Numbered from the stretch's first letter, positions 1 through 64,000 are shown. The stretch: 64,000 bases of DNA from Gemmatimonadaceae bacterium (GCA_025931335.1 JAICNG010000002.1:1-64000); one strand, 5' to 3'. Numbers and translations are program-made. The notes: generated by a model from the letters alone, not told the origin.

Positions 1-11
1 GGCCCTGCCCC

Positions 12-1151
12 TCAGAACCATCCCTGCGTGTACGCCGCCTCGCGCGCGGCCTGAGCCGCACTCCGCGCATAGGCGCGCGCCTGCGCGGCCACCTCGCGCG
101 CCGCGCTCGCGTTCACGCGAACCGCGCGCGCCGCCGCACGCGCCTGCTGGCCGAGCAGCTCGTGGTCGAAATCGAAGTCGAAATCGAAGTCGAAGTCGCC
201 ACGGATCATTGGACCCATCGGTGGCATCGGCGGCATGGGAGCCATGGGGGCCACGTGCACGCGCGGGAAGGCGATGTCGTCTCCATCGAAGTGGAACGAC
301 ATGCCACGCCGCGTGTTCCGGAAGTCCGACGCCTTCCCCAGCGTCACTCGCACCGTCTTGTAGCCGCCGTCGGACCACACCCGCAGCTCCACGTTGTCAC
401 CCGGCTTCGCCTTGGCGATCTCGCGACGGAACCGCTGTATGCGCGAGCCGGCGATCTGCGCGTCGCCCGCATCCTCGGACCGCACGCGCACGTCGACGCC
501 ATTGATCGCGGCGATGCGATCGCCCTCAAAGATCCCCGCCTTCTCGGCCGGGCCCGATTCCATCACGCTGCTGACGAAAATGCCGATCGTGTCGCGCTTG
601 CTGCCGCTCGTCCCAAGCCCGAGGCCGAGCACCGGCCGGTCGTCGAGATCGATCTGCGTGATGCGGCGACGGCTGGGCAGATCCGCCGCGGCGATCGTCT
701 TCACGCGCACGGTACGGAACTGCCCGTCATCGTAGACGCGAAGCTCGACGTTGTCACCGGGCTTCACCTTCCGCAGCTCGCGCGTGAGGCGGCGGCTGAG
801 GATTCCCGACATGTCGGGCTCACCGGCGTCGGCGCTCGAGAGCGTCAGCTTCACGCCGTTGATCGCCGCAATGCGGTTGCCCTCTTCCAGGCCTGCCTGC
901 TCGGCTGGCCCGCCGGACGTGATCGACGTAATCAGCAGGCCGAGCGTGTCGCGCTCGCCGCCGCTGGACGTCCCGACGCCGAGGACTGCGCGATCCTCAT
1001 CGTCACCACCGATGGTCCACGCGCGCACGGCACTGGGGGCCGGCGTGCGCTCCCGCTCACGTTCACGCTCGCGTTCGCGCTCCTGGCCAAACGCGTACCA
1101 GGGGAGCAGCATGACCGCCACGGCGGCGATCGTAAATTGACGAAGCAGCAT
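12..1151 (-). CDS. Exported tandem-PDZ domain protein
   Basis: A 379-residue protein with a hydrophobic N-terminal signal segment (LLRQFTIAAVAVMLLPWYAFGQ) followed by an ERERER tract. It has two similar PDZ domains, roughly residues 50-150 and 170-275, each with the pattern GPAE.AG...G.RIAAINGV. No protease domain is present, so this is a periplasmic or surface PDZ adaptor rather than an HtrA protease. The C-terminal part has a Met/Pro-rich run, an FDFDFD tract and an Ala/Arg-rich helix. I chose the ATG at 1151 because GAGG lies 6 bases upstream; an ATG at 1163 adds four residues. Function is not known. It is divergent from the iron-transporter gene. Confidence 0.8.
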   Translation of the reverse strand: MLLRQFTIAAVAVMLLPWYAFGQERERERERERERTPAPSAVRAWTIGGDDEDRAVLGVGTSSGGERDTLGLLITSITSGGPAEQAGLEEGNRIAAINGVKLTLSSADAGEPDMSGILSRRLTRELRKVKPGDNVELRVYDDGQFRTVRVKTIAAADLPSRRRITQIDLDDRPVLGLGLGTSGSKRDTIGIFVSSVMESGPAEKAGIFEGDRIAAINGVDVRVRSEDAGDAQIAGSRIQRFRREIAKAKPGDNVELRVWSDGGYKTVRVTLGKASDFRNTRRGMSFHFDGDDIAFPRVHVAPMAPMPPMPPMGPMIRGDFDFDFDFDFDHELLGQQARAAARAVRVNASAAREVAAQARAYARSAAQAAREAAYTQGWF

Positions 1152-1302
1152 AGATGACCTCATGGGTTGACTGGTTCCGTGAGGTCAGACACGGAGGCTC
1201 CGGGAAAGGGTTGCTTGCCTCTTTTTCGGCGCGTTTCGGCCAGACGACCGGGGCAGACGCCCCCGGCATTCTCCGCCAGCCCGAACGTGCCCATATTGCG
1301 GC

Positions 1303-2433
1303 ATGGCCACGACGCACGGCGGCGGTCCCGACCTCCACGAGTTCCACCACCACTGGCAGGACGAGGCTGACGCCGCGTTCCTCTACCGCGTTCTCGCCGG
1401 GACCGAAGCCGACGCGAAGAAGCGCGACATCTACGCGCGCCTGGCTGAGGTCGAGGATCGCCACGTTCAGATCTGGGCGGAGCTGCTGTCGCGGAATGGC
1501 CGGCCGCCGTCGGCGCACCGTCCGAGTGCGCGGGCGCGACTCCTGGCGTTCCTCGGACGACGGTTCGGTCCGAACTTCCTCCTGCCGCTTCTTCTCGCCG
1601 AGGAGGGGCGCGAGGTCAAGGGATACCTGGCGCTGCATCGCTCGACGCCCAGCGGCGCCGTCGGCGGAAACGAAGCGCTCGTCCTCGCGCGAGAATCGGC
1701 CGAGCACGCCACTACGCTCGCCGCGATTTCGGGAAAGAGCGCCGAACCCTGGCACCGCGCCGAATCGGGCGGATTTTTGCGCAACGTCGTGTACGGCTTC
1801 AACGACGGCCTCACGGCGAACTTCGGCCTCGTCGCCGGCGTGCTCGGCGCCGCCTCGATCAACGCGCACGAGACGATCATCGTCGCCGGCGTGGCCGGCC
1901 TCATCGCCGACGCGCTCTCGATGGGATCGAGCGGGTACCTCGCCGCGAAGAGCGAGCAGGAGGTCTACGCCCACGAGATCGCGATGGAGCGGCAGGAGAT
2001 CGAGCTCATGCCGGAGGTCGAGCGTGATGAGCTCGCGCTGATCTACGAGGCGAAAGGAATGCACGCCGACGCCGCGCACGCGCTGGCGACGGAGGTCATG
2101 GCCGATCCGCAGCGCATGCTCGACGAGAAAGTGCAGGAGGAGCTCAAGATCGGGGAGCAGGGGGCGTCGCCGCTGCGGGAAGGATGGGTCACGGGACTCG
2201 CGACCGCGTTTGGCGCCGTCATTCCCGTCGGGCCCTTTCTGTTTCTCGAGGGAATGCCCGCCATCTGGGTGTCTTTCATTATCTCGATGGCCTCCCATTT
2301 CCTCGTGGGCGCGGCGCGATCGGTCTTCACCGGGCGTGGGGTGATTCGTTCCGGGATGGACATGTTCGTCGTCGGCCTCGGGGTCGCCGTGGTCGGATAT
2401 CTCGTCGGCGACTGGGTTGCAGGGATCTTGTGA
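1303..2433 (+). CDS. Ferritin-like/VIT1 (CCC1) family membrane iron or manganese transporter
   Basis: A 376-residue two-domain protein. Residues 1 to about 140 are a rubrerythrin-like helical domain with acidic and histidine residues (HHWQDEADAAF, LAEVEDRHVQIW) suited to a di-iron site. From about 160 comes a VIT/CCC1 membrane domain starting with VVYGFNDGLTANFGLVAGV, a family hallmark, and ending in hydrophobic helices. The architecture matches membrane-bound ferritin MbfA-type exporters, so export of Fe(II) or Mn(II) from the cytoplasm is the likely role. The direction of transport is inferred from the family. The stop codon overlaps a possible GTG start (2430) of the kinase downstream. Confidence 0.88.
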   Translation: MATTHGGGPDLHEFHHHWQDEADAAFLYRVLAGTEADAKKRDIYARLAEVEDRHVQIWAELLSRNGRPPSAHRPSARARLLAFLGRRFGPNFLLPLLLAEEGREVKGYLALHRSTPSGAVGGNEALVLARESAEHATTLAAISGKSAEPWHRAESGGFLRNVVYGFNDGLTANFGLVAGVLGAASINAHETIIVAGVAGLIADALSMGSSGYLAAKSEQEVYAHEIAMERQEIELMPEVERDELALIYEAKGMHADAAHALATEVMADPQRMLDEKVQEELKIGEQGASPLREGWVTGLATAFGAVIPVGPFLFLEGMPAIWVSFIISMASHFLVGAARSVFTGRGVIRSGMDMFVVGLGVAVVGYLVGDWVAGIL

Positions 2434-2513
2434 CCGCTGAGCGCGACGACGCGCCTATCGCCCCCTCACAAACCGGCTCGTATCTTCCCGACAGCGACCG
2501 ACGGCGGTACGCT

Positions 2514-5432
2514 GTGACCGGACTACTCGACATCCTGAAGGCTGGCTTCGCGGGGGAGTACGCGATCGAGCGCGAGCTCCCCGGCGGCGGCATGAGCCGC
2601 CTGTTCCTCGCACGCGATCACTCGCTGCGCCGGCAGGTCGTGATCAAGATCCTGCCGCCCGAGCTCACGCACGAGGTGAGCGCCGCGCGCTTCGTGCGCG
2701 AGAGCGAGATCACCGCACAGCTCCAGCATCCGCACATCCTGCCGATCCTCGCCGCGGGCAATCGCGGGGACTTCCTCTATTACATCATGCCGTACGTCCC
2801 CGGCGAGTCGCTGCGCTCCCGCCTGCGCCGCGAAGGCCGGCTCGGCGTTCAGGACGCGGTTCGAATGCTCTCGGAGATCGCCGATGCGCTCGCCTACGCG
2901 CACGGCGAGGGGGTCATCCATCGCGACATCAAGCCGGAGAACATCCTGCTCGAGGGAAAGCACGCCGTGATCGCGGACTTCGGGATCGCGCACGCGCTGC
3001 ATGGCGCCGAGACGGCGGAACGGCTCACCGTCTCGGGGATGGCAGTGGGGACAGTGGGGTACATGGCCCCGGAGCAGGCCGCGGGGGAGCGGGCCGTGGA
3101 TGGCCGGGCGGACATCTACGCACTCGGCATCGTGGGCTACGAGATGCTCGCGGGCCGTCCTCCGTTCGAGGCGACGAACGCGCAAGCGCTCCTCGTCGCC
3201 CACTTGACCGAGGAGGCCGCGCCGCTCTTCCGCGTGCGCCCGGAGGTCCCGCGCATCGTCAGCGATGCGCTCGCGCGCGCGATGGCGAAAGCCCCGCAAG
3301 ACCGGTGGCAGACCGCCGACCTGTTGCGCGATGCGCTCGACGAGGGGCGAACCCCCACGACGCAGACGCGGGGATTCCAGCTCCCGGTCCGGTCCCGGCG
3401 CTGGCAAGTGGCGACGTTGTGCCTAACGGCGCTCGCCGTCGCCGGGGCGGCCGCCGTCACGCACGGAATGCGCAACACCGCGCTCGATCCGAACGTGGTC
3501 GCCGTCGCCCCCTTCGACGTGATCGCGGCCGACGCCGAGACCCGCACGCTCTGGCGTGAAGGGATCGTCGATGTGCTCGCCCGCAAGCTCGACGGGGCCG
3601 GCCCACTGAGGTCGGTGTCCTCGGCCGTGGTGTTGAAGCGCTGGAAGGGACGCGCCGACGCGGCCTCGGCATCCGCGCTGGGACAGCGCACCGGAGCGGG
3701 GCTCGTCGTCTACGGCACGGTCCTCGGCGTCGGTCCCGATTCGGTCGAGCTGTCGGCGACGCTGTACGATGTCCGGCGCGGCGTCCGGATCGGGATCGAA
3801 GTCGAGCGCCGCGACGCGACGTCGCAGATGACCCGGCTCGCCGATTCCGTTTCGTTAGGGCTCCTGCGCGAGCTGGGGCGAACTCGTCCGATCGGGGCGG
3901 TGCGCAGCTCCTCCCTCGGCTCCACCTCCATGCCCGCGCTCAAGGCATTCCTCCGCGGAGAGCAGCTTTATCGGCGGACGGCATGGGACTCGGCGCTCGC
4001 GCAGTACGAGCTGGCCTTCTCGACCGACACGACCTTCGCGCTCGCGTTTCGACGGTTTGGGCTTACGCGCTACTGGCAGCGCGGTGGGCTGGATTCGCTC
4101 GTCACCGCCACTCGCCTGCGTGCAGGCGCGTTCAATCGGGGGCTGTCGCCACGCGACTCGCTCTTGCTGGTGTCGGACTCGCTCGCCGCCGCCATGAGCC
4201 TTCCCGATGCCGACGGCCGGTATTGGGGGCGCGCGCGACGGCTCTTCGCATCGCTCGACGTCGCGTCGCGCATCTACAAGGACGATCCCGAAGTGTGGGC
4301 GGCCCTTGGCGAAGCGCGCCACCACTACGGGTACGGCGCTCCGGTGCGAGTGACGGATGCCAGCGTTCTCGAAGCCTTCGACCGCGCGATCGCGCTCGAT
4401 TCGGCCTTCGCCCCCGCGTACATCCATGCGGTCGAGCATGCGCTCACCCATCACGGCGACAAGGCCGCGCGCCGTTACGCCCGCGCCTACCTCGCGCTCG
4501 ATCCGAGTGATGCGGAGGCCGAGGGCATTCGGCTCGTCGATCGGCTTCTCGCGCAAGGCGCGCCGGGTCCGGAGTGGGTTGGCCGACAGCTGACCCCCGA
4601 GCCGCGAGACGTGTTGGCGAATGCCTGGTTCGCCGTTCGGCGGTGGGCGGACACGTCGGAGCTCGCCATTCGGATCGCTCGCATGCTGCTGCAATCGGGC
4701 GAGACGGAGCGCGACGTCCGCACGTGGGAGTCGCGCCTGGCGAGCGCGCTCGCCTATCGAGGACACCTCGCGGAAGCGAGATCCGTCGCGCGCGCTCCCT
4801 CGCCACGGTTCGTCTCCGAGCTCGCACTGCTCGACGCCTTCCCCGACGACAGCGCGCGCACACTCTTCGGCGAATGGCTCGCACGTGGCACTGGGGCACC
4901 CGAGCTCGCGCTTCCGTGGTGGGGCCGGCGAGGGGACGTCGCCTCGATCACTCGCGCGGCGGACGTGGCGCAGGGGAGGCTCACGAGCGAAGACGCAGCC
5001 GTTCGCCGATCCGCGCATCACGTGCTCGGGGCGGCACGGGCGTACCTGGCGCTCGCGCGACACGACACCGCTCAGGCGCTGCGCGAATTCGCACGGCTGT
5101 CCGACACGTTGTGCCTCGGTTGCTATGGCGACCGCCTGGCGTACGCACAAGTGCTGATGGCGCGCGGAGAGCTGGGCACCGCGGCCCAGGTTCTGGGCGA
5201 GCGCCTCTACTCGCTCTTGAGCCCGCTCGAGGTCCTGTTCCTCGTGGAGCAGGGCGAGGTCGCCGAGCGTTTGGGCGATCGGCGAACCGCGGTCCAGGCA
5301 TACCGGCGCGTCGTGAGCACCTGGGCGCGTGCCGATCCGTCGCTCCAGGCGTTCGTCGCCAAGGCGTCGCGCGCGCTGGAGCGGATGGGGGCGGGATCCG
5401 AGCTCGTCATCGCGACATCGTCAGCTCGCTGA
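2514..5432 (+). CDS. Transmembrane serine/threonine protein kinase with TPR-like extracytoplasmic region (kinase 1)
   Basis: About 972 residues. The kinase domain (about 15-280) shows a glycine loop PGGGMS, VIK lysine, HRDIKPEN at about 136 and DFG. A transmembrane helix (WQVATLCLTALAVAGAAAVTH) sits near residues 297-318. The outer part begins with a TolB/FlgO-like stretch (VVAVAPFDV...LVVYGTVL) and continues with TPR-like helical repeats to the end. This domain order is common in Gemmatimonadota and Acidobacteria kinases. The ORF track begins at 2184, but that extension overlaps the transporter out of frame. GTG 2514 puts the kinase fold at the N-terminus; GTG 2430, with AGGGA upstream and overlapping the previous stop, is a serious alternative. 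Target unknown. Confidence 0.85.
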   Translation: MTGLLDILKAGFAGEYAIERELPGGGMSRLFLARDHSLRRQVVIKILPPELTHEVSAARFVRESEITAQLQHPHILPILAAGNRGDFLYYIMPYVPGESLRSRLRREGRLGVQDAVRMLSEIADALAYAHGEGVIHRDIKPENILLEGKHAVIADFGIAHALHGAETAERLTVSGMAVGTVGYMAPEQAAGERAVDGRADIYALGIVGYEMLAGRPPFEATNAQALLVAHLTEEAAPLFRVRPEVPRIVSDALARAMAKAPQDRWQTADLLRDALDEGRTPTTQTRGFQLPVRSRRWQVATLCLTALAVAGAAAVTHGMRNTALDPNVVAVAPFDVIAADAETRTLWREGIVDVLARKLDGAGPLRSVSSAVVLKRWKGRADAASASALGQRTGAGLVVYGTVLGVGPDSVELSATLYDVRRGVRIGIEVERRDATSQMTRLADSVSLGLLRELGRTRPIGAVRSSSLGSTSMPALKAFLRGEQLYRRTAWDSALAQYELAFSTDTTFALAFRRFGLTRYWQRGGLDSLVTATRLRAGAFNRGLSPRDSLLLVSDSLAAAMSLPDADGRYWGRARRLFASLDVASRIYKDDPEVWAALGEARHHYGYGAPVRVTDASVLEAFDRAIALDSAFAPAYIHAVEHALTHHGDKAARRYARAYLALDPSDAEAEGIRLVDRLLAQGAPGPEWVGRQLTPEPRDVLANAWFAVRRWADTSELAIRIARMLLQSGETERDVRTWESRLASALAYRGHLAEARSVARAPSPRFVSELALLDAFPDDSARTLFGEWLARGTGAPELALPWWGRRGDVASITRAADVAQGRLTSEDAAVRRSAHHVLGAARAYLALARHDTAQALREFARLSDTLCLGCYGDRLAYAQVLMARGELGTAAQVLGERLYSLLSPLEVLFLVEQGEVAERLGDRRTAVQAYRRVVSTWARADPSLQAFVAKASRALERMGAGSELVIATSSAR

Positions 5433-5593
5433 GCCGCGACGCGCCACACGTGTGGCGCACTCGCCGCTCGCTGATCTCTCTTCACGACCGTGGAGGGCGC
5501 GCCGACGTGAGGAACAGGTGCACTCCGCGTGGTCTCCAACATGCTCCAACTACTTGATTCTCCACGCTCCGCTCTCTCCCCCACGAGGACCAC

Positions 5594-6172
5594 ATGCACC
5601 GCTTTCTCGCAGCCACGCTGATTGCGACGACGCTCTCGGCCTGCGACGCGCCGACGCCGACGGCACCGATGTCGCCCACCGAGGTTGCCCTGGCTCGCAC
5701 CGGAGATCCGCCGCCTCCACCGGAAGACGCCGACGTGCTTGGGTTTTTCGGCGCGACTGAGTCCTTTGGTGTGGCAGCCCTCGCCGAGGGCGAGCCGCCG
5801 ACGATCGATCCGGGACCCCTCGAGTTTTCGCTCGACGGCCGCTACTTCCTGAGCGGGGGTGGAATGAACGGGTGGCTCCGTCTGTCGAGCGCCAGCGGGA
5901 CGGTGATCACCTTCTCGGATCCACGCGTCACGTTCCGAGATGGAGGCACGGCCATCGGAAGCGGGATCATCAAAGTGGTGTTCGACCACGGGTACCTGAT
6001 CATCGATCTCGCCACGGACGTCGTGGGCGCCACGTTCTCGAACGTCTGCGCGGCCGGGGGGGATCCATGCGCCGTCATCGACATTGCCGGCGCTGACTTT
6101 TGGGGACTGGAAGGGGGATTTGCCGAAGTGGACGGGACGCTGGTGGTGGTCGCGGAGATCGAAGCCCCCTGA
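5594..6172 (+). CDS. Putative lipoprotein of unknown function
   Basis: A 192-residue protein with a lipoprotein signal (FLAATLIATTLSAC, lipobox LSAC), then a Pro/Thr-rich linker with PPPPPED and a beta-rich domain. The latter includes short repeated motifs around GTVITFSDPRVTFRDGG. GAGGACC lies just upstream of the ATG. I do not recognise a family. It stands alone 160 bp after kinase 1 and is followed by a strong hairpin terminator. Confidence 0.65.
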   Translation: MHRFLAATLIATTLSACDAPTPTAPMSPTEVALARTGDPPPPPEDADVLGFFGATESFGVAALAEGEPPTIDPGPLEFSLDGRYFLSGGGMNGWLRLSSASGTVITFSDPRVTFRDGGTAIGSGIIKVVFDHGYLIIDLATDVVGATFSNVCAAGGDPCAVIDIAGADFWGLEGGFAEVDGTLVVVAEIEAP

Positions 6173-6407
6173 CTGAACGCGGTGGCGTGGCCGCCTTCGC
6201 CTTGATGATGATTCTCGACACCTGCCGCAGACTCGCGACAGACCCATCGAGGGAGAGGTCACGCCTAGCGCGTTGACTCGAAACGATTTAGCTAGACTAA
6301 CCCTCGCGGCACCCGGTCTGCACCAGCTGCGGCACGCCCCGAGGCCCGTGCCGGCGTAGACGTAGCCTCCCCAGCGATTCCGGCACGGGCTCGGCGGCGC
6401 CAGACCC
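6173..6407. other. Intergenic stretch with one hairpin
   Basis: No gene is supported here. A perfect 11-bp inverted repeat (GCCCGTGCCGG at 6344-6354 and its complement at 6380-6390, 25-nt loop) is present. I found no TTCGANTC-type T-loop or other tRNA signature. It might be part of the 3' end structure of the lipoprotein mRNA. Confidence 0.4.
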
Positions 6408-6540
6408 CCGAAGGGATCTAAGGGGATCGACGGGATCAAGGGCATCGACGGGATCAATAGAAACGGCCGCCTGAGTGCGCGGCCGTTTTTTTTCCCCCGG
6501 ATCCCTTCGACCTCTTCGATCGCCTTGGTTCCCCTGAGTC
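6408..6540. repeat. Composite intergenic repeat element A (9-bp units plus hairpin core)
   Basis: The left arm consists of degenerate 9-bp units (GGGATCGAC, GGGATCAAG, GGCATCGAC, GGGATCAAT). The right arm carries complementary units (GGATCCCTTCGACC, TTCGATCGCC). Between them lies a GC-rich hairpin with AACGGCCGC arms. It fills the space between the convergent lipoprotein and leuS genes, ending next to the leuS stop. Confidence 0.75.
6461..6493 (+). terminator. Rho-independent terminator in element A
   Basis: AAACGGCCGC (6461-6470), an 8-nt loop and GCGGCCGTTT (6479-6488) form a perfect 10-bp stem whose end runs into eight consecutive T. It is well formed for + strand transcripts ending after the lipoprotein gene. 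The opposite side has a poorer T-tract. Confidence 0.75.
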
Positions 6541-6541
6541 C

Positions 6542-9016
6542 TCACCCCACCACGATGTTGATCAGTCTCCCGGGGACGAACACGACCTTTTTCGGCTCGC
6601 CGGAGATGAACTTCCTGATCCCGTCGTCGGCGAGGGCGGCCTTGAGCGCGTCCTCCTTCGTGATGTTCGGCGACACGTGGAGGCGGCCGCGCACCTTGCC
6701 GTTTACCTGCACGACCAGCTCGATCGTCTCCTCCGCCGCCAGCGCCTCGTCGTAGGCAGGCCACCCGGACTCGAAGATCCCCCGGTCATGGCCCAGCCGC
6801 TCCCACAACTCCTCGGCGATGTGCGGCGCGAAGGGCGCCACCAGCTGCACGAGCGGCTCGACCTCCGTGCGGTGTGCGCGCCGTTCCCCGGCGCGCAGCA
6901 CGTTCATGTACTCCATCATCGCCGCGACGGCGGTGTTGTAGCCGAGCCGGGGGATGTCGCCACCGACCTTCTTGATCGTCTGGTGCAGCTTCCGCATCAC
7001 CGGCGGCTCCGCGGCGCCATCCTCACGGCGCTCGAGCACCGTCGTCCACAGACGGTCGAGGAAGCGGCGCACCCCCGAGATGCTCCGATCCCGGAAATCC
7101 CCACCCTCCTCGAACGGGCCGAGGAACATGAGGTAGGTTCGGAAGGCGTCGGCTCCCCACTCGCGAATGTACTCGTCAGGCACCACGACGTTGCCGCGAC
7201 TCTTCGACATCTTGGCGCCCTCGCGGACGATCATCCCGTGGGCGCGGAACTTCTTGAACGGCTCCTCGAAATCGACGTGCCCGAGCTCGTTCAGCACCAT
7301 GGTGATGAACCGTGAGTACAACAGGTGCAGCACCGCGTGCTCGTTGCCGCCGATGTAGGAGGTGACCGGCAGCCACCGCCGCGTGCGCGCAGCATCGAAG
7401 GGGCGATCGTCGAACTCGGTGCTCGGATATCGCAGGAAATACCAGGCGCTGTCGAGGAACGTGTCCGACACGTCGGTCTCGCGCCGGCCCATGCCTCCGC
7501 ACTCCGGGCACGGCACGCGATACCACTCCTCGTGACGCGCCAGCGGCGAGATCCCCGTGTCGTCCGGACGGAAGTCCTTCACAAAAGGGAGCGCCACCGG
7601 CAGGTCCTGCTCGGGGACCGCCTGCATTCCACAGTCATCGCAATAGATGATGGGAATCGGAGGGCCCCAGTACCGCTGCCGCGAGATGCACCAGTCATGC
7701 AGACGGTAGTGGACGACCGGCTTCGCCGTTCCCGCAGCCTCGAGCCACGCGACGATGCGTTGCTTCGCTTCCGGGACGGCGAGCCCGTCGAATTGCGCCG
7801 AGTGCACGAGCACGCCCCGCTCGTTGTCGGTGAAGGGCGCCTCGAGCGGCGCCTCCGCGCGCGTCTCGTCCTCGGCCACCACCCGCACGATCGGCAAACC
7901 GTACTTCGTCGCGAACTCGAAGTCGCGCTCGTCGTGCCCCGGCACGGCCATGATCGCGCCGGTGCCGTACTCCATGAGAACGTAATCGGCGATCCAGATC
8001 GGGATCGCATCGCCTGTAGCCGGGTTGCGCGCGAAGGCTCCAGTGAACACCCCGGTCTTCTCGCGCGCCTCGACACTTTTGCGCGTCGTTAGGTCCTGCC
8101 GTTTCGTGCGCTCGACGTAGGCCGCGACATCGGCGCGCCGCGCTCCCGTCGTGACCGAGTCCACCAACGGATGCTCGGGCGCGAGAACGAGGTAGGTCGC
8201 GCCGAAGATGGTGTCGGCCCTCGTGGTAAAGACCGGAATCGAGGCTTCCTCACTCCCCGCTCCTCGTTCCTCGCGCACCTTGAAGACGATCTCCGCCCCG
8301 TCCGACCGGCCGATCCAGTTCCGCTGGGCGTTCTTCGTCGAGTCCGACCAGTCGATCCAGTCCAGATTCTCGAGCAACCGCGACGCGTAATCGGTGATCC
8401 GGAAGAACCATTGCTCGAGAAACCGCTGCTCGACGGCCGTGCCGCAGCGCTCGCAGGCGCCGCTGATCACCTGCTCGTTGGCGAGGACGGTTTTGTCGAA
8501 CGGGCACCAGTTGACGGCCGCCTTCTGCTTGTAGGCGAGGCCGCGCTTCAGCAGCTGGAGGAAGATCCACTGCGTCCACTTGTAGTAGCGCGGGTCGGTC
8601 GTCGACAGCTCATGGTCCCAGTCGAGCATGAGCCCGGCACGACGCAGCTGGCGGCGGAAGTTCTCGATGTTCCGCGGAATGAGCTCCAGCGGATGGATGT
8701 CGACCTTGAGGGCGTAGTTCTCGGAGTGGATGCCGAACGCGTCGAAGCCGATGGGCTCGAAGACCGTGTGCCCTTGGAGACGCTGGAATCGTCCAAAGAT
8801 GTCGTTCCCCGTGAACGCGAAGAGGTTGCCGATGTGCAACCCCTCCGCCGAGGGGTACGGGAACATCATCAGGACGTAGTACGGCCGGTCTCCCCCATCG
8901 AGGTCGGCCCGGTTCGTCCCCTGAGCCTGCCAGCGGGCCTGCCACTTCTCCTCGATGGCGGCGGGGTCGTAGTTCGCCGATTCCTCGGCTAACGGTCTGG
9001 ACGTCGTGAGAGTCAT
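6542..9016 (-). CDS. leuS: Leucyl-tRNA synthetase
   Basis: An 824-residue class I aminoacyl-tRNA synthetase that charges tRNA-Leu with leucine. Visible motifs are HIGN at 61-64 (HIGH motif), the CP1 editing domain (IPVFTTRADTIFGATYLVLAPEHP), a zinc-type cysteine region (CERCG), and KMSKS (AKMSKSRGNV) near residue 602. A C-terminal anticodon-binding and LeuRS-tail region ends in NIVVG. The ORF track extends 119 residues upstream; I start at ATG 9016, where the conserved N-terminus begins. Oddity: residues about 248-259 (REERGAGSEEAS), just before the VFTTRAD editing motif, are encoded by 7-bp repeat units of the dispersed repeat family. Confidence 0.96.
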   Translation of the reverse strand: MTLTTSRPLAEESANYDPAAIEEKWQARWQAQGTNRADLDGGDRPYYVLMMFPYPSAEGLHIGNLFAFTGNDIFGRFQRLQGHTVFEPIGFDAFGIHSENYALKVDIHPLELIPRNIENFRRQLRRAGLMLDWDHELSTTDPRYYKWTQWIFLQLLKRGLAYKQKAAVNWCPFDKTVLANEQVISGACERCGTAVEQRFLEQWFFRITDYASRLLENLDWIDWSDSTKNAQRNWIGRSDGAEIVFKVREERGAGSEEASIPVFTTRADTIFGATYLVLAPEHPLVDSVTTGARRADVAAYVERTKRQDLTTRKSVEAREKTGVFTGAFARNPATGDAIPIWIADYVLMEYGTGAIMAVPGHDERDFEFATKYGLPIVRVVAEDETRAEAPLEAPFTDNERGVLVHSAQFDGLAVPEAKQRIVAWLEAAGTAKPVVHYRLHDWCISRQRYWGPPIPIIYCDDCGMQAVPEQDLPVALPFVKDFRPDDTGISPLARHEEWYRVPCPECGGMGRRETDVSDTFLDSAWYFLRYPSTEFDDRPFDAARTRRWLPVTSYIGGNEHAVLHLLYSRFITMVLNELGHVDFEEPFKKFRAHGMIVREGAKMSKSRGNVVVPDEYIREWGADAFRTYLMFLGPFEEGGDFRDRSISGVRRFLDRLWTTVLERREDGAAEPPVMRKLHQTIKKVGGDIPRLGYNTAVAAMMEYMNVLRAGERRAHRTEVEPLVQLVAPFAPHIAEELWERLGHDRGIFESGWPAYDEALAAEETIELVVQVNGKVRGRLHVSPNITKEDALKAALADDGIRKFISGEPKKVVFVPGRLINIVVG
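8245..8273. repeat. 7-bp repeat array inside leuS
   Basis: On the coding strand the units read GAGGAAC GAGGAGC GGGGAGT GAGGAAG, the same type as intergenic arrays at 49457 and 21031. It is in frame and stop-free within the leuS editing-domain region. Confidence 0.7.
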
Positions 9017-9074
9017 GTGAGGGCGGGCGGGGATGGCGTGGCCGTCGCCGCTCCGGGGTGCACTGCCGATGTCG

Positions 9075-9108
9075 AGCGCTTGCAAGCGCTTGCCTAAATG
9101 CAATTTAG
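9075..9108. promoter_or_regulatory. Two adjacent palindromes upstream of the chemoreceptor gene
   Basis: AGCGCTTGCAAGCGCT (9075-9090) is a perfect 16-bp palindrome. CTAAATGCAATTTAG (9094-9108) is a second one with 6-bp arms. Both lie in the divergent space between leuS and the chemoreceptor gene, consistent with operator sites. The second contains the ORF-track ATG at 9098, which weakens that start. Confidence 0.4.
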
Positions 9109-9136
9109 CAGCAGCGACCGCGCAGACAAGCGAGCA

Positions 9137-11350
9137 ATGAGCCGCACCCATACCGTCACTCCCGATCCGGACGTGATCGACGTCCAGGCAAAGCGGACGT
9201 TCCACACGCGCCTCGTGCTCGGCGTGGGTGCGGTCTCGTTCGTGGTGCTCGGGATGGTCGCCTGGCCGGTCTCGCAGTGGCTGGGTCGCGACGAAACGGT
9301 GCGCGTCGACCGGCGCCTCATCGACGCCGCCACCCTCGCGGCCACACGCGTCGAGCGGTACGTCGGAGAGCACGAGCGACTCGTAACCGTCCTCGCGTCT
9401 TCCCCGTCGGTGGTGGACGCGGCGCGGGCGGCCAATGCGCGGTGGCGCAACGACGGATGGGCCGGTCAGCCACTGGCGGAGCTCGAGGTGAGGTTCTCCG
9501 AGCGCCGGAGTCTCGACGTGGACTTCCGGCTCCGTGCGTATTTGCGCCAGCTGCGCAGCACGAGCGACATCGCGGAGATCATCCTGACCAACGCCGATGG
9601 CGCCAACGCGGTCACCACCGGGCGCACGTCCGACTTCGTGCAGTCGGACGAGGACTGGTGGCGGCGCGCCATGCTCGACGGCACCGCCTCCGCCGAGGCC
9701 TCGTACGACTCATCGGCCCGGGTGGTCTCGATCTCGGTGACGAGCGTGGTTCGCGAGGGCGCCGACGGTCGAGCGTTAGGCGTGCTGAAGGTCGTGTTCA
9801 ACGTGCGCGGGATCGACCAGGAGCTGGCGCGGGTGGCCGCGGAGTCGGACATGCGGCTCGAGCTGCTCGACCAGGACGGCCTCGTCATCGCGGCGTCGAG
9901 CAGCGCGGCGCGCATGCGGCCGCTCGAGGGCATTCAGGGCCTTCCCACCTCGAGCTCCAATGGAGTGCTGACGCTGCGCTCGCTCGAAGAGCGAGAGCGG
10001 GCAGCCATCCGCTCGGCACATGGCGGGCAATGGCGAGTCGTCGCGCACCAATCCGAGACGCTGGCCTATGCGCGGCTGCATCGAATCCAGTTCGTGATCA
10101 TCGCCTTCGGCCTCCTGCTGTTCGTGTTCATCGTCGCGTCGATGCTCTTCCTGAACGCGTTCGTCGCCCGTCGGGTGAGCGAGCCGGCATCGGCGCTCGC
10201 GAACGCGGCCGAGCAGGTCGCGTCCGGGGACCTGAGCGTCACGGTCTACGCCTCGGCGGAGGCCGACGAGGTGGGCAGGCTCAGCCGCGCCGTCGACACG
10301 ATGGTGGACGAGCTGCGCCGCCTCGTGTCGGCCATTCGCGCCGCCGCGCAGGAGACCGCCGCCATGGCGGCGGAGATCACCGCAGGCTCCGAGCAGATGT
10401 CGGCCTCGGCGTCGGAGATGGCGCAGACGTCGAACGATCTCAGCCATCAGTCGACCACCATGGCGCAGACCACGCAGCAGATCGCCGCCGATGCGGCGCG
10501 GCTGGTCGAGATCTCGACCCGGCTGGCGGCCGGCGCGCGCGATGGAGTCGACCGGAACGTGCGTCTGCGGCAGCTGGCGTCCGAAAACCGGCAGCGACTC
10601 GATGAAGGCTCGCTCGCCCTGACGACGCTCGTCGCCGACGCGCAGGCGGGCGCCGCCGCATCCGATGCGCTCGTCCGCGCCAGCGAGGAGATTCGCGCCT
10701 TCGTGACGCTCGTACGGCGGCTCGCCAAGCAGTCGAAGCTGCTGGCGCTCAATGCGTCGATGGAGGCTGCGCGCGCTGGTGAGCACGGCGAAGGCTTCGC
10801 GGTGGTCGCGAGCGAGATTCGCAAGCTCGCCGCAACGTCGACCGACGCGTCGGAGCGCACGGAGGCGATCGTGGGCGAGGTCCTCGCGCGCGTCGACGAG
10901 TCCCGCGTCACGAGCCAGCGCACCATGCAGACGGCGACCGCCGTCCAGGCGGCGACGCAGCACGCGGTGACGTCCTTCCATCAGATCGAGAACGCGGTCG
11001 CCGAGGCGGAAGCGTGGGCGGGCATGATCGAGCAGTCGGCCGTCGAGTCCAACGCGCTGGTGGGGGAGATGACCACGCGACTCGACGCGATCGCGCGCGG
11101 CACCGACGCATTCGCGTCGGCGATGGAGCAGGTGGCGGCGTCGAGCGAGCAGCAGAGCGCGAGCACTCAGGAGATCGCGGCCGCGGCCTCGATGCTGGCA
11201 ACGGCGTCGGACCAGCTCTCCCGCCTGGTCGCGACGTTCCGCACCGATCGGACAGCCGTGTCGTTGGCCGATCTTCTGCCGGCGCCGGTCGTCCCCGAGG
11301 TCTCGGACGTTGCGCCGGCAGCCGAAGACTCGGATCCGGTGGCGGCCTAG
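9137..11350 (+). CDS. Methyl-accepting chemotaxis protein
   Basis: About 737 residues. It has one membrane helix near residues 25-47, a large periplasmic sensor region of dCache type, a second helix (FVIIAFGLLLFVFIVASMLF) near 320-344, a HAMP domain, then the long coiled-coil signalling domain. The CheA/CheW-contacting hairpin tip is clear (LLALNASMEAARAGEHGEGFAVVASEIRKLA, near 534), as are Ala/Glu/Gln-rich methylation helices. ATG 9137 is chosen because the alternative ATG 9098 lies inside a palindrome; both are in frame. No cheA, cheW or flagellar gene is in the window, so the ligand and output partner cannot be inferred from context. Confidence 0.9.
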   Translation: MSRTHTVTPDPDVIDVQAKRTFHTRLVLGVGAVSFVVLGMVAWPVSQWLGRDETVRVDRRLIDAATLAATRVERYVGEHERLVTVLASSPSVVDAARAANARWRNDGWAGQPLAELEVRFSERRSLDVDFRLRAYLRQLRSTSDIAEIILTNADGANAVTTGRTSDFVQSDEDWWRRAMLDGTASAEASYDSSARVVSISVTSVVREGADGRALGVLKVVFNVRGIDQELARVAAESDMRLELLDQDGLVIAASSSAARMRPLEGIQGLPTSSSNGVLTLRSLEERERAAIRSAHGGQWRVVAHQSETLAYARLHRIQFVIIAFGLLLFVFIVASMLFLNAFVARRVSEPASALANAAEQVASGDLSVTVYASAEADEVGRLSRAVDTMVDELRRLVSAIRAAAQETAAMAAEITAGSEQMSASASEMAQTSNDLSHQSTTMAQTTQQIAADAARLVEISTRLAAGARDGVDRNVRLRQLASENRQRLDEGSLALTTLVADAQAGAAASDALVRASEEIRAFVTLVRRLAKQSKLLALNASMEAARAGEHGEGFAVVASEIRKLAATSTDASERTEAIVGEVLARVDESRVTSQRTMQTATAVQAATQHAVTSFHQIENAVAEAEAWAGMIEQSAVESNALVGEMTTRLDAIARGTDAFASAMEQVAASSEQQSASTQEIAAAASMLATASDQLSRLVATFRTDRTAVSLADLLPAPVVPEVSDVAPAAEDSDPVAA

Positions 11351-11365
11351 GCGACCCCTGACGTC

Positions 11366-11677
11366 TTAGGTGTCATCGGCTTCGTAGTACACCCGGATGC
11401 ACGTCGTCACCACCCACTCGCGGAGGCGGCGCTCCTCGCCTGAGCCCGATCGGCTTCCTGGCGACTCATCCATGACCTGCTTCAGAGCCACGATCAGCTC
11501 CTCGGGGCGCAGGGATCGTTGCCGCGCCTCGGCGGCGACGACCTGAAGGGCCGCCCGAAGGGTCGCCTCGCCAGGTCCCGGCGATTGTCGACGTTCCTGA
11601 ATGGCCTGCCGCAGTTGCTCGAGCGTTGGCCCACTGAGCGAACGGGAATCGGGCGTCAAAGGACTCGGCGCATTCAT
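11366..11677 (-). CDS. Small hypothetical protein
   Basis: A 103-residue soluble protein with no signal peptide, predicted mostly helical (LEQLRQAIQERR, LRAALQVVAAEARQRSLRPEELIVALKQVMDE, LREWVVTTCIRVYYEAD). I do not recognise the family. It converges on the chemoreceptor gene with a 15-base gap and diverges from the receiver-like gene. The ATG at 11677 is the only sensible start. Confidence 0.55.
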   Translation of the reverse strand: MNAPSPLTPDSRSLSGPTLEQLRQAIQERRQSPGPGEATLRAALQVVAAEARQRSLRPEELIVALKQVMDESPGSRSGSGEERRLREWVVTTCIRVYYEADDT

Positions 11678-11806
11678 TGCGGCAGGGGGCGCAGGCGGGC
11701 CACCGCGGTCGCCTCACGTCGGCGTGGAGGCGCGGCGGAGCATCATACATCCGTTTTCCTGACGAGTCAAACCGCCCGCGGTGCGTGCGTTGCACTGACT
11801 GGCGCG

Positions 11807-12472
11807 ATGGCGAACCCACGAGGAGCCCGGATTATCTCAAGTGCCACATCGAAGATCCTCGTACTCGCTCGCGAGCCGTTGGTCGCTGCGCTCGTGGGCA
11901 TGCTCCTCGAGCCGGAGCAGTACGAGCCGGCCTTCGCGCGCCCCGAAGAGGCGCCCGACGAGGCGCTTCGGCGCGTTCGGCCCTTTCTCGTCCTGCTCCT
12001 CGACGGAGCGTTCAAGGAGGCCAACTCGGACGTCTTCCATGCCCGCTTGAAGGGCGTTCCCGTGGTCCTCTTCGCTGCGCCCAGCTCCGTGGCCGAGGTC
12101 CGCGCGAACGCCAACGCGCGGGGGATTCCCTGGTTCGCCATGCCGGTCGATCGCCAAACCCTGGCGCGCGTTATTCGGGAGGCCGTTGCGTCCGGCGCCA
12201 CGAGGTCAGGGCACGACCGGCGGCAGCCGAGTGCCCGCCGCGCGTCCGATGGCACACTCATTTTCCGCGACCGCTACGGCAGCGAGTGGCAAGTCTACGA
12301 CCGCCGCGCCGGGGACCGCCGCAGCCATTCCGACATGGAGAACGGCTATCGCACCTTCGTGAACAACGAAGGCCACGAATGGGTGTACAAGCTCGCGCCA
12401 CACGAAGGAGCGGAGAATTCAGTCGCCGCGCTCGAGCGCCAGCTGGCATCGGCGGTGCGGCGCGACACCTAG
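11807..12472 (+). CDS. Receiver-like (CheY-fold) protein with C-terminal extension
   Basis: About 221 residues. The N-terminal 125 resemble a response-regulator fold (KILVLAREPLVAALVGMLLE, FLVLLLDGAF, VPVVLFAAPSS, WFAMPVDRQTLARVIREAV). The acidic pocket is not clearly intact: an Asp is at LLLDGAF, but the usual N-terminal acidic pair is missing (LAREP). It may be a pseudo-receiver. The C-terminal part has RDRYGSEWQVYDRRAGDRR and a charged segment of no known family. ATG 11807 is chosen; the ORF track start at 11519 would run antisense through the neighbouring gene. Confidence 0.6.
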   Translation: MANPRGARIISSATSKILVLAREPLVAALVGMLLEPEQYEPAFARPEEAPDEALRRVRPFLVLLLDGAFKEANSDVFHARLKGVPVVLFAAPSSVAEVRANANARGIPWFAMPVDRQTLARVIREAVASGATRSGHDRRQPSARRASDGTLIFRDRYGSEWQVYDRRAGDRRSHSDMENGYRTFVNNEGHEWVYKLAPHEGAENSVAALERQLASAVRRDT

Positions 12473-12487
12473 GTCACCCCGCACCGC

Positions 12488-13132
12488 TCAACAGCCCGCG
12501 CCTCCCGTCACCACCTGGTGTGTGGTCACCAGTCGCACGCCGCGCTCCCGCCACGAATCGAGCAGCCCTTCCGCCACGTCCGCGTGGATGGGCTTGGTGG
12601 CGTCCGTCACGGCGTGAATGCGCGGGATGCCGCGCTCGAGCAGTCCTTCGATCGCGTAGCGATTGCACACGTCGAGCGCCACCCCGTAGACGACGACGTC
12701 CGTTGGCGCGAGGGCGTCGATGACGACGTCGGCGTTCGGGTTCGTGAAGACGTCGAACCAGTGCTTCCGGATGAGGACGTCGCCGTCGCGGGTGCGAAGC
12801 AGGCGGGTCAACTGCTCCGACGGCGTCGGGGAAGGCTCCACGACGATGGGGGCGGACAGCGCCGTTTCCGGTATCTTGCTCGCGCCAGGAGTGCCGCGCA
12901 TACAGTGCTCCGGAAAGGTCTCGCGGAAGTCGGGGGTCGCCGACAGCTCGCGGTGTCCCGGCTCGTGGTCGTCGGCCGTCGCGACGATGCGAATGCCGCG
13001 CTCGTGCGCGTAATCCGTGAGCCGCTTCAGGTTCGGCTTGATGGACTCCGCGTCGGGCACGTAGAGCTTGCCCGACGCATCCATGAAATCGCGCTGGGTG
13101 TCGACGTCCCAGAAGATCGTCCGTGAAGCCAC
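12488..13132 (-). CDS. Nicotinamidase/isochorismatase-family cysteine hydrolase
   Basis: A 214-residue hydrolase with the family's catalytic triad: Asp11 (DVDTQRDFM), Lys123 (IRKHWFDVF) and Cys156 (ALDVCNRYA). Metal-ligand candidates of nicotinamidases are present (ADDHEP and FPEHCMRGTPGA), so deamidation of nicotinamide to nicotinate is the most likely reaction. Other amidase activities of this superfamily remain possible. A nicotinate phosphoribosyltransferase gene 6.4 kb away would complete salvage to NaMN. The GTG start (13132) has GAGGG upstream and lies 4 bases after the stop of the asparaginase-family gene, so the two are probably co-transcribed. Confidence 0.82.
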   Translation of the reverse strand: MASRTIFWDVDTQRDFMDASGKLYVPDAESIKPNLKRLTDYAHERGIRIVATADDHEPGHRELSATPDFRETFPEHCMRGTPGASKIPETALSAPIVVEPSPTPSEQLTRLLRTRDGDVLIRKHWFDVFTNPNADVVIDALAPTDVVVYGVALDVCNRYAIEGLLERGIPRIHAVTDATKPIHADVAEGLLDSWRERGVRLVTTHQVVTGGAGC

Positions 13133-13136
13133 TTGC

Positions 13137-14189
13137 TTACCCTCGCGGTCGCTCTTCCCTCTTGAAGAGGAACGCCGAATCCTCGAGCCGTGCTCCCTTC
13201 GCGTCGGCGACGGCGAACCGTCCCCCGGAGTAGATGGCGGCCGCGCCGTAGGACCCGTCCTTCGCGATCGCGTAGAAGTTGAGGTCGAAGCGTGGGCGAC
13301 CACGGTCGCCGAGCAGGCGAGGCTCAGTCATCGCGACCACGCGCTCGAGGGTCGCGACACACGCCTGCTGGGGAGTGAGGCCGCGACGCATCCCTTCGAC
13401 GGTGAGAAAGGCGCCGCATACCTTGATGTTCGCTTCCCCGCGACCGGTGGAGCCCGCCGCTCCGACCGTGTTGTCGCAGTACTGCCCCGCTCCGATGATC
13501 GGCGAATCGCCCACGCGCCCGGGAATCTTCCACGAAAGCCCGCTCGTCGTCGTGACCGACGCGATGTCACCGGCCGCGGTCACCGCGTTCATGTTGATCG
13601 TGCCGGTCGAGAACTTGATCACGATGTCGTCGTCGTGATCGAGCCAGTTGTCGTTCGGGCTGATGCGCGCCTTCCAGCGCAGCCAGTCCTGGCGCGATTT
13701 CTCGGTGAGCAGGTTCTGCTCCTTGAATCCCATCTGCAGCGCGAATGCTTTCGCGCCGGGGCCGACGATGAGAATGTGATCGGTGTAATCCATCACGGCC
13801 TTGGCAACGAGCGACGGGGTCGCAATCCCTTCCAGCGACGCCACCGCGCCGGCGCGACGCGTGGGTCCGTGCATGCACGACGCGTCCAGCTGCACCACGC
13901 CGTCGGCATTCGGCAGCCCACCGAGCCCCACCGACTGGTCTTCAGGGTCGAGCTCCTGGATGTTGACGCCGGCGATCGCGGCGTCGAGCGGGTCGGCGCC
14001 CTTCACGAGCATCTCGTGCGCCCGAGCGACACCGCGGAGCCCGTTCGCCGAGGCGATGACCGCCGGCCGTGCGGCGCCCGGAGCTGGCGGAATCGGACGC
14101 GCGTCGAGGCTCGCGACACGTCCGAGCGACAATCCGGCGGCCGCGGCGGCCCCGGTTTCGAGAAAGCGTCGGCGCGACAGCGGACTCAT
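13137..14189 (-). CDS. Exported N4-glycosylasparaginase/isoaspartyl peptidase family (Ntn hydrolase)
   Basis: A 350-residue protein with a twin-arginine signal (SRRRFLETGAAAAAGLSLG). The body matches aspartylglucosaminidase-type Ntn hydrolases, which self-cleave before a Thr nucleophile. GTINMN fits the cleavage site, and WKIPGRVGDSPIIGAGQYCDN.VGAAGSTG fits the strongly conserved substrate-binding block. Likely role: periplasmic hydrolysis of asparagine-linked glycans or beta-aspartyl peptides; the substrate cannot be told from sequence. I start at ATG 14189, which puts the Tat signal at the N-terminus, rather than the longer ORF from 14312. It leads a two-gene unit with the nicotinamidase-like gene. 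Confidence 0.85.
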   Translation of the reverse strand: MSPLSRRRFLETGAAAAAGLSLGRVASLDARPIPPAPGAARPAVIASANGLRGVARAHEMLVKGADPLDAAIAGVNIQELDPEDQSVGLGGLPNADGVVQLDASCMHGPTRRAGAVASLEGIATPSLVAKAVMDYTDHILIVGPGAKAFALQMGFKEQNLLTEKSRQDWLRWKARISPNDNWLDHDDDIVIKFSTGTINMNAVTAAGDIASVTTTSGLSWKIPGRVGDSPIIGAGQYCDNTVGAAGSTGRGEANIKVCGAFLTVEGMRRGLTPQQACVATLERVVAMTEPRLLGDRGRPRFDLNFYAIAKDGSYGAAAIYSGGRFAVADAKGARLEDSAFLFKREERPRG

Positions 14190-14317
14190 GTGGGACCTCG
14201 TGAGGGTGAGGTCAGGAATCTGTCCCCGCGCATGGGCAACGGCTACCCGGTTCCCCAATGAGCTTACATGCCAACGGCTAGCAGGCGGCCGGGCGCGGCC
14301 AGTAGCTTCCATGCATC

Positions 14318-16204
14318 ATGACGACCGCCCTGGCCGACCGCCTGCGAGCCTTTTCGTTCTTCACCGGCTTTCCGCAGGAAAACCTCTGGCATCTCTCGCG
14401 TCGCATGCGGGAGCGCACCCTCGAGGCGGACGAAACGATCTTCCGCGAGGGCGATCCGCGCCATCTGTTCGGCATCATCGTCACCGGAAGCGTCGGTATC
14501 GAGAAGCGCCGCGGGGACCGCGTGGAGCGGCTGGCGACGCTCGGCGCCGGGGAAGCGCTGGGCGAGGGCATCCTGCTCGACGATTCGCCGCATGGCACCA
14601 GCGCGCGGACGCTCGAGCGCACCGAGCTCGCGTACCTCGAGGCGGCCGACATCCAGGAGATCCTGAAGGACCGCGCCACGCTGTATGCCTCGCTGGTGGC
14701 ACGCGCGGCACGGGCGATCTCGGAGCGACTGCGCGCTGCGGACGCCACGCTCGTGGGCCGCGGTCGCTCCGTCGGCTTCGGCGGCGGGCGCATGCGCGAC
14801 GAGCACGACCTCCTCGGCGACCGGTCCATACCAGACGAGGCACTCTACGGCATCCAGACGCTGCGCGCCCTCGAGAATTTCCCGATCACCGGCGTGGCGC
14901 TCCGCGAATTCCCGACGCTGATCAATGCGCTCGCGATCGTGAAGGAAGCGGCCGCCCTCGCCAACCGCGATCTCGGCCTGCTGTCCGACGACCTCACCGA
15001 AGTCATCGTGCGGGCAGCGCAGGAGATACGCGCCGGACGCCATCACGAGCACTTCCTCGTCGACATGATTCAGGGTGGCGCCGGTACGTCGACGAACATG
15101 AACGCCAACGAGGTCATCGCGAACCGCGCCCTCGAGCTGATGGGCCGTCGCCGCGGGGATTACGACGTCGTCCATCCGAACACGCACGTCAACCTCTCGC
15201 AGTCGACCAATGACGTGTACCCGACGGCGGTGAAGCTCGCGCTGCACGCGAGCATCGCGAGCCTGCAACAGGCGCTCACCGACGTCGCCGCGGCCTTCAA
15301 GGCGAAAGGGCGCGAGTTCGCGGGGATGCTGAAGATGGGGCGCACGCAGCTGCAGGACGCGGTTCCGATGACGCTGGGACAGGAGTTCGCGGCCTTCGCG
15401 CACACGATCCTCGAGGACGTCGACCGGCTGGGAGAAGCGCAGGCGCTGATTCGCGAGATCAACATGGGCGCGACCGCGATCGGGACGCGGATCAACGCCC
15501 CGGAGCGCTACCCGGAGGCGGTGCGCGCGCACATCGAACGCATCAGCGGCATTCCGGTGATCACCGCGCCCGACCTCGTCGAAGCCACCGCCGACACCGG
15601 CGTCTTCGTGCAGCTCTCCGGCGTGTTGAAGCGCAGCGCCGTGAAGCTCTCGAAGATCTGCAACGACCTGCGGCTGCTCTCGTCCGGGCCGCGCGCGGGG
15701 CTGGCCGAGATCAACTTGCCGGCGATGCAGCCGGGGTCGTCGATCATGCCGGGGAAGGTGAATCCGGTCATTCCCGAGGTCGTGAACCAGGTGTGCTTCG
15801 ACGTCATCGGCGGCGACGTCACCGTCACGCTCGCGGCGGAGGCGGGACAGCTCCAGCTGAACGCCTTCGAGCCGATCATCGCCTTCCGGCTGCTCCGCGG
15901 GATGGAGTCGCTCCGCAACGCGTGCGTCGTGCTCCGCGAGCGGTGCGTCATCGGCATCACCGCGAATCCGGACCGCACCCGCTGGTTCGTCGAGAACTCG
16001 ATCGGCATCGTCACCGCGCTCGTGCCGACCATTGGGTACGAGACGGCGACGGAGGTGGCCCGCATCGCGCTCGACAGCGGACGGAGCGTGTACGACGTGG
16101 TGATGGAGCGAGGGCTGATGACGCGCGCGGAGCTGGACCGCGCACTCGACCCCGAGCGGATGGCCGGGGCGCTCGTCACGCCCTCGGGTAGCGCCACGAG
16201 ATGA
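14318..16204 (+). CDS. aspA: Cyclic-nucleotide-binding domain fused to aspartate ammonia-lyase
   Basis: A 628-residue fusion. Residues 1 to about 130 form a CRP-type cNMP-binding fold (FSFFTGFPQENL, ETIFREGD, LFGIIVTGSVGIEK, GAGEALGEGILLDDSPHGTSARTLE). Residues about 155-620 are a complete aspartase/fumarase-family enzyme beginning RDEHDLLGDRSIPDEALYGIQT and carrying the GSSIMPGKVNPVIPE signature near 474. The reaction is aspartate to fumarate plus ammonia. Standard AspA is about 470 residues and lacks the N-terminal domain, so allosteric control by a cyclic nucleotide is a reasonable inference. Whether the pocket still binds ligand is unknown. The stop overlaps the next kinase start (ATGA). 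Confidence 0.9.
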   Translation: MTTALADRLRAFSFFTGFPQENLWHLSRRMRERTLEADETIFREGDPRHLFGIIVTGSVGIEKRRGDRVERLATLGAGEALGEGILLDDSPHGTSARTLERTELAYLEAADIQEILKDRATLYASLVARAARAISERLRAADATLVGRGRSVGFGGGRMRDEHDLLGDRSIPDEALYGIQTLRALENFPITGVALREFPTLINALAIVKEAAALANRDLGLLSDDLTEVIVRAAQEIRAGRHHEHFLVDMIQGGAGTSTNMNANEVIANRALELMGRRRGDYDVVHPNTHVNLSQSTNDVYPTAVKLALHASIASLQQALTDVAAAFKAKGREFAGMLKMGRTQLQDAVPMTLGQEFAAFAHTILEDVDRLGEAQALIREINMGATAIGTRINAPERYPEAVRAHIERISGIPVITAPDLVEATADTGVFVQLSGVLKRSAVKLSKICNDLRLLSSGPRAGLAEINLPAMQPGSSIMPGKVNPVIPEVVNQVCFDVIGGDVTVTLAAEAGQLQLNAFEPIIAFRLLRGMESLRNACVVLRERCVIGITANPDRTRWFVENSIGIVTALVPTIGYETATEVARIALDSGRSVYDVVMERGLMTRAELDRALDPERMAGALVTPSGSATR

Positions 16205-19200
16205 CCGACGGCGTGTCCGGGCTGCTCGAGGAGCTCCGCGAGGCGTTGGCGCCGGAGTACGAGGTCGAGCGCGTCCTCGGTACGGGCGGGATGGGCGCGG
16301 TGTTCCTGGGGCGCGATCGCCGCCTCGACCGGCTGGTCGCGGTGAAGGTCGTGTCGCCCGAGCTTGCGGCGAGCGAAGCCCTGCGCCAGCGCTTCCTGCG
16401 TGAGGCGCGGACGATTGCCCGGCTGCGGCATTCCAGCATCGTCGACGTGTACACGGCCGGCGAATCCAACGGGCTGCTGTATTTCATCATGCAGTATGTG
16501 CCCGGCGAGAGTCTGCGCGACGTGCTCGATCGCGAGAAGCGCATCCCGGCCGCGCGTGCCGCGGTGATCCTGTGCGATCTGGCCGGGGCGCTGGCCTACG
16601 CACACGCGCACGGCGTCGTGCACCGGGACATCAAGCCGGAGAACGTGCTCATCGACACGCGCACCGGCACGGCGCACCTCACCGATTTCGGCGTGGCGCG
16701 CGCGTTCGAGGCGGCCGACGACCGCATGACCGGCACCGGGCTCATCGTCGGGTCGCCGCGCTACATGAGTCCGGAGCAGGCGGCCGGGGAACGGGAGCTC
16801 GACGGGCGCAGCGACATCTACTCGCTCGGGCTCATCGGGTACGAGATGCTCACCGGGGCTCCGACGTTCTCCGGCGCGAGCCCGGTGTCGGTGATCGCGA
16901 AGCAGATCACCGAGATACCGCCGCCGGTCGCGACGCGCGCCGACGGCGTTCCTCCGGCGCTGGCAAACGTGATCGACCGGGCGCTCGCCAAGGATCCTAA
17001 CGAGCGCTGGCCCGACGCGAGCGCGATGACCGCGGCGCTCGGCGACGTCGTCCACGGTCGCGCCGGCGTACCGGCGGCGGCCGTGCCTCGCCCGCGCACG
17101 CGACGCCGCAATGCGATCATCGCCGGCGTTGCCGCGCTGGTGATCGCCGGCGGGATCTGGGCCGCTCGAACCATCGGCGAGGCCCCGTCGGGCTTCGATC
17201 GCCGCAAGTCGATCCTCGTCACGCCATTCGACGTGCAGGGCGACCCCGCCCTCGCGTGGCTGCGTGAGGGGAGCGTGAACATGCTCACGCTCAACCTCGC
17301 GTCATGGAGCGATCTGACCGTCGTCGACTATGACCGCAGCATCGATCTGCTTCGCGACCGGGACCTCGATGCGGCCTCCCGGATTGGGCTCGAGGATGCG
17401 CGAGAGATGGCGCGAGACGCCGGCGTCTGGACCGTCGTGCTGGGACAGGTGGGGCGTGTCGGCGACTCGCTGATGGTCGTCGCGCGCGCCTACGACGTCG
17501 AAAGCGGAAAGCGCGTTGGCGAGGCGGCCCGGCACACCGCTCCCCGCGATGCCGATCCGCGCATGATCTTCGATGCGGTCGCCCGCGATCTCCTCGACCT
17601 CGCCGGCGCACCGCCCATGCGGCCGGAGCTGGCACAATCGACGACCTCCTCGCTCGAGGCCTATCGTGCCTATCTCTTCGGATTGCAGGCGCTGAACCGC
17701 TGGCAGCTCGACCAAGCGGACAGCGCGTTCCGTCGCGCGACCGAGGCGGACAGCACTTTCGCGCTCGCCTACTACAAGCGGTCGCTCGCGCGTGGATGGA
17801 ACCGCACGGTCAGCGATACCAGTGACGTGCGGCTGGCGCGCGCCGCGGCACGCCACGCGACCCGACTTCCTCAGCGCGAGCGCTCGCTCATCGAGAGCTA
17901 CCTCCAGCTCAGTCAGGGACTCGCCGCGCAATCGCAGGCGAACTTCGAGGCGGGGTCGGCCCACCTGACGGCGGCCGAGCGCGGCTACGAGGCGATTCTC
18001 GCTCGTGACTCGACGGACGCTGAGGCGTGGTATGGACTCGCCGATGCCTATTTCCATCATGGCGGAGCGGGCACGCAGCTCGACCCCGAGCTCGGCCGCA
18101 AATGGACGCGCGCCCTTCGCGCATTCAACCGGACGCTCGCTCTGGACTCGACCTTCCACCTGGCGTACGCGCACAAGCTCTCGCTCTACCAGATCGGCGG
18201 AACTGCCGGGCAACCCATCATCGTGGTCGGCGACAGTGTCATTCTCCTCGCCAACGACTCGGTGGCACGTGCGGTAGGCGCTCAACGGGTGCAGACCGCG
18301 AGAGAGCAGGCGAGAGAAATGGCGGTGCTCCAGGCGAAACATTGGCGCTACCTCGATCCCGACGCCACGCAGGCGCACACGGCGGTCGTCGACGGATACT
18401 CCGCGGCCGGCCACTACGACTCGGCGGCCACTGCGCTGCGGCAAACGATGGAGCGGCCGGACATCCGCACGGCCGACATGGCCTACGTCCTGGCGTCGCT
18501 CGAGATGATGGCGGGTGCGCCGGACGCGCTGACGACACTCCGTACGGCGCTCGACACGTATGGCCTCGACTCGCTCCTCGCCGCGGGAGGAACGCGGCGT
18601 TTGCAGAGCCTGGCCGGGGCGGCCAACGTCGCGGCGTTCTACGGCGCGCTCCCCGAGTATGAGCGGCTGCTCGCTCTCGTCGCGCGTGTCGAGCCGAGGT
18701 TGCCGGGAACGAACATCCCAATGCGCTCGATCACCATGATGTGGCGCACGATGGCGCGGCTCTCGCTCGGGATGGACTCGCCTCAGCTGCGCCGCTCGCT
18801 CGATTCCTCGTTTGCGGCGATCGACCGGCTTTCGGCGACGGCTCCCGGCATCCAGTCGCAAGCGCGAGGACTCGCGGTTCTCGCGTTTCTCACCACGCGT
18901 GACACCGCGTACGTCGCGCCGTTGCGGCGGTGGGGCAACAGGCGCGTGCCGGCCGAGGTCGAGGCGCTGCTGGCGCTCGAGGCGGGTGACTCCCCGCGAG
19001 CGGCGAGAATCGCGGCGGGCTTCACCCCTCCCGACTCCGTTCGCCTCGTTACCGATGCCGGCGCCGGCCTTGGCCGGTTCGCTCAGGCCGAGATCTTTGC
19101 CCGGCTCGGCGATCTCAGGCGGGCGGTTGCCCTGTACGAGTCGATCGAGCGAAAGGATCTCGGGCTCACCTTCGGCACCGACCCGCGCTGGCCGTTGTAC

Positions 19201-19386
19201 GCGCGCAGCTTCCTGGCGCGCGGTCAGCTCTACGAGCAGTTAGGCGACCGCCAGCGCGCCACCGCCGCCTACGAGGAGTTCCTGAAGATCTGGACGGACG
19301 CATCGCCTGAGCTGCGCGACCAGCTGCGGCTGGCTCGAGAGGGCATCATTCGGCTCCGCGATGCACCGGCGACGAAGGTGCCCTGA
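16201..19386 (+). CDS. Transmembrane serine/threonine protein kinase with TPR-like region (kinase 2)
   Basis: A 1061-residue protein organised like kinase 1. It has glycine loop GTGGMG, VAVKVV lysine, HRDIKPEN near 141, DFG, and SPRYMSPEQ in the activation segment. A membrane helix (IIAGVAALVIAGGIWAA) lies near 303-322, then a TolB/FlgO-like region (ILVTPFDVQGD, VWTVVLGQV) and many TPR-like helical pairs. The GTGGMG loop is more canonical than PGGGMS of kinase 1. The ATG overlaps the aspA stop by four bases, so translation is probably coupled and the two products may share a regulatory context. Confidence 0.92.
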   Translation: MTDGVSGLLEELREALAPEYEVERVLGTGGMGAVFLGRDRRLDRLVAVKVVSPELAASEALRQRFLREARTIARLRHSSIVDVYTAGESNGLLYFIMQYVPGESLRDVLDREKRIPAARAAVILCDLAGALAYAHAHGVVHRDIKPENVLIDTRTGTAHLTDFGVARAFEAADDRMTGTGLIVGSPRYMSPEQAAGERELDGRSDIYSLGLIGYEMLTGAPTFSGASPVSVIAKQITEIPPPVATRADGVPPALANVIDRALAKDPNERWPDASAMTAALGDVVHGRAGVPAAAVPRPRTRRRNAIIAGVAALVIAGGIWAARTIGEAPSGFDRRKSILVTPFDVQGDPALAWLREGSVNMLTLNLASWSDLTVVDYDRSIDLLRDRDLDAASRIGLEDAREMARDAGVWTVVLGQVGRVGDSLMVVARAYDVESGKRVGEAARHTAPRDADPRMIFDAVARDLLDLAGAPPMRPELAQSTTSSLEAYRAYLFGLQALNRWQLDQADSAFRRATEADSTFALAYYKRSLARGWNRTVSDTSDVRLARAAARHATRLPQRERSLIESYLQLSQGLAAQSQANFEAGSAHLTAAERGYEAILARDSTDAEAWYGLADAYFHHGGAGTQLDPELGRKWTRALRAFNRTLALDSTFHLAYAHKLSLYQIGGTAGQPIIVVGDSVILLANDSVARAVGAQRVQTAREQAREMAVLQAKHWRYLDPDATQAHTAVVDGYSAAGHYDSAATALRQTMERPDIRTADMAYVLASLEMMAGAPDALTTLRTALDTYGLDSLLAAGGTRRLQSLAGAANVAAFYGALPEYERLLALVARVEPRLPGTNIPMRSITMMWRTMARLSLGMDSPQLRRSLDSSFAAIDRLSATAPGIQSQARGLAVLAFLTTRDTAYVAPLRRWGNRRVPAEVEALLALEAGDSPRAARIAAGFTPPDSVRLVTDAGAGLGRFAQAEIFARLGDLRRAVALYESIERKDLGLTFGTDPRWPLYARSFLARGQLYEQLGDRQRATAAYEEFLKIWTDASPELRDQLRLAREGIIRLRDAPATKVP

Positions 19387-19388
19387 TC

Positions 19389-19454
19389 CGATTGCGGAGT
19401 GCGGATTGCGGATGCGAGCCGCCGCCGTTGGTGCGCAATCCGCAGCTGCAATCT
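19389..19454. repeat. Composite repeat element B (ATTGCGG type)
   Basis: The left arm is GATTGCGGAGTGCGGATTGC, then a short GC-rich spacer, then a shorter complementary arm (GCGCAATCCGCAGCTGCAATC). It lies between kinase 2 and the nicotinate phosphoribosyltransferase gene, starting 2 bases after the kinase stop. Confidence 0.75.
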
Positions 19455-19485
19455 TCCCTCCCTCCCGTAATGCTCTCCCCGCCTC

Positions 19486-20550
19486 ATGCCTCCACGACGA
19501 CGTAAGCGGCTCGACCCCGCCGTGTTCAACCTGCCGGTCGAGAAGATGCGGCAGGGGTACTACTCGGATAAATACTTCGTTCGGGCACGCGAGATCTTGC
19601 GGGCCGATGGCCACTCGCCGAGGGTGACGATGCAGGTGTTCGGCAAGACGCAGGCGTTTCTCGGCGGGATGGACGAGGCGATCGCGATTCTCAAGCTGTG
19701 CGCCGACGACTGGAGCGCGCTCGACGTCCATGCGCTCTACGATGGCGATCGGATCGAGCCGTGGGAGACGGTGATGCTGATCGAAGGCCCGTACGATGCC
19801 TTCGCGCATCTCGAGACGCTCTACCTTGGCGTGCTGGCGCGGCGCACGCGTGTAGGAACGAACGTGCGAGCGGTGGTGGAGGCGGCCCGTCCGAAGCAGG
19901 TGATGTTCTTCCCTGCCCGTCACGATCACTGGCTGGTGCAGACGGGCGACGGCTACGCCGCGCACATCGCCGGGGCGATCGGCGTGTCGACCGACGCCCA
20001 GGCGAGCTGGTGGGGCTCGTCAGGCATCGGGACGGTGCCGCACGCCCTGATCGCCGCCTATCACGGCGACACCGTGCTCGCGACGCAGAAGTTCGCCGAG
20101 TACATGGATCCGGAGGTGCAGATCATCACGCTCGTCGACTATGACAACGACTGCGTGGCGACGAGCCTCGACGTGGCTCGGACGCTGGGCGATCGGCTGT
20201 GGGGAGTGCGGATCGATACCTCCGAGAATCTGGTCGACAAATCGATCGTTCCGGTGATGGGCTCGTTCCGCCCGACGGGCGTGAACCCGCATCTCGTCTG
20301 GAACGTCCGGAACGCGCTCGACACGGAGGGCTTCGGCCACGTGAAGATCGTGGTCTCCGGCGGGTTCACGGCCGAGAAGATCCGGTTCTTCGAGGAGCAG
20401 CTGGTGCCGGTGGACGCCTACGGCGTGGGCTCATCGCTGTTCGCCGGCCGTTTCGATTTCACGGCCGACATCGTCCTGTTAGAGGGAGGGCGCCAGGGCA
20501 AGGTCGGCCGGGAGTTTCGGCCGAACAAGCGGCTGGAGAAGGTGAAGTAG
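19486..20550 (+). CDS. pncB: Nicotinate phosphoribosyltransferase
   Basis: A 354-residue member of the short nicotinate/quinolinate phosphoribosyltransferase family, which makes nicotinate mononucleotide from nicotinate, PRPP and ATP. Family-typical stretches are FNLPVEKMRQGYYSDKYF near the N-terminus, the RHDHWLVQTGDGYAAHIAG block, GTVPHALIAAYHGD, and the phosphate-binding end VSGGFTAEKIRFFEE and DAYGVGSSLF. It forms the second step of Preiss-Handler salvage after the nicotinamidase-like enzyme encoded upstream. Repeat elements B and C bracket the gene on both sides. Confidence 0.9.
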   Translation: MPPRRRKRLDPAVFNLPVEKMRQGYYSDKYFVRAREILRADGHSPRVTMQVFGKTQAFLGGMDEAIAILKLCADDWSALDVHALYDGDRIEPWETVMLIEGPYDAFAHLETLYLGVLARRTRVGTNVRAVVEAARPKQVMFFPARHDHWLVQTGDGYAAHIAGAIGVSTDAQASWWGSSGIGTVPHALIAAYHGDTVLATQKFAEYMDPEVQIITLVDYDNDCVATSLDVARTLGDRLWGVRIDTSENLVDKSIVPVMGSFRPTGVNPHLVWNVRNALDTEGFGHVKIVVSGGFTAEKIRFFEEQLVPVDAYGVGSSLFAGRFDFTADIVLLEGGRQGKVGREFRPNKRLEKVK

Positions 20551-20552
20551 AG

Positions 20553-20662
20553 AAGGAGCGATTGCGGAGTGCGGATTGCGAGTTGCGGTTGCGTACCTCC
20601 AACCGCATCGCGGCCCGACCGAAGGCCTCCTGCAATCCGGACTCCGCAATCCACAATCCGGA
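20553..20662. repeat. Composite repeat element C (ATTGCGG type)
   Basis: The left arm has units such as GATTGCGGAGTGCGGATTGC and GTTGCGGTTGCG (20559-20595). The right arm has TGCAATCCGGACTCCGCAAT and CACAATCCGGAG (20629-20661). About 33 bases of non-repeat spacer separate them. The right arm ends just upstream of the next gene and supplies its Shine-Dalgarno-like GGAG. Confidence 0.75.
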
Positions 20663-20670
20663 GACCCTCA

Positions 20671-21039
20671 GTGGCCCGAACGCAGCTCACCGGCGCCGGC
20701 ACCCAGCTGATCCACACGCTGGAGGAGGCCGCCACGTACCTGCAGCGGCTGCACGGCATCGTCGAGAAAATGGCGATGGCGCACAGGCTTCAGCAGCCCA
20801 CCGGCCCGTTCGCACAGCAGCTGCGCCGGGCGGCGACTCCGCTCGTGGGGATGCTGAAGGTTCAGTACTCCTTTCTGGCCGACCAGGTATCGGGGCTGAT
20901 CCTCATCGCCACGCGCGGCGGGAACGAGCAACGCAAGGTTTCCGCGCTCCGTGAAGGCGTGGCGCAGCTGCGCGCGCAGCTCGAGGTCGCGACCAACAAG
21001 GTCTACGAGCAACACGCAGTCGAGAGCAACGAGGACTGA
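20671..21039 (+). CDS. Small hypothetical helical protein
   Basis: A 122-residue soluble protein, apparently all helical (LIHTLEEAATYLQRLHGIVEKMA, FAQQLRRAATPLVGMLKVQYSFLADQVSGLILIATRGG, LREGVAQLRAQLEVATNKVYEQ). No family is recognised. GTG 20671 is chosen because GGAGA precedes it and upstream sequence is repeat element C; the ORF-track start at 20569 would translate the repeat. The last codons form part of the left arm of a perfect 19-bp hairpin. Confidence 0.6.
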   Translation: MARTQLTGAGTQLIHTLEEAATYLQRLHGIVEKMAMAHRLQQPTGPFAQQLRRAATPLVGMLKVQYSFLADQVSGLILIATRGGNEQRKVSALREGVAQLRAQLEVATNKVYEQHAVESNED

Positions 21040-21073
21040 GGAGCGAGCGCACCCCGCTCGCTCCTCAGTCCTC
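21031..21073. terminator. Perfect 19-bp hairpin between convergent genes (repeat element D)
   Basis: GAGGACTGAGGAGCGAGCG (21031-21049) and its exact complement (21055-21073) flank a 5-nt loop. The arms are made of the GAGGAGT-type 7-bp units. It sits between the small hypothetical gene and hemA, which converge, and is suited to stop transcription from either side, although there is no T-tract. Confidence 0.65.
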
Positions 21074-21075
21074 AG

Positions 21076-22362
21076 TCAGAGTCCGAACAGCTCCCGCGCC
21101 ATTCGAGCGTAGGGTTCAGCCTGTCCCGTGCCCGCCTCGCGGCGAAGGCGTCGCGTGGGGTCGTGGAGCAGGTGGTTCATGAGCGACACCGACAGGTGCT
21201 CGACCTGCTCGCGCGCCGTATCGTCCAGCATCGGCAGGCGCTGTAGCGCGCGCGCGAGCTCGCGGCGGCGAATGGCGTCGGCGTGCTGACGCAGCTCGCG
21301 CAGCAGGGGCTCGAGCGCCATGCCCTCGCGCCACCGCTCGAAGCGCGCCGTCTCCTCGCTCACGATCTGCTCCACCCGGGGAATCTCGGCGCGGCGTTCG
21401 GCCAGTCCGCACTGCACGCGGTCTCGCAGGTCATCCACGTCGAACACCCGGACGCCAGGGAGCTCCCGCACGGCGGGATCGATGTCTCTGGGAACGGCGA
21501 TGTCGATGCAGACCAGCGGACGACCGGGTCGCTCGCCCATAGCGTCGCGCACCAGTGCCGGGCTGATGATCGTGTGCGGTGCGCCGGTCGACGTGATGAC
21601 GATGTCGGCCCACACGATCCCCTCACGCAGGAACTCGACGCTCATCCCTCGCCCGTTCGACGCCTGTGCGAGCTCGTGGGCGCGGTGGTATGTTCGATTC
21701 ACCACGGCGATCTGCCAGTCCCCTCGGGCGCGCAACGCGGCCGCAGCGCGCTCGCCCATCTTCCCCGCTCCGACGACGAGCACGTGTCGTCCCCCGCCCT
21801 CGATGGCGACGCGCTCGGCGAGCTCGACCGCGACGGAGCCGATGCTCGCCGCGTTCCGCGCGATCTCCGTTTCGGCGCGGGCGCGCCGGCCCGCACGGAT
21901 CGCCGTCCGGAAGAGCATCGACAACACGGGACCTGCCGCGCCAACGCGATGCGCAGACTGGTAAGCGCGATCGACCTGCCCAAGCACCTCGGATTCTCCG
22001 AGCACCACCGAGCGCAGGCCGGCGGCCACACTGCACAGATGCGTCACCGCGTCGACGGCCGTCAGGCACTGGACGTATGGCTGGAACTGCGCGCGATTGA
22101 CCGCGCGCGTCTCGGCGAGAAAGTCGGCCAGCGCCGAGCGGGACGCGACCACGTCATCGTCGGTGCCGCGGACGACCGCGTAGAGCTCCACCCGGTGGCA
22201 CGTCGAGAGGATCGCGAGCTCCGCGACAGGCCAGTGCGATTCCGCACGCTTGTGCATCGCGCGGGCCAACGCCGTCTCGAGCGCCGCCGTGTCGTACGCC
22301 AGCCGCTCACGAACCGTCAGTGGAGCGGCCGTGTGACTGAGGCTCAGACAGAGCAGCGTCAT
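21076..22362 (-). CDS. hemA: Glutamyl-tRNA reductase
   Basis: A 428-residue enzyme of the C5 pathway: it reduces glutamyl-tRNA(Glu) to glutamate-1-semialdehyde using NADPH, the first committed step to haem. The catalytic cysteine is in ILSTCHRVELY (Cys55). Other hallmarks are GLRSVVLGESEVLGQV, the nucleotide-binding HVLVVGAGKMGERAA, ITSTGAPH, and a C-terminal dimerisation helix region. The ORF track extends upstream to 22434; ATG 22362 starts the conserved MTLLCLSLSHTAAPL. It overlaps the upstream HmuY-like gene by four bases. Confidence 0.95.
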   Translation of the reverse strand: MTLLCLSLSHTAAPLTVRERLAYDTAALETALARAMHKRAESHWPVAELAILSTCHRVELYAVVRGTDDDVVASRSALADFLAETRAVNRAQFQPYVQCLTAVDAVTHLCSVAAGLRSVVLGESEVLGQVDRAYQSAHRVGAAGPVLSMLFRTAIRAGRRARAETEIARNAASIGSVAVELAERVAIEGGGRHVLVVGAGKMGERAAAALRARGDWQIAVVNRTYHRAHELAQASNGRGMSVEFLREGIVWADIVITSTGAPHTIISPALVRDAMGERPGRPLVCIDIAVPRDIDPAVRELPGVRVFDVDDLRDRVQCGLAERRAEIPRVEQIVSEETARFERWREGMALEPLLRELRQHADAIRRRELARALQRLPMLDDTAREQVEHLSVSLMNHLLHDPTRRLRREAGTGQAEPYARMARELFGL

Positions 22363-22982
22363 GGCCGGCTCATCGCAGCGCGCCGCTCCGCCCACCGGGC
22401 GGGGAGCGGGTACGTATAGCGCACGGTGAGACACCCCGGTCGCAATCCGGTACAGTAGTACCCCAGCACTTCCATGCTCGCGAATCGGCCGTCGCGCGTG
22501 CGCACGACGTAGGCGTGGCCCGCCGGCTCGAGCAGATGGGTCAGCATGCTGTACCGATACCAGCGCCGAATCGCCGCGTTGCTCGTGTCCTGCGCGGCAA
22601 CGTTGACCACGAAGCCGTCATCGGGCGCATGGCGCACGTCCTCGAATCGCCTCGGCCCGAGGTCGGCGATCGCATCCGAGGCGATCACCATGTAGCGTCG
22701 AACCGCGACGTCCCATCCGGCGGTGTCCGGCGGCGCGACGACGCCGCCACGATCGAAATCGACGTACTGCCACACCGTCGCGTCGGTCGCATCGACGGTG
22801 ATGGTGTCATCGTGACGCGACCTCGAATCCGGCGACGCGGTCGTGTGCGGAGTGGGATCGAAGGTTGGCACCGAGCGCTTCGTCACCGACGATAGCACGA
22901 GGTAGCCAGTGACGAAGATGAATAGCGCGAAGCCCCCGAGCAGCAGGAGCGGGGGGCGGGACGGTCTTTCCGCATCCGGCAT
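22359..22982 (-). CDS. HmuY-like membrane-anchored protein
   Basis: A 207-residue protein with one N-terminal membrane helix (LLLLGGFALFIFVTGYLVL) and an exported domain. Its motif order resembles HmuY-family haem-binding proteins: VWQYVDFDRGGVV, GWDVAVRRYMV, WYRYSMLTHLLEP, YVVRTRDGRFASMEVLGYY, and a final CLTVRYTYP. Haem binding is a family-based inference, and I cannot confirm axial ligands. The gene runs directly into hemA with an ATGA overlap, so haem-related function is plausible on context. ATG 22982 is used; the longer ORF has no signal ahead of the helix. Confidence 0.6.
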   Translation of the reverse strand: MPDAERPSRPPLLLLGGFALFIFVTGYLVLSSVTKRSVPTFDPTPHTTASPDSRSRHDDTITVDATDATVWQYVDFDRGGVVAPPDTAGWDVAVRRYMVIASDAIADLGPRRFEDVRHAPDDGFVVNVAAQDTSNAAIRRWYRYSMLTHLLEPAGHAYVVRTRDGRFASMEVLGYYCTGLRPGCLTVRYTYPLPARWAERRAAMSRP

Positions 22983-23048
22983 GCGGCCGTATGATACCGG
23001 GCACCGCACGCATGTCAATCGGGGCTGCCCTTTCATGGAGGCGCGACC

Positions 23049-23438
23049 ATGGACGTGCCGATGGAGCGGGTGAATGCGGCGAAGAACGCGGCGCTCTGGA
23101 CGCTGAAGGTTGTGCTCGCGGCCGTGTTCTTTGTGGTCGGAATCCAGAAGCTTCTCGGCGGAACGGCCTGGGTTCAGCTCTTCGCGATGGCCGGCTATCC
23201 AGAGTGGTTCCGGACGGTGGTGGGCGCCATCGAAACGGCGGGTGGTGTCGCACTCCTGATCCCCGCGCTCGCCGCGTACGCGGCCATCGCGCTGGCCGTC
23301 GTTATGTTCGGCGCCACCTTCACACAGCTGGTGAGCGGCGCTGGGTGGGATGCGCTCGCGTCGTTGGCGCTGCTGGTGGCGCTGGTCGTCGTCGCTCGGT
23401 TGCGCTGGTCACACGCGCTGCACGAGACGCGGCAGTGA
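23049..23438 (+). CDS. DoxX-like small membrane protein
   Basis: A 129-residue protein with four predicted membrane helices and the DoxX-family layout (TLKVVLAAVFFVVGIQKLLGG, a helix after GAIETAGGVALLIP, and two more). Family members are linked to thiosulfate or quinone-related redox or thiol homeostasis, but most are uncharacterised. It is the first gene of a tightly coupled five-gene set; its stop overlaps the next start (GTGA). GGAGG lies upstream of the ATG. Confidence 0.7.
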   Translation: MDVPMERVNAAKNAALWTLKVVLAAVFFVVGIQKLLGGTAWVQLFAMAGYPEWFRTVVGAIETAGGVALLIPALAAYAAIALAVVMFGATFTQLVSGAGWDALASLALLVALVVVARLRWSHALHETRQ

Positions 23439-23836
23439 CGGCCGTCCCGGTCGGATCGACGGCGCCTCTGGACCGGCGCGCGGCGAAGTTCCGGCAGGCG
23501 GCGTTCGTGTACCTGCATGTGGCCATTCTCTACGAGGCCGCGGCCCTGGCGATGATGCGTCGCGGCATGCTCCCGTCGCGGTTCGGCCCTCCGTGGATCT
23601 GGATGCTCGCCGGCGCCGTCGTGGCGGCGCTGGTATTCATCGGACTCGTCCGCTGGCAGAACGTGTGGTTCGCGCGCGCCGTGTGGGCGATCCACGGCTT
23701 GCGAGTTCCGGCGCTGGTGAGCGGCGCCTTTTTCGCCGACGAAGCGCCGCGCATGTCCTCGGCGTTTTATCTGACCGCGCTGGTGGTGGTGGTCATCAAT
23801 CTGTGGATGCTCGCGCGCGCGGGATGGGACCTGTGA
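23435..23836 (+). CDS. Small membrane protein of unknown function
   Basis: A 133-residue protein with about three hydrophobic helices (FVYLHVAILYEAAALAMM, WIWMLAGAVVAALVFIGLV, FYLTALVVVVINLWMLARAG). The middle segment RWQNVWFARAVWAIHGLRVPALVSGAFF lies between them. No family is recognised. The GTG start overlaps the DoxX-like stop by four bases and its own stop overlaps the Mrp gene start, so it is translated as part of the coupled set. Confidence 0.6.
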   Translation: MTAVPVGSTAPLDRRAAKFRQAAFVYLHVAILYEAAALAMMRRGMLPSRFGPPWIWMLAGAVVAALVFIGLVRWQNVWFARAVWAIHGLRVPALVSGAFFADEAPRMSSAFYLTALVVVVINLWMLARAGWDL

Positions 23837-24669
23837 GCTTCCGGACGTATCGCGAGGTCACCGGGGATGACCGGTCCCAACTCGGGGAGCAGGTCGCCGC
23901 CCAACGGGAACGCGTGCACGATCGACTGCGCGACGTCACGCGAGTCGTCGCGATCATGAGCGGCAAGGGTGGCGTGGGAAAGAGCTTCGTGACCGCCGCG
24001 ATCGCGCGCGGGCTCGCGCGTCGCATGCCCCGTGGCGTCGGGGTGTTGGACGCGGACCTGTCGAGCCCCACCACGGGACGCCTGCTCGACGCGCGCGGGC
24101 CCTTGCGCATCGACGAGCACGGGGTGCATCCGGCGCGCGGGAGTGGAGGTGTGGTCGTCTGCTCGATGGATCTGCTGCTCGAGGACGGCGCGCCACTCGC
24201 CTGGCGGGAGCCGGCGAGCGAGCGCTTCGTCTGGCGAGGCACGCTCGAAGCCGGCGCGTTGCGCGAGTTCCTCGCCGACGTGGTGTGGGGTGAGCTCGAC
24301 GTCCTGCTCATCGATCTGCCGCCCGGAACCGACCGCCTCGACGACCTCACGGAGCTCGTGCCGACGCTCGCCGGGGTGATCGCGGTGACGATCCCGAGCG
24401 AGGAGTCGCGCCGCTCGGTGGAGCGTGCGATGCGCCGCGCCGCGCAGGCAGGCGTGCGACTGATCGGCGTCGTGGAGAATATGAGCGGGTACGCGTGCGC
24501 TCGGTGCGGCGCGATCGCCCCGCTCCACGAGGGGAGCGCGGGTTCCATGCTCGCCGAGACGTTCGGCGTTCCGCTTCTCTACCGGCTCCCATTCCTGCCC
24601 GGCGACAGCGCCGATCGACCCGCGGTCCTCGACGCGCTCACCGCCTCGTGTCTGGCGGCGCTGCCGTGA
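23833..24669 (+). CDS. mrp: Mrp/NBP35-type P-loop ATPase (Fe-S carrier family)
   Basis: About 278 residues. It has a deviant Walker A MSGKGGVGKSFVTAAIARGL, switch regions (GVLDADLSSPTTGRLL), LLIDLPPGTDRLDDLTE, and VENMSGYACARCG. Mrp/ApbC proteins carry Fe-S clusters to apo-targets; the CxxC in YACARCG fits the C-terminal cluster-binding CxxC of that family. The N-terminal DUF59 domain seen in many Mrp proteins is absent. The start may be GTG 23833, overlapping the previous stop, or ATG 23824. The position between membrane, zinc-ribbon PCP_red and ferredoxin genes points to Fe-S delivery. Confidence 0.85.
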   Translation: MSFRTYREVTGDDRSQLGEQVAAQRERVHDRLRDVTRVVAIMSGKGGVGKSFVTAAIARGLARRMPRGVGVLDADLSSPTTGRLLDARGPLRIDEHGVHPARGSGGVVVCSMDLLLEDGAPLAWREPASERFVWRGTLEAGALREFLADVVWGELDVLLIDLPPGTDRLDDLTELVPTLAGVIAVTIPSEESRRSVERAMRRAAQAGVRLIGVVENMSGYACARCGAIAPLHEGSAGSMLAETFGVPLLYRLPFLPGDSADRPAVLDALTASCLAALP

Positions 24670-25112
24670 AGTTCCTCTGCATTGAATGCGATGCGCAGAT
24701 GCGTTTCGAGGAGCGCCAGCAGCCCGGCGACGGGACGTTCGCCGCGGCGTTCGCGTGCGATCGATGCGGCCGGCGGATTGCCATGCTGGCGAACCCCATG
24801 GAAACCCAGCTCGTCGAATCGTTGGGGGTGAAGATCGGCGGGCGTACGCTCGAGCCGGAGCCGATGGAGATCGTGCGGGGAGCGCTCGTGGCTCGCGAGG
24901 GCGCGTTCGTCGACGAGTCCGGCCTGAGCGACGGGCGTGTGCGTCCCCGCTTCAGCGATGAGAGCCAGGAGCGGCTGGCGCGCGTGCCGAGCTTCGTGCG
25001 TGGAATGGTGAAGCGGCTCTACACCGAGTACGCCGTCGAGCGCGGTATCGCCGAGATCACGCCGGACGTCATGGATCGCGCGCGAAGCGAGCTCGGCCTG
25101 GAGGGCATGTGA
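24666..25112 (+). CDS. Zinc-ribbon-like protein with C-terminal PCP_red-like domain
   Basis: A 148-residue protein. The N-terminus has two CxxC pairs (CIEC at 5-8, CDRC at 31-34), suggesting a zinc ribbon or Fe-S site. The C-terminus (about 103-148, RVPSFVRGMVKRLYTEYA.ERGIAEITPDVMDRAR) matches the PCP_red domain known from the end of the light-independent protochlorophyllide reductase B subunit. No bch or chl gene is present, so chlorophyll synthesis is not implied. The GTG start overlaps the Mrp stop. Two other proteins in the island carry the same domain. Function unknown; an Fe-S or haem-related role is inferred from neighbours. Confidence 0.75.
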   Translation: MKFLCIECDAQMRFEERQQPGDGTFAAAFACDRCGRRIAMLANPMETQLVESLGVKIGGRTLEPEPMEIVRGALVAREGAFVDESGLSDGRVRPRFSDESQERLARVPSFVRGMVKRLYTEYAVERGIAEITPDVMDRARSELGLEGM

Positions 25113-25354
25113 GCGCGTCGCGCGACGGGCGTATCGCGCACGGGTTGCGCCTATGCATCGATCGGTCGCTCTGTGTCGGTTTTGGCGACTGTGTCGACAT
25201 CGCGCCCGAGGCATTCCAGCTCGACGACGACAGCATCGCGATTCTGATCGATCCCGACCGCGTGGATCGCGAGCGGCTGCTCAGGGCGTGCGACGCGTGC
25301 CCGGTCGATGCGATTACGGTGTGGGGGGAGGACGGGGCGCAGCTCGTTCCCTAA
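25109..25354 (+). CDS. Small single-cluster ferredoxin, probably [3Fe-4S] type
   Basis: An 81-residue ferredoxin. The first cluster motif reads CVGFGDC, where typical [4Fe-4S] members have CxxCxxC; the middle cysteine is replaced by Phe. The last ligand is in CDACPVDAITV. Loss of the second cysteine predicts a [3Fe-4S] cluster, as in P450-type ferredoxins. It probably carries electrons for, or receives a cluster from, the adjacent Mrp system. The GTG start overlaps the previous gene's stop by four bases. It ends the coupled five-gene set and is followed by a 30-bp inverted repeat. Confidence 0.8.
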   Translation: MSASRDGRIAHGLRLCIDRSLCVGFGDCVDIAPEAFQLDDDSIAILIDPDRVDRERLLRACDACPVDAITVWGEDGAQLVP

Positions 25355-25359
25355 CGACC

Positions 25360-25463
25360 AAGAACCCGGGATCAGGGGATCGCGGGGTCGAGGGATCGAG
25401 GGCGCACCACAGGTCACCGCGCCCTGATCCCCTGACCCCGCGATCCCCTGATCCCGGGTTCTT
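25360..25463. repeat. Composite repeat element E with perfect 30-bp inverted arms
   Basis: The arms at 25360-25389 and 25434-25463 are exactly complementary (outer end AAGAACCCGGGATCAGGGG). Inside them a further near-complementary stretch leads to a loop of about 13 bases. The units are of the GGGATCAGG/GGGATCGAG type. It fills the gap between convergent ferredoxin and DUF2231 genes, with the right arm reaching into the DUF2231 stop codon, and probably works as a two-way terminator. Confidence 0.85.
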
Positions 25464-25977
25464 ACGCCCTCTGCCGCCTCGTCGCCGCATCGACCGCGCT
25501 CGCCGGTTGACCCGAGAGCGAGCTCGGGGAATTGACATGAGCACCCTCGTCGACGCTGACACCGAGTCGCGCGATCAGCTCTCCCCCTAACCACCCTGTC
25601 ACACCGATCAGGATGACGCCAACGACACCCAGGCCGATCGCCATTGGGGAGGGCGTCGAGGGCGCGAGCAGGCGCGAGAACCAGCTCATCCCGAAGAGCA
25701 GGAGGACGAACGAGTTTCCGAATCCGTGAAAGAGCCCGATCCGCTTCGCGCGCGTGCCCTTGGGAATGCCGAACCAATCGATCACACCGAAGAGCGCCGC
25801 TGCAAGCCCACCGATGAGCCCTGCCGAGATCATCCCGAACGAGACGTCGCCCCACCGCGGGTTGTCGGTGAAGATCTGAATCACGTCGAAGATGACCGCG
25901 GTCGTCAGCAAGCCCACCGGGAACACGATCAGCATGGGGTGAATGGCGTGACCGAACAGCGTGGCGCGGCTTCTCAT
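25462..25977 (-). CDS. DUF2231-like membrane protein
   Basis: A 171-residue membrane protein with about four helices. It begins ATLFGHAIHPMLIVFPVGLLTTAVIFDVI, the typical opening of DUF2231 proteins (conserved HPMLI.FP), and continues through FGVIDWFGIPKGTRAKRIGLFHGFGN. The C-terminal tail is soluble. Members are often found near cytochromes or haem proteins, but function is unknown. ATG 25977 is chosen over the longer ORF. It is the only gene on the minus strand within the respiratory island. Confidence 0.7.
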   Translation of the reverse strand: MRSRATLFGHAIHPMLIVFPVGLLTTAVIFDVIQIFTDNPRWGDVSFGMISAGLIGGLAAALFGVIDWFGIPKGTRAKRIGLFHGFGNSFVLLLFGMSWFSRLLAPSTPSPMAIGLGVVGVILIGVTGWLGGELIARLGVSVDEGAHVNSPSSLSGQPASAVDAATRRQRA

Positions 25978-26053
25978 GACGTCGCTCCTTGCAAGCGGTG
26001 GTAGGGCGCGCGACGCCGTCACGCGTCGCAATATCCGCTCCCGCCCAACCCGC

Positions 26054-26082
26054 TTGACAGGCTTGGCCACGTCCCGCATACT
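26054..26082 (+). promoter_or_regulatory. Sigma70-like promoter for the usp/respiratory gene run
   Basis: TTGACA at 26054-26059 and CATACT at 26077-26082 are separated by 17 bases, close to the bacterial housekeeping consensus. The site lies in the divergent gap between the DUF2231 gene and the UspA-PCP_red gene and points toward the latter. Transcription would start near 26089. Confidence 0.55.
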
Positions 26083-26189
26083 CGCCGCGGCAAATTGCCG
26101 GGCGTGCGGGCGCGGTGTTCCTTTCGGCGTCGAGGCCACGCACTGAAGCGGTCACGGTTCCCACCGATCCCCTTGCCGAAGGCGGACGC

Positions 26190-28211
26190 GTGTATAGGGA
26201 AATCTTTGTGCCCGTCGACAACTCTCAGCACTCCGACTGGGCCGTGGAGCGCGCGATCGAGCTCTGTCAGCAATCCGGCGGGCGGATCACCGGGAATCAC
26301 GTGTACGCGGCGCGACTCCACGACATCCGCTTCCGCCAGCTCGAGACCGGCCTCCCGGCGCAGTTCCAGACGCCCGAGGAGATCAAGCGCCAGCGCAAGG
26401 TTCACGACAAGCTCATCGAGAAGGGGCTCCAGCTCATAGCTGACAGCTTTCTCGACCAGCTCGGAAAGCGCTGCGAGGCGGCAAACGTGCCGCTCACCCG
26501 CCAACTCCTCGAAGGCATCAACTACGAGGAGATCGTCAATGAAGTGAATCGCGGGGAAGGCCGACTGCCCGGCCTCATCGGCTTCGACCCCAATCGCGCG
26601 GCGAGCTACGACGGCGGCGAGAGTGGGCGCGGCGACGTGCGGCTTGGCGCCGATGGTCGCATCGTCGCCGAGGAGGAGGACCCGGCCGCGAAGATCGTCG
26701 GCACCTCCGGCCGCCGATACGATCTCGTCGCGCTTGGTGCGCACGGGCTCGGGCGACAACAGCTGAGCCAGCTGGGCGGCGTCGTCGCGCGGAGCCTCCG
26801 CGGCATTGAGAAGGACATGCTGATCGTGCGCGATGACACGCCCTTGGCCGGGGGGCGATTCCTCGTCTGCATCGACGGCTCGTCGTACAGTTACCGCGCC
26901 ATGCGCATGGCGCTCGAGCTGGCGCAATCGTTCGGCGGGTCGTTGTACGTGTGCAGCGCCTTCGACGTCGAGTATCACCACGTCGTCTTCAACAACATCA
27001 AGGACGTTCTCTCCGTGCAGGCGTCGAAGGTGTTCAAGTTCGAAGAGCAGGAAGAGCTGCACAACAACATCATCGACAAGGGCCTGCTCAAGCTCTGTCA
27101 GGCGAATCTCAAGCGCGCGCAGGTGATGGCGCAGGAATTCCCCGACGTTCCGATCACGACGCAGATCCTCGTCGGCAAGCCGTTCCAGGTAGTCATGCAG
27201 TGGGCTGACGAAGTGCATCCGTCGCTCCTCGTGCTCGCGCGCCACGGCGCGCATCGCATCGAGGGCACCGAGGTGGGCTCGCAGGCGGACAACCTCCTGC
27301 GACTTGCGCCGTGCAACGTGCTGCTTATCGGCACCGTCGGGGTGCGCCCGGAAGACATCCCCTGGATCGAGGAAGACGGCGTTGCTTCGCTCCCATGGGC
27401 GCCGGAGGCCGAAGTACGCATCCTGCGCGTGCCGCCGTTCGCGCAGGGAATCGCCCGCAAGGCGGTGGAAGAGTTCGTGCTCGAGCACGGCGGCGACATT
27501 GTCACGAACCGGCTCCTCGATGAAGCGATCCGCAAGCTGCTCCCGACCCACATGCAGCTCATCATGGGCATCGGGAGCGCGGAGGAGATCGCGCTCGCCG
27601 AATTGAAGGCCGACGAGCAGATGAAGCGGACGAAGGTCGAAGGACACGACGAGGACCCAGAGCCCGCCGAAGCCCTCGTCGAGGTCAAGTGCCCGGTTAC
27701 AGGTCGGGTCGGCACGCGCGCGCGCGTCGCCACCGACCCGATCGTGTGGACGCACGAAGCGTGGACGCGGCTGCAGCTCGTGCCGTTGATCGCGCGCCCG
27801 CTGGCGCGCAACACGGTGGAGCGGTTCGCGCGCGGCCACGACATCTGGCGCGTCACGACGCGCGTCATGGATGAGAACAAGCAGGCGATGATCGAGGCCG
27901 ACGAGTTCGACGTCGACACGATGATGGTGATGTTCACGGAGCTGCGTGCGCGACAGATTCGCGCCGAGGCCGAGGGCGGCGACGCGCTATCCCCGGAGAT
28001 GCGTCGGTTCATCGAAGAGGCAAAGGCGTCCGGCGTCACCCGCTGCCCGATCCGGGACATCGAAGAGAACATGGCGAAGTGTCCCGTCGATTTCCAAACG
28101 GCGACACCCGCGCAAGCCAAGGCGGCTGTCGAGCAGTTGATGGCAGGCGCGGACGCCGTGTCCGACGTGTCTCCTTCCTCACTCCTCGTTCCTCGTTCGG
28201 ACATGGGGTAG
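26190..28211 (+). CDS. Two UspA domains plus PCP_red-like domain protein
   Basis: About 673 residues. The first universal-stress domain starts YREIFVPVDNSQHSDWAVERAIELC. The second begins GRFLVCIDGSSYSYRAMRMALELAQSFGGSLYVCSAF and ends LARHGAHRIEGTEVGSQADNLLRLAPCNVLLIG. Near residue 414 a PCP_red-like domain follows (RVPPFAQGIARKAVEEFVLEHGG). The remaining 230 residues hold CPVTGRVG, TRCPIRDIEENMAKCPVDF and charged helices of no known family. GTG 26190 has GAAGGCGG upstream; GTG 26115 is an in-frame alternative also downstream of the promoter. The last dozen residues are encoded by a 7-bp repeat array. Function is unknown, but it leads the oxidase gene run. Confidence 0.75.
   Translation: MYREIFVPVDNSQHSDWAVERAIELCQQSGGRITGNHVYAARLHDIRFRQLETGLPAQFQTPEEIKRQRKVHDKLIEKGLQLIADSFLDQLGKRCEAANVPLTRQLLEGINYEEIVNEVNRGEGRLPGLIGFDPNRAASYDGGESGRGDVRLGADGRIVAEEEDPAAKIVGTSGRRYDLVALGAHGLGRQQLSQLGGVVARSLRGIEKDMLIVRDDTPLAGGRFLVCIDGSSYSYRAMRMALELAQSFGGSLYVCSAFDVEYHHVVFNNIKDVLSVQASKVFKFEEQEELHNNIIDKGLLKLCQANLKRAQVMAQEFPDVPITTQILVGKPFQVVMQWADEVHPSLLVLARHGAHRIEGTEVGSQADNLLRLAPCNVLLIGTVGVRPEDIPWIEEDGVASLPWAPEAEVRILRVPPFAQGIARKAVEEFVLEHGGDIVTNRLLDEAIRKLLPTHMQLIMGIGSAEEIALAELKADEQMKRTKVEGHDEDPEPAEALVEVKCPVTGRVGTRARVATDPIVWTHEAWTRLQLVPLIARPLARNTVERFARGHDIWRVTTRVMDENKQAMIEADEFDVDTMMVMFTELRARQIRAEAEGGDALSPEMRRFIEEAKASGVTRCPIRDIEENMAKCPVDFQTATPAQAKAAVEQLMAGADAVSDVSPSSLLVPRSDMG
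28172..28197. repeat. 7-bp repeat array at the 3' end of the usp gene
   Basis: Units read CTTCCTC ACTCCTC GTTCCTC GTTCGG, the same class as the array inside leuS (read from the other strand). It encodes the SPSSLLVPRS tail of the Usp-PCP_red protein and stops 14 bases short of its stop codon. Confidence 0.65.
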
Positions 28212-28234
28212 CGTCGCTCGCGCGTTCGCACGGA

Positions 28235-29533
28235 ATGCCCGCCGGCGATCCGGCACCGGGCGACCACATCCCGCATGTGGTCGCCTGGAACCTCACGCGT
28301 CGCTGCAACCTCGAGTGTGCGCATTGCTACATCTCGGCCGGTCCCACCGAAACGGCTGCCGAGGAGCTGACGACCGCGGAGTGTCTCCGCATTGCCGGCG
28401 AGATACTCGAGCTCAACCCGGCGCCGATGTTCATCCTCTCAGGCGGCGAGCCGCTCCTTCGCGACGACCTCCCGGTCATTGCGGAGTTCGCCTCACGACG
28501 CGGCGCGACCGTCGTCGTGGGCACGAACGGCACGATGCTGACCGACGAGCGCATCGCGACGCTCAAGAATGCCGGCGTCAGTGGCGTTGCGGTGAGCATC
28601 GACTCGCTGGATTCGCACCGCCACGACAACTTCCGCCACGGCCGGGGCTCCCTCGAGGCGACCACCGACGCCCTGGCGCGCCTCCGCGAGCACCGGCTCG
28701 ACTTCATCATCCAAACCACCGCCACGAAGGGCAATCGCTCCGAGGTGGGTCGCCTCGTCGAGTGGGCGGCCGAGCAGGGCGCGGTGTCCTTCAATCTCTA
28801 CTTCCTCGTCGCCACCGGCCGCGGCGCCCGGCTCAGCGATCTCGAGCCCGCCGTGTACGAGGAGCTCCTTGGCGAGCTCGTCGACTACCACCGTCAGTAT
28901 CTGGGACGCATGATGGTGCGAGCGAAGTGCGCGCCGCATTTCATGCGGCTGCTGCATCAGCAAGCGCCGGAGTCGCCGGTGCTCAGGTACGAGACCCGGT
29001 GCCCCTGCGGCACGCAATATTGCCGGATTACCCCCGACGGCTTGCTCACGCCATGCCCGTATATGCCGACGCCGGCCGGCGATCTGCGGCGCGAGTCGTT
29101 CGCCACCGTGTGGCGTGACGCGCCGCTGCTCGCCGCGCTTCGCGCGAGGCAGCTCGAGGGAAAGTGCGGGAGATGCGAGTACCGCGGGCTCTGCGGTGGC
29201 TGCCGCGCCCGGGCCCTGGCGCTCGAGGGCAGCTACCTCGCCGCGGATCCCTCGTGCGTGTACGAGCCCACGGGCGACGTACCACTCATCGAGCGGCTGC
29301 GCGATGTCACGTACGGCACGCCCGTCGCGCCCGCGCTGCGCTGGTCGCCCGAGGCACAAGCGCGCCTGGGACGCATCCCGTCATTCGTGCGCGGTGTCGT
29401 CGTCAGGCGGCTCGAGGACTACGCGCGGGAACGCGGGATCGCCGAGGTGACCATCGAAATGATGAGCGAGGTGCGACGCGCAATGCCGATCGATTTCTCC
29501 AAGCGCCAGCCATTCTTTGTCGACAATGACTGA
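28235..29533 (+). CDS. Radical SAM/SPASM protein with C-terminal PCP_red-like domain
   Basis: A 432-residue enzyme. The radical SAM cluster motif CNLECAHCY (Cys24, 28, 31) is followed by ILSGGEPLLRDD and a TIM-barrel core. A SPASM region with many cysteines (CPCGTQYCRITPDG, CPYMP, CGRCEYRGLCGGCRARA) would hold auxiliary Fe-S clusters. The overall form resembles NirJ/AhbD-type haem-modifying enzymes and peptide-modifying SPASM enzymes; I cannot choose between them. The end (GRIPSFVRGVVVRRLEDYARERGIAEVT) is a PCP_red-like domain. The stop overlaps the start region of the oxidase gene, suggesting a linked function such as maturation of that oxidase or its cytochromes. Confidence 0.82.
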   Translation: MPAGDPAPGDHIPHVVAWNLTRRCNLECAHCYISAGPTETAAEELTTAECLRIAGEILELNPAPMFILSGGEPLLRDDLPVIAEFASRRGATVVVGTNGTMLTDERIATLKNAGVSGVAVSIDSLDSHRHDNFRHGRGSLEATTDALARLREHRLDFIIQTTATKGNRSEVGRLVEWAAEQGAVSFNLYFLVATGRGARLSDLEPAVYEELLGELVDYHRQYLGRMMVRAKCAPHFMRLLHQQAPESPVLRYETRCPCGTQYCRITPDGLLTPCPYMPTPAGDLRRESFATVWRDAPLLAALRARQLEGKCGRCEYRGLCGGCRARALALEGSYLAADPSCVYEPTGDVPLIERLRDVTYGTPVAPALRWSPEAQARLGRIPSFVRGVVVRRLEDYARERGIAEVTIEMMSEVRRAMPIDFSKRQPFFVDND

Positions 29534-31256
29534 CGTCGTGGGACTCCTTCAGGCTGCCGCGCAGGCCGCGGCCGACACGGCCGGCGGATACGGTCACTTT
29601 CCTGGCATTGGCGCTCGCGGGGCCGTCTGGATCGCCGCCGAAGTCCATCTCATGTTCGCGGCGTTCGTGCTCGGCGTTCCGATGTTCGCTGTCATCTGCG
29701 AGCTGATCGGCATCGTCGGCAAGGATGAGAAGTACGACAAGCTCTCCAAGGAGTTCACCCGACTGCTCGTGTTCGCGTACAGCGCGACGGCGCTGTGGGG
29801 CGGGCTCCTGCTCTTTTTCCTGACGACGCTCTATCCGCGCTTCTGGACCCACATGGCCACGATCTTCAGCCGCTCGATGTGGGTCTACGCGGGCCTCTTT
29901 TTCATCGAGTCGTTCACGCTCTACCTGTATTACTACGGATGGGACCGCTGGAAGGTGGGCCGCGCGAAGTGGGGACACTGGGGACTTGGCCTGCTCCTCA
30001 ACGTGTGGGGCACGATCGTGATGTTCATCGCGAACTCGTGGCTCACCTACATGATGTCGCCCCCATCGGGCGTGACGGCCGAGACGCTCCCGGCCGAGGT
30101 CGGGCTGTGGAACGCGATCGCCAACGCGACGTGGATGCCGATCAACATCCACCGGCTCATCGGCAACGCCGTCTTTGGCGGCGCGATTTGCGGTGCGTAT
30201 GCGGCATTCCGCTTTCTCGCCGCCAAGACGCCGGAGGAGCGCGCGCATTACGACTGGATGGGATACGTCGGGAACTTCATCGCCATCTCGACGTTCATCG
30301 TCCTGCCGTTCGCCGGCTACTGGTTGGGCCGCGAGATCTACGAGTACAACCAGCAGATGGGCATCACAATGATGGGCGGCTTCATGAGCTGGCTGTGGAT
30401 CGTCCAGGCCGTGCTCATCGGGGTGCTCTTTCTCGCGGCGAACTATTATCTCTGGACGGGGATGGGACGCATCCCCGGGGCGGAGCGATTCGCCCCGTAC
30501 ACCAAGTGGATGCTGCTCGTGCTCGTCATCTGCTGGATCGTCTGGGCCACACCGCACACGATCATCGCGACCCGCGAAGAGCTTGCTGCGATGGGGGGCT
30601 CGCACCACCCCTTCCTGAACGTGCTCGGCGTCATGAGCGCCAAGAACACGGCGGTGAACCTCATGATCCTGACGACATTTCTCTCCTTCCTTATTTATCG
30701 CCGCGCGAACCGGCGCCCGACGGTCGCCTGGGCGAGAACGGCCACGATCATCCAGACCGCGATGTTTGCGATCGCCGCCGGGGTCGTGCTGTTCTACGGG
30801 GTGTATGGGTACTTTGTCGAGGCCATTGTCCGCATCGGCTTCAGCGTCTACCAGGTGCTCGCGGTGCTCGCGTGCATCATCGGCGTGTCGATCATCGACG
30901 TCTTCCTCGTCCGCGGCGCCGAATCGCGCGGCGAGATTCGCTGGGGGATGATGCCCGCCCGGTCGCAGTACGCGCTCTTCATCCTGGCGGTCACGTTCAC
31001 CTGGCTCATGGGGTTGATGGGCTTCGCGCGGAGCGGCATCCGTCAGCACTGGCACGTCTACGAGGTCATGCGCGACACCAGCGCGGACGCGGCCACGCCG
31101 GCGCTTGGCGAGGCGGCGAACATGATCAGCCTCTGCGTGCTGATCTTCCTCGGGCTCGTCGCGTTCATTTTCTGGTTAGGCGGGCTCGCCGAGCGCGCCG
31201 GGCACAAGGCCCCGGTCGCGCTCGCGGTCCCGCCGCAACCCGCTGCCGGAGACTAG
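29526..31256 (+). CDS. Cytochrome bd-type oxidase subunit I-like protein
   Basis: A 576-residue polytopic membrane protein similar to CydA. Haem-ligand candidates are His41 (AAEVHLMFAAFVLGVP) and His209 (WMPINIHRLIGNAVFGG), equivalent to conserved histidines of the family. About ten membrane helices can be traced. No subunit II gene (cydB) is adjacent; instead c-type cytochromes follow directly. That makes it a bd-like protein of the kind encoded with cytochromes c in Nitrospira-type genomes rather than a standard quinol oxidase. Whether it reduces oxygen or passes electrons elsewhere cannot be decided from sequence. ATG 29526 overlaps the previous gene by 8 bases. Confidence 0.85.
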   Translation: MTDVVGLLQAAAQAAADTAGGYGHFPGIGARGAVWIAAEVHLMFAAFVLGVPMFAVICELIGIVGKDEKYDKLSKEFTRLLVFAYSATALWGGLLLFFLTTLYPRFWTHMATIFSRSMWVYAGLFFIESFTLYLYYYGWDRWKVGRAKWGHWGLGLLLNVWGTIVMFIANSWLTYMMSPPSGVTAETLPAEVGLWNAIANATWMPINIHRLIGNAVFGGAICGAYAAFRFLAAKTPEERAHYDWMGYVGNFIAISTFIVLPFAGYWLGREIYEYNQQMGITMMGGFMSWLWIVQAVLIGVLFLAANYYLWTGMGRIPGAERFAPYTKWMLLVLVICWIVWATPHTIIATREELAAMGGSHHPFLNVLGVMSAKNTAVNLMILTTFLSFLIYRRANRRPTVAWARTATIIQTAMFAIAAGVVLFYGVYGYFVEAIVRIGFSVYQVLAVLACIIGVSIIDVFLVRGAESRGEIRWGMMPARSQYALFILAVTFTWLMGLMGFARSGIRQHWHVYEVMRDTSADAATPALGEAANMISLCVLIFLGLVAFIFWLGGLAERAGHKAPVALAVPPQPAAGD

Positions 31257-31262
31257 ACACTC

Positions 31263-32054
31263 ATGTGGCGGACCAACCTCAAGGTGCTAGCGGTGGCCCT
31301 CATCGTCATCGGGTTCTACACGATGGTGGCGCACGTCATCCCGCAGCTGCAGTCCGAGGTTCCCGAGGCGCTCGCCCTCACGGGCGATGTCACGCCGGAG
31401 GCGCTGGCGGCCGCCGGGGAGCGAATCTACAGCGGCGCCGGCGGATGCGTGGCGTGTCACGGGCTCGGGACCCGCGCCCCGAATCTCGTCACCGACCAGG
31501 GTGGCGAGGGGACGATCGGCGCTCGTTGCGGCTCGCGTCGCCCGGGGATGGACTGCAAGAGCTACCTGTATGAATCGATGACGAATCCCGGAGCATTCGT
31601 CGTACCTGGATTCGAGAACATCATGCCGGACATGCGACGGCAGCTCGCCGATGATCAGATCTGGGCGACGATCGCGTACTTGCAATCGCTTGGCGGCGAG
31701 GTGACGGTCACGGCGTCGGACTACGGCACCTCAACCGAGGCACCCACCGGCGCTGCGCCGGCGGCCGCCGGCCCCGCGCTCACCGCCACGACCGAGCCGC
31801 TCGCGCTCCTCAGGGAAAAGGGGTGCGTGGGGTGTCATGCGATCGACGGGGCCGGGCCGCCGATCGGGCCGTCCTTCGATGGGATGGGACGTCGTCTCCC
31901 CGCCGACCAGATCCGACGGGCTATCCTCCTGCCTAACGCCGACACCGCCAAGGGGTACGAGCAGTTCGCGGGCACCATGCCGCAAACATTCGGGCAGATG
32001 CTCTCGGCCGCGCAGCTCGAGGCGATCGTCCAATTCCTGGCGGGGCGGAGATGA
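31263..32054 (+). CDS. Membrane-anchored dihaem cytochrome c
   Basis: A 263-residue protein with an N-terminal uncleaved helix (LKVLAVALIVIGFYTMVAHVI). It has two class I cytochrome c domains with haem motifs CVACH (near 63) and CVGCH (near 190), joined by an Ala/Pro/Thr-rich linker. Distal Met candidates are in NIMPDM and GTMPQ. It follows the bd-like gene by 6 bases and overlaps the next cytochrome gene (ATGA), so it is a likely direct electron partner of the bd-like protein. Confidence 0.9.
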   Translation: MWRTNLKVLAVALIVIGFYTMVAHVIPQLQSEVPEALALTGDVTPEALAAAGERIYSGAGGCVACHGLGTRAPNLVTDQGGEGTIGARCGSRRPGMDCKSYLYESMTNPGAFVVPGFENIMPDMRRQLADDQIWATIAYLQSLGGEVTVTASDYGTSTEAPTGAAPAAAGPALTATTEPLALLREKGCVGCHAIDGAGPPIGPSFDGMGRRLPADQIRRAILLPNADTAKGYEQFAGTMPQTFGQMLSAAQLEAIVQFLAGRR

Positions 32055-32857
32055 GCCGCGTCGGCGCGTGGGTCCGGCATCCGTTCTGGCAGGCCGTCCT
32101 GCTGCTGATTCTCGCCTACCTGCTCTTCAAGTTCGGGATCGCGCTCCTGCCCCCGCTCCTGGGAATGCACAGCGCGCCGGTGCCGACCAGTGTGGTCGTG
32201 CAGTACATGCTGATCGCGCTCGTCGGCGTCCTGATTCACGTCAGCAGCGATGAGACGCGGTGGCGCCGATTCAAGGAGCCGATCCACGACACCATGGTCG
32301 ACGCCGACAAGCGATGGGTCCGCCTCGCCGTCCTGATTCTCGTTCCGCTCCTCATCGGATGGGTGACCTACGACCAGACGCGGCCAAAGGTCGAGGCACC
32401 GATCACGCTGCGCTCCATCCACCCGGCGCCACCGAGTCAGATCACCTTCCGCGGCAAGACCATCCAGCTCACCGGCCTCGAGAACCCGCTGCGCCATCGC
32501 GGCTCGCTCACCGAGCACATCGAGACCGGCAAGCGGATCTACTACCAGAACTGCCTCGCGTGTCACGGAGATCGACTCGACGGGCAGGGCCACTTCGCGC
32601 ACGGCTTCAGCCCGACTCCGCTCTCGTTCGCCGACCAGGGAACGATCGCGCAGCTCACCGAGAGCTTCGTGTTCTGGCGCGTCGCGAAAGGCGGTCCCGG
32701 ACTGCCTCGCGAAGGTGCTCCCTGGAGCTCGGCGATGCCGGTGTGGGAGGACTACCTCACCGAAGATGAGATCTGGGCTGTGATCATCTATCTCTACGAG
32801 CAGTCGGGGTGGAAGCCGAGGACGTGGGAAGAGTCCACGGGAGGAGGCGAACATTGA
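32051..32857 (+). CDS. Membrane-bound monohaem cytochrome c
   Basis: A 268-residue protein with about three N-terminal membrane helices (FWQAVLLLILAYLLFKFGIALL; VVQYMLIALVGVLIHV; WVRLAVLILVPLLIGWVTY). A periplasmic cytochrome c domain with the haem motif CLACH follows, and a Met ligand candidate is in SSAMPVWEDYLT. The architecture suits a membrane electron-transfer subunit linking the quinone pool or bd-like protein to soluble cytochromes. Both ends overlap neighbours by four bases. Confidence 0.88.
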   Translation: MSRVGAWVRHPFWQAVLLLILAYLLFKFGIALLPPLLGMHSAPVPTSVVVQYMLIALVGVLIHVSSDETRWRRFKEPIHDTMVDADKRWVRLAVLILVPLLIGWVTYDQTRPKVEAPITLRSIHPAPPSQITFRGKTIQLTGLENPLRHRGSLTEHIETGKRIYYQNCLACHGDRLDGQGHFAHGFSPTPLSFADQGTIAQLTESFVFWRVAKGGPGLPREGAPWSSAMPVWEDYLTEDEIWAVIIYLYEQSGWKPRTWEESTGGGEH

Positions 32858-34473
32858 GGCGCTCTAGATTGCGGACTGCTGATTGCGGATTACGAGTAAC
32901 CACGGGTCCCCTGCGTAGCCGGCGGATCGCGATGCTCGTGTGCCTCCTGTTCGCCATCCGCAGTCCGCAATCCGCAATCCTGACCCAGGAGCCCCGCGGC
33001 AAAGCGGCCTACGACAAATGGTGCGCCGGCTGTCACGGCGACACGGGCGCCGGCGACGGCTACGCCCAGGCCTTCATGCTGCCTCGTCCGCGCGATTTCA
33101 CGAAAGGCGTCTACCAGATCCGCACGACCGCGAGCGGAGAGCTTCCGACTGACGCCGATCTGCGCCGCGTGATCGATGAGGGAATGCCCGGCACCGCGAT
33201 GCCGGGATGGCGGGAGCGTCTCACGGATGCGCAGCGTGAAGACGTGATCGCGTACATCAAGAGCTTCTCGCAGTTCTTCACCGGTCCCGCGCCGACCGCC
33301 ATCGAGGTCGGGACGGCGCCTCGAGCGTCCGATGAAGCGATCGCGGAGGGACGGCAGGTCTACGAGAAGCTCGAGTGCTTCAAATGTCACGGACAGGATG
33401 GACGTGGCGACGGAACATCGGCGCCCACCCTCACCGATGATTGGGATCAACCGATCTTCGCCGCCGACCTTCACGGGAGCTGGCGATTCAACGGTGGCAG
33501 CTCGGTCGAGGAGATCTATCGCCGCCTGCGGACAGGGCTCGACGGGACGCCAATGCCGTCGTTCAGCGATGTGATCGACTCCAAGATCATCACCGATGAG
33601 CAACTGTGGCGTGTGGCGCAGTATGTTCGCAGCCTGTCGCCGGAAGAGCCACCGCCCGTGCGCGAGGTCATTCGCGCCCACCTCACGGAGGAGGGCGTCC
33701 CGAGTGGGCCCGCCGATACGACGTGGGCGCGCGCGGAGGCGTACTACATTCCGGTCGTTGGGCAGATCATCGTGAAGCCGAGGTGGTTCTCGCCCGCCGT
33801 CGAGGGAGTGTGGGTTCAGGCGATGCACGATGGCAGCCGTCTCGCGCTGCGCCTGACGTGGACCGACCGCTCGCGCAGTCCCGACCCGGCATGGGATGAG
33901 TGGCTCGGTCGCGTGCGGCAGGCGATGACGGACGTAGACGGGCCGCTCCCGTCGTCCCAGGGACCGGACCTGTTGGGGGTGCAGTTTTCTCCGAGGTCGG
34001 GCGAGGCCGAGCCTCCGTTCTTCCTCGGCGGCAGCACGCGGCGGCCTGCGCACCTGTGGCGGTGGTCGAGCGCGCCCGATGCGGTAACATCAGGCACGGG
34101 CACCGGACTCGGTCAATTCACCGCCGATGCGGGCGCGTCGCAGCTCACGCATGCCGCGCAATTCGTGAACGGTGAGTGGCAGGTGCAGTTCACGCGGGCG
34201 CTCGTTTCCGCCGACACGGCGCGCGCGCCGTCATTCGTCGCTGGGCGCGCGCTCCCGATCGCGTTCTTCGTCGCCGACGGCTCGAATGGAGAGGATTCGG
34301 TTCGCGGAGCAGTCAGCGCGTGGTACGCGGTGTATCTCGACGTCGCCACGCCGACGCGCGTCTACGTCGCACCAGGACTCACGATGTTGCTTACCGCTGG
34401 ACTGGGCCTCATGTTAGTCCGGCAAGCCCAGCGGCGCGAACGAAACAGCGAACGTTCCAACTCGGAGGGTTAA
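32854..34473 (+). CDS. Dihaem cytochrome c with ethylbenzene-dehydrogenase-like haem-binding domain; leader contains repeat
   Basis: About 539 residues from a TTG start at 32854, which overlaps the previous stop and has GGGAGGAGG 6 bases upstream. Two cytochrome c domains carry CAGCH (near 57) and CFKCH (near 175). The region from about 270 to 500 resembles the haem b-binding gamma-subunit fold of ethylbenzene dehydrogenase and nitrite oxidoreductase families. A C-terminal helix (VYVAPGLTMLLTAGLGLMLV) anchors it. The first 45 or so residues, including the hydrophobic MLVCLLFAI leader, lie within an ATTGCGG-type repeat element. ATG 32931 is an alternative start that keeps only the short hydrophobic leader. 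Confidence 0.8.
   Translation: MRRSRLRTADCGLRVTTGPLRSRRIAMLVCLLFAIRSPQSAILTQEPRGKAAYDKWCAGCHGDTGAGDGYAQAFMLPRPRDFTKGVYQIRTTASGELPTDADLRRVIDEGMPGTAMPGWRERLTDAQREDVIAYIKSFSQFFTGPAPTAIEVGTAPRASDEAIAEGRQVYEKLECFKCHGQDGRGDGTSAPTLTDDWDQPIFAADLHGSWRFNGGSSVEEIYRRLRTGLDGTPMPSFSDVIDSKIITDEQLWRVAQYVRSLSPEEPPPVREVIRAHLTEEGVPSGPADTTWARAEAYYIPVVGQIIVKPRWFSPAVEGVWVQAMHDGSRLALRLTWTDRSRSPDPAWDEWLGRVRQAMTDVDGPLPSSQGPDLLGVQFSPRSGEAEPPFFLGGSTRRPAHLWRWSSAPDAVTSGTGTGLGQFTADAGASQLTHAAQFVNGEWQVQFTRALVSADTARAPSFVAGRALPIAFFVADGSNGEDSVRGAVSAWYAVYLDVATPTRVYVAPGLTMLLTAGLGLMLVRQAQRRERNSERSNSEG
32867..32980. repeat. Composite repeat element H (ATTGCGG type) inside the cytochrome c leader
   Basis: The left arm is GATTGCGGACTGCTGATTGC (from 32868). 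The right arm ATCCGCAGTCCGCAATCCGC (from 32956) is nearly complementary, and about 60 bases separate them. In the cytochrome frame the arms read RTADCGLR and RSPQSAI, the translations typical of this repeat. Confidence 0.8.
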
Positions 34474-34475
34474 AG

Positions 34476-35243
34476 ATGCGAGTCGCATTCGGTATCGTGC
34501 TCGCGCTCACGGCGTTTGGCTGTGGCGGGGACAATGGCGGCGCGTCGGATCAGCCTGCCGCCGGTCAGGAAGGGGGCGGCGCCATCGCGCCCGCGGGCGG
34601 TGGCACGATCACCGGCACGGTGTCGTTCACCGGTACTCCTCCCGCGAATCCCACGATCGACATGAGCGAAGAGCCCGCCTGCGCCCAGAAGCACGCCGGC
34701 GGCGCGAGGGATCCGCAGGTCGTCGTCAACGACGGCAAGCTCGCGAACGTGTTCGTCTTCGTCAAAAGCGGCCTGCCTGCGGGGCAGACCTATCCCGTTC
34801 CGTCGAGCGCTGCGATGCTCGATCAGGATGGGTGCCTCTACGAGCCGCGCAACTTCGGCGTCATGGTCGGGCAGCAGCTCGAGATCAAGAACAGCGATCC
34901 GGTGCTGCACAACATCAAGGCGGTGCCGACGAAGAACCGCGGCTTCAACATCAGTCAGCCCACCGAGGGAATGACGACGCGGCGCACCTTCAACACGGAA
35001 GAGATCGGCGTTCCGCTCGAGTGCAACGTGCACGGGTGGATGAAGGCCTCGGTGACCGTGCTCAATCATCCGTTCTTCGCCTCGACGGGCAACGATGGCA
35101 CGTTCACCATTCGGGGCCTGCCGGCGGGCACGTACGAGATCGAGGCCAGACACGAAAAGCTCGGAACGCGCACGCAATCGGTGACGGTACCGCAAGACGG
35201 GACGGCGACGGCCGATATCACCTTCGGCGCCGCGGCGTCCTGA
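34476..35243 (+). CDS. Cupredoxin-like/carboxypeptidase-regulatory-like lipoprotein
   Basis: A 255-residue lipoprotein (lipobox in ALTAFGCGGD) with a Gly-rich linker. The middle part (residues about 45-190) has a cupredoxin-like plan with NSDPVLHNIKAV and CNVHGWMKASV, giving His, Cys, His and Met candidates for a copper site. The last 60 residues form a carboxypeptidase-regulatory-like beta domain (DGTFTIRGLPAGTYEIEARHEKLG). A role as copper or electron carrier near the oxidase is plausible from position between the cytochromes and coxB. I cannot confirm metal binding. It starts 3 bases after the previous stop. Confidence 0.7.
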   Translation: MRVAFGIVLALTAFGCGGDNGGASDQPAAGQEGGGAIAPAGGGTITGTVSFTGTPPANPTIDMSEEPACAQKHAGGARDPQVVVNDGKLANVFVFVKSGLPAGQTYPVPSSAAMLDQDGCLYEPRNFGVMVGQQLEIKNSDPVLHNIKAVPTKNRGFNISQPTEGMTTRRTFNTEEIGVPLECNVHGWMKASVTVLNHPFFASTGNDGTFTIRGLPAGTYEIEARHEKLGTRTQSVTVPQDGTATADITFGAAAS

Positions 35244-35255
35244 GGAGGCCGCGCC

Positions 35256-35951
35256 ATGAGCTGGCTCCTTCCGCCGCACGCGTCCTCGTATGCGGCCGAC
35301 ATCGATTGGCTGTACTACTTGATCCTGATCATCACCGGCATCGCGTTCCTCGTGGTGCAGATCGGGCTGGTGTGGTTCATCATCAAGTACCGCGCGCGGC
35401 CTAACGGCAAAGCCCTCTACACCCACGGCTTTGCCAAGGCGGAGTGGATCTGGACCAGCGTGACGGCAGTGGTCGTCGTTGTCATTGGTCTGCTCAGCGC
35501 CGGCGTGTGGGACCGCATCAAGGGGCGTGACAGCATTCCTCCGGGCGCGATCCCGATCGGGATCCATGGCAAGCAGTTCGAGTGGCACATCAGCTACCCC
35601 GGCGCGGACGGGCAGCTCGGCACTGGCGACGACCTCTCGATCCGAAACCAGTTGCATCTCCCGCTGAACAAGCCGGTGGTGGCAACGCTGACGTCCGAAG
35701 ATGCGATCCACTCGTTCTTCATCCCTGCGTTCCGCATCAAGCAGGACGCAGTGCCCGGGATGACCATCCGCGTCTGGTTCCAGCCGACGGACACCGGGAC
35801 GTTCGAGCTCGCCTGCGCGGAGCTGTGCGGGCTCGGACATTATCGCATGCGCGCGGTCGTCACCGTGCATGCCGAGGCCGAGTATCAGCGCTGGCTCGAC
35901 GAGCGCGGCCGTGCAGCGGCTGCCTCGCCCACGGCGCTCCTCCAACGGTAG
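35256..35951 (+). CDS. coxB: Cytochrome c oxidase subunit II (first oxidase)
   Basis: A 231-residue subunit with two N-terminal membrane helices and a periplasmic CuA domain. The CuA ligands are visible in the motif CAELCGLGHYRM plus the earlier His in DAIHSFFIPAF. No fused cytochrome c is present, unlike the second oxidase. It takes electrons from cytochrome c and passes them to subunit I. It opens the first cox operon (II-I-III-IV-ctaB), with GGAGG before the ATG. Confidence 0.95.
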   Translation: MSWLLPPHASSYAADIDWLYYLILIITGIAFLVVQIGLVWFIIKYRARPNGKALYTHGFAKAEWIWTSVTAVVVVVIGLLSAGVWDRIKGRDSIPPGAIPIGIHGKQFEWHISYPGADGQLGTGDDLSIRNQLHLPLNKPVVATLTSEDAIHSFFIPAFRIKQDAVPGMTIRVWFQPTDTGTFELACAELCGLGHYRMRAVVTVHAEAEYQRWLDERGRAAAASPTALLQR

Positions 35952-35961
35952 AGGGTACCTC

Positions 35962-37737
35962 ATGGCGTCGACGGCAGCTGTCGTCCACGAGCCCGCGCTG
36001 GAGCACGCGCACGCGGACGACCGTCCTTTCATTCGCAAGTACATCTTCTCCACCGATCACAAGATCATCGGGATCCAGTTTCTGCTGATGAGCTTGTTCT
36101 TCCTGCTCATCGGCGGGATGCTGGCGATGGTGATACGGTGGCAGCTCGGGTTCCCCGGCAGGGCAATGCCGGGCGGCGGTGTGCTCCCCGAGACGATGGC
36201 GCCCGGGGGCATCGTCCTTCCCGAGTTCTACAACTCGCTCGTCACCATGCACGGCACGTTCATGGTGTTCTTCGCGATCATGCCGCTCCTGGTGGGCGTG
36301 TTCGGGAACTACCTCATCCCGCTCAAGATCGGCGCGCCGGACATGGCGTTTCCGCGGATCAACATGGCGTCGTTCTGGATCGCCGTGCCCGCCGGGCTCA
36401 TCATGCTCGCCGGTTTCTTCGTGGAAGGCGGCCACGCGGCCGCCGGGTGGACGGGCTACGCGCCGCTCAGCGCCAACCCGGAGCTGACGGGAGTGAGTCT
36501 GGGGCAACAGCTCTGGTGCGTGAGTCTCATCATTCTGGGCCTCTCGTCGATCATGGGGTCGTTCAACTACATCACGACCATCATCAACATGCGCGCGCCG
36601 GGGATGATCTGGTTCCGGCTGCCGCTCAGCATCTGGGCGCTCTTCATCACGGCGATTCTGGTGCTGCTGGCCATGCCGATCCTGTCGGGCGCGCTGATCA
36701 TGCTGCTGTTCGACCAGACCCTCGGCACGCATTTCTTCCTGCCAGCTCAAGGCGGGCAGCCGTTGCTCTGGCAGCACCTGTTCTGGTTCTTTGGGCACCC
36801 GGAGGTCTACATCCTCATCCTGCCGGCGATGGGAATGGTGTCGGACATCATCGCCAATGGGTCACGGAAGCCAATCTTCGGCTACACGTCGATGGTGCTC
36901 GCCATCATCGCGATCGGTGCACTGGGATGGGGCGTCTGGGGTCATCACATGTTCATGAGCGGCATGAATCCGACGCTCGGCACCGGATTCATGATCTCGA
37001 CGCTGCTCATCTCGGTCCCGTCGGCGATCAAGACGTTCAACTGGATGGGCACCATGTGGGGTGGCAACATCCGGTTCCACGTGCCGATGCTGCACGCCGT
37101 CGCGTTCGTCTCGATGTTCGTCATCGGCGGGCTCAGCGGCGTGTTCATGGCCACGACGCCGGTCGACATCTACATCCACGACACGTACTTCATCGTGGCG
37201 CACCTGCACTACGTGCTCTTCGGCGGGAGTCTCTTCGCGATCTTCGCCGCGGTCACCTTCTGGTATCCCAAGATGTTCGGCCGCCTCATGAACCCGTTGT
37301 GGGGGAAGGTGCACTTCTGGCTCACGTTCATCTTCTTCAACGCCGTGTTCTTCCCGATGCACGGGCTAGGCGCGCAGGGTCACATGCGCCGCATCTACGA
37401 CCCGACGGAGTACGAGTTCCTGGCTCCTCTCCAGGGAGTGAACCGGATGATCACGATCAGCGCGTTCCTGCTCTTCACCGCGCAGATCATCTTCCTCGTA
37501 AACTTCATCGCAGGCTGGTTCAAGGGCGCGAAGGCGGGACCGAACCCGTGGCAGGACAACGGCCTCGAGTGGGCGACGCCGTCACCGCCGCCACACGGCA
37601 ATTTCCCGGTCACGCCGCACGTCTATCGCGGGCCGTACGAGTTCAGCTCGCCGCTCGCGGTCGACGACGATTATCTCCCGCAGTCTCGCAAGCTCGAAAC
37701 CGATCGCGAGCCGGCGGTCTTGCCGGCTGGCGACTGA
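35962..37737 (+). CDS. coxA: Cytochrome c oxidase subunit I (first oxidase)
   Basis: A 591-residue haem-copper oxidase subunit with twelve predicted helices. It contains the low-spin haem ligand region (TMHGTFMVFFAIMP), the CuB/cross-linked Tyr region with the A-type proton-channel glutamate (FFGHPEVYILILPAMG), WGHHMF, and the final histidine block (DTYFIVAHLHYVLFGG). It reduces O2 to water and pumps protons. ATG 35962 lies 10 bases after coxB; the ORF-track start inside coxB is rejected. Confidence 0.96.
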   Translation: MASTAAVVHEPALEHAHADDRPFIRKYIFSTDHKIIGIQFLLMSLFFLLIGGMLAMVIRWQLGFPGRAMPGGGVLPETMAPGGIVLPEFYNSLVTMHGTFMVFFAIMPLLVGVFGNYLIPLKIGAPDMAFPRINMASFWIAVPAGLIMLAGFFVEGGHAAAGWTGYAPLSANPELTGVSLGQQLWCVSLIILGLSSIMGSFNYITTIINMRAPGMIWFRLPLSIWALFITAILVLLAMPILSGALIMLLFDQTLGTHFFLPAQGGQPLLWQHLFWFFGHPEVYILILPAMGMVSDIIANGSRKPIFGYTSMVLAIIAIGALGWGVWGHHMFMSGMNPTLGTGFMISTLLISVPSAIKTFNWMGTMWGGNIRFHVPMLHAVAFVSMFVIGGLSGVFMATTPVDIYIHDTYFIVAHLHYVLFGGSLFAIFAAVTFWYPKMFGRLMNPLWGKVHFWLTFIFFNAVFFPMHGLGAQGHMRRIYDPTEYEFLAPLQGVNRMITISAFLLFTAQIIFLVNFIAGWFKGAKAGPNPWQDNGLEWATPSPPPHGNFPVTPHVYRGPYEFSSPLAVDDDYLPQSRKLETDREPAVLPAGD

Positions 37738-37740
37738 TGA

Positions 37741-37849
37741 AACCAGGAGTCAGGAGTCAGGGATCGGGGATCAGGGGGTGTCGGGTTGTGGGCTAGGGAA
37801 CGGCCGCCGCATCTCCTGCTACCCCTTCCCTGACTCCTGACTCCTGGTT
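37741..37849. repeat. Composite repeat element I with perfect 23-bp inverted arms
   Basis: The arms 37741-37763 and 37827-37849 are exact complements made of AGTCAGG units (AACCAGGAGTCAGGAGTCAG). The spacer holds GGAACGGCCGCCGC-type GC-rich sequence. It separates coxA from coxC inside the first oxidase operon, so it may attenuate or process the mRNA rather than fully terminate it. Confidence 0.8.
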
Positions 37850-37882
37850 CTGCGCAATCTGTTCACTACTAGAGGATTACAA

Positions 37883-38500
<618 letters not shown>

Positions 38501-38514
38501 GCCTCGGAGAGCGC

Positions 38515-38790
38515 ATGGAACAGGTCAAGCATTCGCATCCGAATTACATTGGGATCTGGGTGGCGCTGGCCGTCCTGACCGCTGTCGAGCTCGGCGTGGC
38601 GTTCCTGCCCTGGTCGAAGACGACGCTCATCCTCCTCCTTATCGGTCTCGCGCTCTGGAAGGCGCTCCTCGTTGCGCTCTACTTCATGCATCTGCGTTTC
38701 GAGCCAAACCGACTGCGGATCCTCGCCATCGCGCCGCTGCCGCTCGCGGTCATCCTCGTGACGGCGGTGATCACGGAGTATTTCTGGTAG
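38515..38790 (+). CDS. Cytochrome c oxidase subunit IV (first oxidase)
   Basis: A 91-residue protein with three helices: HPNYIGIWVALAVLTAVELGVAF, LILLLIGLALWKALLVALYFMHLRFE and a last hydrophobic helix. KALLVALYFMHL is typical of bacterial subunit IV (COX4 pro family). It lies 14 bases after coxC. The ORF-track version starting at 38062 is a shadow of coxC. Confidence 0.85.
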   Translation: MEQVKHSHPNYIGIWVALAVLTAVELGVAFLPWSKTTLILLLIGLALWKALLVALYFMHLRFEPNRLRILAIAPLPLAVILVTAVITEYFW

Positions 38791-38822
38791 CGATCGCGTT
38801 ACCGCGGGCTGCGCCCGCCGAT

Positions 38823-39677
38823 TTGCTCGCCCTCGCCAAGCCGCGCATCGTCATGTTGGTCCTCGTGACGATGGCGGCTGGCTACGCCATGGCACCGGTG
38901 CTGGGCGTGGTGTCGCCGGCGGCGTGGGTGCTCGGGCTCTTCCACGCGTTGGTCGGAACGGCGCTGGTGGCCGGCGGCACCAACGCGTTGAACCAGGTGG
39001 TCGAGCGCGACGTCGATGCGCTCATGGCACGTACCGCACGGCGACCACTGCCATCGGCTCGGCTCGAGGTGCGCGAGGCGACGGTGTTCGCGTGGCTCAT
39101 CGGCGCCTTGGGCGTGGTCTATCTGGCCGTCCTGGTAAGTGTGGTCACCGCCGTCCTCGCCGCGCTCACGCTGGCGTCGTACGTCTTCGTCTACACGCCG
39201 CTCAAGCGTCGCACGCCGCTGTCGACGCTGATCGGTGCCGTACCCGGCGCGCTGCCCATCGTCGGAGGGTGGACGGCGGCCGGCGGCGCCCTGGACACTC
39301 GCGCTTCCATTCTCTTCGCGATCCTGTTTCTCTGGCAGCTGCCGCACTTCCTCGCATTGAGCTGGATTTATCGCGACGACTACGCGCGCGCGGGGCTGCA
39401 GATGCTGAGCGTCGGGGATGCGGACGGCCGAATGACGTTCCGACAGGCCGCATTGCACGCGGCGGCATTGGTACCCGTCAGTCTTGCTCCGGCCGTCGTC
39501 GGTATGGGGGGCCCAGTGTATTTCATCGGCGCGGCGGCCTTGTCAGGCGGCTACTTCTGGGCGAGCGTGGCGGCGGCGCGGCGCCCGTCGCGCGATGGCG
39601 CGCGCCGTCTCTTCACCGCTTCGCTGGTCTATCTCCCCAGCATTCTCGCGCTGATGATCGCCGACCGGATCGCATGA
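38823..39677 (+). CDS. ctaB: Protohaem IX farnesyltransferase (haem O synthase)
   Basis: A 284-residue UbiA-family membrane enzyme that farnesylates haem b to haem o for haem-copper oxidases. It begins LALAKPRIVMLVLVTMAAGY. The Asp-rich substrate motif NQVVERDVDALMART and the second motif YRDDYARAGLQML are present, with LWQLPHFLALSWIYRDD being characteristic of CtaB. No ATG or GTG is in frame at a sensible place, so TTG 38823 is used; a Shine-Dalgarno is not evident. No ctaA (haem A synthase) is seen in the window. Confidence 0.93.
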   Translation: MLALAKPRIVMLVLVTMAAGYAMAPVLGVVSPAAWVLGLFHALVGTALVAGGTNALNQVVERDVDALMARTARRPLPSARLEVREATVFAWLIGALGVVYLAVLVSVVTAVLAALTLASYVFVYTPLKRRTPLSTLIGAVPGALPIVGGWTAAGGALDTRASILFAILFLWQLPHFLALSWIYRDDYARAGLQMLSVGDADGRMTFRQAALHAAALVPVSLAPAVVGMGGPVYFIGAAALSGGYFWASVAAARRPSRDGARRLFTASLVYLPSILALMIADRIA

Positions 39678-39862
39678 TCTTCTTTCATCGTTTTCTCATC
39701 GTGACCGCGATTCTCTTCTCGATCGGCTTTGCCGGATGGGCATTCGCCCAATTCAGAAGCGCCGGCGGGGCCACGCCACTCGTGATGGCGATCCTGTTCG
39801 CGGTGATCGCCGTGGCGCTGATCTACTACTTGAAGAATCTGAAGCGTTTTCTGCGCCGATGA
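39674..39862 (+). CDS. Small two-helix membrane protein in the cox operon
   Basis: A 62-residue protein with two hydrophobic helices (FLIVTAILFSIGFAGWAFAQF and LVMAILFAVIAVALIYYLKNL). The ATG overlaps the ctaB stop (ATGA), and its end overlaps the next small ORF, which supports real translation. No family is recognised. It could be an oxidase assembly or accessory peptide. Confidence 0.6.
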   Translation: MIFFHRFLIVTAILFSIGFAGWAFAQFRSAGGATPLVMAILFAVIAVALIYYLKNLKRFLRR

Positions 39863-39987
39863 ATCACGACGCTCTCGAGGTCGGAATGTTCTGGGCGGGC
39901 CTCTTGATGGCGCTCACGCCGATCGTGTTTGCCGGTGCGGTGCTCGGGGTGTGGTGGTATCAGCGCAGGCGCGCGAAGAGGGAGTAG
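39859..39987 (+). CDS. Very small single-helix membrane protein
   Basis: A 42-residue peptide with one helix (MFWAGLLMALTPIVFAGAVLGVWWYQ) and a basic tail (RRRAKRE). The ATG overlaps the previous stop by four bases. It resembles small CcoQ/CydX-like oxidase-associated peptides in size and topology only; no homology is claimed. Confidence 0.5.
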   Translation: MNHDALEVGMFWAGLLMALTPIVFAGAVLGVWWYQRRRAKRE

Positions 39988-39992
39988 CGGGC

Positions 39993-40793
39993 ATGAAGCA
40001 ACCGCCGCCGACCGCGGCCTCCATCCTAGTCACGAAGGAAGGCCCGCTGCTTTGGCTGACACTGAACCGGCCGGATCGACTCAACGCCGTGAGTCGGTCG
40101 CTGTACGAAGGGCTGAGCTCCGCAGTGCTCGCGGCGGAAAGTGATGCCGCAGTTCGCGCCGTGCTACTCACTGGTGCCGGCCACGCATTCTGCGCCGGCG
40201 CCGACCTGAAAGCGTACGCCGAAGAGCCGCCCTCCGACCACGAGAGACGCGCCTATGTTCGCGCCGCGCAACGGGCAAATCTCGTGCTGCAGCGCTGCTC
40301 CAGACCGGTCATCGCCGCTGTCAACGGTGCGGCGGTCGGCGCCGGTCTGGAGCTCGCCCTGTCGTGTGACTTCATCGTCGTTGCGCTCGACGCCAAACTG
40401 CGACTTCCGGAGATCGCGCTCGCAACGTTCTTCGGCGGCGGCATCACGTACACGCTTCCGCGTCGCGTGGGACTCGGCCGCGCGAAGGAATTGCTCCTCC
40501 TTGGGGACCTTTTCTCTGGGGCCGCCGCCGCCGAAATGGGGCTGGCGAACGCGGCAGTGCCGGCCGATCAGGTAGCCGGCGCCGCACGCGAGTTGGCGGC
40601 CCGCGCGGCCGACCAGGCGCCCATCTCCATGCGGCTGGCGAAGCGACTGTTGAGCCGCGCGCCGGAAATGTCGACGAACGCTGTGCTCCGCGCCGAGGCG
40701 CGGGCCCTCCTCACGTGCATGAGGACGAAGGATTGGGGCAAAGGAGTTGCGGCTCAGCGGAAGGGGCACGCGCCGCGCTATTCCGGTGAGTGA
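39993..40793 (+). CDS. Enoyl-CoA hydratase/isomerase family protein
   Basis: A 266-residue crotonase-fold enzyme. It shows the oxyanion-hole segments (GHAFCAGADLKAYAEE and NGAAVGAGLELALSCDFIV) and LPEIALATFFGGGITYTLPRRVG. The second catalytic glutamate position of classic hydratases is not clear in FFGGGITYTL, so isomerase or other crotonase chemistry is possible. ATG 39993 has GAGGGAG upstream. It overlaps the acyl-CoA synthetase gene, so a shared acyl-CoA catabolic step is likely. Confidence 0.85.
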   Translation: MKQPPPTAASILVTKEGPLLWLTLNRPDRLNAVSRSLYEGLSSAVLAAESDAAVRAVLLTGAGHAFCAGADLKAYAEEPPSDHERRAYVRAAQRANLVLQRCSRPVIAAVNGAAVGAGLELALSCDFIVVALDAKLRLPEIALATFFGGGITYTLPRRVGLGRAKELLLLGDLFSGAAAAEMGLANAAVPADQVAGAARELAARAADQAPISMRLAKRLLSRAPEMSTNAVLRAEARALLTCMRTKDWGKGVAAQRKGHAPRYSGE

Positions 40794-42990
40794 GTCGCCA
40801 GTGGCAGGTGCCCGTCGATCGGGGGCCAGCTCCCTTGCCGGGGCGCACCCGCTCGATTGCGTCCTCCGCCCGAAGTCAGTGGTCATCGTGGGTGCGTCGG
40901 CGGATCCGACGAAGCGCGGCAACCGCGCCGTGCGCGCGCTTCGCGACTCGGGCTTCCGCGGCCGCATCGTCCCCGTGCATCCCGGCGGCGGCGAACTCTT
41001 CGGGTTACCTGTCGCGCGCGGGGCAAGCGACCTCGCCGAACCGCCCGACCTGGTGCTCGTGTCTACACCGGCCGCCACTGTCCCTGCCGTGCTCGAGGAG
41101 TGGGGCTCGGCCGGCGCTCGAGCGGCGGTCGTGCTCGCTGCCGGGTTCGCGGAATCGGGCGATAGCGGGAGCGCGCTCGAGCGCGCGGTTCACGACGTCG
41201 CCGCGCGAACAGGGATGCGCGTCGTTGGTCCGAACACGTCAGGTATTCTGAACTTACCAATCGGACTGAACCTGATTGGGGTCGACGCGGTGGCACCTGG
41301 GTCACTGTCATTGCTGGTGCAGTCGGGAAACATCGCGCTCGCGCTCATCACGGAGGCCGCTCGCGCAGGGCTCGGCTTCAGTTGCGTGATCGGCCTCGGG
41401 AATGAAGCGGACGTGGCCTTTCATGAATGCCTCGACTTTCTCGCCGCCGATAAATACACGGGGGCGATCGTCATCCATGCAGAGGGCTTTCGCGATGGTG
41501 GCGCTTTTCTCGCCGCCGCACGGCGCGCCGCCGGCAAGCCCATCGTCATGATCAAAGGGGGCCGTACGACGCCAGGGTCTTCGGCCGCGCGATCGCATAC
41601 CGGTGCGATCTCCGGCTCGTATGCGGCGCTGCGCGCGGGACTCGCGCAAGCTGGAGTCATCGAGGCGCGCCGCACGGACGAGCTGCTGCCGGTCATCTCT
41701 ACACTCGTTGGGCAGCGCCCCGTGCTGGCGAGGGGCGGCATCGTCATCCTGTCGGATGGAGGCGGGCAGTCCACGATCGCGGTCGACAACCTTGCCGAGC
41801 GCAGTGTCCCTCTTGCGTCGCTTGGTCCGAGGACCCAACGCCGTTTGAGGGAGCTGCTCGGACCCGCGGCCGCGGTGACAAACCCGGTAGATCTGGCCGG
41901 TGCGGCCGACCGCGATCCTCTCGTCTTCGCACGCGCGCTCGAGCTCATCGCGTTCGATCAGGGGATCGCCGGCGTGCTCATCGTGGGACTGTTCGGTGGC
42001 TACGCCATCCGCTTCGCGCCGTCGCTCATCGACGCAGAGGTCGAGGCCGCGCGGCGGCTTCCGGAGATCGCGCGTCGGGCCGGCATCGCGCTCATCGTGC
42101 ACACCGTGTACGCGATGTCGGAATCGGAGCCGCTGCACGCCCTTCGGGAGGCGGGCATCCTCGCGCTGGGCTCGCTCGAAGTGGCATGCCGATGCGCTAG
42201 CGCCGTCGTGGAGCGGCAGGCAGTGGTCGAGCGCCTGCGATCGACTCCGAATGAGTGGCCGCCGGGATGCGGCTCGCTTCAAGGGACGGGGTCAGATCGC
42301 GGTGTGTTCGATGAAGCGCGACGCGAAGGGCGCAGCGCCCTGCTCGAGACCGAGGCGCGCGAGCTCGTTGCGTCGTTCGGCTTGTCGCTGGTTCCGGCGC
42401 GCCTCTGTCGTACCAGCGACGAGGCCGCTGCGGCGGCCTCGTCGATCGACCACGTGGCAGTGCGCGCCGTGTCGCCATCTGTGCCGCACAAGACGGAGGC
42501 GGGCGCCGTGACGTTGAACGTCGCGCACGCTGATGTTGCGCGCGCAACCGAGCGCGTCTTCGAGGCGGTGCGCACATGGTGCGCGCGCCGCGCCAGGAAC
42601 GCCGATATTCGTGGCGCTCTCATCTCGCCGATGCTCGCCCGACCGGTGGCCGAGTTGCTCGTCGGCATAGTTCGCGATCCGGACTTCGGACCGGTGATCA
42701 CCGTCGGCGCGGGGGGGACCACGGTGGAGCTGCAGCGTGATGTCGCTACACGCGTGCTTCCCATATCTCCTGCTGAGGTGCACGAGATGCTCCGCGAGCT
42801 GCGCATCGCGCCATTGTTCGCGGGGTACCGAGGCGCCCCCGGCGCAGACACGGGCGCGATCGAACATGCCGTGACGGCGCTGGCACGCTGCGCGCTCGCG
42901 TGCCCGGAGATCGCCGAGATCGAAGTGAACCCGCTGTTCGTCTACGAGGACCGCGCCGTCGCGATCGACGTGCGCGTCTTCCTCGCATAA
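40786..42990 (+). CDS. Acyl/acetyl-CoA synthetase (ADP-forming), fused alpha-beta type
   Basis: A 734-residue NDP-forming acyl-CoA synthetase, which converts acyl-CoA plus ADP and phosphate to acid plus ATP, or the reverse. The order is a CoA-binding Rossmann domain (SVVIVGASADPTKRGNRAV), a succinyl-CoA-ligase-like domain with the phospho-histidine near 271 (SHTGAISGSYAAL) and an ATP-grasp domain (from about 515; VPHKTEAGAVTLNV, GAGGTTVELQRDV, EIEVNPLFVY). GTG 40786 overlaps the hydratase stop region; GTG 40801 is also possible. The substrate is unknown. Confidence 0.88.
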   Translation: MSESPVAGARRSGASSLAGAHPLDCVLRPKSVVIVGASADPTKRGNRAVRALRDSGFRGRIVPVHPGGGELFGLPVARGASDLAEPPDLVLVSTPAATVPAVLEEWGSAGARAAVVLAAGFAESGDSGSALERAVHDVAARTGMRVVGPNTSGILNLPIGLNLIGVDAVAPGSLSLLVQSGNIALALITEAARAGLGFSCVIGLGNEADVAFHECLDFLAADKYTGAIVIHAEGFRDGGAFLAAARRAAGKPIVMIKGGRTTPGSSAARSHTGAISGSYAALRAGLAQAGVIEARRTDELLPVISTLVGQRPVLARGGIVILSDGGGQSTIAVDNLAERSVPLASLGPRTQRRLRELLGPAAAVTNPVDLAGAADRDPLVFARALELIAFDQGIAGVLIVGLFGGYAIRFAPSLIDAEVEAARRLPEIARRAGIALIVHTVYAMSESEPLHALREAGILALGSLEVACRCASAVVERQAVVERLRSTPNEWPPGCGSLQGTGSDRGVFDEARREGRSALLETEARELVASFGLSLVPARLCRTSDEAAAAASSIDHVAVRAVSPSVPHKTEAGAVTLNVAHADVARATERVFEAVRTWCARRARNADIRGALISPMLARPVAELLVGIVRDPDFGPVITVGAGGTTVELQRDVATRVLPISPAEVHEMLRELRIAPLFAGYRGAPGADTGAIEHAVTALARCALACPEIAEIEVNPLFVYEDRAVAIDVRVFLA

Positions 42991-43003
42991 GCGAGGTGCA
43001 CGC

Positions 43004-46000
43004 GTGATTGTCGCTCGGGCGTTAGCGCTGTTCTGGCCAGCGGCAGCCGTTTTCCTGGTCGCGCTGTCTGGCCGCGCCACCGCGCAGCCAGCGCGTTCGC
43101 GTGACGGGGTCGTCGTTTCGGGCTCGGCAATAGTGTCGGATGTCGGTGCGAGGGTGCTCGCCGAAGGCGGTAACGCGGTCGACGCTGCCGTTGCCATGGC
43201 CTTCGCGCTGGCCGTCGTCGAGCCGAGTATGTCGGGGATTGGCGGACGTACACAGCTTCTCCTGCGCACCACGGACGGCGAGGCGATCGCCATCGACGGA
43301 ACGACGGAGGTACCGGCGTCGTACCCGGGCGGGCCCGTGAACGATGAAGACGCGTACGGCGTGCGAACCATCGGAGTTCCGGGGACGGTTGCGGCTCTCG
43401 ACGCTGCTCTGCGAGCACACGGAACGTGGCCCCTGCGGCGGACTCTCGAGCCTGCGATACGGTTTGCGGAGGACGGGTTCACGCTCTCTCAGGGCGAGGC
43501 GCGGCGGATCGGGTCGGTGGCGGCGCAGCTCGGCGAGTTCGAAGGATCACGGCGTCACTTCCTTCGACCGGACGGCTCCCCCTATGCCCCCGGAGAGCGC
43601 TTTCGCCAGCCGGCACTTGCCGCGACGCTGCGTGCGATCGCCGACGAGGGTGCGAATTCGTTTTACCGAGGGCGTCTCGGGACCGCGATGGCAACGGAGT
43701 TACGAGCCGCCGGTGCCTTCGTCACCGCGGGCGACATCGCGGCGTACCGGGCGCAGCAATCGCCGATAGCGCGAGGACGGTACCGTGGCCACGAGCTCAT
43801 CGGGAGCCCCCTGCCCGCCTCCGGTGCGACAACCATCGAGGTGCTGCAGATTCTCGAGCATTTCGACCTGCGCTCGATCGTGGGGTCCGCTCGTTGGGCG
43901 GCCGTTGTGCATCACGCGCTGCTCGCGGGCTTCGAGGACCGTGAAGCCATTCGACAGTCAGCTGAGGAGAAGGCACGATGGCTGACGTCAGCCACGCTGG
44001 CCGACCAGCGCGCGAAGGCCATTCGCTCCCGGCTCGAGAGTCCCGGCGATGACACCGTGGGGGGCGAGCCGCACGAGCCTGACCACACCACGCACCTCTC
44101 GGTCGCGGATGCAACGGGGAATGTCGTGGCTCTCACGCAGTCGCTTGGCCCGACTATGGGCTCGAAGGTGGCGTCGCCCAGTCTCGGCTTTGTCTACGCG
44201 GCGACGATGGAATATCTGGGTGAGCCGGAGGCGGGCACTCGTCGCCATTGGTCCTCGCAAACGCCATTCATTGTTCTGCGCGATGGGCAGCCCGCGTACG
44301 TTCTCGGAGGTGCCGGCGCTCGACGAATCATTTCCTCGATCGTCGCTACGCTAAGCCGCGCCATCGATGGCCGGCTGTCGCTCGAGCGGGCGATCGCTGC
44401 TCCGCGGCTGCATCCGACCTCGGGACGGGTGGATCTGGAGCGTCGGCCCGGGACCGCGTGGAGCGACGCGCAGGCGGACTCGCTGAGAACGATGGGGTTG
44501 ACGATACGTCTGCGCGACGACGCGCCGTATTTTGGTCGTGTCAATGCCATAGCACTCGACCCCGCGACGCGCGAGTGGATCGGCGTTCCGGACCCACGTT
44601 GGGACGGAGCGGCGCGCGCGGCGAGCCGTACCGTCGGGGAGCGCACGGAGATACTGGACGTGCTGCTCCTCGGCGGACGTGTCCTCGACGGCGCTGGCAA
44701 TCCCTGGATGCGCCGCGATGTCGGCATCCACGGTGACAGGATCGTCTTCATCGGCGACGCCGCGATCGCCGGTGCCGTTTCGCGCGACACGGCGCGCGTG
44801 ACCGGCATGCTGCTCACCCCCGGCTTCTGGGACGTTCACAGTCACGCCGAACTCGAGACGGTCGCGGGCAGGCAGGCGCTCCCGCAACTCCATCAGGGCA
44901 TCACCACCGTCGTTCTCGGCCTCGACGGCGCGGGCGCGCCAGCTGTGGATTCGATTCTCGCTCACTACGAGCGCGACGGAATCGCGGTAAATGCGCTCCG
45001 ATTTGTCGGTCATGGTACCGTTCGGCGGATGGCGATGGGGACCGCGAACCGCGCGCCCACGGCAGCGGAAATGACGCGCATGAAGGCTTTGGTGGATCGC
45101 GGAATGCGCGAGGGCGCGTTCGGCCTGTCGACCGGGCTCTTCTACGTGCCGGGCGCCTACGCGACAACCGACGAAGTGGTCGAGCTGAACCGTGTCGCCG
45201 CGCGCTACGGCGGCATTTACGATACTCACGATCGCGACCTGGGCGCGTCATACGGGGGAATTGGCTATCTCGCATCGACCGCCGAGGGAATAGAGATCGG
45301 TGAGCGCGCCGGTACCCCCGTGATCTTTTCGCATTTCAGCCCCCAGGGTGCACACAACCGCCGGCGCGCGGCCGACGGGGCACGGCTGATCGAGGAGGCA
45401 CGGAAGCGGGGGGTGAACGTCGCGGCCGCACAGCATCCGTATACCGCGACGCAGAGCGGTCTTTCGGCCTACACGATTCCTCGGTGGGCGTCGGCCGGTG
45501 GCTGGGACACGATGACGAACCGCTTCGACGACGCGACCACACGCCAGCGGCTCGATGTCGAAACGATGCGAATGCTCGAGTTGCGCGGCGGTGCGGAGAA
45601 AATCAAGCTCGTCGATTCTCGGCCGGAGCTAAACGGCAGGACGCTCGCCGAGCTAGCGCGAGGTTGGAAGCTGACGGTTCCCGAGACCGTGAGGCGCATT
45701 CTGCGCGGCGGCGAAGCGGCCGTCATGAACCTCGACCTGTACGACTTGGACAACATCCGCTATCTCGCCGGGAAGGAATGGATGATGACGTGCACCGACG
45801 GCCGCACCCCGCATCCTGGCCAGACCGTCGTTCATCCACGCGTGTACGGCGCGTTTACGCGCAAGCTTCGGCTCTTCGTCTACGATGATGACGTGGTGAC
45901 GCTGCCATTCGCGATTCGAGGCATGACGGGGTTGGCATCCTCGTTCTTCAACGTGTCGAGTCGCGGCCAAATCCGCGAAGGGTGGTTCGCCGACATCGCC

Positions 46001-46171
46001 GTGTTCGACGAGGCGCGCATTCGCGACCGCGCGACGTACGAAGATCCGCACCGATATTCGGAGGGCACGGTGCATGTCCTGGTCAATGGCCAGTTCGCGA
46101 TCCGCGATGGCAAAGCGACCGGAGCGTTCGCCGGACGGCCGATCCGCCGACACGAGGGAGGAGCGCGCTGA
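43004..46171 (+). CDS. Exported gamma-glutamyltransferase/N-acyl-D-amino-acid deacylase fusion
   Basis: A 1055-residue bifunctional protein with a signal peptide (ALFWPAAAVFLVALSGRATAQ). Residues about 30-545 are a gamma-glutamyltransferase-type Ntn hydrolase (GGNAVDAAVAMAFALAVVEPSMSGIGG; nucleophile Thr near 362 in HTTHLSVAD). Residues about 550-1050 are a D-aminoacylase-type amidohydrolase with the metal motif HSH (612-614), GLSTGLFYVPGAYATTDE, TCTDGRTPHPG and SSRGQIREGWFADIAVFD. Both halves look full length. A role in periplasmic cleavage of modified or D-amino-acid peptides is inferred. The GTG start is 13 bases after the synthetase gene. Confidence 0.88.
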   Translation: MIVARALALFWPAAAVFLVALSGRATAQPARSRDGVVVSGSAIVSDVGARVLAEGGNAVDAAVAMAFALAVVEPSMSGIGGRTQLLLRTTDGEAIAIDGTTEVPASYPGGPVNDEDAYGVRTIGVPGTVAALDAALRAHGTWPLRRTLEPAIRFAEDGFTLSQGEARRIGSVAAQLGEFEGSRRHFLRPDGSPYAPGERFRQPALAATLRAIADEGANSFYRGRLGTAMATELRAAGAFVTAGDIAAYRAQQSPIARGRYRGHELIGSPLPASGATTIEVLQILEHFDLRSIVGSARWAAVVHHALLAGFEDREAIRQSAEEKARWLTSATLADQRAKAIRSRLESPGDDTVGGEPHEPDHTTHLSVADATGNVVALTQSLGPTMGSKVASPSLGFVYAATMEYLGEPEAGTRRHWSSQTPFIVLRDGQPAYVLGGAGARRIISSIVATLSRAIDGRLSLERAIAAPRLHPTSGRVDLERRPGTAWSDAQADSLRTMGLTIRLRDDAPYFGRVNAIALDPATREWIGVPDPRWDGAARAASRTVGERTEILDVLLLGGRVLDGAGNPWMRRDVGIHGDRIVFIGDAAIAGAVSRDTARVTGMLLTPGFWDVHSHAELETVAGRQALPQLHQGITTVVLGLDGAGAPAVDSILAHYERDGIAVNALRFVGHGTVRRMAMGTANRAPTAAEMTRMKALVDRGMREGAFGLSTGLFYVPGAYATTDEVVELNRVAARYGGIYDTHDRDLGASYGGIGYLASTAEGIEIGERAGTPVIFSHFSPQGAHNRRRAADGARLIEEARKRGVNVAAAQHPYTATQSGLSAYTIPRWASAGGWDTMTNRFDDATTRQRLDVETMRMLELRGGAEKIKLVDSRPELNGRTLAELARGWKLTVPETVRRILRGGEAAVMNLDLYDLDNIRYLAGKEWMMTCTDGRTPHPGQTVVHPRVYGAFTRKLRLFVYDDDVVTLPFAIRGMTGLASSFFNVSSRGQIREGWFADIAVFDEARIRDRATYEDPHRYSEGTVHVLVNGQFAIRDGKATGAFAGRPIRRHEGGAR

Positions 46172-46275
46172 GCATGTCCAGGCGAGCGGGTGCGTCGTTA
46201 GGCCATTCGCACCGAGTCGCTCGGGCAATTTGGTCGCGGACGCGACTCCCCTCCCTGGTGGACCCTATCTTCACC

Positions 46276-46303
46276 TTGATTTGATCTCCGTGACGGCATA
46301 ACT
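46276..46303 (+). promoter_or_regulatory. Possible promoter of the second oxidase operon
   Basis: TTGATT (46276-46281) and ATAACT (46298-46303) are spaced by 16 bases, upstream of coxB of the caa3-type operon. The match is partial. The 194-base gap ahead of this gene is the largest non-repeat gap in this part of the island, which supports a separate promoter. Confidence 0.3.
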
Positions 46304-46365
46304 TCCCCGCCTTGAGTCGGGGCCGCTTTGGCGCGCATTGCATGGTGAAACTCCGAAGGAGCTGG

Positions 46366-47550
46366 ATGATCCGCGCACTTCGCTGGCGCACACACACGGC
46401 GGCCGCGCTGCCCGCTGCGCTCGCTGCCTGCTCGTCCCACGTTCCGAATACGACGCTCTCGCCGCAAACCGAGTTCGGGCGCGACATCGACGCCCTGTTC
46501 GACATTTTGCTCTTCGCCGGCGTCGCGGTTCTGGTGCTCGTTACGTTGGCCCTGCTCTTCGTCATCGTGCGATACCGTCACCGCGCGGGAGCCCCCGAGC
46601 CGAAGGCCATCCACGGCAACGCCGTTCTCGAGATCGTGTGGACGCTCATTCCGGCCGTCATCCTCGCCATCATCGCCGTGCCTACGGTGCGCACGATTTT
46701 CCGGACGCAGGCGGAGGCGGGCCCAAACGCGCTGCAAGTCGAGGTCGTGGGCCATCAGTGGTGGTGGGAGTTTCGCTACCCGCAGTATGGGGTGGTCACG
46801 GCGAACGAGCTGTATCTGCCCGTCGGGCGCACGGTCAATTTCGCCCTGATGACGGCCGATGTCGTGCACTCGTTCTGGATCCCACAGCTCGGCGGCAAGC
46901 GCGATCTCGTCTCGAACGACACGAATCACGTCTGGTTCACGCCGGAGTCCGCGTTCGCGTGGAATGGATTCTGTGCCGAGTTCTGCGGGTCGTCGCACGC
47001 CAACATGAGATTTCGCGTGTTCACCGTGCCGCCCGAGCAGTTCGAGCGGTGGATTGCGCACCAGCAGTCGCCGCCCGTTCTTGGCGCGGCCGCTCCCCCC
47101 GCGGGTGCAATCGATACCCTCGCCCCTGCCCCGCCGGCGCCCCCGCAGGCAACCGCCCCGACGGTCGTCGCGGATAGCCTGCCCGAGCACGTGCGGGCGG
47201 CAACCCCGATTCCGGCAGGCCTGCGGATGTCGAACGTTCGGGGCGACGCCGCGCGTGGCGCACAGCTCTTCATGCGTGCCACGCCGATGCCGTGTGCCGC
47301 CTGCCACGCGATTCAGGGTGTTGCAGCCAGTATCGTCGGGCCGAATCTGACGCACGTCGGGAGCCGCACGTCGATCGGCGCGGGCCTCTTTCCTACCGAC
47401 GCGAGACATCTGGCGCTCTGGATCAAGGACTCGCCGGCGATGAAACCGGGCAGCAAGATGCCCGCGTTCGGCAAGAGCGCGCAGATTCCGGCCGGGCTCG
47501 ACGATCAACAGATTGCCGACCTCGCGGCCTATCTACTATCCCTGAAGTAA
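46366..47550 (+). CDS. coxB: Cytochrome c oxidase subunit II with fused cytochrome c (caa3 type)
   Basis: A 394-residue subunit II. It has an N-terminal signal or lipoprotein-like leader (AALPAALAACSS), two helices, and a CuA domain with CAEFCGSSHANMRF plus DVVHSFWIPQLGGK. A Pro/Ala-rich linker leads to a C-terminal cytochrome c domain with haem motif CAACH. The fused haem defines a caa3-type enzyme, able to accept electrons from a membrane donor. ATG 46366 has AAGGAG 8 bases upstream, so the longer ORF-track start is rejected. Confidence 0.94.
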   Translation: MIRALRWRTHTAAALPAALAACSSHVPNTTLSPQTEFGRDIDALFDILLFAGVAVLVLVTLALLFVIVRYRHRAGAPEPKAIHGNAVLEIVWTLIPAVILAIIAVPTVRTIFRTQAEAGPNALQVEVVGHQWWWEFRYPQYGVVTANELYLPVGRTVNFALMTADVVHSFWIPQLGGKRDLVSNDTNHVWFTPESAFAWNGFCAEFCGSSHANMRFRVFTVPPEQFERWIAHQQSPPVLGAAAPPAGAIDTLAPAPPAPPQATAPTVVADSLPEHVRAATPIPAGLRMSNVRGDAARGAQLFMRATPMPCAACHAIQGVAASIVGPNLTHVGSRTSIGAGLFPTDARHLALWIKDSPAMKPGSKMPAFGKSAQIPAGLDDQQIADLAAYLLSLK

Positions 47551-47563
47551 CCGGAGAAGCTGG

Positions 47564-49468
47564 ATGGCAACGACCGTCGCGCCCCCGCCGGCCGTCGCCG
47601 TACCTGCAAGCAGGTACGAGCGAGGGCTCTGGAGCTGGCTGGCTACGGTGGATCACAAGCGGATCGGGCAGCTCTACCTCTATACCGCCGTGACCTTCTT
47701 TCTCATCGGCGGCCTCGAGGCGCTGATCATCCGCGAGCAGCTGCGCGGACCGAACGGCACACTGGTCTCCGCGGAGACATACAACCAGCTGTTCACGATG
47801 CACGGCACCACCATGATTTTCCTGGTGATCATGCCGCTGAGTGCCGCCTTCTTCAACTATCTCATCCCGCTCCAGATCGGCGCGCGCGACGTCGCGTTCC
47901 CGCGATTGAACGCGTTCAGCTACTGGGTGTTCCTGCTTGGCGCGCTCTTTATGAACGCGAGCTGGCTGTTCGGGGCAGCGCCGGATGGCGGGTGGTTCGG
48001 GTATACCCCGCTGACGACCAAGGCGTATGCGCCCGGAATGAACATCGATTTCTGGGTGCTTGGCCTTCAGATCCTCGGCATCTCGTCGCTCGCGTCGGGG
48101 TTCAACTTCCTCACGACGATCATCAACCTGCGCGCGCCCGGCATGCATCTCATGCGCATGCCGATCTTCACGTGGATGTCGTTCGTTACGCAGTTCCTGA
48201 TCATCCTCGCGTTCCCGATCATCACGGTCGCGCTGACCTTCCTGCAGCTCGACCGCTTCTTCGGCACGAATTTCTACACCACCGCCGCCGGCGGCGACCC
48301 GCTCCTCTGGCAGCATCTGTTCTGGCTCTTCGGGCATCCAGAGGTCTACATCCTGATCCTTCCGGCCTTCGGTCTCGTCTCCGAGGTGTTGCCAACCTTC
48401 ACGCGGAAGCCGCTCTTCGGCTACCCGGTGATGGTGTATTCCGGCGTGCTGATCGGGTTCCTCGGCTTCGGCGTGTGGGCGCATCACATGTTCGCCGTCG
48501 GTATGGGACCGATCGCCGACTCGGCCTTCGGCGTCACGACGATGCTCATCGCGATCCCGACTGGCGTGAAGATCTTCAACTGGCTGGCGACGCTGCACGG
48601 GGGCTCCATCCGCTTCACGACGTCAGCGATGTTCGCCATCGGGTTCATCGCCCTGTTCACGATCGGCGGGGTCTCGGGAGTCATGCACTCTTCCCCTCCC
48701 GCCGACCTGCAGCAGACGGACACCTACTTCGTGGTGGCGCATTTCCACTACGTGATGTTCGGCGGCTCGATGATGGGGATCTTCGCTGGGGCCTACTACT
48801 ACTTTCCAAAGATCACCGGCCGATTGCTCAGCGAGCGGCTGGGCAAGGTGCACTTCTGGCTCACGTTCATCGGGATGAACCTCACCTTCTTCCCGATGCA
48901 CTTCGCCGGTCTCAACGGAATGCCGCGCCGGGTCTACACATACGCGGCCGGGCAAGGGTGGGACCTCGAGAACATGGTGTCGACGTGGGGCGCCCGCATG
49001 CTCGCCGTCGCCACGCTGGTCTTCGTGTACAACCTGATCCGGAGCCGGAGACAGGGTGAGCGATCCGGCAACGATCCCTGGGGCGCGCCCACGCTGGAGT
49101 GGTCACTCCACTCGCCGCCGCCGGAGTACAACTACGCCGTTATTCCCACGGTCCGCTCACGCTACCCACTGTGGGATCTCAAGGCGGCGCACCGCAGTGC
49201 CCACGAGCCTCACGAGCACGACGGTGACATGCCCACGCTCGCCCCGGAGACGCTGGCGCCCGATACGCCCCCGCCGACCGCTCGTCAGCTCGGAATCACC
49301 ATGCCCACACCGACGCTGAAGCCACTCATTGCCTCGATCGGGCTGACGGCAATCTTCGTCGGCCTCATCTGGAACAAGTCATTGCCGATCATGCTCGGCG
49401 GTACCGCGCTGTTCGTCGTCGCCCTGTACGCCTGGTTGTTGAGTCCCCTGGAGGAGCATGAGGAATGA
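47564..49468 (+). CDS. coxA: Cytochrome c oxidase subunit I, extended form (second oxidase)
   Basis: A 634-residue haem-copper oxidase subunit I. Motifs are FTMHGTTMIFLVIMPL, LFGHPEVYILILPAFG with the channel glutamate, WAHHMFAVGMG, and DTYFVVAHFHYVMFGG. After the usual helices, a soluble linker (HEPHEHDGDMPTLAPETL) leads to two more hydrophobic helices near the end (PLIASIGLTAIFVGLIW, IMLGGTALFVVALYAWLL), an extension seen in caa3-type enzymes. The final codons (EEHEE) lie in a GAGGAAT-type repeat array. It starts 13 bases after coxB. Confidence 0.95.
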   Translation: MATTVAPPPAVAVPASRYERGLWSWLATVDHKRIGQLYLYTAVTFFLIGGLEALIIREQLRGPNGTLVSAETYNQLFTMHGTTMIFLVIMPLSAAFFNYLIPLQIGARDVAFPRLNAFSYWVFLLGALFMNASWLFGAAPDGGWFGYTPLTTKAYAPGMNIDFWVLGLQILGISSLASGFNFLTTIINLRAPGMHLMRMPIFTWMSFVTQFLIILAFPIITVALTFLQLDRFFGTNFYTTAAGGDPLLWQHLFWLFGHPEVYILILPAFGLVSEVLPTFTRKPLFGYPVMVYSGVLIGFLGFGVWAHHMFAVGMGPIADSAFGVTTMLIAIPTGVKIFNWLATLHGGSIRFTTSAMFAIGFIALFTIGGVSGVMHSSPPADLQQTDTYFVVAHFHYVMFGGSMMGIFAGAYYYFPKITGRLLSERLGKVHFWLTFIGMNLTFFPMHFAGLNGMPRRVYTYAAGQGWDLENMVSTWGARMLAVATLVFVYNLIRSRRQGERSGNDPWGAPTLEWSLHSPPPEYNYAVIPTVRSRYPLWDLKAAHRSAHEPHEHDGDMPTLAPETLAPDTPPPTARQLGITMPTPTLKPLIASIGLTAIFVGLIWNKSLPIMLGGTALFVVALYAWLLSPLEEHEE

Positions 49469-49553
49469 GGAGTGAGGAGTGAGGCAGTCGATTGGAGTGG
49501 GTTTCCATCCGATCGAATGCCTTACCCCTCCGTCCTCGGTCCTCACTTCGCAT
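49457..49553. repeat. Composite repeat element J (GAGGAGT type)
   Basis: The left array GAGGAAT GAGGAGT GAGGAGT GAGG overlaps the coxA stop. The right array (CCTCCGTCCTCGGTCCTCAC) is the complementary type, about 35 bases later. It separates coxA and coxC of the second operon, in the same position as element I in the first operon. Confidence 0.7.
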
Positions 49554-49564
49554 TATCACAGACG

Positions 49565-50194
49565 ATGACCCACGCCGCTCACGCCTCGCATCACTACACG
49601 TCGACCGGACTCGACAACCGGAAGATCGCCATCTGGGCGTTCATTGGTTCCGAGTGCCTGTTCTTCGGATCGCTCATCTCGACGTACCTCATTTACAAGA
49701 ATCGCAGTCTCGTCGGGCCCTTCCCGCACGAGGCGTGGACGAATCCGCAGACCGGCGAGACAGTCAAGGCGATCCTGGACATCCCAGTGACGTCGGCGTC
49801 GACGTTCGTCCTGCTGATGTCGTCGCTGTTCATGGTGCTCGCGCACGCCGCGGTCGTGCGCGGCGATCGCAAGTACTCGAAGATATGGCTCGTCAGCACG
49901 GCGCTGGCCGGAACGGTCTTTCTCGGTTTCCAGGCGTACGAGTTCACCTCGTTCGTGCACGAGGGGCTGACCCTCAAGACGAATCTGTTCGGATCGTCGT
50001 TCTTCATCTTGACCGGATTCCACGGCGCGCACGTCACCGCCGGCGTCATCTGGCTGCTGACCCTCTTTTTCATCGACCTGAAACGCGGGCTGCGCCCGAC
50101 CGACGCGATCAACGTCGATCTGTGCGCACTCTACTGGCACTTCGTCGACGTCGTCTGGATCGCGATCTTCACGCTCATCTATCTCATCCCGTAG
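49565..50194 (+). CDS. coxC: Cytochrome c oxidase subunit III (second oxidase)
   Basis: A 209-residue subunit III with RKIAIWAFIGSECLFFGSLISTYLIYK, FILTGFHGAHVTAGVIWLLTLFF and ALYWHFVDVVWIAIFTLIYL. ATG 49565 follows the repeat array; the upstream ORF-track start would translate that repeat. About five to six helices are expected. Confidence 0.94.
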   Translation: MTHAAHASHHYTSTGLDNRKIAIWAFIGSECLFFGSLISTYLIYKNRSLVGPFPHEAWTNPQTGETVKAILDIPVTSASTFVLLMSSLFMVLAHAAVVRGDRKYSKIWLVSTALAGTVFLGFQAYEFTSFVHEGLTLKTNLFGSSFFILTGFHGAHVTAGVIWLLTLFFIDLKRGLRPTDAINVDLCALYWHFVDVVWIAIFTLIYLIP

Positions 50195-50204
50195 CGAGGA
50201 CCGA

Positions 50205-50570
50205 ATGGCTGTCGAGCATTCTTCGGAGAGCGATCGCGTCGCGAGTGCGGAACCGCACCACACGCACGGTGACGCGGGCCACACGCACCCCGACTGGTCC
50301 ACGTACAAGTGGGTCGCCCTCATCCTCACGGTCATCACGGTCGTCGAGGTGTGGATCTTCTACACGCCCTTCGCCGAAACCCGGCTGTTCATACCTTCGC
50401 TGCTCACGATGTCGGCGGCGAAGTTCGCAATCGTCGTGATGTTCTACATGCACCTCAAATACGACGCGAAACTGTTCCGCGCGCTGTTCACGGGGCCGCT
50501 CCTCATCGGAGTGATCGTGATCATCTCGCTCCTGTTCCTCTTCGGACAGCTCAACTTCTTCCTGGAGTAG
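50205..50570 (+). CDS. Cytochrome c oxidase subunit IV (second oxidase)
   Basis: A 121-residue protein with a His-rich N-terminus (EPHHTHGDAGHTHPDW) and three helices. The middle one ends KFAIVVMFYMHLKYD, the bacterial subunit IV hallmark. The histidines could bind metal, but this is only a suggestion. GCGAGGA lies upstream of the ATG, 10 bases after coxC. Confidence 0.85.
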   Translation: MAVEHSSESDRVASAEPHHTHGDAGHTHPDWSTYKWVALILTVITVVEVWIFYTPFAETRLFIPSLLTMSAAKFAIVVMFYMHLKYDAKLFRALFTGPLLIGVIVIISLLFLFGQLNFFLE

Positions 50571-50574
50571 TGAC

Positions 50575-51402
50575 GTGCTCTCGGTCGTCGCCCTGCTGCA
50601 CACGACCGATCGAATCGAGTGGATCCGCTGGACGGTTCACCCGAGCACCGTCATCGGGATAATCGCCCTGGGGGCGTGGTACGGCTGGCGGCTGCACGTG
50701 GCGGAGCGCGCGGGAGAGGCGCCGACGGCGACGCAGCGGCTGGCATTCGCGTCGGGGCTGGTCGTGCTCTTCGGGGCGCTGAACGGACCGATTCACGATC
50801 TCAGCGATTCGTACCTCTTCAGCGCGCACATGGTGCAGCATCTCCTGCTCACCATGATCGTCACGCCACTCCTGATCGTCGGAATGTCCTCGGGCATGCT
50901 CCGACCGGTCCTGGGACGCCCGGCCCTCGCGGCTCTCCTCGGACGGATCACAGGAGGAGCGGCCGGGTTCGCGATCTTCAATGTGACGCTCATCGCGTGG
51001 CACCTGCCCCCCCTGTACAACCTCGCGATGGCGGATCACCGCGTGCACATCGTGCAGCACCTGTGCTTCCTCGCGTCATCGGTGCTGATGTGGTGGCCGC
51101 TCGCGAGTCGCGTGCCGGAGTTGCCGGCGCTGTCACGGCCGCTCCAGATGCTCTATGTCTGCCTCCTCATGATTCCAATGTCGGTCATCGGGATGATCAT
51201 CACCTACGCCGACGAAGTGCTGTATCCCGCCTACGAGAGCGCGCCGCGAATCTGGGGTTTCTCGCCGCAGCAGGATCAGATCATCGGGGGACTGATCATG
51301 TGGATCCCCGGCTCGCTCCTCTACATCGCGCTGCTGACGGCGGTCTTCTTCAAGTGGGCGAAGGAAGCGGAGGAGGCGGAGGAGAGTGCTGGGGTAGCCT
51401 AG
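50575..51402 (+). CDS. ctaG: Cytochrome c oxidase assembly factor CtaG (caa3 type)
   Basis: A 275-residue membrane protein of the caa3_CtaG family (about seven helices). Characteristic parts are SAHMVQHLLLTMIVTPLLIVGM, IFNVTLIAWHLPPLYNLAM, HIVQHLCFLASSVLMWWPL and the end DQIIGGLIMWIPGSLLYI. It is needed for assembly of caa3 oxidase in Bacillus. The GTG start is 4 bases after the subunit IV stop. It closes the second operon and is followed by repeat element K. Confidence 0.9.
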   Translation: MLSVVALLHTTDRIEWIRWTVHPSTVIGIIALGAWYGWRLHVAERAGEAPTATQRLAFASGLVVLFGALNGPIHDLSDSYLFSAHMVQHLLLTMIVTPLLIVGMSSGMLRPVLGRPALAALLGRITGGAAGFAIFNVTLIAWHLPPLYNLAMADHRVHIVQHLCFLASSVLMWWPLASRVPELPALSRPLQMLYVCLLMIPMSVIGMIITYADEVLYPAYESAPRIWGFSPQQDQIIGGLIMWIPGSLLYIALLTAVFFKWAKEAEEAEESAGVA

Positions 51403-51403
51403 A

Positions 51404-51545
51404 GGTCAGGAGTCAGGAGTCAGGGGTCAGGGGTGGAAAGGGGCCGCCGCGCTTCGCGCGTGCGGCCCTCATCAGATGAGCGCGGCAGCTTCGCTGCCGC
51501 GCCTTTCCTTCCCTGACCCCTGACCCCTGACCCCTGACCCCCTGC
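51404..51545. repeat. Composite repeat element K with structured core
   Basis: AGTCAGG-type arms surround an ordered core. The order is GGAAAGG (51435-51441), stem-loop 1 (GGGCCGC...GCGGCCC, 51441-51468), the palindrome CTCATCAGATGAG (51468-51480), stem-loop 2 (GCGCGGCAGC/GCTGCCGCGC, 51480-51502), then CCTTTCC (51502-51508). It lies between convergent ctaG and a minus-strand membrane gene and is likely a two-way terminator. The same core plan recurs in element M. Confidence 0.85.
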
Positions 51546-51548
51546 TAC

Positions 51549-52043
51549 TCACTCATCTCCCACCAGCGCATGCTCCAGCTCCCGCCGCAACTCGGGATGC
51601 GTGCGCCAGATGTAAGTGCCCATCGTCGCCGCGGCGATGAGGTTCCCGACCAGAACCTGGTACCACGCGAGCGACCCGAGCTGCGGCGACTGCGAGAGCA
51701 CCGCGACGAGACCATAAAAGCCAACCTCGAGTGCGACGAACAGGACGAGCGCGACAGCGAGCACAGTGTCATCCTTCTCCGCACGGTGAACGATGGACGA
51801 AACGAGCACACCGATACCGAGGAATACGCCATAGTGAAATATCGTGTACGCGATCACCTGTGCCACGGCGCCCTCGTCACCCCGCGGCCCAAACACGCTG
51901 AGCAAACCGATCCCGAGCACCGTCGGCGTATAGAACGGACGACCCTCGAACGCATCGACTATCAGAAACCAGATCGCAATGCTCGTGGCGCCGATGACTC
52001 CGGCGATGATCCCTTCGCGCATGGTCTTCCCAAGCTTGTCCAT
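51549..52043 (-). CDS. Small membrane protein, paralogue 1
   Basis: A 164-residue protein with four predicted helices. It opens REGIIAGVIGATSIAIWFLIVDAFEGRPFYTP and includes IAYTIFHYGVFLGIGVLVSSIVHRAEKD and LAWYQVLVGNLIAAATMGTYIWR. No family is recognised by me. It is the downstream member of a tandem pair with a clear paralogue of identical length, next to the second oxidase operon. Confidence 0.7.
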   Translation of the reverse strand: MDKLGKTMREGIIAGVIGATSIAIWFLIVDAFEGRPFYTPTVLGIGLLSVFGPRGDEGAVAQVIAYTIFHYGVFLGIGVLVSSIVHRAEKDDTVLAVALVLFVALEVGFYGLVAVLSQSPQLGSLAWYQVLVGNLIAAATMGTYIWRTHPELRRELEHALVGDE

Positions 52044-52089
52044 TCGCTTCCTCCCTCAGAGGGCGCCCCCGTGAGACCGCACTCAGACA

Positions 52090-52584
52090 TCACTCCCGCG
52101 AGCCCAGCGCGTCGGCGAATTCGCCCGGGAGCGCCCGGTGCCCGTTCCACATGTACGCACCCATCAGCAGGGCGGCAATGAGATTTCCTCCGGCGACGCG
52201 ATACCATGCGAGCGCTCCCGCGAGCCGCGTCTCGGCGAGAATCGCCGTGAAACCGTAGAACCCGAGCTCGAACACGACGAAGAGAATGAGAAACACGGCG
52301 AGGATCGAGGGCTCTTGCTCGGCCCGATGGGCGACGAAGGACAGGATGAGCCCCACGGCAAGGAACGCTGCGAAATGGAACATCGTGTAGCCGATGACCC
52401 ACGGCAGATGCACCTCGCGCAATCCCGATGAGAAGTCACCGGCGAGCACGGCCCCGAGCGCGGAAGGAGTGAAGAGAGGCTGACCCGCGACCGTATCGAT
52501 GATCAGAAACCAGGCAGCAACGCCCGTCGCGCCGATGGCGCCCGCAACCAGCCCCTCTCGGACCAGCCTGTGCTGGGAGTGCAC
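52090..52584 (-). CDS. Small membrane protein, paralogue 2
   Basis: A 164-residue protein aligned throughout with the preceding paralogue (REGLVAGAIGATGVAAWFLIIDTVAGQPLFTP; IGYTMFHFAAFLAVGLILSFVAHRAEQE; LAWYRVAGGNLIAALLMGAYMWN). GTG 52584 has GGGAG upstream and makes both proteins the same length; the ORF track's 224-residue version has an unsupported extension. The pair arose by tandem duplication. Function unknown. Confidence 0.68.
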   Translation of the reverse strand: MHSQHRLVREGLVAGAIGATGVAAWFLIIDTVAGQPLFTPSALGAVLAGDFSSGLREVHLPWVIGYTMFHFAAFLAVGLILSFVAHRAEQEPSILAVFLILFVVFELGFYGFTAILAETRLAGALAWYRVAGGNLIAALLMGAYMWNGHRALPGEFADALGSRE

Positions 52585-52696
52585 CTGGTGTTCTCCCTCG
52601 CTGGGACCTTCCAATGTGGCGCGTCCGTCCTCCCGCGCAAGGGAGCGTGACGCTGCCCGCCTCGACAAGCGCCCGATGCGGTGCGAGAATGAGCCC

Positions 52697-53224
52697 ATGA
52701 CCCTCGGTCGGCGGGGCCACGTTCTGCGCGCGATCCCGATAGCGATCGCGACGTACTCCCTCACGGCCTGCGGCGAGCGTGATCAGTCCGCTCGGTTTCT
52801 CGGGGGCTGTGACGCGCCCACCGCGGCGCTCGTCCCCGCCGCGATGGACGCCTATCTCGAGTCGGTACGGCCCCCACCCCGGCGATTCTTGATCGCGTCC
52901 GGCACGGACTCCGCACTCCCAGGCGCCGCGGAGGGTCGACTCCAACGTCGCGGGCCGACGTACATCTTCCCGGCCGACCCGGCGCTGCGGAGCCGTGTCC
53001 TCAGTCGCCTCGACTCCCTCGCCGAGCCCTACGGCGATGTACCGACCCTGCTCGTGACGTATCGCGGGGTGCAGCGCGCCGGCGAGGACCGGGCGGTCGT
53101 CAGGCTCGGCGGTTACTTTATCGGCGGCTTCAACGATGGTACCGTCGCCCACCGGTCCGTGCAGTTCGTCTGCGACACCGCACGATGGAACGTCGTGCGC
53201 GCCGAGGAGGAGCGTCAGTCGTGA
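52697..53224 (+). CDS. Putative lipoprotein of unknown function
   Basis: A 175-residue protein with a basic start, a hydrophobic segment and a lipobox-like LTACGE. The rest is a mixed alpha/beta domain (FLIASGTDSALPG, YGDVPTLLVTYRGVQRAGEDRAVVRLGGYFIGGF). No family is recognised. ATG 52697 is preferred over ATG 52676 because it gives a normal-length signal. The end overlaps the next start (GTGA), so it is coupled to the acyltransferase gene. Confidence 0.6.
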   Translation: MTLGRRGHVLRAIPIAIATYSLTACGERDQSARFLGGCDAPTAALVPAAMDAYLESVRPPPRRFLIASGTDSALPGAAEGRLQRRGPTYIFPADPALRSRVLSRLDSLAEPYGDVPTLLVTYRGVQRAGEDRAVVRLGGYFIGGFNDGTVAHRSVQFVCDTARWNVVRAEEERQS

Positions 53225-54435
53225 GCGCCGGGGCACCGTCGACGGTGGCCAGGAGCGCCCCCTCAGCGTACGATGCCTCGGTAACGGCCCCGTCGGTGCG
53301 GCGAGAGCGTCTCGTCGCGCTCGACGTGTTCCGTGGCCTCACGATCGCGGGGATGCTGCTCGTCAACAATCCTGGCACCTGGGGCGCCATCTATCCGCCG
53401 CTCCGCCACGCGGCGTGGCATGGATGGACGCCGACGGACCTGATCTTCCCCTTCTTCCTGTTCATCGTCGGGATCACCACCCACCTGTCGCTGGCGGCCC
53501 GGCGCGCGCGGGGCGATGACGACCGGGCACTCGTGCGGCAGGTCCTCCGGCGCGGGGGCGTGATCATCCTGCTGGGATTGCTCCTCTCGGGATTCCCGTT
53601 CATCCCGCAGTACGGGTTCGACCTCTCGACGATGCGCATTCCGGGAGTGCTCCAGCGCATCGGCGTGGCCTACATCGCCGCCGGGCTGCTGAGCCTGCGC
53701 ACGAGCGTAAGAACGCAGGTCGCGATCGTCGTCGCGCTGCTGGTCGGATATTGGGCCATCATGACGCTGATCCCGGTGCCGGGAACGGGCGCGGTGGGCG
53801 CCGCCGCGCTCGCGACGCCGGACGGGTCGCTCGCCGCGTGGCTCGATCGCACCCTGCTCGGCGATCATCTGTGGCGTGTCGCGAAGACGTGGGATCCTGA
53901 GGGAATTCTCTCGACGCTTCCGGCGATCGGCACCGCGATGATGGGCGTGTTCGCGGGCCGCTGGATCGCGTCGCCACGGCCGCTCATCGAGCGTATCGCG
54001 TCGATGTTCGCGATTGGATCCCTGGCGATGGTGGCGGGTTTGATGTGGAACTGGTGGTTCCCCATCAACAAGAATCTGTGGACCAGCTCCTACGTGGTGT
54101 TCACCGCGGGAATGGCGGCGGTGGCGATCGCCACGTGCCTGTGGCTGATCGATGTCCGGCGTGTCACCTGGTGGACGAAGCCGTTCGTCGTCTTCGGCGT
54201 GAACCCGATTCTCGCGTTCGTGGGCTCGGGCATGATGGCGCGCCTCATGGCGTCGATCATCAAGGTCGAGCGCAACGGTGAGACGGTCTCCTTGCAGCGC
54301 GCCATCTACGATTCGGGATTCGCGAGCTGGCTGGCACCGATGAACGCGTCATTGCTGTACGCGCTCTGCTTCGTCGCGTTCTGGTTCGCGATTCTGTGGG
54401 TTCTTTATAGGAAGGGAGTCTTCTTGAAGGTCTGA
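53221..54435 (+). CDS. NagX/HGSNAT-like membrane acyltransferase (DUF5009 family)
   Basis: A 404-residue polytopic protein. It opens [25 protein letters not shown], the conserved start of heparan-alpha-glucosaminide N-acetyltransferase-like proteins, and continues [36 protein letters not shown] and [16 protein letters not shown]. About ten helices are present. Eukaryotic relatives transfer acetyl groups across a membrane to glucosamine; a role in acylating cell-envelope sugars is an inference. Its GTG start overlaps the lipoprotein stop. Confidence 0.85.
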
Positions 54436-54437
54436 TC

Positions 54438-54520
54438 GAGAGCGATTGCGGATTGCGGCTTGTGTTTTGGCATATCTTCGGGAAACACGCAGTCCGAAAT
54501 CCGCATTCCGCAATCGTCTC
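54438..54520. repeat. Composite repeat element L (ATTGCGG type)
   Basis: Left arm GCGATTGCGGATTGCGGCTT, right arm CCGCATTCCGCAATCG with CAGTCCGAAAT, joined by a loop with GTGTTT and AAACAC that also pair. The remaining 140 bases up to the PBP4 gene hold no further gene that I can support. Confidence 0.72.
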
Positions 54521-54660
54521 CTCAAAGTGACGCAAACCCACCTCACTCGTTACCCTCAAGGGGCGCCTCGCCGCCCCGCTCCCACGTCTCATGTCATTGA
54601 CTTGCAAAGCGTTGGCTCGAAAGGGCCGGCGTGGAATGCGAGTTGCCTTTTGGTAGCCCC

Positions 54661-56292
54661 ATGAGCCTGCTTCGATCCGCACGTCATCGCATCCTGGCGT
54701 CTCGCTGGGTGCTGCTCGTTATCGCGCTCGAGAGCACGGTCGCCGTCCTTCCGGCCCAGGAAGGCGACGGCGCGGCTGCTCCCGCCGCGCCGGCCACGCC
54801 GCCGGCGGTCCGCTCCGCGGATCCGCCGCAGCAGCGGGGGACTCAGCGCGCGCGTCGCCGCACGCGACGCGTGCGGCGTCCGGCGCTTCCGCCGCTTCGG
54901 CACACGACCCCGAAGGGCGAGGTCGCGCTCGCGTCCGACCTTGGAACGATGCTCGGCGCGCGCGTGCGCAGTGGCCGCTGGGGCGTGATGGTGGTCTCTC
55001 TCTCGCGCGGCGACACGCTCTACTCGGTGAACCCGGACCTGCTGCTGTCGCCCGCGTCGAACATGAAGCTCTACACGGCGGCGCTGGCGCTCGAGCAGTT
55101 CGGTCCCGACCATCAGTTCAGCACCGACGTGCTGCGCGACGGCGTCGTGACGCCCGACGGCACGCTCCAGGGGAACCTCGTCATGCGCGGTGATGGCGAC
55201 CCCGCGCTGTCGAGCCGTTTCCTTCAGGGTGGCCCGGCGGCGCCCGTCGAGCTGCTCGCACAGCTGGTCGCGTCGAAGGGAATCAAGCGCGTGTCCGGCG
55301 ATCTCGTCGCCGACGCAAGCGCCTTCGATCAGCGCCGCATTCCCGACGGGTGGCAGCGCCGATACCTGCACGCGGGATACGCTGCGCGTGTGTCGGCCCT
55401 TTCATTGAACGAGAACCTGCTCTGGATCGTCGTGCAGCCGGGCGCGAGCTCGAAGCAGCCGGCGCAGGTGGTGCTCGATCCGGCAACGGAGCTTCCGCTG
55501 GCGAACAAGGTCCGCACCGTCGCGGGGAGTCGCGCCGCGCGGGTGATCGTCCGGACGCTCGGTGACGGCACCGTCGAGGTTCGTGGATGGATCGGGACGC
55601 GGGCGGGGACGCGACGCTACCAGATCGTCGTCGAGGATCCGGCCATGTTCACCGCAGGTGCGTTCCGTCGCGCCCTGGAGGCGCAGGGGATCACCGTCGC
55701 GGGCCAGACGCGCCTCGGGGAGACGTCGGACACCGCGGCCGTCGTGGCATCCCTTCCCTCGCCCCCGCTCGCGCGCCTGCTCTCGGTGATGAACCGGGAA
55801 AGCGTGAACCATTACGCCGAGCTGATCTTCCGCAACGCGGCGCGCTCCTCGAATGGCGGCCCTGGAACCGTGGAAAGCGCCAATCAGCTCCTTCAGCGTT
55901 TCATGACCGAGAGGGTCGGCGCCGCGCCGGGCACCGTGTTCGCGGCCGATGGCAGCGGTCTCTCCGTGCTCGATCGGGTGACGCCGCGCTCGCTCATTCA
56001 GCTGCTGGACTACGCGCACCGCGCCCCCTGGTCCGACGTCTTTCACACGTCGCTCCCCGTGGCGGGTGAATCGGAGCTCCTCCGCCACCGCATGCGGCTG
56101 ACCCCTGCGCAGGGCAACCTTCACGCGAAGACCGGAACCACCAACACCGTCATCTCACTCGGCGGCTACGTGACCGCGGAGAGCGGTGAGGTGCTCGGTT
56201 TCGCCTTCATCTACAACGGCAGCGACCTCAACAAGGCGAAGGAGACGATCGACGCCATGGGAGCGACGCTGGCATCGTGGGTGAGGGATTGA
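54661..56292 (+). CDS. dacB: D-alanyl-D-alanine carboxypeptidase/endopeptidase (PBP4 family)
   Basis: A 543-residue class C low-molecular-mass penicillin-binding protein that trims peptidoglycan peptides in the periplasm. It has a signal segment (RWVLLVIALESTVAVLPAQ) and an Ala/Pro- and Arg-rich linker. The active-site SxxK is SNMK (Ser133, Lys136), the second motif lies in DGSGLSVLDRV, and HAKTGTT carries the KTG triad (near 490). A large insertion between motifs one and two is typical of PBP4. ATG 54661 is chosen; a GTG at 54631 is in frame. Confidence 0.92.
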   Translation: MSLLRSARHRILASRWVLLVIALESTVAVLPAQEGDGAAAPAAPATPPAVRSADPPQQRGTQRARRRTRRVRRPALPPLRHTTPKGEVALASDLGTMLGARVRSGRWGVMVVSLSRGDTLYSVNPDLLLSPASNMKLYTAALALEQFGPDHQFSTDVLRDGVVTPDGTLQGNLVMRGDGDPALSSRFLQGGPAAPVELLAQLVASKGIKRVSGDLVADASAFDQRRIPDGWQRRYLHAGYAARVSALSLNENLLWIVVQPGASSKQPAQVVLDPATELPLANKVRTVAGSRAARVIVRTLGDGTVEVRGWIGTRAGTRRYQIVVEDPAMFTAGAFRRALEAQGITVAGQTRLGETSDTAAVVASLPSPPLARLLSVMNRESVNHYAELIFRNAARSSNGGPGTVESANQLLQRFMTERVGAAPGTVFAADGSGLSVLDRVTPRSLIQLLDYAHRAPWSDVFHTSLPVAGESELLRHRMRLTPAQGNLHAKTGTTNTVISLGGYVTAESGEVLGFAFIYNGSDLNKAKETIDAMGATLASWVRD

Positions 56293-56295
56293 GAA

Positions 56296-56465
56296 CAAGA
56301 AGGGGTTCAAGGGGTCGAAGGGATCGAAGGGATCGAGGGGTGGAAAGGCGAACGGCCGCGCTGCGCGCGGCCGTTCGCTCATCTGATGAGCGCGTCTGCC
56401 GCGTAGCGGCGACGCGCCTTTCCATCCCTGTGACCCCCTCGATCCCTTCGATCCCTTGATCCGCG
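56296..56465. repeat. Composite repeat element M with structured core
   Basis: Arms of 9-bp units (GGGATCGAA type) enclose GGAAAGG (56342-56348) and stem-loop 1 (GCGAACGGCCGCGC/GCGCGGCCGTTCGC, 56348-56378). Then come the palindrome CTCATCTGATGAG (56378-56390), stem-loop 2 (GCGCGTC...GACGCGC, 56390-56417) and CCTTTCC (56417-56423). The core plan equals that of element K although the arms differ. It lies between the convergent PBP4 and saccharopine-dehydrogenase-like genes. Confidence 0.85.
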
Positions 56466-56468
56466 CTT

Positions 56469-57614
56469 TTACGCCACTTCTCGCACATGAACCCCGCGGC
56501 GATCGAGCTCCTCCACGTACCGGGCGGCTGGCACGCACTCGTCGGGCGTCCACACTCCGGCCGGCTTGATCTCCCCCCGCACCTGCATCTGACCGGTGAT
56601 CGAGAGGGAGAAGCCGGTCGTCCGCATCATCGCGCTGATTCCCCGGGCCTCGTCGTAGTAATCGAGCAGCTCCCATCCCACACGCTTCGACTTGCCATCC
56701 TTGGTCCCCTCCACGATTACGCGGAGGGCGACGAGGTCGCGACCCGTCGGTTTGGTGAGACGCGGGCCCACCACGTTCACGAACAGGTCGCGCGGCACGA
56801 CCTTCACGCCTTTCACGTCCACCGGGGTCAGGTCGAGAAGTCCGAGGTCGCGAATCGCCTCGACGATGTGCGCGTGGCCCGGGTATCGAAGCGTCTTGTA
56901 CTCCATTGTCGGGATCTTGCCTTCGTAACGAAACGCCATCGTCGACAAGCCGCCCGCGGTGTGGAACGCCTCGAGCTCACCCACGGGATGCGGAAAGGAC
57001 ACCTTCTCGCGCTCGGAGAGTGCTTTCACCTGCGTGCGCTTCCCGTCGCGCACGACCCAGGACAGCGTCGTGTAGTAGTCGAGCACCCCCTCGAGCGAAT
57101 ACACGATCTGATAGTTGAGCGGCGGCTCGGGGTGCTGGGGCAGGCCGCCGACGTAGATCCTGACTGATTTCACCTTGTCCAGCTTCTCGATCCCGTGCTG
57201 CGCGAGCACGTTCACCATCCCCGGAGCCAGGCCGCAGTCGGGAACGATCGTGCACCCGGTTTCACGGGCCTTCACCTCGAGACGCTTCTGCTGGAAAACG
57301 ATCTCCGTGTTGCCTCCGAGATCGCAGAAATGCGTCCCCGTTTCGGCGGCGAGGCGGGCCAGATCGAGATTGAAGTAGTAGGGAATCGCGCTCATCGCCG
57401 CATCGCTCTCGCGCATCAGCGCGCGGACCGCGTCGTGATCGCGCACGTCGACATGCGTCGGAATGAGGCGACTTCCCGAGTAGGGCGCGAGAAATTCCGG
57501 AAGATGGTCGATGCGGATGTCCGCAAGCCGGACCTCCGTGACCTCGGGATTTTGAAGCAGATCAAAAGCGCACGCAGAGCCCTGAAGCCCTGCGCCAAGG
57601 ACGAGCATGTGCAT
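56469..57614 (-). CDS. Saccharopine dehydrogenase/lysine dehydrogenase-like oxidoreductase
   Basis: A 381-residue NAD(P)-dependent enzyme. The N-terminal Rossmann motif is MLVLGAGLQGSACAFDLL, followed by DAAMSAIPYYFNLDLARLAAETGTHFCDLGG and the substrate-domain block GCTIVPDCGLAPGMVNVLAQHG. The family includes saccharopine dehydrogenase, lysine 6-dehydrogenase and carboxynorspermidine-type enzymes; LysDH-like function fits the length and motifs but is not proven. ATG 57614 has AAGGAG upstream; the ORF-track N-terminal extension is rejected. Confidence 0.85.
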   Translation of the reverse strand: MHMLVLGAGLQGSACAFDLLQNPEVTEVRLADIRIDHLPEFLAPYSGSRLIPTHVDVRDHDAVRALMRESDAAMSAIPYYFNLDLARLAAETGTHFCDLGGNTEIVFQQKRLEVKARETGCTIVPDCGLAPGMVNVLAQHGIEKLDKVKSVRIYVGGLPQHPEPPLNYQIVYSLEGVLDYYTTLSWVVRDGKRTQVKALSEREKVSFPHPVGELEAFHTAGGLSTMAFRYEGKIPTMEYKTLRYPGHAHIVEAIRDLGLLDLTPVDVKGVKVVPRDLFVNVVGPRLTKPTGRDLVALRVIVEGTKDGKSKRVGWELLDYYDEARGISAMMRTTGFSLSITGQMQVRGEIKPAGVWTPDECVPAARYVEELDRRGVHVREVA

Positions 57615-57808
57615 GTGCTGAAGTCTCCTTAGCGACCGCGATCGGAACGAGAGTTCGAAAGCTAATCCGCCATGGCGCAGGACGTCAGCGCCACGGCGGC
57701 TCTCGCACACGTCGCTCCACCTTGCGTCCGCCGCCGTACGAGGCATAATGGCCGAGAGCAGCATCGCGACGAGGATGTCGCAACGGCGCGCCCTCGATTC
57801 GGAACACA

Positions 57809-59332
57809 ATGGCTGAGCACGAAGAGCGGTACCGTACGCTCGTCGAGCTGTCGCCGGACGCGATCGCCGTCCACCGCGACGGTCGCCTCGTGTTCAGCAA
57901 CACCGCCGGCCTTCGCATGCTCGGCGCCTCGTCACTCGACGACATCGTCGGCCACCCGCTGCTGCAGTTCGTCGCTGCGAGACATCATGACATCGTCCGC
58001 GCGCGCGTGCGCGATGCGATGGAGCAGCGCGTGGCGCAGCCGCCGATCGATCTCGAGCTCGTGCGCATCGACGGGGCGACCATCGATGTCCAGGTGACGA
58101 CGATTCCGGTAGCGTTCGAGGGCGCGCCCGCGCTCATTACGTTCGCGCACGATGTCACGGAGTACAATCGGACGCGGCGCGATCTCGAGCGCATCATCTC
58201 CCTTCAGCAGGCGACGCTGGAGTCCACCGCCGATGGGCTGCTCGTCGTCGACACCGAAGGGCGGATGGTGAGCTACAACCGCCGGTTCACCGACATGTGG
58301 CGCATCCCTCCGGCGATTCTCGAAGGAGGCGATGACCGCACCGCCATCGCGTACGTGCTCGATCAGCTCCGCGATCCCGCGCAGTTCCTGTCGAAGGTGC
58401 AGGAGCTGTACGCGCAGCGCGAAGCAAAGAGCTTCGACGTGCTCGAGTTCAAGGACGGCCGCACCTTCGAGCGCTACTCCCAGCCGCAGCGCATCGGAGG
58501 GCGGATCGTCGGCCGCGTCTGGAGCTTTCGCGACGTCACCGACCGGCAACGCCTCGCGCAGCGTATCGCGCGGCTGGAGAAGATGGAAGCGGTCGCCCGA
58601 TTCGCGAGCGGCGTCGCGCACGACTTCAACAACCTTCTGACCATCGTGCGCTCGTACGCCGATCTGCTCATGTACCAGCTCGGCCCCGACGAGTCGCGCG
58701 TGGCCGACCTCCAGCAGATCAAGCGCGCGACCGATCGCGCCGCATCGCTCGCCAGGCAGCTTCTGCTGTTCTCACGGCGATCGGCACAGGCGCCCCGCCG
58801 CCTCAAGGTCAGCGCGTTTCTGTCCGAGCTGCGGCCGATGCTCGAGCGCCTGGTGCGCCAGGGCATCACGCTGTCGCTCGAGCCTGGCCCACCGACGATC
58901 GATGTCATCGCCGACGCCGAGCAGCTCGAGCGCGTGATGATCAATCTCATCGTGAATGCCGTCGACGCGATCGCGGGAACGGGCGCGATCACGATTCACG
59001 TCGAACCGAGTCAGCTCGACGTGCACGCGGCGAAGGTCGCCGACGTGCAACCGGGAACGTTCGCCGCGATCATCATCAAGGACACCGGAGCCGGGATGAC
59101 GCCGGACACCCTCGCGCACGTATTCGAGCCCTTCTTCACGACCAAACCCCCCGGCCAGGGCACGGGACTCGGATTGGCGACCGTGTTCGGGATCGTTCGC
59201 CAGGCGGGAGGGCAGATCGACGTGGAGAGCGTGCCAAAGCGCGGGACGACGTTCCGCGTTCTGCTTCCCACGGCGGAACCGGTCACCACGGCGCCCTCAG
59301 CCCAGGCGAGCGAGCACGAACCTCGCGGTTAG
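57809..59332 (+). CDS. PAS-domain sensor histidine kinase
   Basis: A 507-residue soluble kinase with two PAS domains. The first (ERYRTLVELSPDAIAVHRDGRLVFSN) and second (LQQATLESTADGLLVVDTEGRMVSYN) cover residues about 1-260. The phospho-acceptor H-box is VAHDFNNLL (His271). Catalytic boxes follow: N-box NLIVNAVDAI, DTGAGM, FEPFFTTK and GTGLGLA. No membrane helix is present, so the signal is cytoplasmic. No response regulator is adjacent, so the partner is unknown. The HDFNN-type H-box puts it with hybrid/NtrB-like kinases. Confidence 0.92.
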   Translation: MAEHEERYRTLVELSPDAIAVHRDGRLVFSNTAGLRMLGASSLDDIVGHPLLQFVAARHHDIVRARVRDAMEQRVAQPPIDLELVRIDGATIDVQVTTIPVAFEGAPALITFAHDVTEYNRTRRDLERIISLQQATLESTADGLLVVDTEGRMVSYNRRFTDMWRIPPAILEGGDDRTAIAYVLDQLRDPAQFLSKVQELYAQREAKSFDVLEFKDGRTFERYSQPQRIGGRIVGRVWSFRDVTDRQRLAQRIARLEKMEAVARFASGVAHDFNNLLTIVRSYADLLMYQLGPDESRVADLQQIKRATDRAASLARQLLLFSRRSAQAPRRLKVSAFLSELRPMLERLVRQGITLSLEPGPPTIDVIADAEQLERVMINLIVNAVDAIAGTGAITIHVEPSQLDVHAAKVADVQPGTFAAIIIKDTGAGMTPDTLAHVFEPFFTTKPPGQGTGLGLATVFGIVRQAGGQIDVESVPKRGTTFRVLLPTAEPVTTAPSAQASEHEPRG

Positions 59333-59339
59333 CGGCGGT

Positions 59340-59813
59340 ATGACCTCGACCTCATCAACCCACTCCGCGGACTGGCGCTCTCGTCTGCTCGACTCCGGCG
59401 AGCAGATCCGCGACCTCCTCGGTCGCATCAAGCGGATCGCGGTCCTGGGGATCAAGACCGAGGCGCAGTCATTCCAGCCGGCGTTCTACGTCCCCGAGTA
59501 CGTGCAGAGCGCTGGCTACGAGATCATCCCGGTGCCCGTGTATTATCCCGACGTCACCACCATCCTCGGTCAACCGGTGTATCGGCACGTGGCGGACATC
59601 CCCGGCGACGTCGATCTCGTGAACGTGTTCCGCCGCTCGCACGATGTTCCGCCGCACGTCGACGACATCCTCGCCAAGCGGCCGAAGGCGGTGTGGATGC
59701 AATCGGGAATCCGGCATGATGAAGTCGCGGAGCGCCTCGCGCGGGCCGGGATCGACGTGGTGCAGGACAGGTGCTTGATGGTGGAGGTCCGAAGCGCGAA
59801 GGCGCTGGAGTAG
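59340..59813 (+). CDS. CoA-binding domain protein (YccU family)
   Basis: A 157-residue single-domain protein with a Rossmann CoA-binding fold: KRIAVLGIKTEAQSFQPAFYVPEYVQSAGYEIIPVPVYYP, DVDLVNVFRRSHDVPPHVDDIL, KAVWMQSGI and DVVQDRCLMVE. It resembles stand-alone CoA-binding proteins of unknown physiological role. It follows the histidine kinase by 7 bases and is probably co-transcribed. Confidence 0.85.
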   Translation: MTSTSSTHSADWRSRLLDSGEQIRDLLGRIKRIAVLGIKTEAQSFQPAFYVPEYVQSAGYEIIPVPVYYPDVTTILGQPVYRHVADIPGDVDLVNVFRRSHDVPPHVDDILAKRPKAVWMQSGIRHDEVAERLARAGIDVVQDRCLMVEVRSAKALE

Positions 59814-59837
59814 CGCTTTACCAGCGCCTCAGCCTCT

Positions 59838-60779
59838 TCACTGCGCCACCACCTGCCCCCGCCGCCAGTCGACCGTCCATGGACCCCCGGAAAGCAGGCG
59901 TCGCGCATCCGCCCCGGCCAGCGGGATCATTGACTCTTCCCAAACGAGCCAGAGTCCCGATCCGAAGAGCAGCGTCTGCACGCGCTCCCCTGGCATGTCG
60001 CGGTCGACGCGCCCGTTCTTGCGAAGGACGATCCGTCGCGCCGCGGCATCGATCGTCGGTGCCAGCGGCATGAGTACGTCCAGCCCGACGACCGCGTCCG
60101 TTGGCGACGCTTGCGGCGCGAAGCTCGTCAGCACCCGTCGCACCGTGAGGTCGCCGAGCGCGACCGAATGGGTGACGCCCGCCGCGTTGCGCACGTCGTT
60201 GTCGAACTTCGACGCGAACACTTTCGTGTCCTTGCTCCGCATCCACGCGGTGTCGAGGACGAGACCGTGCGCGAGCGGATCGAGCGTGGCCCGCACCGAT
60301 TCCTGGCCAATGCGCAGCACCACCGTGCCGAGAGCGCCGGTGTCGGCCGGCGACCAATGCACCGACACGGAATCCGGTCCATCCACTGTCGGTGCATTGT
60401 CGCGTAGCCACTCCGCGCGCGCCCGCTCCGCGTTGTGCAGTGGAGTGTTAGGCAGGCCGGCCAGCGAACGGAAGTCACCGAGCTGGGCGTACACCGGCGC
60501 GAGGTAGACGGCGACCTTCTTGGGATCGGCCCCGAAGTATCGGGCCTCTTCCATCAGGACCGCGCCGATGCGGAAGGCGCCGCGCGCGGCGAGGTATCGC
60601 CCCAGCGCGAGGCGGGCATCGGGATCGCGAGGCGCGCGCCGGACGGCGTAGTAATACAGCGTCTCGGCCGCGAACATGCGGCCCACCCGGAGGAGATTGT
60701 CCGCACGCGCGAGCACACCCTGCGCCTGGATGGGCGCGGCGGCGAGCAGCGGAATCGCTAGGAAGAGTCTACGGCGCAC
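59838..60779 (-). CDS. Exported TPR and degenerate aspartyl-protease-like protein
   Basis: A 313-residue protein with a signal peptide (RLFLAIPLLAAAPIQAQ). A TPR-like helical stretch follows (NLLRVGRMFAAETLYYYAVRRAPRDPDARLALGRYLA). The C-terminal domain resembles retropepsin-like proteins (GTVVLRIGQESVRATLDPLAHGLVLDTAW, AVVGLDVLMPLAPTIDAAARRIVLRK). The catalytic DTG is replaced by DPL, so proteolysis is doubtful. GTG 60779 is the start. It lies directly downstream of the SPOR lipoprotein gene on the same strand. Confidence 0.65.
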   Translation of the reverse strand: MRRRLFLAIPLLAAAPIQAQGVLARADNLLRVGRMFAAETLYYYAVRRAPRDPDARLALGRYLAARGAFRIGAVLMEEARYFGADPKKVAVYLAPVYAQLGDFRSLAGLPNTPLHNAERARAEWLRDNAPTVDGPDSVSVHWSPADTGALGTVVLRIGQESVRATLDPLAHGLVLDTAWMRSKDTKVFASKFDNDVRNAAGVTHSVALGDLTVRRVLTSFAPQASPTDAVVGLDVLMPLAPTIDAAARRIVLRKNGRVDRDMPGERVQTLLFGSGLWLVWEESMIPLAGADARRLLSGGPWTVDWRRGQVVAQ

Positions 60780-60798
60780 GATACCAAGACGCCTCCGC

Positions 60799-62115
60799 TC
60801 AGCGCGCCGTCACGTAGACGGCGAGGTAGTGCGTGGCCTCGTATTCCTTGGCCGCGGGGTTGGGCACGAGCGCGGCGATGAACCGGCCGCCGCGCGTCGC
60901 CGCGAGGACCACGCCCGGGCCGATGAGCCGCCCCCGGGCCCGGATCCAGCCTCCCCGGCTCTCGACGCCGCCATCCTCGATCGGCAGCGCCTTCCGCGTG
61001 GTGTCGAGCGGCACCGAGATGTCGATGGTCGGGCCCTCTACCCATGGGACGTCGGCGAGCTCGCCGCCACGAGGCACCTCGCCCCGCGGATTGCCGGTCC
61101 GGGGATCGAGCGCGAGCCACTCGGTGGCCTGCGCGAAGTCCTGCGCGGAGTTGGGGGCGCGCCCCGCGATGAGACGCGAGCCGTCGCGTGTCCATCGCAC
61201 CCGCCACCCCGCCCCGACCGGGAAGATGCGATCGGCCCCCGTCTCGACCTCCAGGACGCCCGGGCGCGCGAATCCGAACGCCACTCCCATCCCGCTCGCG
61301 TGAAAGCGGCCCGCGACGACGTCCTCGAGCGGCATGCCCACCCGGTTGGCGAACGCCTCCCACTGCGCCGTCGGCAGCGTGTCCTCGCGCGCGCCCCGGA
61401 GAAAATGCGCGCGACCGAATGCCACCTGACGCCAATCCGGCGACGGCGCGGCATCCCACACGCTGTCGCGGCGCACGTAGCGCAGCGGTCGCTCGGTGGC
61501 GACGAAGAAGCCGTTAGGCACGGGCTCGGCCTCGACCGCCGCCGGGTCGTCCATCACGATGATCGCGTTGCGATCCGGCGACAGCGCCCATCGCGCCACG
61601 GAGAACATCCCCTGCGTCTGCTGGTTGACGCGAATGAGCGCCGCCACCCGAGGCTCGACGGGTGCGGCACTGTCCCGGATGACGACGACCGATCTGGCGC
61701 CGCGCGCGGCGCGAATCGCGTGAGCCGCCGCCTGCGCCAGTGCCGGGTCGGTGCTCGGGAGCGCCAGCACCCGATACATCGTCCGCCCGTTGACCTCCGC
61801 TTGACGCACGTAGGCATCCCAGCCGGCGCGGTCCAGCGAGTCCCGCTTCGCGATGGCGGCAGCGGTATCCGGATACGAGGCCAGCTGCAGGGCGACGACG
61901 GCGCCCGTCACCGGCGCGGGAGCGGCGTCGATCGTATCGGCGGCCACGGAATCGGTGTCCGTGCGTGCCGCATCCCGGTCCCCGCACCCCCCGAGCACGA
62001 GGAGGATGGCGCCCAGGAGGCGGACCCGCGCGAACGAAGTTCCCCCCTCGACCCCTTCGACCCCTTCGATCCCTTCGATCCCTTCGATCCCTTCGACCCC
62101 TTTGCAGTTAGGCAT
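60799..62115 (-). CDS. SPOR-domain lipoprotein with beta-propeller-like region; N-terminus encoded by repeat
   Basis: A 438-residue protein. A lipoprotein signal (RVRLLGAILLVLGGCGD) is followed by a SPOR-like peptidoglycan-binding region (VVALQLASYPDTAAAIAKRDSLDRAGWDAYVRQAEVNGRTMYRVLAL) and a region with PD40/WD40-like blades (ARWALSPDRNAIIVMDDP, WRVRWTRDGSRLIAGRA). It starts at ATG 62115, overlapping the E1 alpha stop, with AAGGGG upstream. The first 24 residues (GVEGIEGIEGIEGVEG) come from a 9-bp repeat array, placed between start codon and signal helix. No later start codon precedes the signal helix. Confidence 0.7.
   Translation of the reverse strand: MPNCKGVEGIEGIEGIEGVEGVEGGTSFARVRLLGAILLVLGGCGDRDAARTDTDSVAADTIDAAPAPVTGAVVALQLASYPDTAAAIAKRDSLDRAGWDAYVRQAEVNGRTMYRVLALPSTDPALAQAAAHAIRAARGARSVVVIRDSAAPVEPRVAALIRVNQQTQGMFSVARWALSPDRNAIIVMDDPAAVEAEPVPNGFFVATERPLRYVRRDSVWDAAPSPDWRQVAFGRAHFLRGAREDTLPTAQWEAFANRVGMPLEDVVAGRFHASGMGVAFGFARPGVLEVETGADRIFPVGAGWRVRWTRDGSRLIAGRAPNSAQDFAQATEWLALDPRTGNPRGEVPRGGELADVPWVEGPTIDISVPLDTTRKALPIEDGGVESRGGWIRARGRLIGPGVVLAATRGGRFIAALVPNPAAKEYEATHYLAVYVTAR
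62043..62104. repeat. 9-bp repeat array (element N) inside a lipoprotein N-terminus
   Basis: On the minus strand it reads AAGGGGTCGAAGGGATCGAA and continues with about six units of GGGATCGAA/GGGGTCGAA. It codes for (G-I/V-E)n at the start of the SPOR lipoprotein. Only one arm is present; no inverted partner is seen nearby. Confidence 0.8.
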
Positions 62116-63283
62116 AGACCCCTTCCACCGCACTCTCCGCCTCCGGCATGCGCTCCCGCCGGCTCACCAGCGCCTCTTCCTGTGCGCGCTCCACCTCGAC
62201 CTCGACCTCGGCTTCCACCTCGGCGAGCGTCGCGCGCGAGACGCCATCGTCCGCGAGATGTTCCTCGTAGAGCGCGACGGGATCGCGACGCCCCCACTTG
62301 GCGAACAGCTCGGCGTCGAACGTCTCGCGCGCTTCAGCCTCGTCGTGCGTGGCGTGCCCGCCCATGCGAAACGTCTCCGCGACGAGGAGCGCCGGCCCGT
62401 CCCCGCGACGGCAGCGCTCGACGGCGAGCGCCGCGAGCGCGTACGCGTCGAGCACGTTGTTGCCATCGAACTCGCCTCCCCACATCCCATACGCGCGCGG
62501 CCAATCGGCGAAGCGCGAGGTCTCCGCAGGCAGATGGTGCTGCTCGAGCCGTGTGCCGAGCGCCACCTGATTGTTCTGGATGATGAAGATGGCGGGGGCC
62601 CGGCGCACGGCGGCGAAATTCAGCCCTTCGTGCGCGACACCGGCTTTCGTGCTGCCATCGCCGATCCACGTCATCGCGACCTGGCCGGTGCGCCGGACGG
62701 CGAACGACAGCGCGATGCCGGTGACGATCGGAACCATGTCGCCCACGTGGCTGATCGGCGCGACGATGCCATGCGCGATCGACCCGTAATGCCCATCACG
62801 CCCTCGGCTCGGCCCATCCCCTGTGCCCATGTAGGCGCGAAAGATGTCGGCGACGGGCATGCCCATCTCGGAGCAGGCGCCGGAGTTTCGGATCATCGGG
62901 GCGACGATGTCGGATTGCACATTGCGGATTGCTGATTGCGGGTGGGATTCATCTCCGGACGACGGTGTTACTCGCAATCCGCGATCCGCAGTCCGCAATC
63001 GCCGTAACGCGTGGACCGGCCCCACCGTCGCCGCTTCCTCGCCGGTGCCAAGCCATGCCTTCGAGATCACGCCCTGACGCACCCACCGCTTGAGCGCGAT
63101 GTCGGTGAGTCGCGTGCGCACGAGACCACGGTAGAGGTCGAGATGCTGCTCCTCGGTGAGGCGATCGACGATCGCGGCACGAGCCGGGTCGGCGCGCGGG
63201 CGCTCCCGAAAAGCGTCGACGTCGCGATCGTCGCGCTTCCACGCGACGTACTCGGGAGGATCGAAGGCGGCGTAGCGCTTCAT
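62108..63283 (-). CDS. 2-oxoacid dehydrogenase E1 component, alpha subunit (pyruvate or branched-chain), with repeat insertion
   Basis: A 391-residue thiamine-diphosphate enzyme subunit. It shows GTGEEAATVGPVHAL, the APMIRN...YMGTGDGPSRGRDGHYGS block and the TPP motif starting GDGSTKAGVAHEG and ending in IIQNNQ. It decarboxylates a 2-oxoacid with an E1 beta partner, which is not in the window. Residues about 94-123 (RRLRTADRGLRV...HPQSAIRN) interrupt the normally continuous region between VHAL and SDIVAPM and are encoded by an ATTGCGG-type element. The frame stays open. The exact substrate is not determined. Confidence 0.88.
   Translation of the reverse strand: MKRYAAFDPPEYVAWKRDDRDVDAFRERPRADPARAAIVDRLTEEQHLDLYRGLVRTRLTDIALKRWVRQGVISKAWLGTGEEAATVGPVHALRRLRTADRGLRVTPSSGDESHPQSAIRNVQSDIVAPMIRNSGACSEMGMPVADIFRAYMGTGDGPSRGRDGHYGSIAHGIVAPISHVGDMVPIVTGIALSFAVRRTGQVAMTWIGDGSTKAGVAHEGLNFAAVRRAPAIFIIQNNQVALGTRLEQHHLPAETSRFADWPRAYGMWGGEFDGNNVLDAYALAALAVERCRRGDGPALLVAETFRMGGHATHDEAEARETFDAELFAKWGRRDPVALYEEHLADDGVSRATLAEVEAEVEVEVERAQEEALVSRRERMPEAESAVEGVYA
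62911..63001. repeat. Composite repeat element O (ATTGCGG type) inserted in the E1 alpha gene
   Basis: The left arm contains CATTGCGGATTGCTGATTGC, the right arm CTCGCAATCCGCGATCCGCA followed by GTCCGCAATCG. Both arms and the spacer are open in the coding frame. It adds about 30 codons relative to the surrounding conserved blocks. Confidence 0.8.
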
Positions 63284-64000
63284 CAGCGGGCGAGGGGCTC
63301 CATCTTCCAGAACGCGATGCCGCCCGCCTGCTGCCCCACCGGCACATCGGCAACGCGGGTCAGCGCGCGCAGATCGTAGACATCGACCTTGCCGGGCGCG
63401 GCGCCGACGGCCTCGTTGCTCACGAACGCATAACGAGAGTCCGGGGAGACGGCGACGCCGTGCGTCACCGTCGTCGAGCTCTTCGTGTTGAGGACGCTCT
63501 GTCCGCTGGTGAGATCGAAGACCTGGACACCGCCGCCCTGCTTGAGCGTCGCGATGAGGAGCCGGCCATCCGGCGTGACGGCGAGGTTGTAGGGGCCACG
63601 TCCGGTCGCGAAGGTGCGGGTGATCTCCCACCGGCCGGCGTCGATCTCGACGATCTGGTCCGCCTTGTTGCAGGCGACGTACACCTTGCTCCCGTCGGCG
63701 GACGGCTGCGCCCACGTCGGTGAGCAGCTCGCCGCCGGCATACTGCGATGAGCCGAATGCTCACCGGCCGTGTAGTGCGTAATCGGTCCTTCCTTCCCCT
63801 TCGCCAGCCCGAATCGCCGCGACACCGTGAACGTCCTCGTGTCGAGCTCGACGACCTGGTCATCCATCATGCACGTCGAATACTGGTGGAGCCCGCTCGG
63901 ATCGACGCGGCTGCCGTGCGGCATCGTGCACGTCTCCGTGCGCGCGACCTCGGTGTGCGTCGGCGTGTAGACCACCGAGACCGACGACGGCACCATCTCC
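63283..64000 (-). CDS. YVTN/YncE-type beta-propeller protein (partial, 5' end beyond window)
   Basis: At least 237 residues of a seven-blade-propeller type protein with repeated blades (QVVELDTRTFTVSRRF, KVYVACNKADQIVEIDAGRWEITRTF, RGPYNLAVTPDGRLLIATLKQGGGVQVFDL, THGVAVSPDSRYAFVSNE). Such proteins are usually exported and bind partners or ligands; no enzyme motif is visible. The reading frame is still open at the window end, and the ATG at 63996 lies in the middle of blade sequence, so the gene is incomplete here. Its stop overlaps the E1 alpha start (TGATG). Confidence 0.75.
   Translation of the reverse strand, partial: EMVPSSVSVVYTPTHTEVARTETCTMPHGSRVDPSGLHQYSTCMMDDQVVELDTRTFTVSRRFGLAKGKEGPITHYTAGEHSAHRSMPAASCSPTWAQPSADGSKVYVACNKADQIVEIDAGRWEITRTFATGRGPYNLAVTPDGRLLIATLKQGGGVQVFDLTSGQSVLNTKSSTTVTHGVAVSPDSRYAFVSNEAVGAAPGKVDVYDLRALTRVADVPVGQQAGGIAFWKMEPLAR

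Follow-up and report, generated by a model that had tools for sequence, protein, structure and literature searches.

The PCP_red domain (PF08369) is known mainly from chlorophyll synthesis. It is carried by the BchB/ChlB protein of DPOR (PDB 3aek, 2xdq, 2ynm and 2kru), and the domains described below match both this profile family and the sequences of these PDB chains; the stand-alone protein Asr4154 (2l09) is weakly matched. A search of the open-access literature by the name of the domain found no functional paper, the matches being one paper on another subject and one in which the accession is mentioned in passing. A combination of Usp with the LI-POR C-terminal domain (PCP_red) has been noted in archaea by automatic annotation, and the available part of that source describes no radical SAM, zinc-ribbon or respiratory cluster.

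Other systems relevant to this work come from tetrapyrrole and respiratory biochemistry. The radical SAM enzymes AhbD (TIGR04545) and NirJ2 (TIGR04055) belong to heme and heme d1 synthesis, and NirJ and AhbD are known to alter the side chains of iron tetrapyrroles (PMC7242693). The Mrp/ApbC/NUBPL ATPases are Fe-S carriers. Finally, the noncanonical bd-like oxidases of Nitrospina and Nitrospira are described as having membrane helices in place of the Q-loop and as lacking the quinol residues (PMC3578206), and the CydAA' proteins of the OR-N type are thought to use cytochrome c (PMC10839748). Such enzymes have been described in nitrite-oxidising and Mn-oxidising organisms, in accounts whose available parts call their subunits, donor and function unconfirmed and, in the case of these two papers, make no mention of a PCP_red cassette.

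The window analyzed here, a stretch of 64,000 nucleotides from a Gemmatimonadaceae bacterium, contains a locus (Table 1) in which PCP_red is found on a zinc-ribbon protein, a tandem Usp protein and a radical SAM enzyme, without the nitrogenase-like core of BchB/ChlB. A preliminary description of this DNA had proposed PCP_red-like segments in these three proteins; a profile search now gives significant scores for all of them, above the curated PF08369 cut-off of 32.5 bits, and adds a second copy in the Usp protein that had been missed. The description had also placed these genes among those for an Mrp ATPase, a [3Fe-4S]-like ferredoxin, a bd-like oxidase and c-type cytochromes, and the Pfam matches agree. 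This PCP_red cassette is apparently undescribed in the open-access papers that were found.

Table 1. Features of the PCP_red locus (positions counted from the first letter of the window)
Feature	Position	Strand	Remarks
Small protein, 133 aa	23435..23836	+	No Pfam match; homologue beside Mrp or zinc-ribbon gene in many loci; peripheral member
Mrp/NUBPL-type P-loop ATPase	23824..24669	+	ATG 23824; PF10609 2.8e-51; CxxC pair C225/C228
Zinc-ribbon (Cys4) protein with C-terminal PCP_red (24954-25085)	24666..25112	+	GTG 24666, overlaps Mrp stop; PF08369 49.4 bits, E 4.5e-13
Single-cluster ferredoxin, [3Fe-4S] type	25109..25354	+	GTG 25109, overlaps zinc-ribbon stop; PF13370; Cys pattern
DUF2231 gene	between ferredoxin and Usp genes	opposite	
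Tandem Usp with two PCP_red (27396-27527, 27747-27881) and C-terminal region with conserved Cys	26190..28211 (start ~26190)	+	PF08369 69.5 bits, E 2.5e-19, two stretches
Radical SAM/SPASM enzyme, NirJ2/AhbD group, with C-terminal PCP_red (29342-29476)	28235..29533	+	ATG 28235; PF08369 55.5 bits, E 5.7e-15
CydA-like (bd-like) membrane protein, no evident canonical quinol loop	29526..31256	+	ATG 29526; PF01654 Cyt_bd_oxida_I 2.2e-15
Membrane-anchored di-heme cytochrome c	31263..32054	+	Two CxxCH
Membrane mono-heme cytochrome c	32051..32857	+	One CxxCH
Di-heme cytochrome c with ethylbenzene-dehydrogenase-type heme b domain	32809..34473 (true start uncertain)	+	
Lipoprotein with cupredoxin-like pattern and carboxypeptidase-regulatory-like domain	34476..35243	+	His/Cys-His-Met pattern read by eye
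aa3-type oxidase genes coxB, coxA, coxC, coxD, ctaB	35256..39677	+	Adjoin cassette, conserved

When the entire 3.73-Mb assembly (189 contigs, 81% complete) was scanned in six frames, exactly four PCP_red matches emerged, all at this locus and each above the cut-off (E 1.8e-9 to 5.4e-16). Because no match lies beyond these four, the scan found no BchB in this 81%-complete assembly, which bears out the preliminary view that the island is unrelated to chlorophyll. Furthermore, among the NCBIfam BchB models the C-terminal domain alone was matched, and the model for DPOR subunit B (TIGR01278) gave at most 36 bits against a cut-off of 490. On sequence grounds, PCP_red here is no part of chlorophyll synthesis. 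Many PCP_red matches elsewhere in the window's own family are far stronger (E ~1e-19, one or two per genome), and those that were examined are C-terminal in proteins of ~530-565 residues, as expected for BchB. In a tree of the 45-residue domains, which resolves few forks, the grouping is mostly by host protein.

A neighbourhood survey of the kind that the preliminary description had envisaged covered two phyla, with 395 genomes of Gemmatimonadota and 95 of a second phylum (that of a genome labelled Rokuibacteriota), and it finds conserved co-occurrence of PCP_red, Usp, radical SAM and bd-like genes in both. PCP_red is present in 152 of the 395 Gemmatimonadota genomes, four copies being the commonest number, and in 64/95 genomes of the second phylum, which typically have five or six copies and a related gene arrangement. 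Across eight family groups of Gemmatimonadota, gene order is near-invariant in 30+ loci and runs Mrp, zinc-ribbon-PCP and ferredoxin (in either arrangement), Usp-PCP, radical SAM-PCP, CydA-like, three cytochromes c, cupredoxin-like protein and cox genes; at one locus (L053), Mrp is preceded by the radical SAM gene. The Usp protein is 64-81% identical to the window's copy across families and is shorter in one of them (f9). In the second phylum, PCP_red occurs in three stretches of this protein, which also has a rubredoxin-like Cys4 ribbon; there are additional proteins that consist of three PCP_red units with no other Pfam domain (L193, L194). The ferredoxin gene was found at 2 of 20 second-phylum loci.

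The distribution of the cassette follows that of the CydA-like gene. Among the 395 Gemmatimonadota genomes, 93 have both a CydA-like gene and at least three PCP_red matches, 6 have the PCP_red matches alone, 7 the CydA-like gene alone and 289 neither, so that both are present in 93 of the 106 genomes with either. For the second phylum, with any PCP_red match counted, the corresponding numbers are 57, 7, 2 and 29 (both in 57/66 genomes with either). Fisher tests give p = 8e-74 and 1e-15, respectively, values that ignore shared descent and are consequently overstated. The two are also joined physically. In the window, the start codon of the CydA-like gene falls within the end of the radical SAM gene, coupling the reading frames, and the gap between radical SAM stop and CydA-like start is zero or negative in 49 of 61 measurable loci and within 60 bases in 56, when the start nearest the stop is taken, a choice that favors overlap. 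That the PCP_red cassette is dedicated to the adjoining CydA-like enzyme is well supported.

Many of the exceptions to this pairing are partial genes or come from incomplete genomes. The three CydA-positive genomes without any PCP_red (G361, G239 and G336) have partial or contig-edge copies. One genome (G016) has a divergent trio and no CydA-like gene anywhere in the genome at E<=1e-20.

The neighboring aa3 oxidase has also been considered as the client. Heme A synthase CtaA, a marker of the aa3 type, is present in 78 of 80 genomes, including the window's own, whether or not they have the cassette; thus, the respiratory enzyme that co-evolves with the cassette is the CydA-like one. An aa3 client is therefore unlikely, although it retains some standing because the second-phylum Usp gene often follows the Cox genes. 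The NrfD family includes a subunit of alternative complex III. The idea that the island substitutes for complex III is unsupported: strong matches to bc1 cytochrome b are indeed rarer in genomes with a CydA-like gene (21/100 versus 124/295 without), yet an NrfD-family protein is present in 80/80 genomes with or without that gene.

An apparent natural exchange in one second-phylum genome (G395; loci L090/L198) speaks to the unity of the cassette. Here the cassette is in Gemmatimonadota order, its four PCP_red matches are the only ones in the genome, and the trees place Mrp, zinc-ribbon-PCP and radical SAM-PCP among Gemmatimonadota (SH-aLRT 98-100), whereas the CydA-like protein, CytC1, CytC3, CoxB and CoxA encoded directly downstream group with their own phylum (SH-aLRT 98-100); these are quick single-gene trees, and those for the ferredoxin and Usp contain no second-phylum rows. 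The Usp-PCP protein scores 1166 bits, compared with 294-340 for other members of the second phylum. Most simply, the cassette would have been acquired as a block, displacing the native one next to a native CydA operon; a chimeric contig is less likely. Such a block exchange would imply that the five genes form one functional unit, able to work with the CydA-like proteins of another phylum.

The CydA-like protein itself departs from the canonical enzyme. Relative to E. coli CydA, it keeps H19 (ligand of heme d/b595, here H41), H186 (heme b558, here H209) and E107 (here E128), while E99 is replaced by Tyr and GRQPW reads IRQHW. Equivalents of E445 and of the quinol-loop Lys/Glu were not found in an alignment whose C-terminal half is weak, and the protein thus does not show the full residue set of a canonical cytochrome bd subunit I (H19, H186, M393, E445 and the quinol-loop residues). 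A crude hydropathy count gives 11 segments versus 8 in E. coli CydA. In its N-terminal heme ligands, the absence of an evident quinol loop and its cytochrome c and cupredoxin neighbors, it resembles the Nitrospina/Nitrospira enzymes as far as the available parts of PMC3578206 and PMC10839748 describe them.

The radical SAM/SPASM protein belongs to that superfamily by its PF04055 and PF13186 domains. The three cysteines of its CxxxCxxC motif (C24, C28 and C31) are present in 34/34 homologues, and most SPASM cysteines in 31-34 of the 34. NirJ2 and AhbD are the best-scoring families for its core in both phyla (277-357 bits): the window protein has 295 bits for NirJ2 (281-333 in relatives) and 284 for AhbD (up to 357 in a relative), all below the curated cut-off of 500 bits that applies to each. 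TIGR04053 comes next, and the peptide maturases, MftC and PqqE reach at most about half of the NirJ2/AhbD score. In a search of plasmids, the best matches listed were distant (<36% identity) and mostly of the TIGR04053 type. Apart from these sub-cut-off scores, the enzyme differs from AhbD and NirJ2 in its C-terminal PCP_red, predicted as three helices at residues 372-416 (model pLDDT 87, pTM 0.87), and in that most host genomes already have the coproheme decarboxylase ChdC.

The remaining cassette proteins are conserved in the residues expected to hold metal or clusters. A CxxC pair is typical of Fe-S carriers; the Mrp protein shares this pair, as well as PF10609, with the Mrp/ApbC/NUBPL ATPases and retains the pair in 32 of 45 homologues, but it scores below the cut-offs for both ApbC and MrpORP and is locked into the cassette operon. 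The zinc-ribbon cysteines C6, C9, C32 and C35 are kept in 30/30 homologues. In the ferredoxin, the middle Cys of CxxCxxC is replaced, giving C22-xx-F-xx-C28 followed by C61xxC64 in 26-27 of 27 homologues; C22, C28 and C64 are present in all 27, and the Phe at the position of the missing Cys is invariant, a pattern that fits a [3Fe-4S] type. The Usp protein matches PF00582 in three stretches and has two Usp folds, its N-terminal half aligning with 3ab8, 3cis, 2jax and 3ab7 (VIA Z ~26, rmsd 2-4 A over 234-275 residues); these structure matches concern the Usp half, outside which the predicted model is poor (mean pLDDT 65).

Taken together, these findings have led to the following hypothesis. In this model, to which we assign a probability of roughly 0.55, Mrp, zinc-ribbon-PCP, ferredoxin, Usp-PCP-PCP and radical SAM-PCP would form a cytoplasmic maturation complex for cofactor assembly or insertion, dedicated to the CydA-like, cytochrome-c-linked enzyme. 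The preliminary description had spoken of a maturation or electron-transfer system; to this can be added that the cassette is conserved, dedicated and respiratory. Of the two options, maturation agrees better with the genes present than does direct electron transfer: the radical SAM enzyme is of the NirJ2/AhbD group, its gene is coupled to the CydA-like gene, and the Mrp protein is of an Fe-S carrier type. As to the chemistry, which is inferred, Mrp would hand Fe-S clusters to the radical SAM/SPASM enzyme and the ferredoxin would supply it with electrons, while the Usp protein, presumably nucleotide-binding, and the zinc-ribbon protein might provide scaffolding and regulation. The PCP_red repeats could tether the partners or bring a tetrapyrrole to the site of the radical SAM enzyme. 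As substrate, a heme of the CydA-like protein would be most likely, with a modified CydA residue as the alternative. Nearly every cassette-bearing genome tested has ChdC and CtaA, so the product would have to be something beyond hemes b and a.

The two roles suggested for PCP_red draw on different observations. The tandem PCP_red-only proteins favor a docking module, which it may be; its presence in BchB and on a NirJ/AhbD-like enzyme favors a handler of tetrapyrroles, which it may also be. The residues of DPOR that bind protochlorophyllide lie outside PCP_red, and for this reason the case for a tetrapyrrole role is weak. A more specific form of the maturation model, in which the NirJ/AhbD-type enzyme alters a heme passed on by PCP_red, so that the cassette makes and installs a novel modified heme in the bd-like enzyme, is put forward tentatively, with odds clearly against it.

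In the strongest rival, PCP_red would be a repeat used solely for docking between proteins. The cassette would be an assembly for regulation or stress sensing, built on its Usp and zinc-ribbon members, that responds to ATP or redox state by adjusting the respiratory island, and the target of the radical SAM enzyme would be a protein or peptide instead of heme. The arrays of three PCP_red units, the three copies in the second-phylum Usp protein and the standard tandem fold of the Usp half are consistent with such a role, and SPASM enzymes are often peptide maturases. However, with NirJ2/AhbD the core of this enzyme reaches roughly double the score that any peptide- or PQQ-type maturase gives, and no gene for a small precursor peptide was noticed; we regard this reading as possible, at perhaps one chance in four. 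It is distinctly improbable that the cassette proteins are instead electron-transfer partners, their ferredoxin and radical SAM/SPASM Fe-S clusters wiring the cytoplasm to the CydA-like complex: the respiratory genes do have a dedicated ferredoxin and many Fe-S sites encoded beside them, but an invariant CxxxCxxC motif would be needless for a mere wire, and the ferredoxin is rare at second-phylum loci. Least of all is to be expected from an alternative heme A or heme b route for the aa3 oxidase or the whole cell, which the relation of the radical SAM enzyme to the heme b synthase AhbD and the adjoining ctaB and coxBACD would suggest, for replacement of heme A synthase is rejected by the occurrence of CtaA regardless of the cassette, and a housekeeping heme b synthase is unlikely when ChdC is present in 38/41 cassette-bearing genomes tested.

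A maturation cassette devoted to one enzyme suggests that the cofactor is special, and the cassette would offer a handle for producing the bd-like enzyme in another host. A bd-like enzyme resembling the OR-N type is found here in Gemmatimonadota, and PCP_red gains a setting in non-photosynthetic respiration. If the proposal of a modified heme were true, PCP_red would be an ancient respiratory module for handling tetrapyrroles, one that chlorophyll synthesis uses as well.

The cassette is found beside genes of another phylum in G395, a genome of the second phylum surveyed, where a Gemmatimonadota-type set of genes adjoins the native CydA, cytochrome and Cox genes. Cassettes of the same type are also present at L115, L104, and L135, in metagenome-assembled genomes titled Gammaproteobacteria, Armatimonadetes, and Chromatiales. 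In G396, the genome of L115, a PCP_red match lies at a contig position (C81:118372-118506) identical to that in G390, a genome of Gemmatimonadota; consequently, the taxon title of G396 is probably wrong.

Genome G016 carries a divergent PCP_red trio on a contig of only 9.6 kb, and a CydA-like gene of the cassette type is absent from this genome. At L049, the cassette is directly preceded by another CydA-like gene, which is accompanied by separate cytochrome c genes. Some proteins carry three PCP_red units; a Pfam scan of those at L193 and L194 found no other domain.

Features at the cassette loci and in the window
Feature	Location	Strand	Context
Mrp-ZnPCP (zinc ribbon)-Fd (ferredoxin)-UspPCP-rSAMPCP (radical SAM) cassette	L198:5818-11231		genome G395
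Divergent trio: Usp protein with three PCP_red units and a Cys4 ribbon, ZnPCP, Mrp, radical SAM	L055:1-9644		genome G016
Second CydA-like gene, ~50% identical	L049:3-6200		directly upstream of cassette
Three-PCP_red-unit protein	L193:1031-2530
Three-PCP_red-unit protein	L194:3572-4354
Three-PCP_red-unit proteins, two	L191:2335-3228 and 13792-14880
Inverted repeat, 38 nt, 95% complementary, 28-nt loop	window 25360-25463		between convergent ferredoxin and DUF2231 genes
DUF2231 membrane protein gene	window 25462-25980	-	between ferredoxin and Usp-PCP genes, opposite strand

Within the window, the DUF2231 gene was not seen as a conserved member at the other cassette loci compared. The core of the neighboring inverted repeat, GGGATCAGGGGATCGCGGGG, has 12 matches in the genome at ≤2 mismatches versus 0 for the reversed control; thus, this element is a dispersed intergenic repeat.

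Alternative complex III has been reported in under 10% of Gemmatimonadota (PMC9426454). Because all 80 genomes tested for an NrfD-family protein have one, and many genomes of the phylum, the window's own assembly among them, lack a bc1-type cytochrome b, the complex may be commoner than this; NrfD is not specific to it, however.
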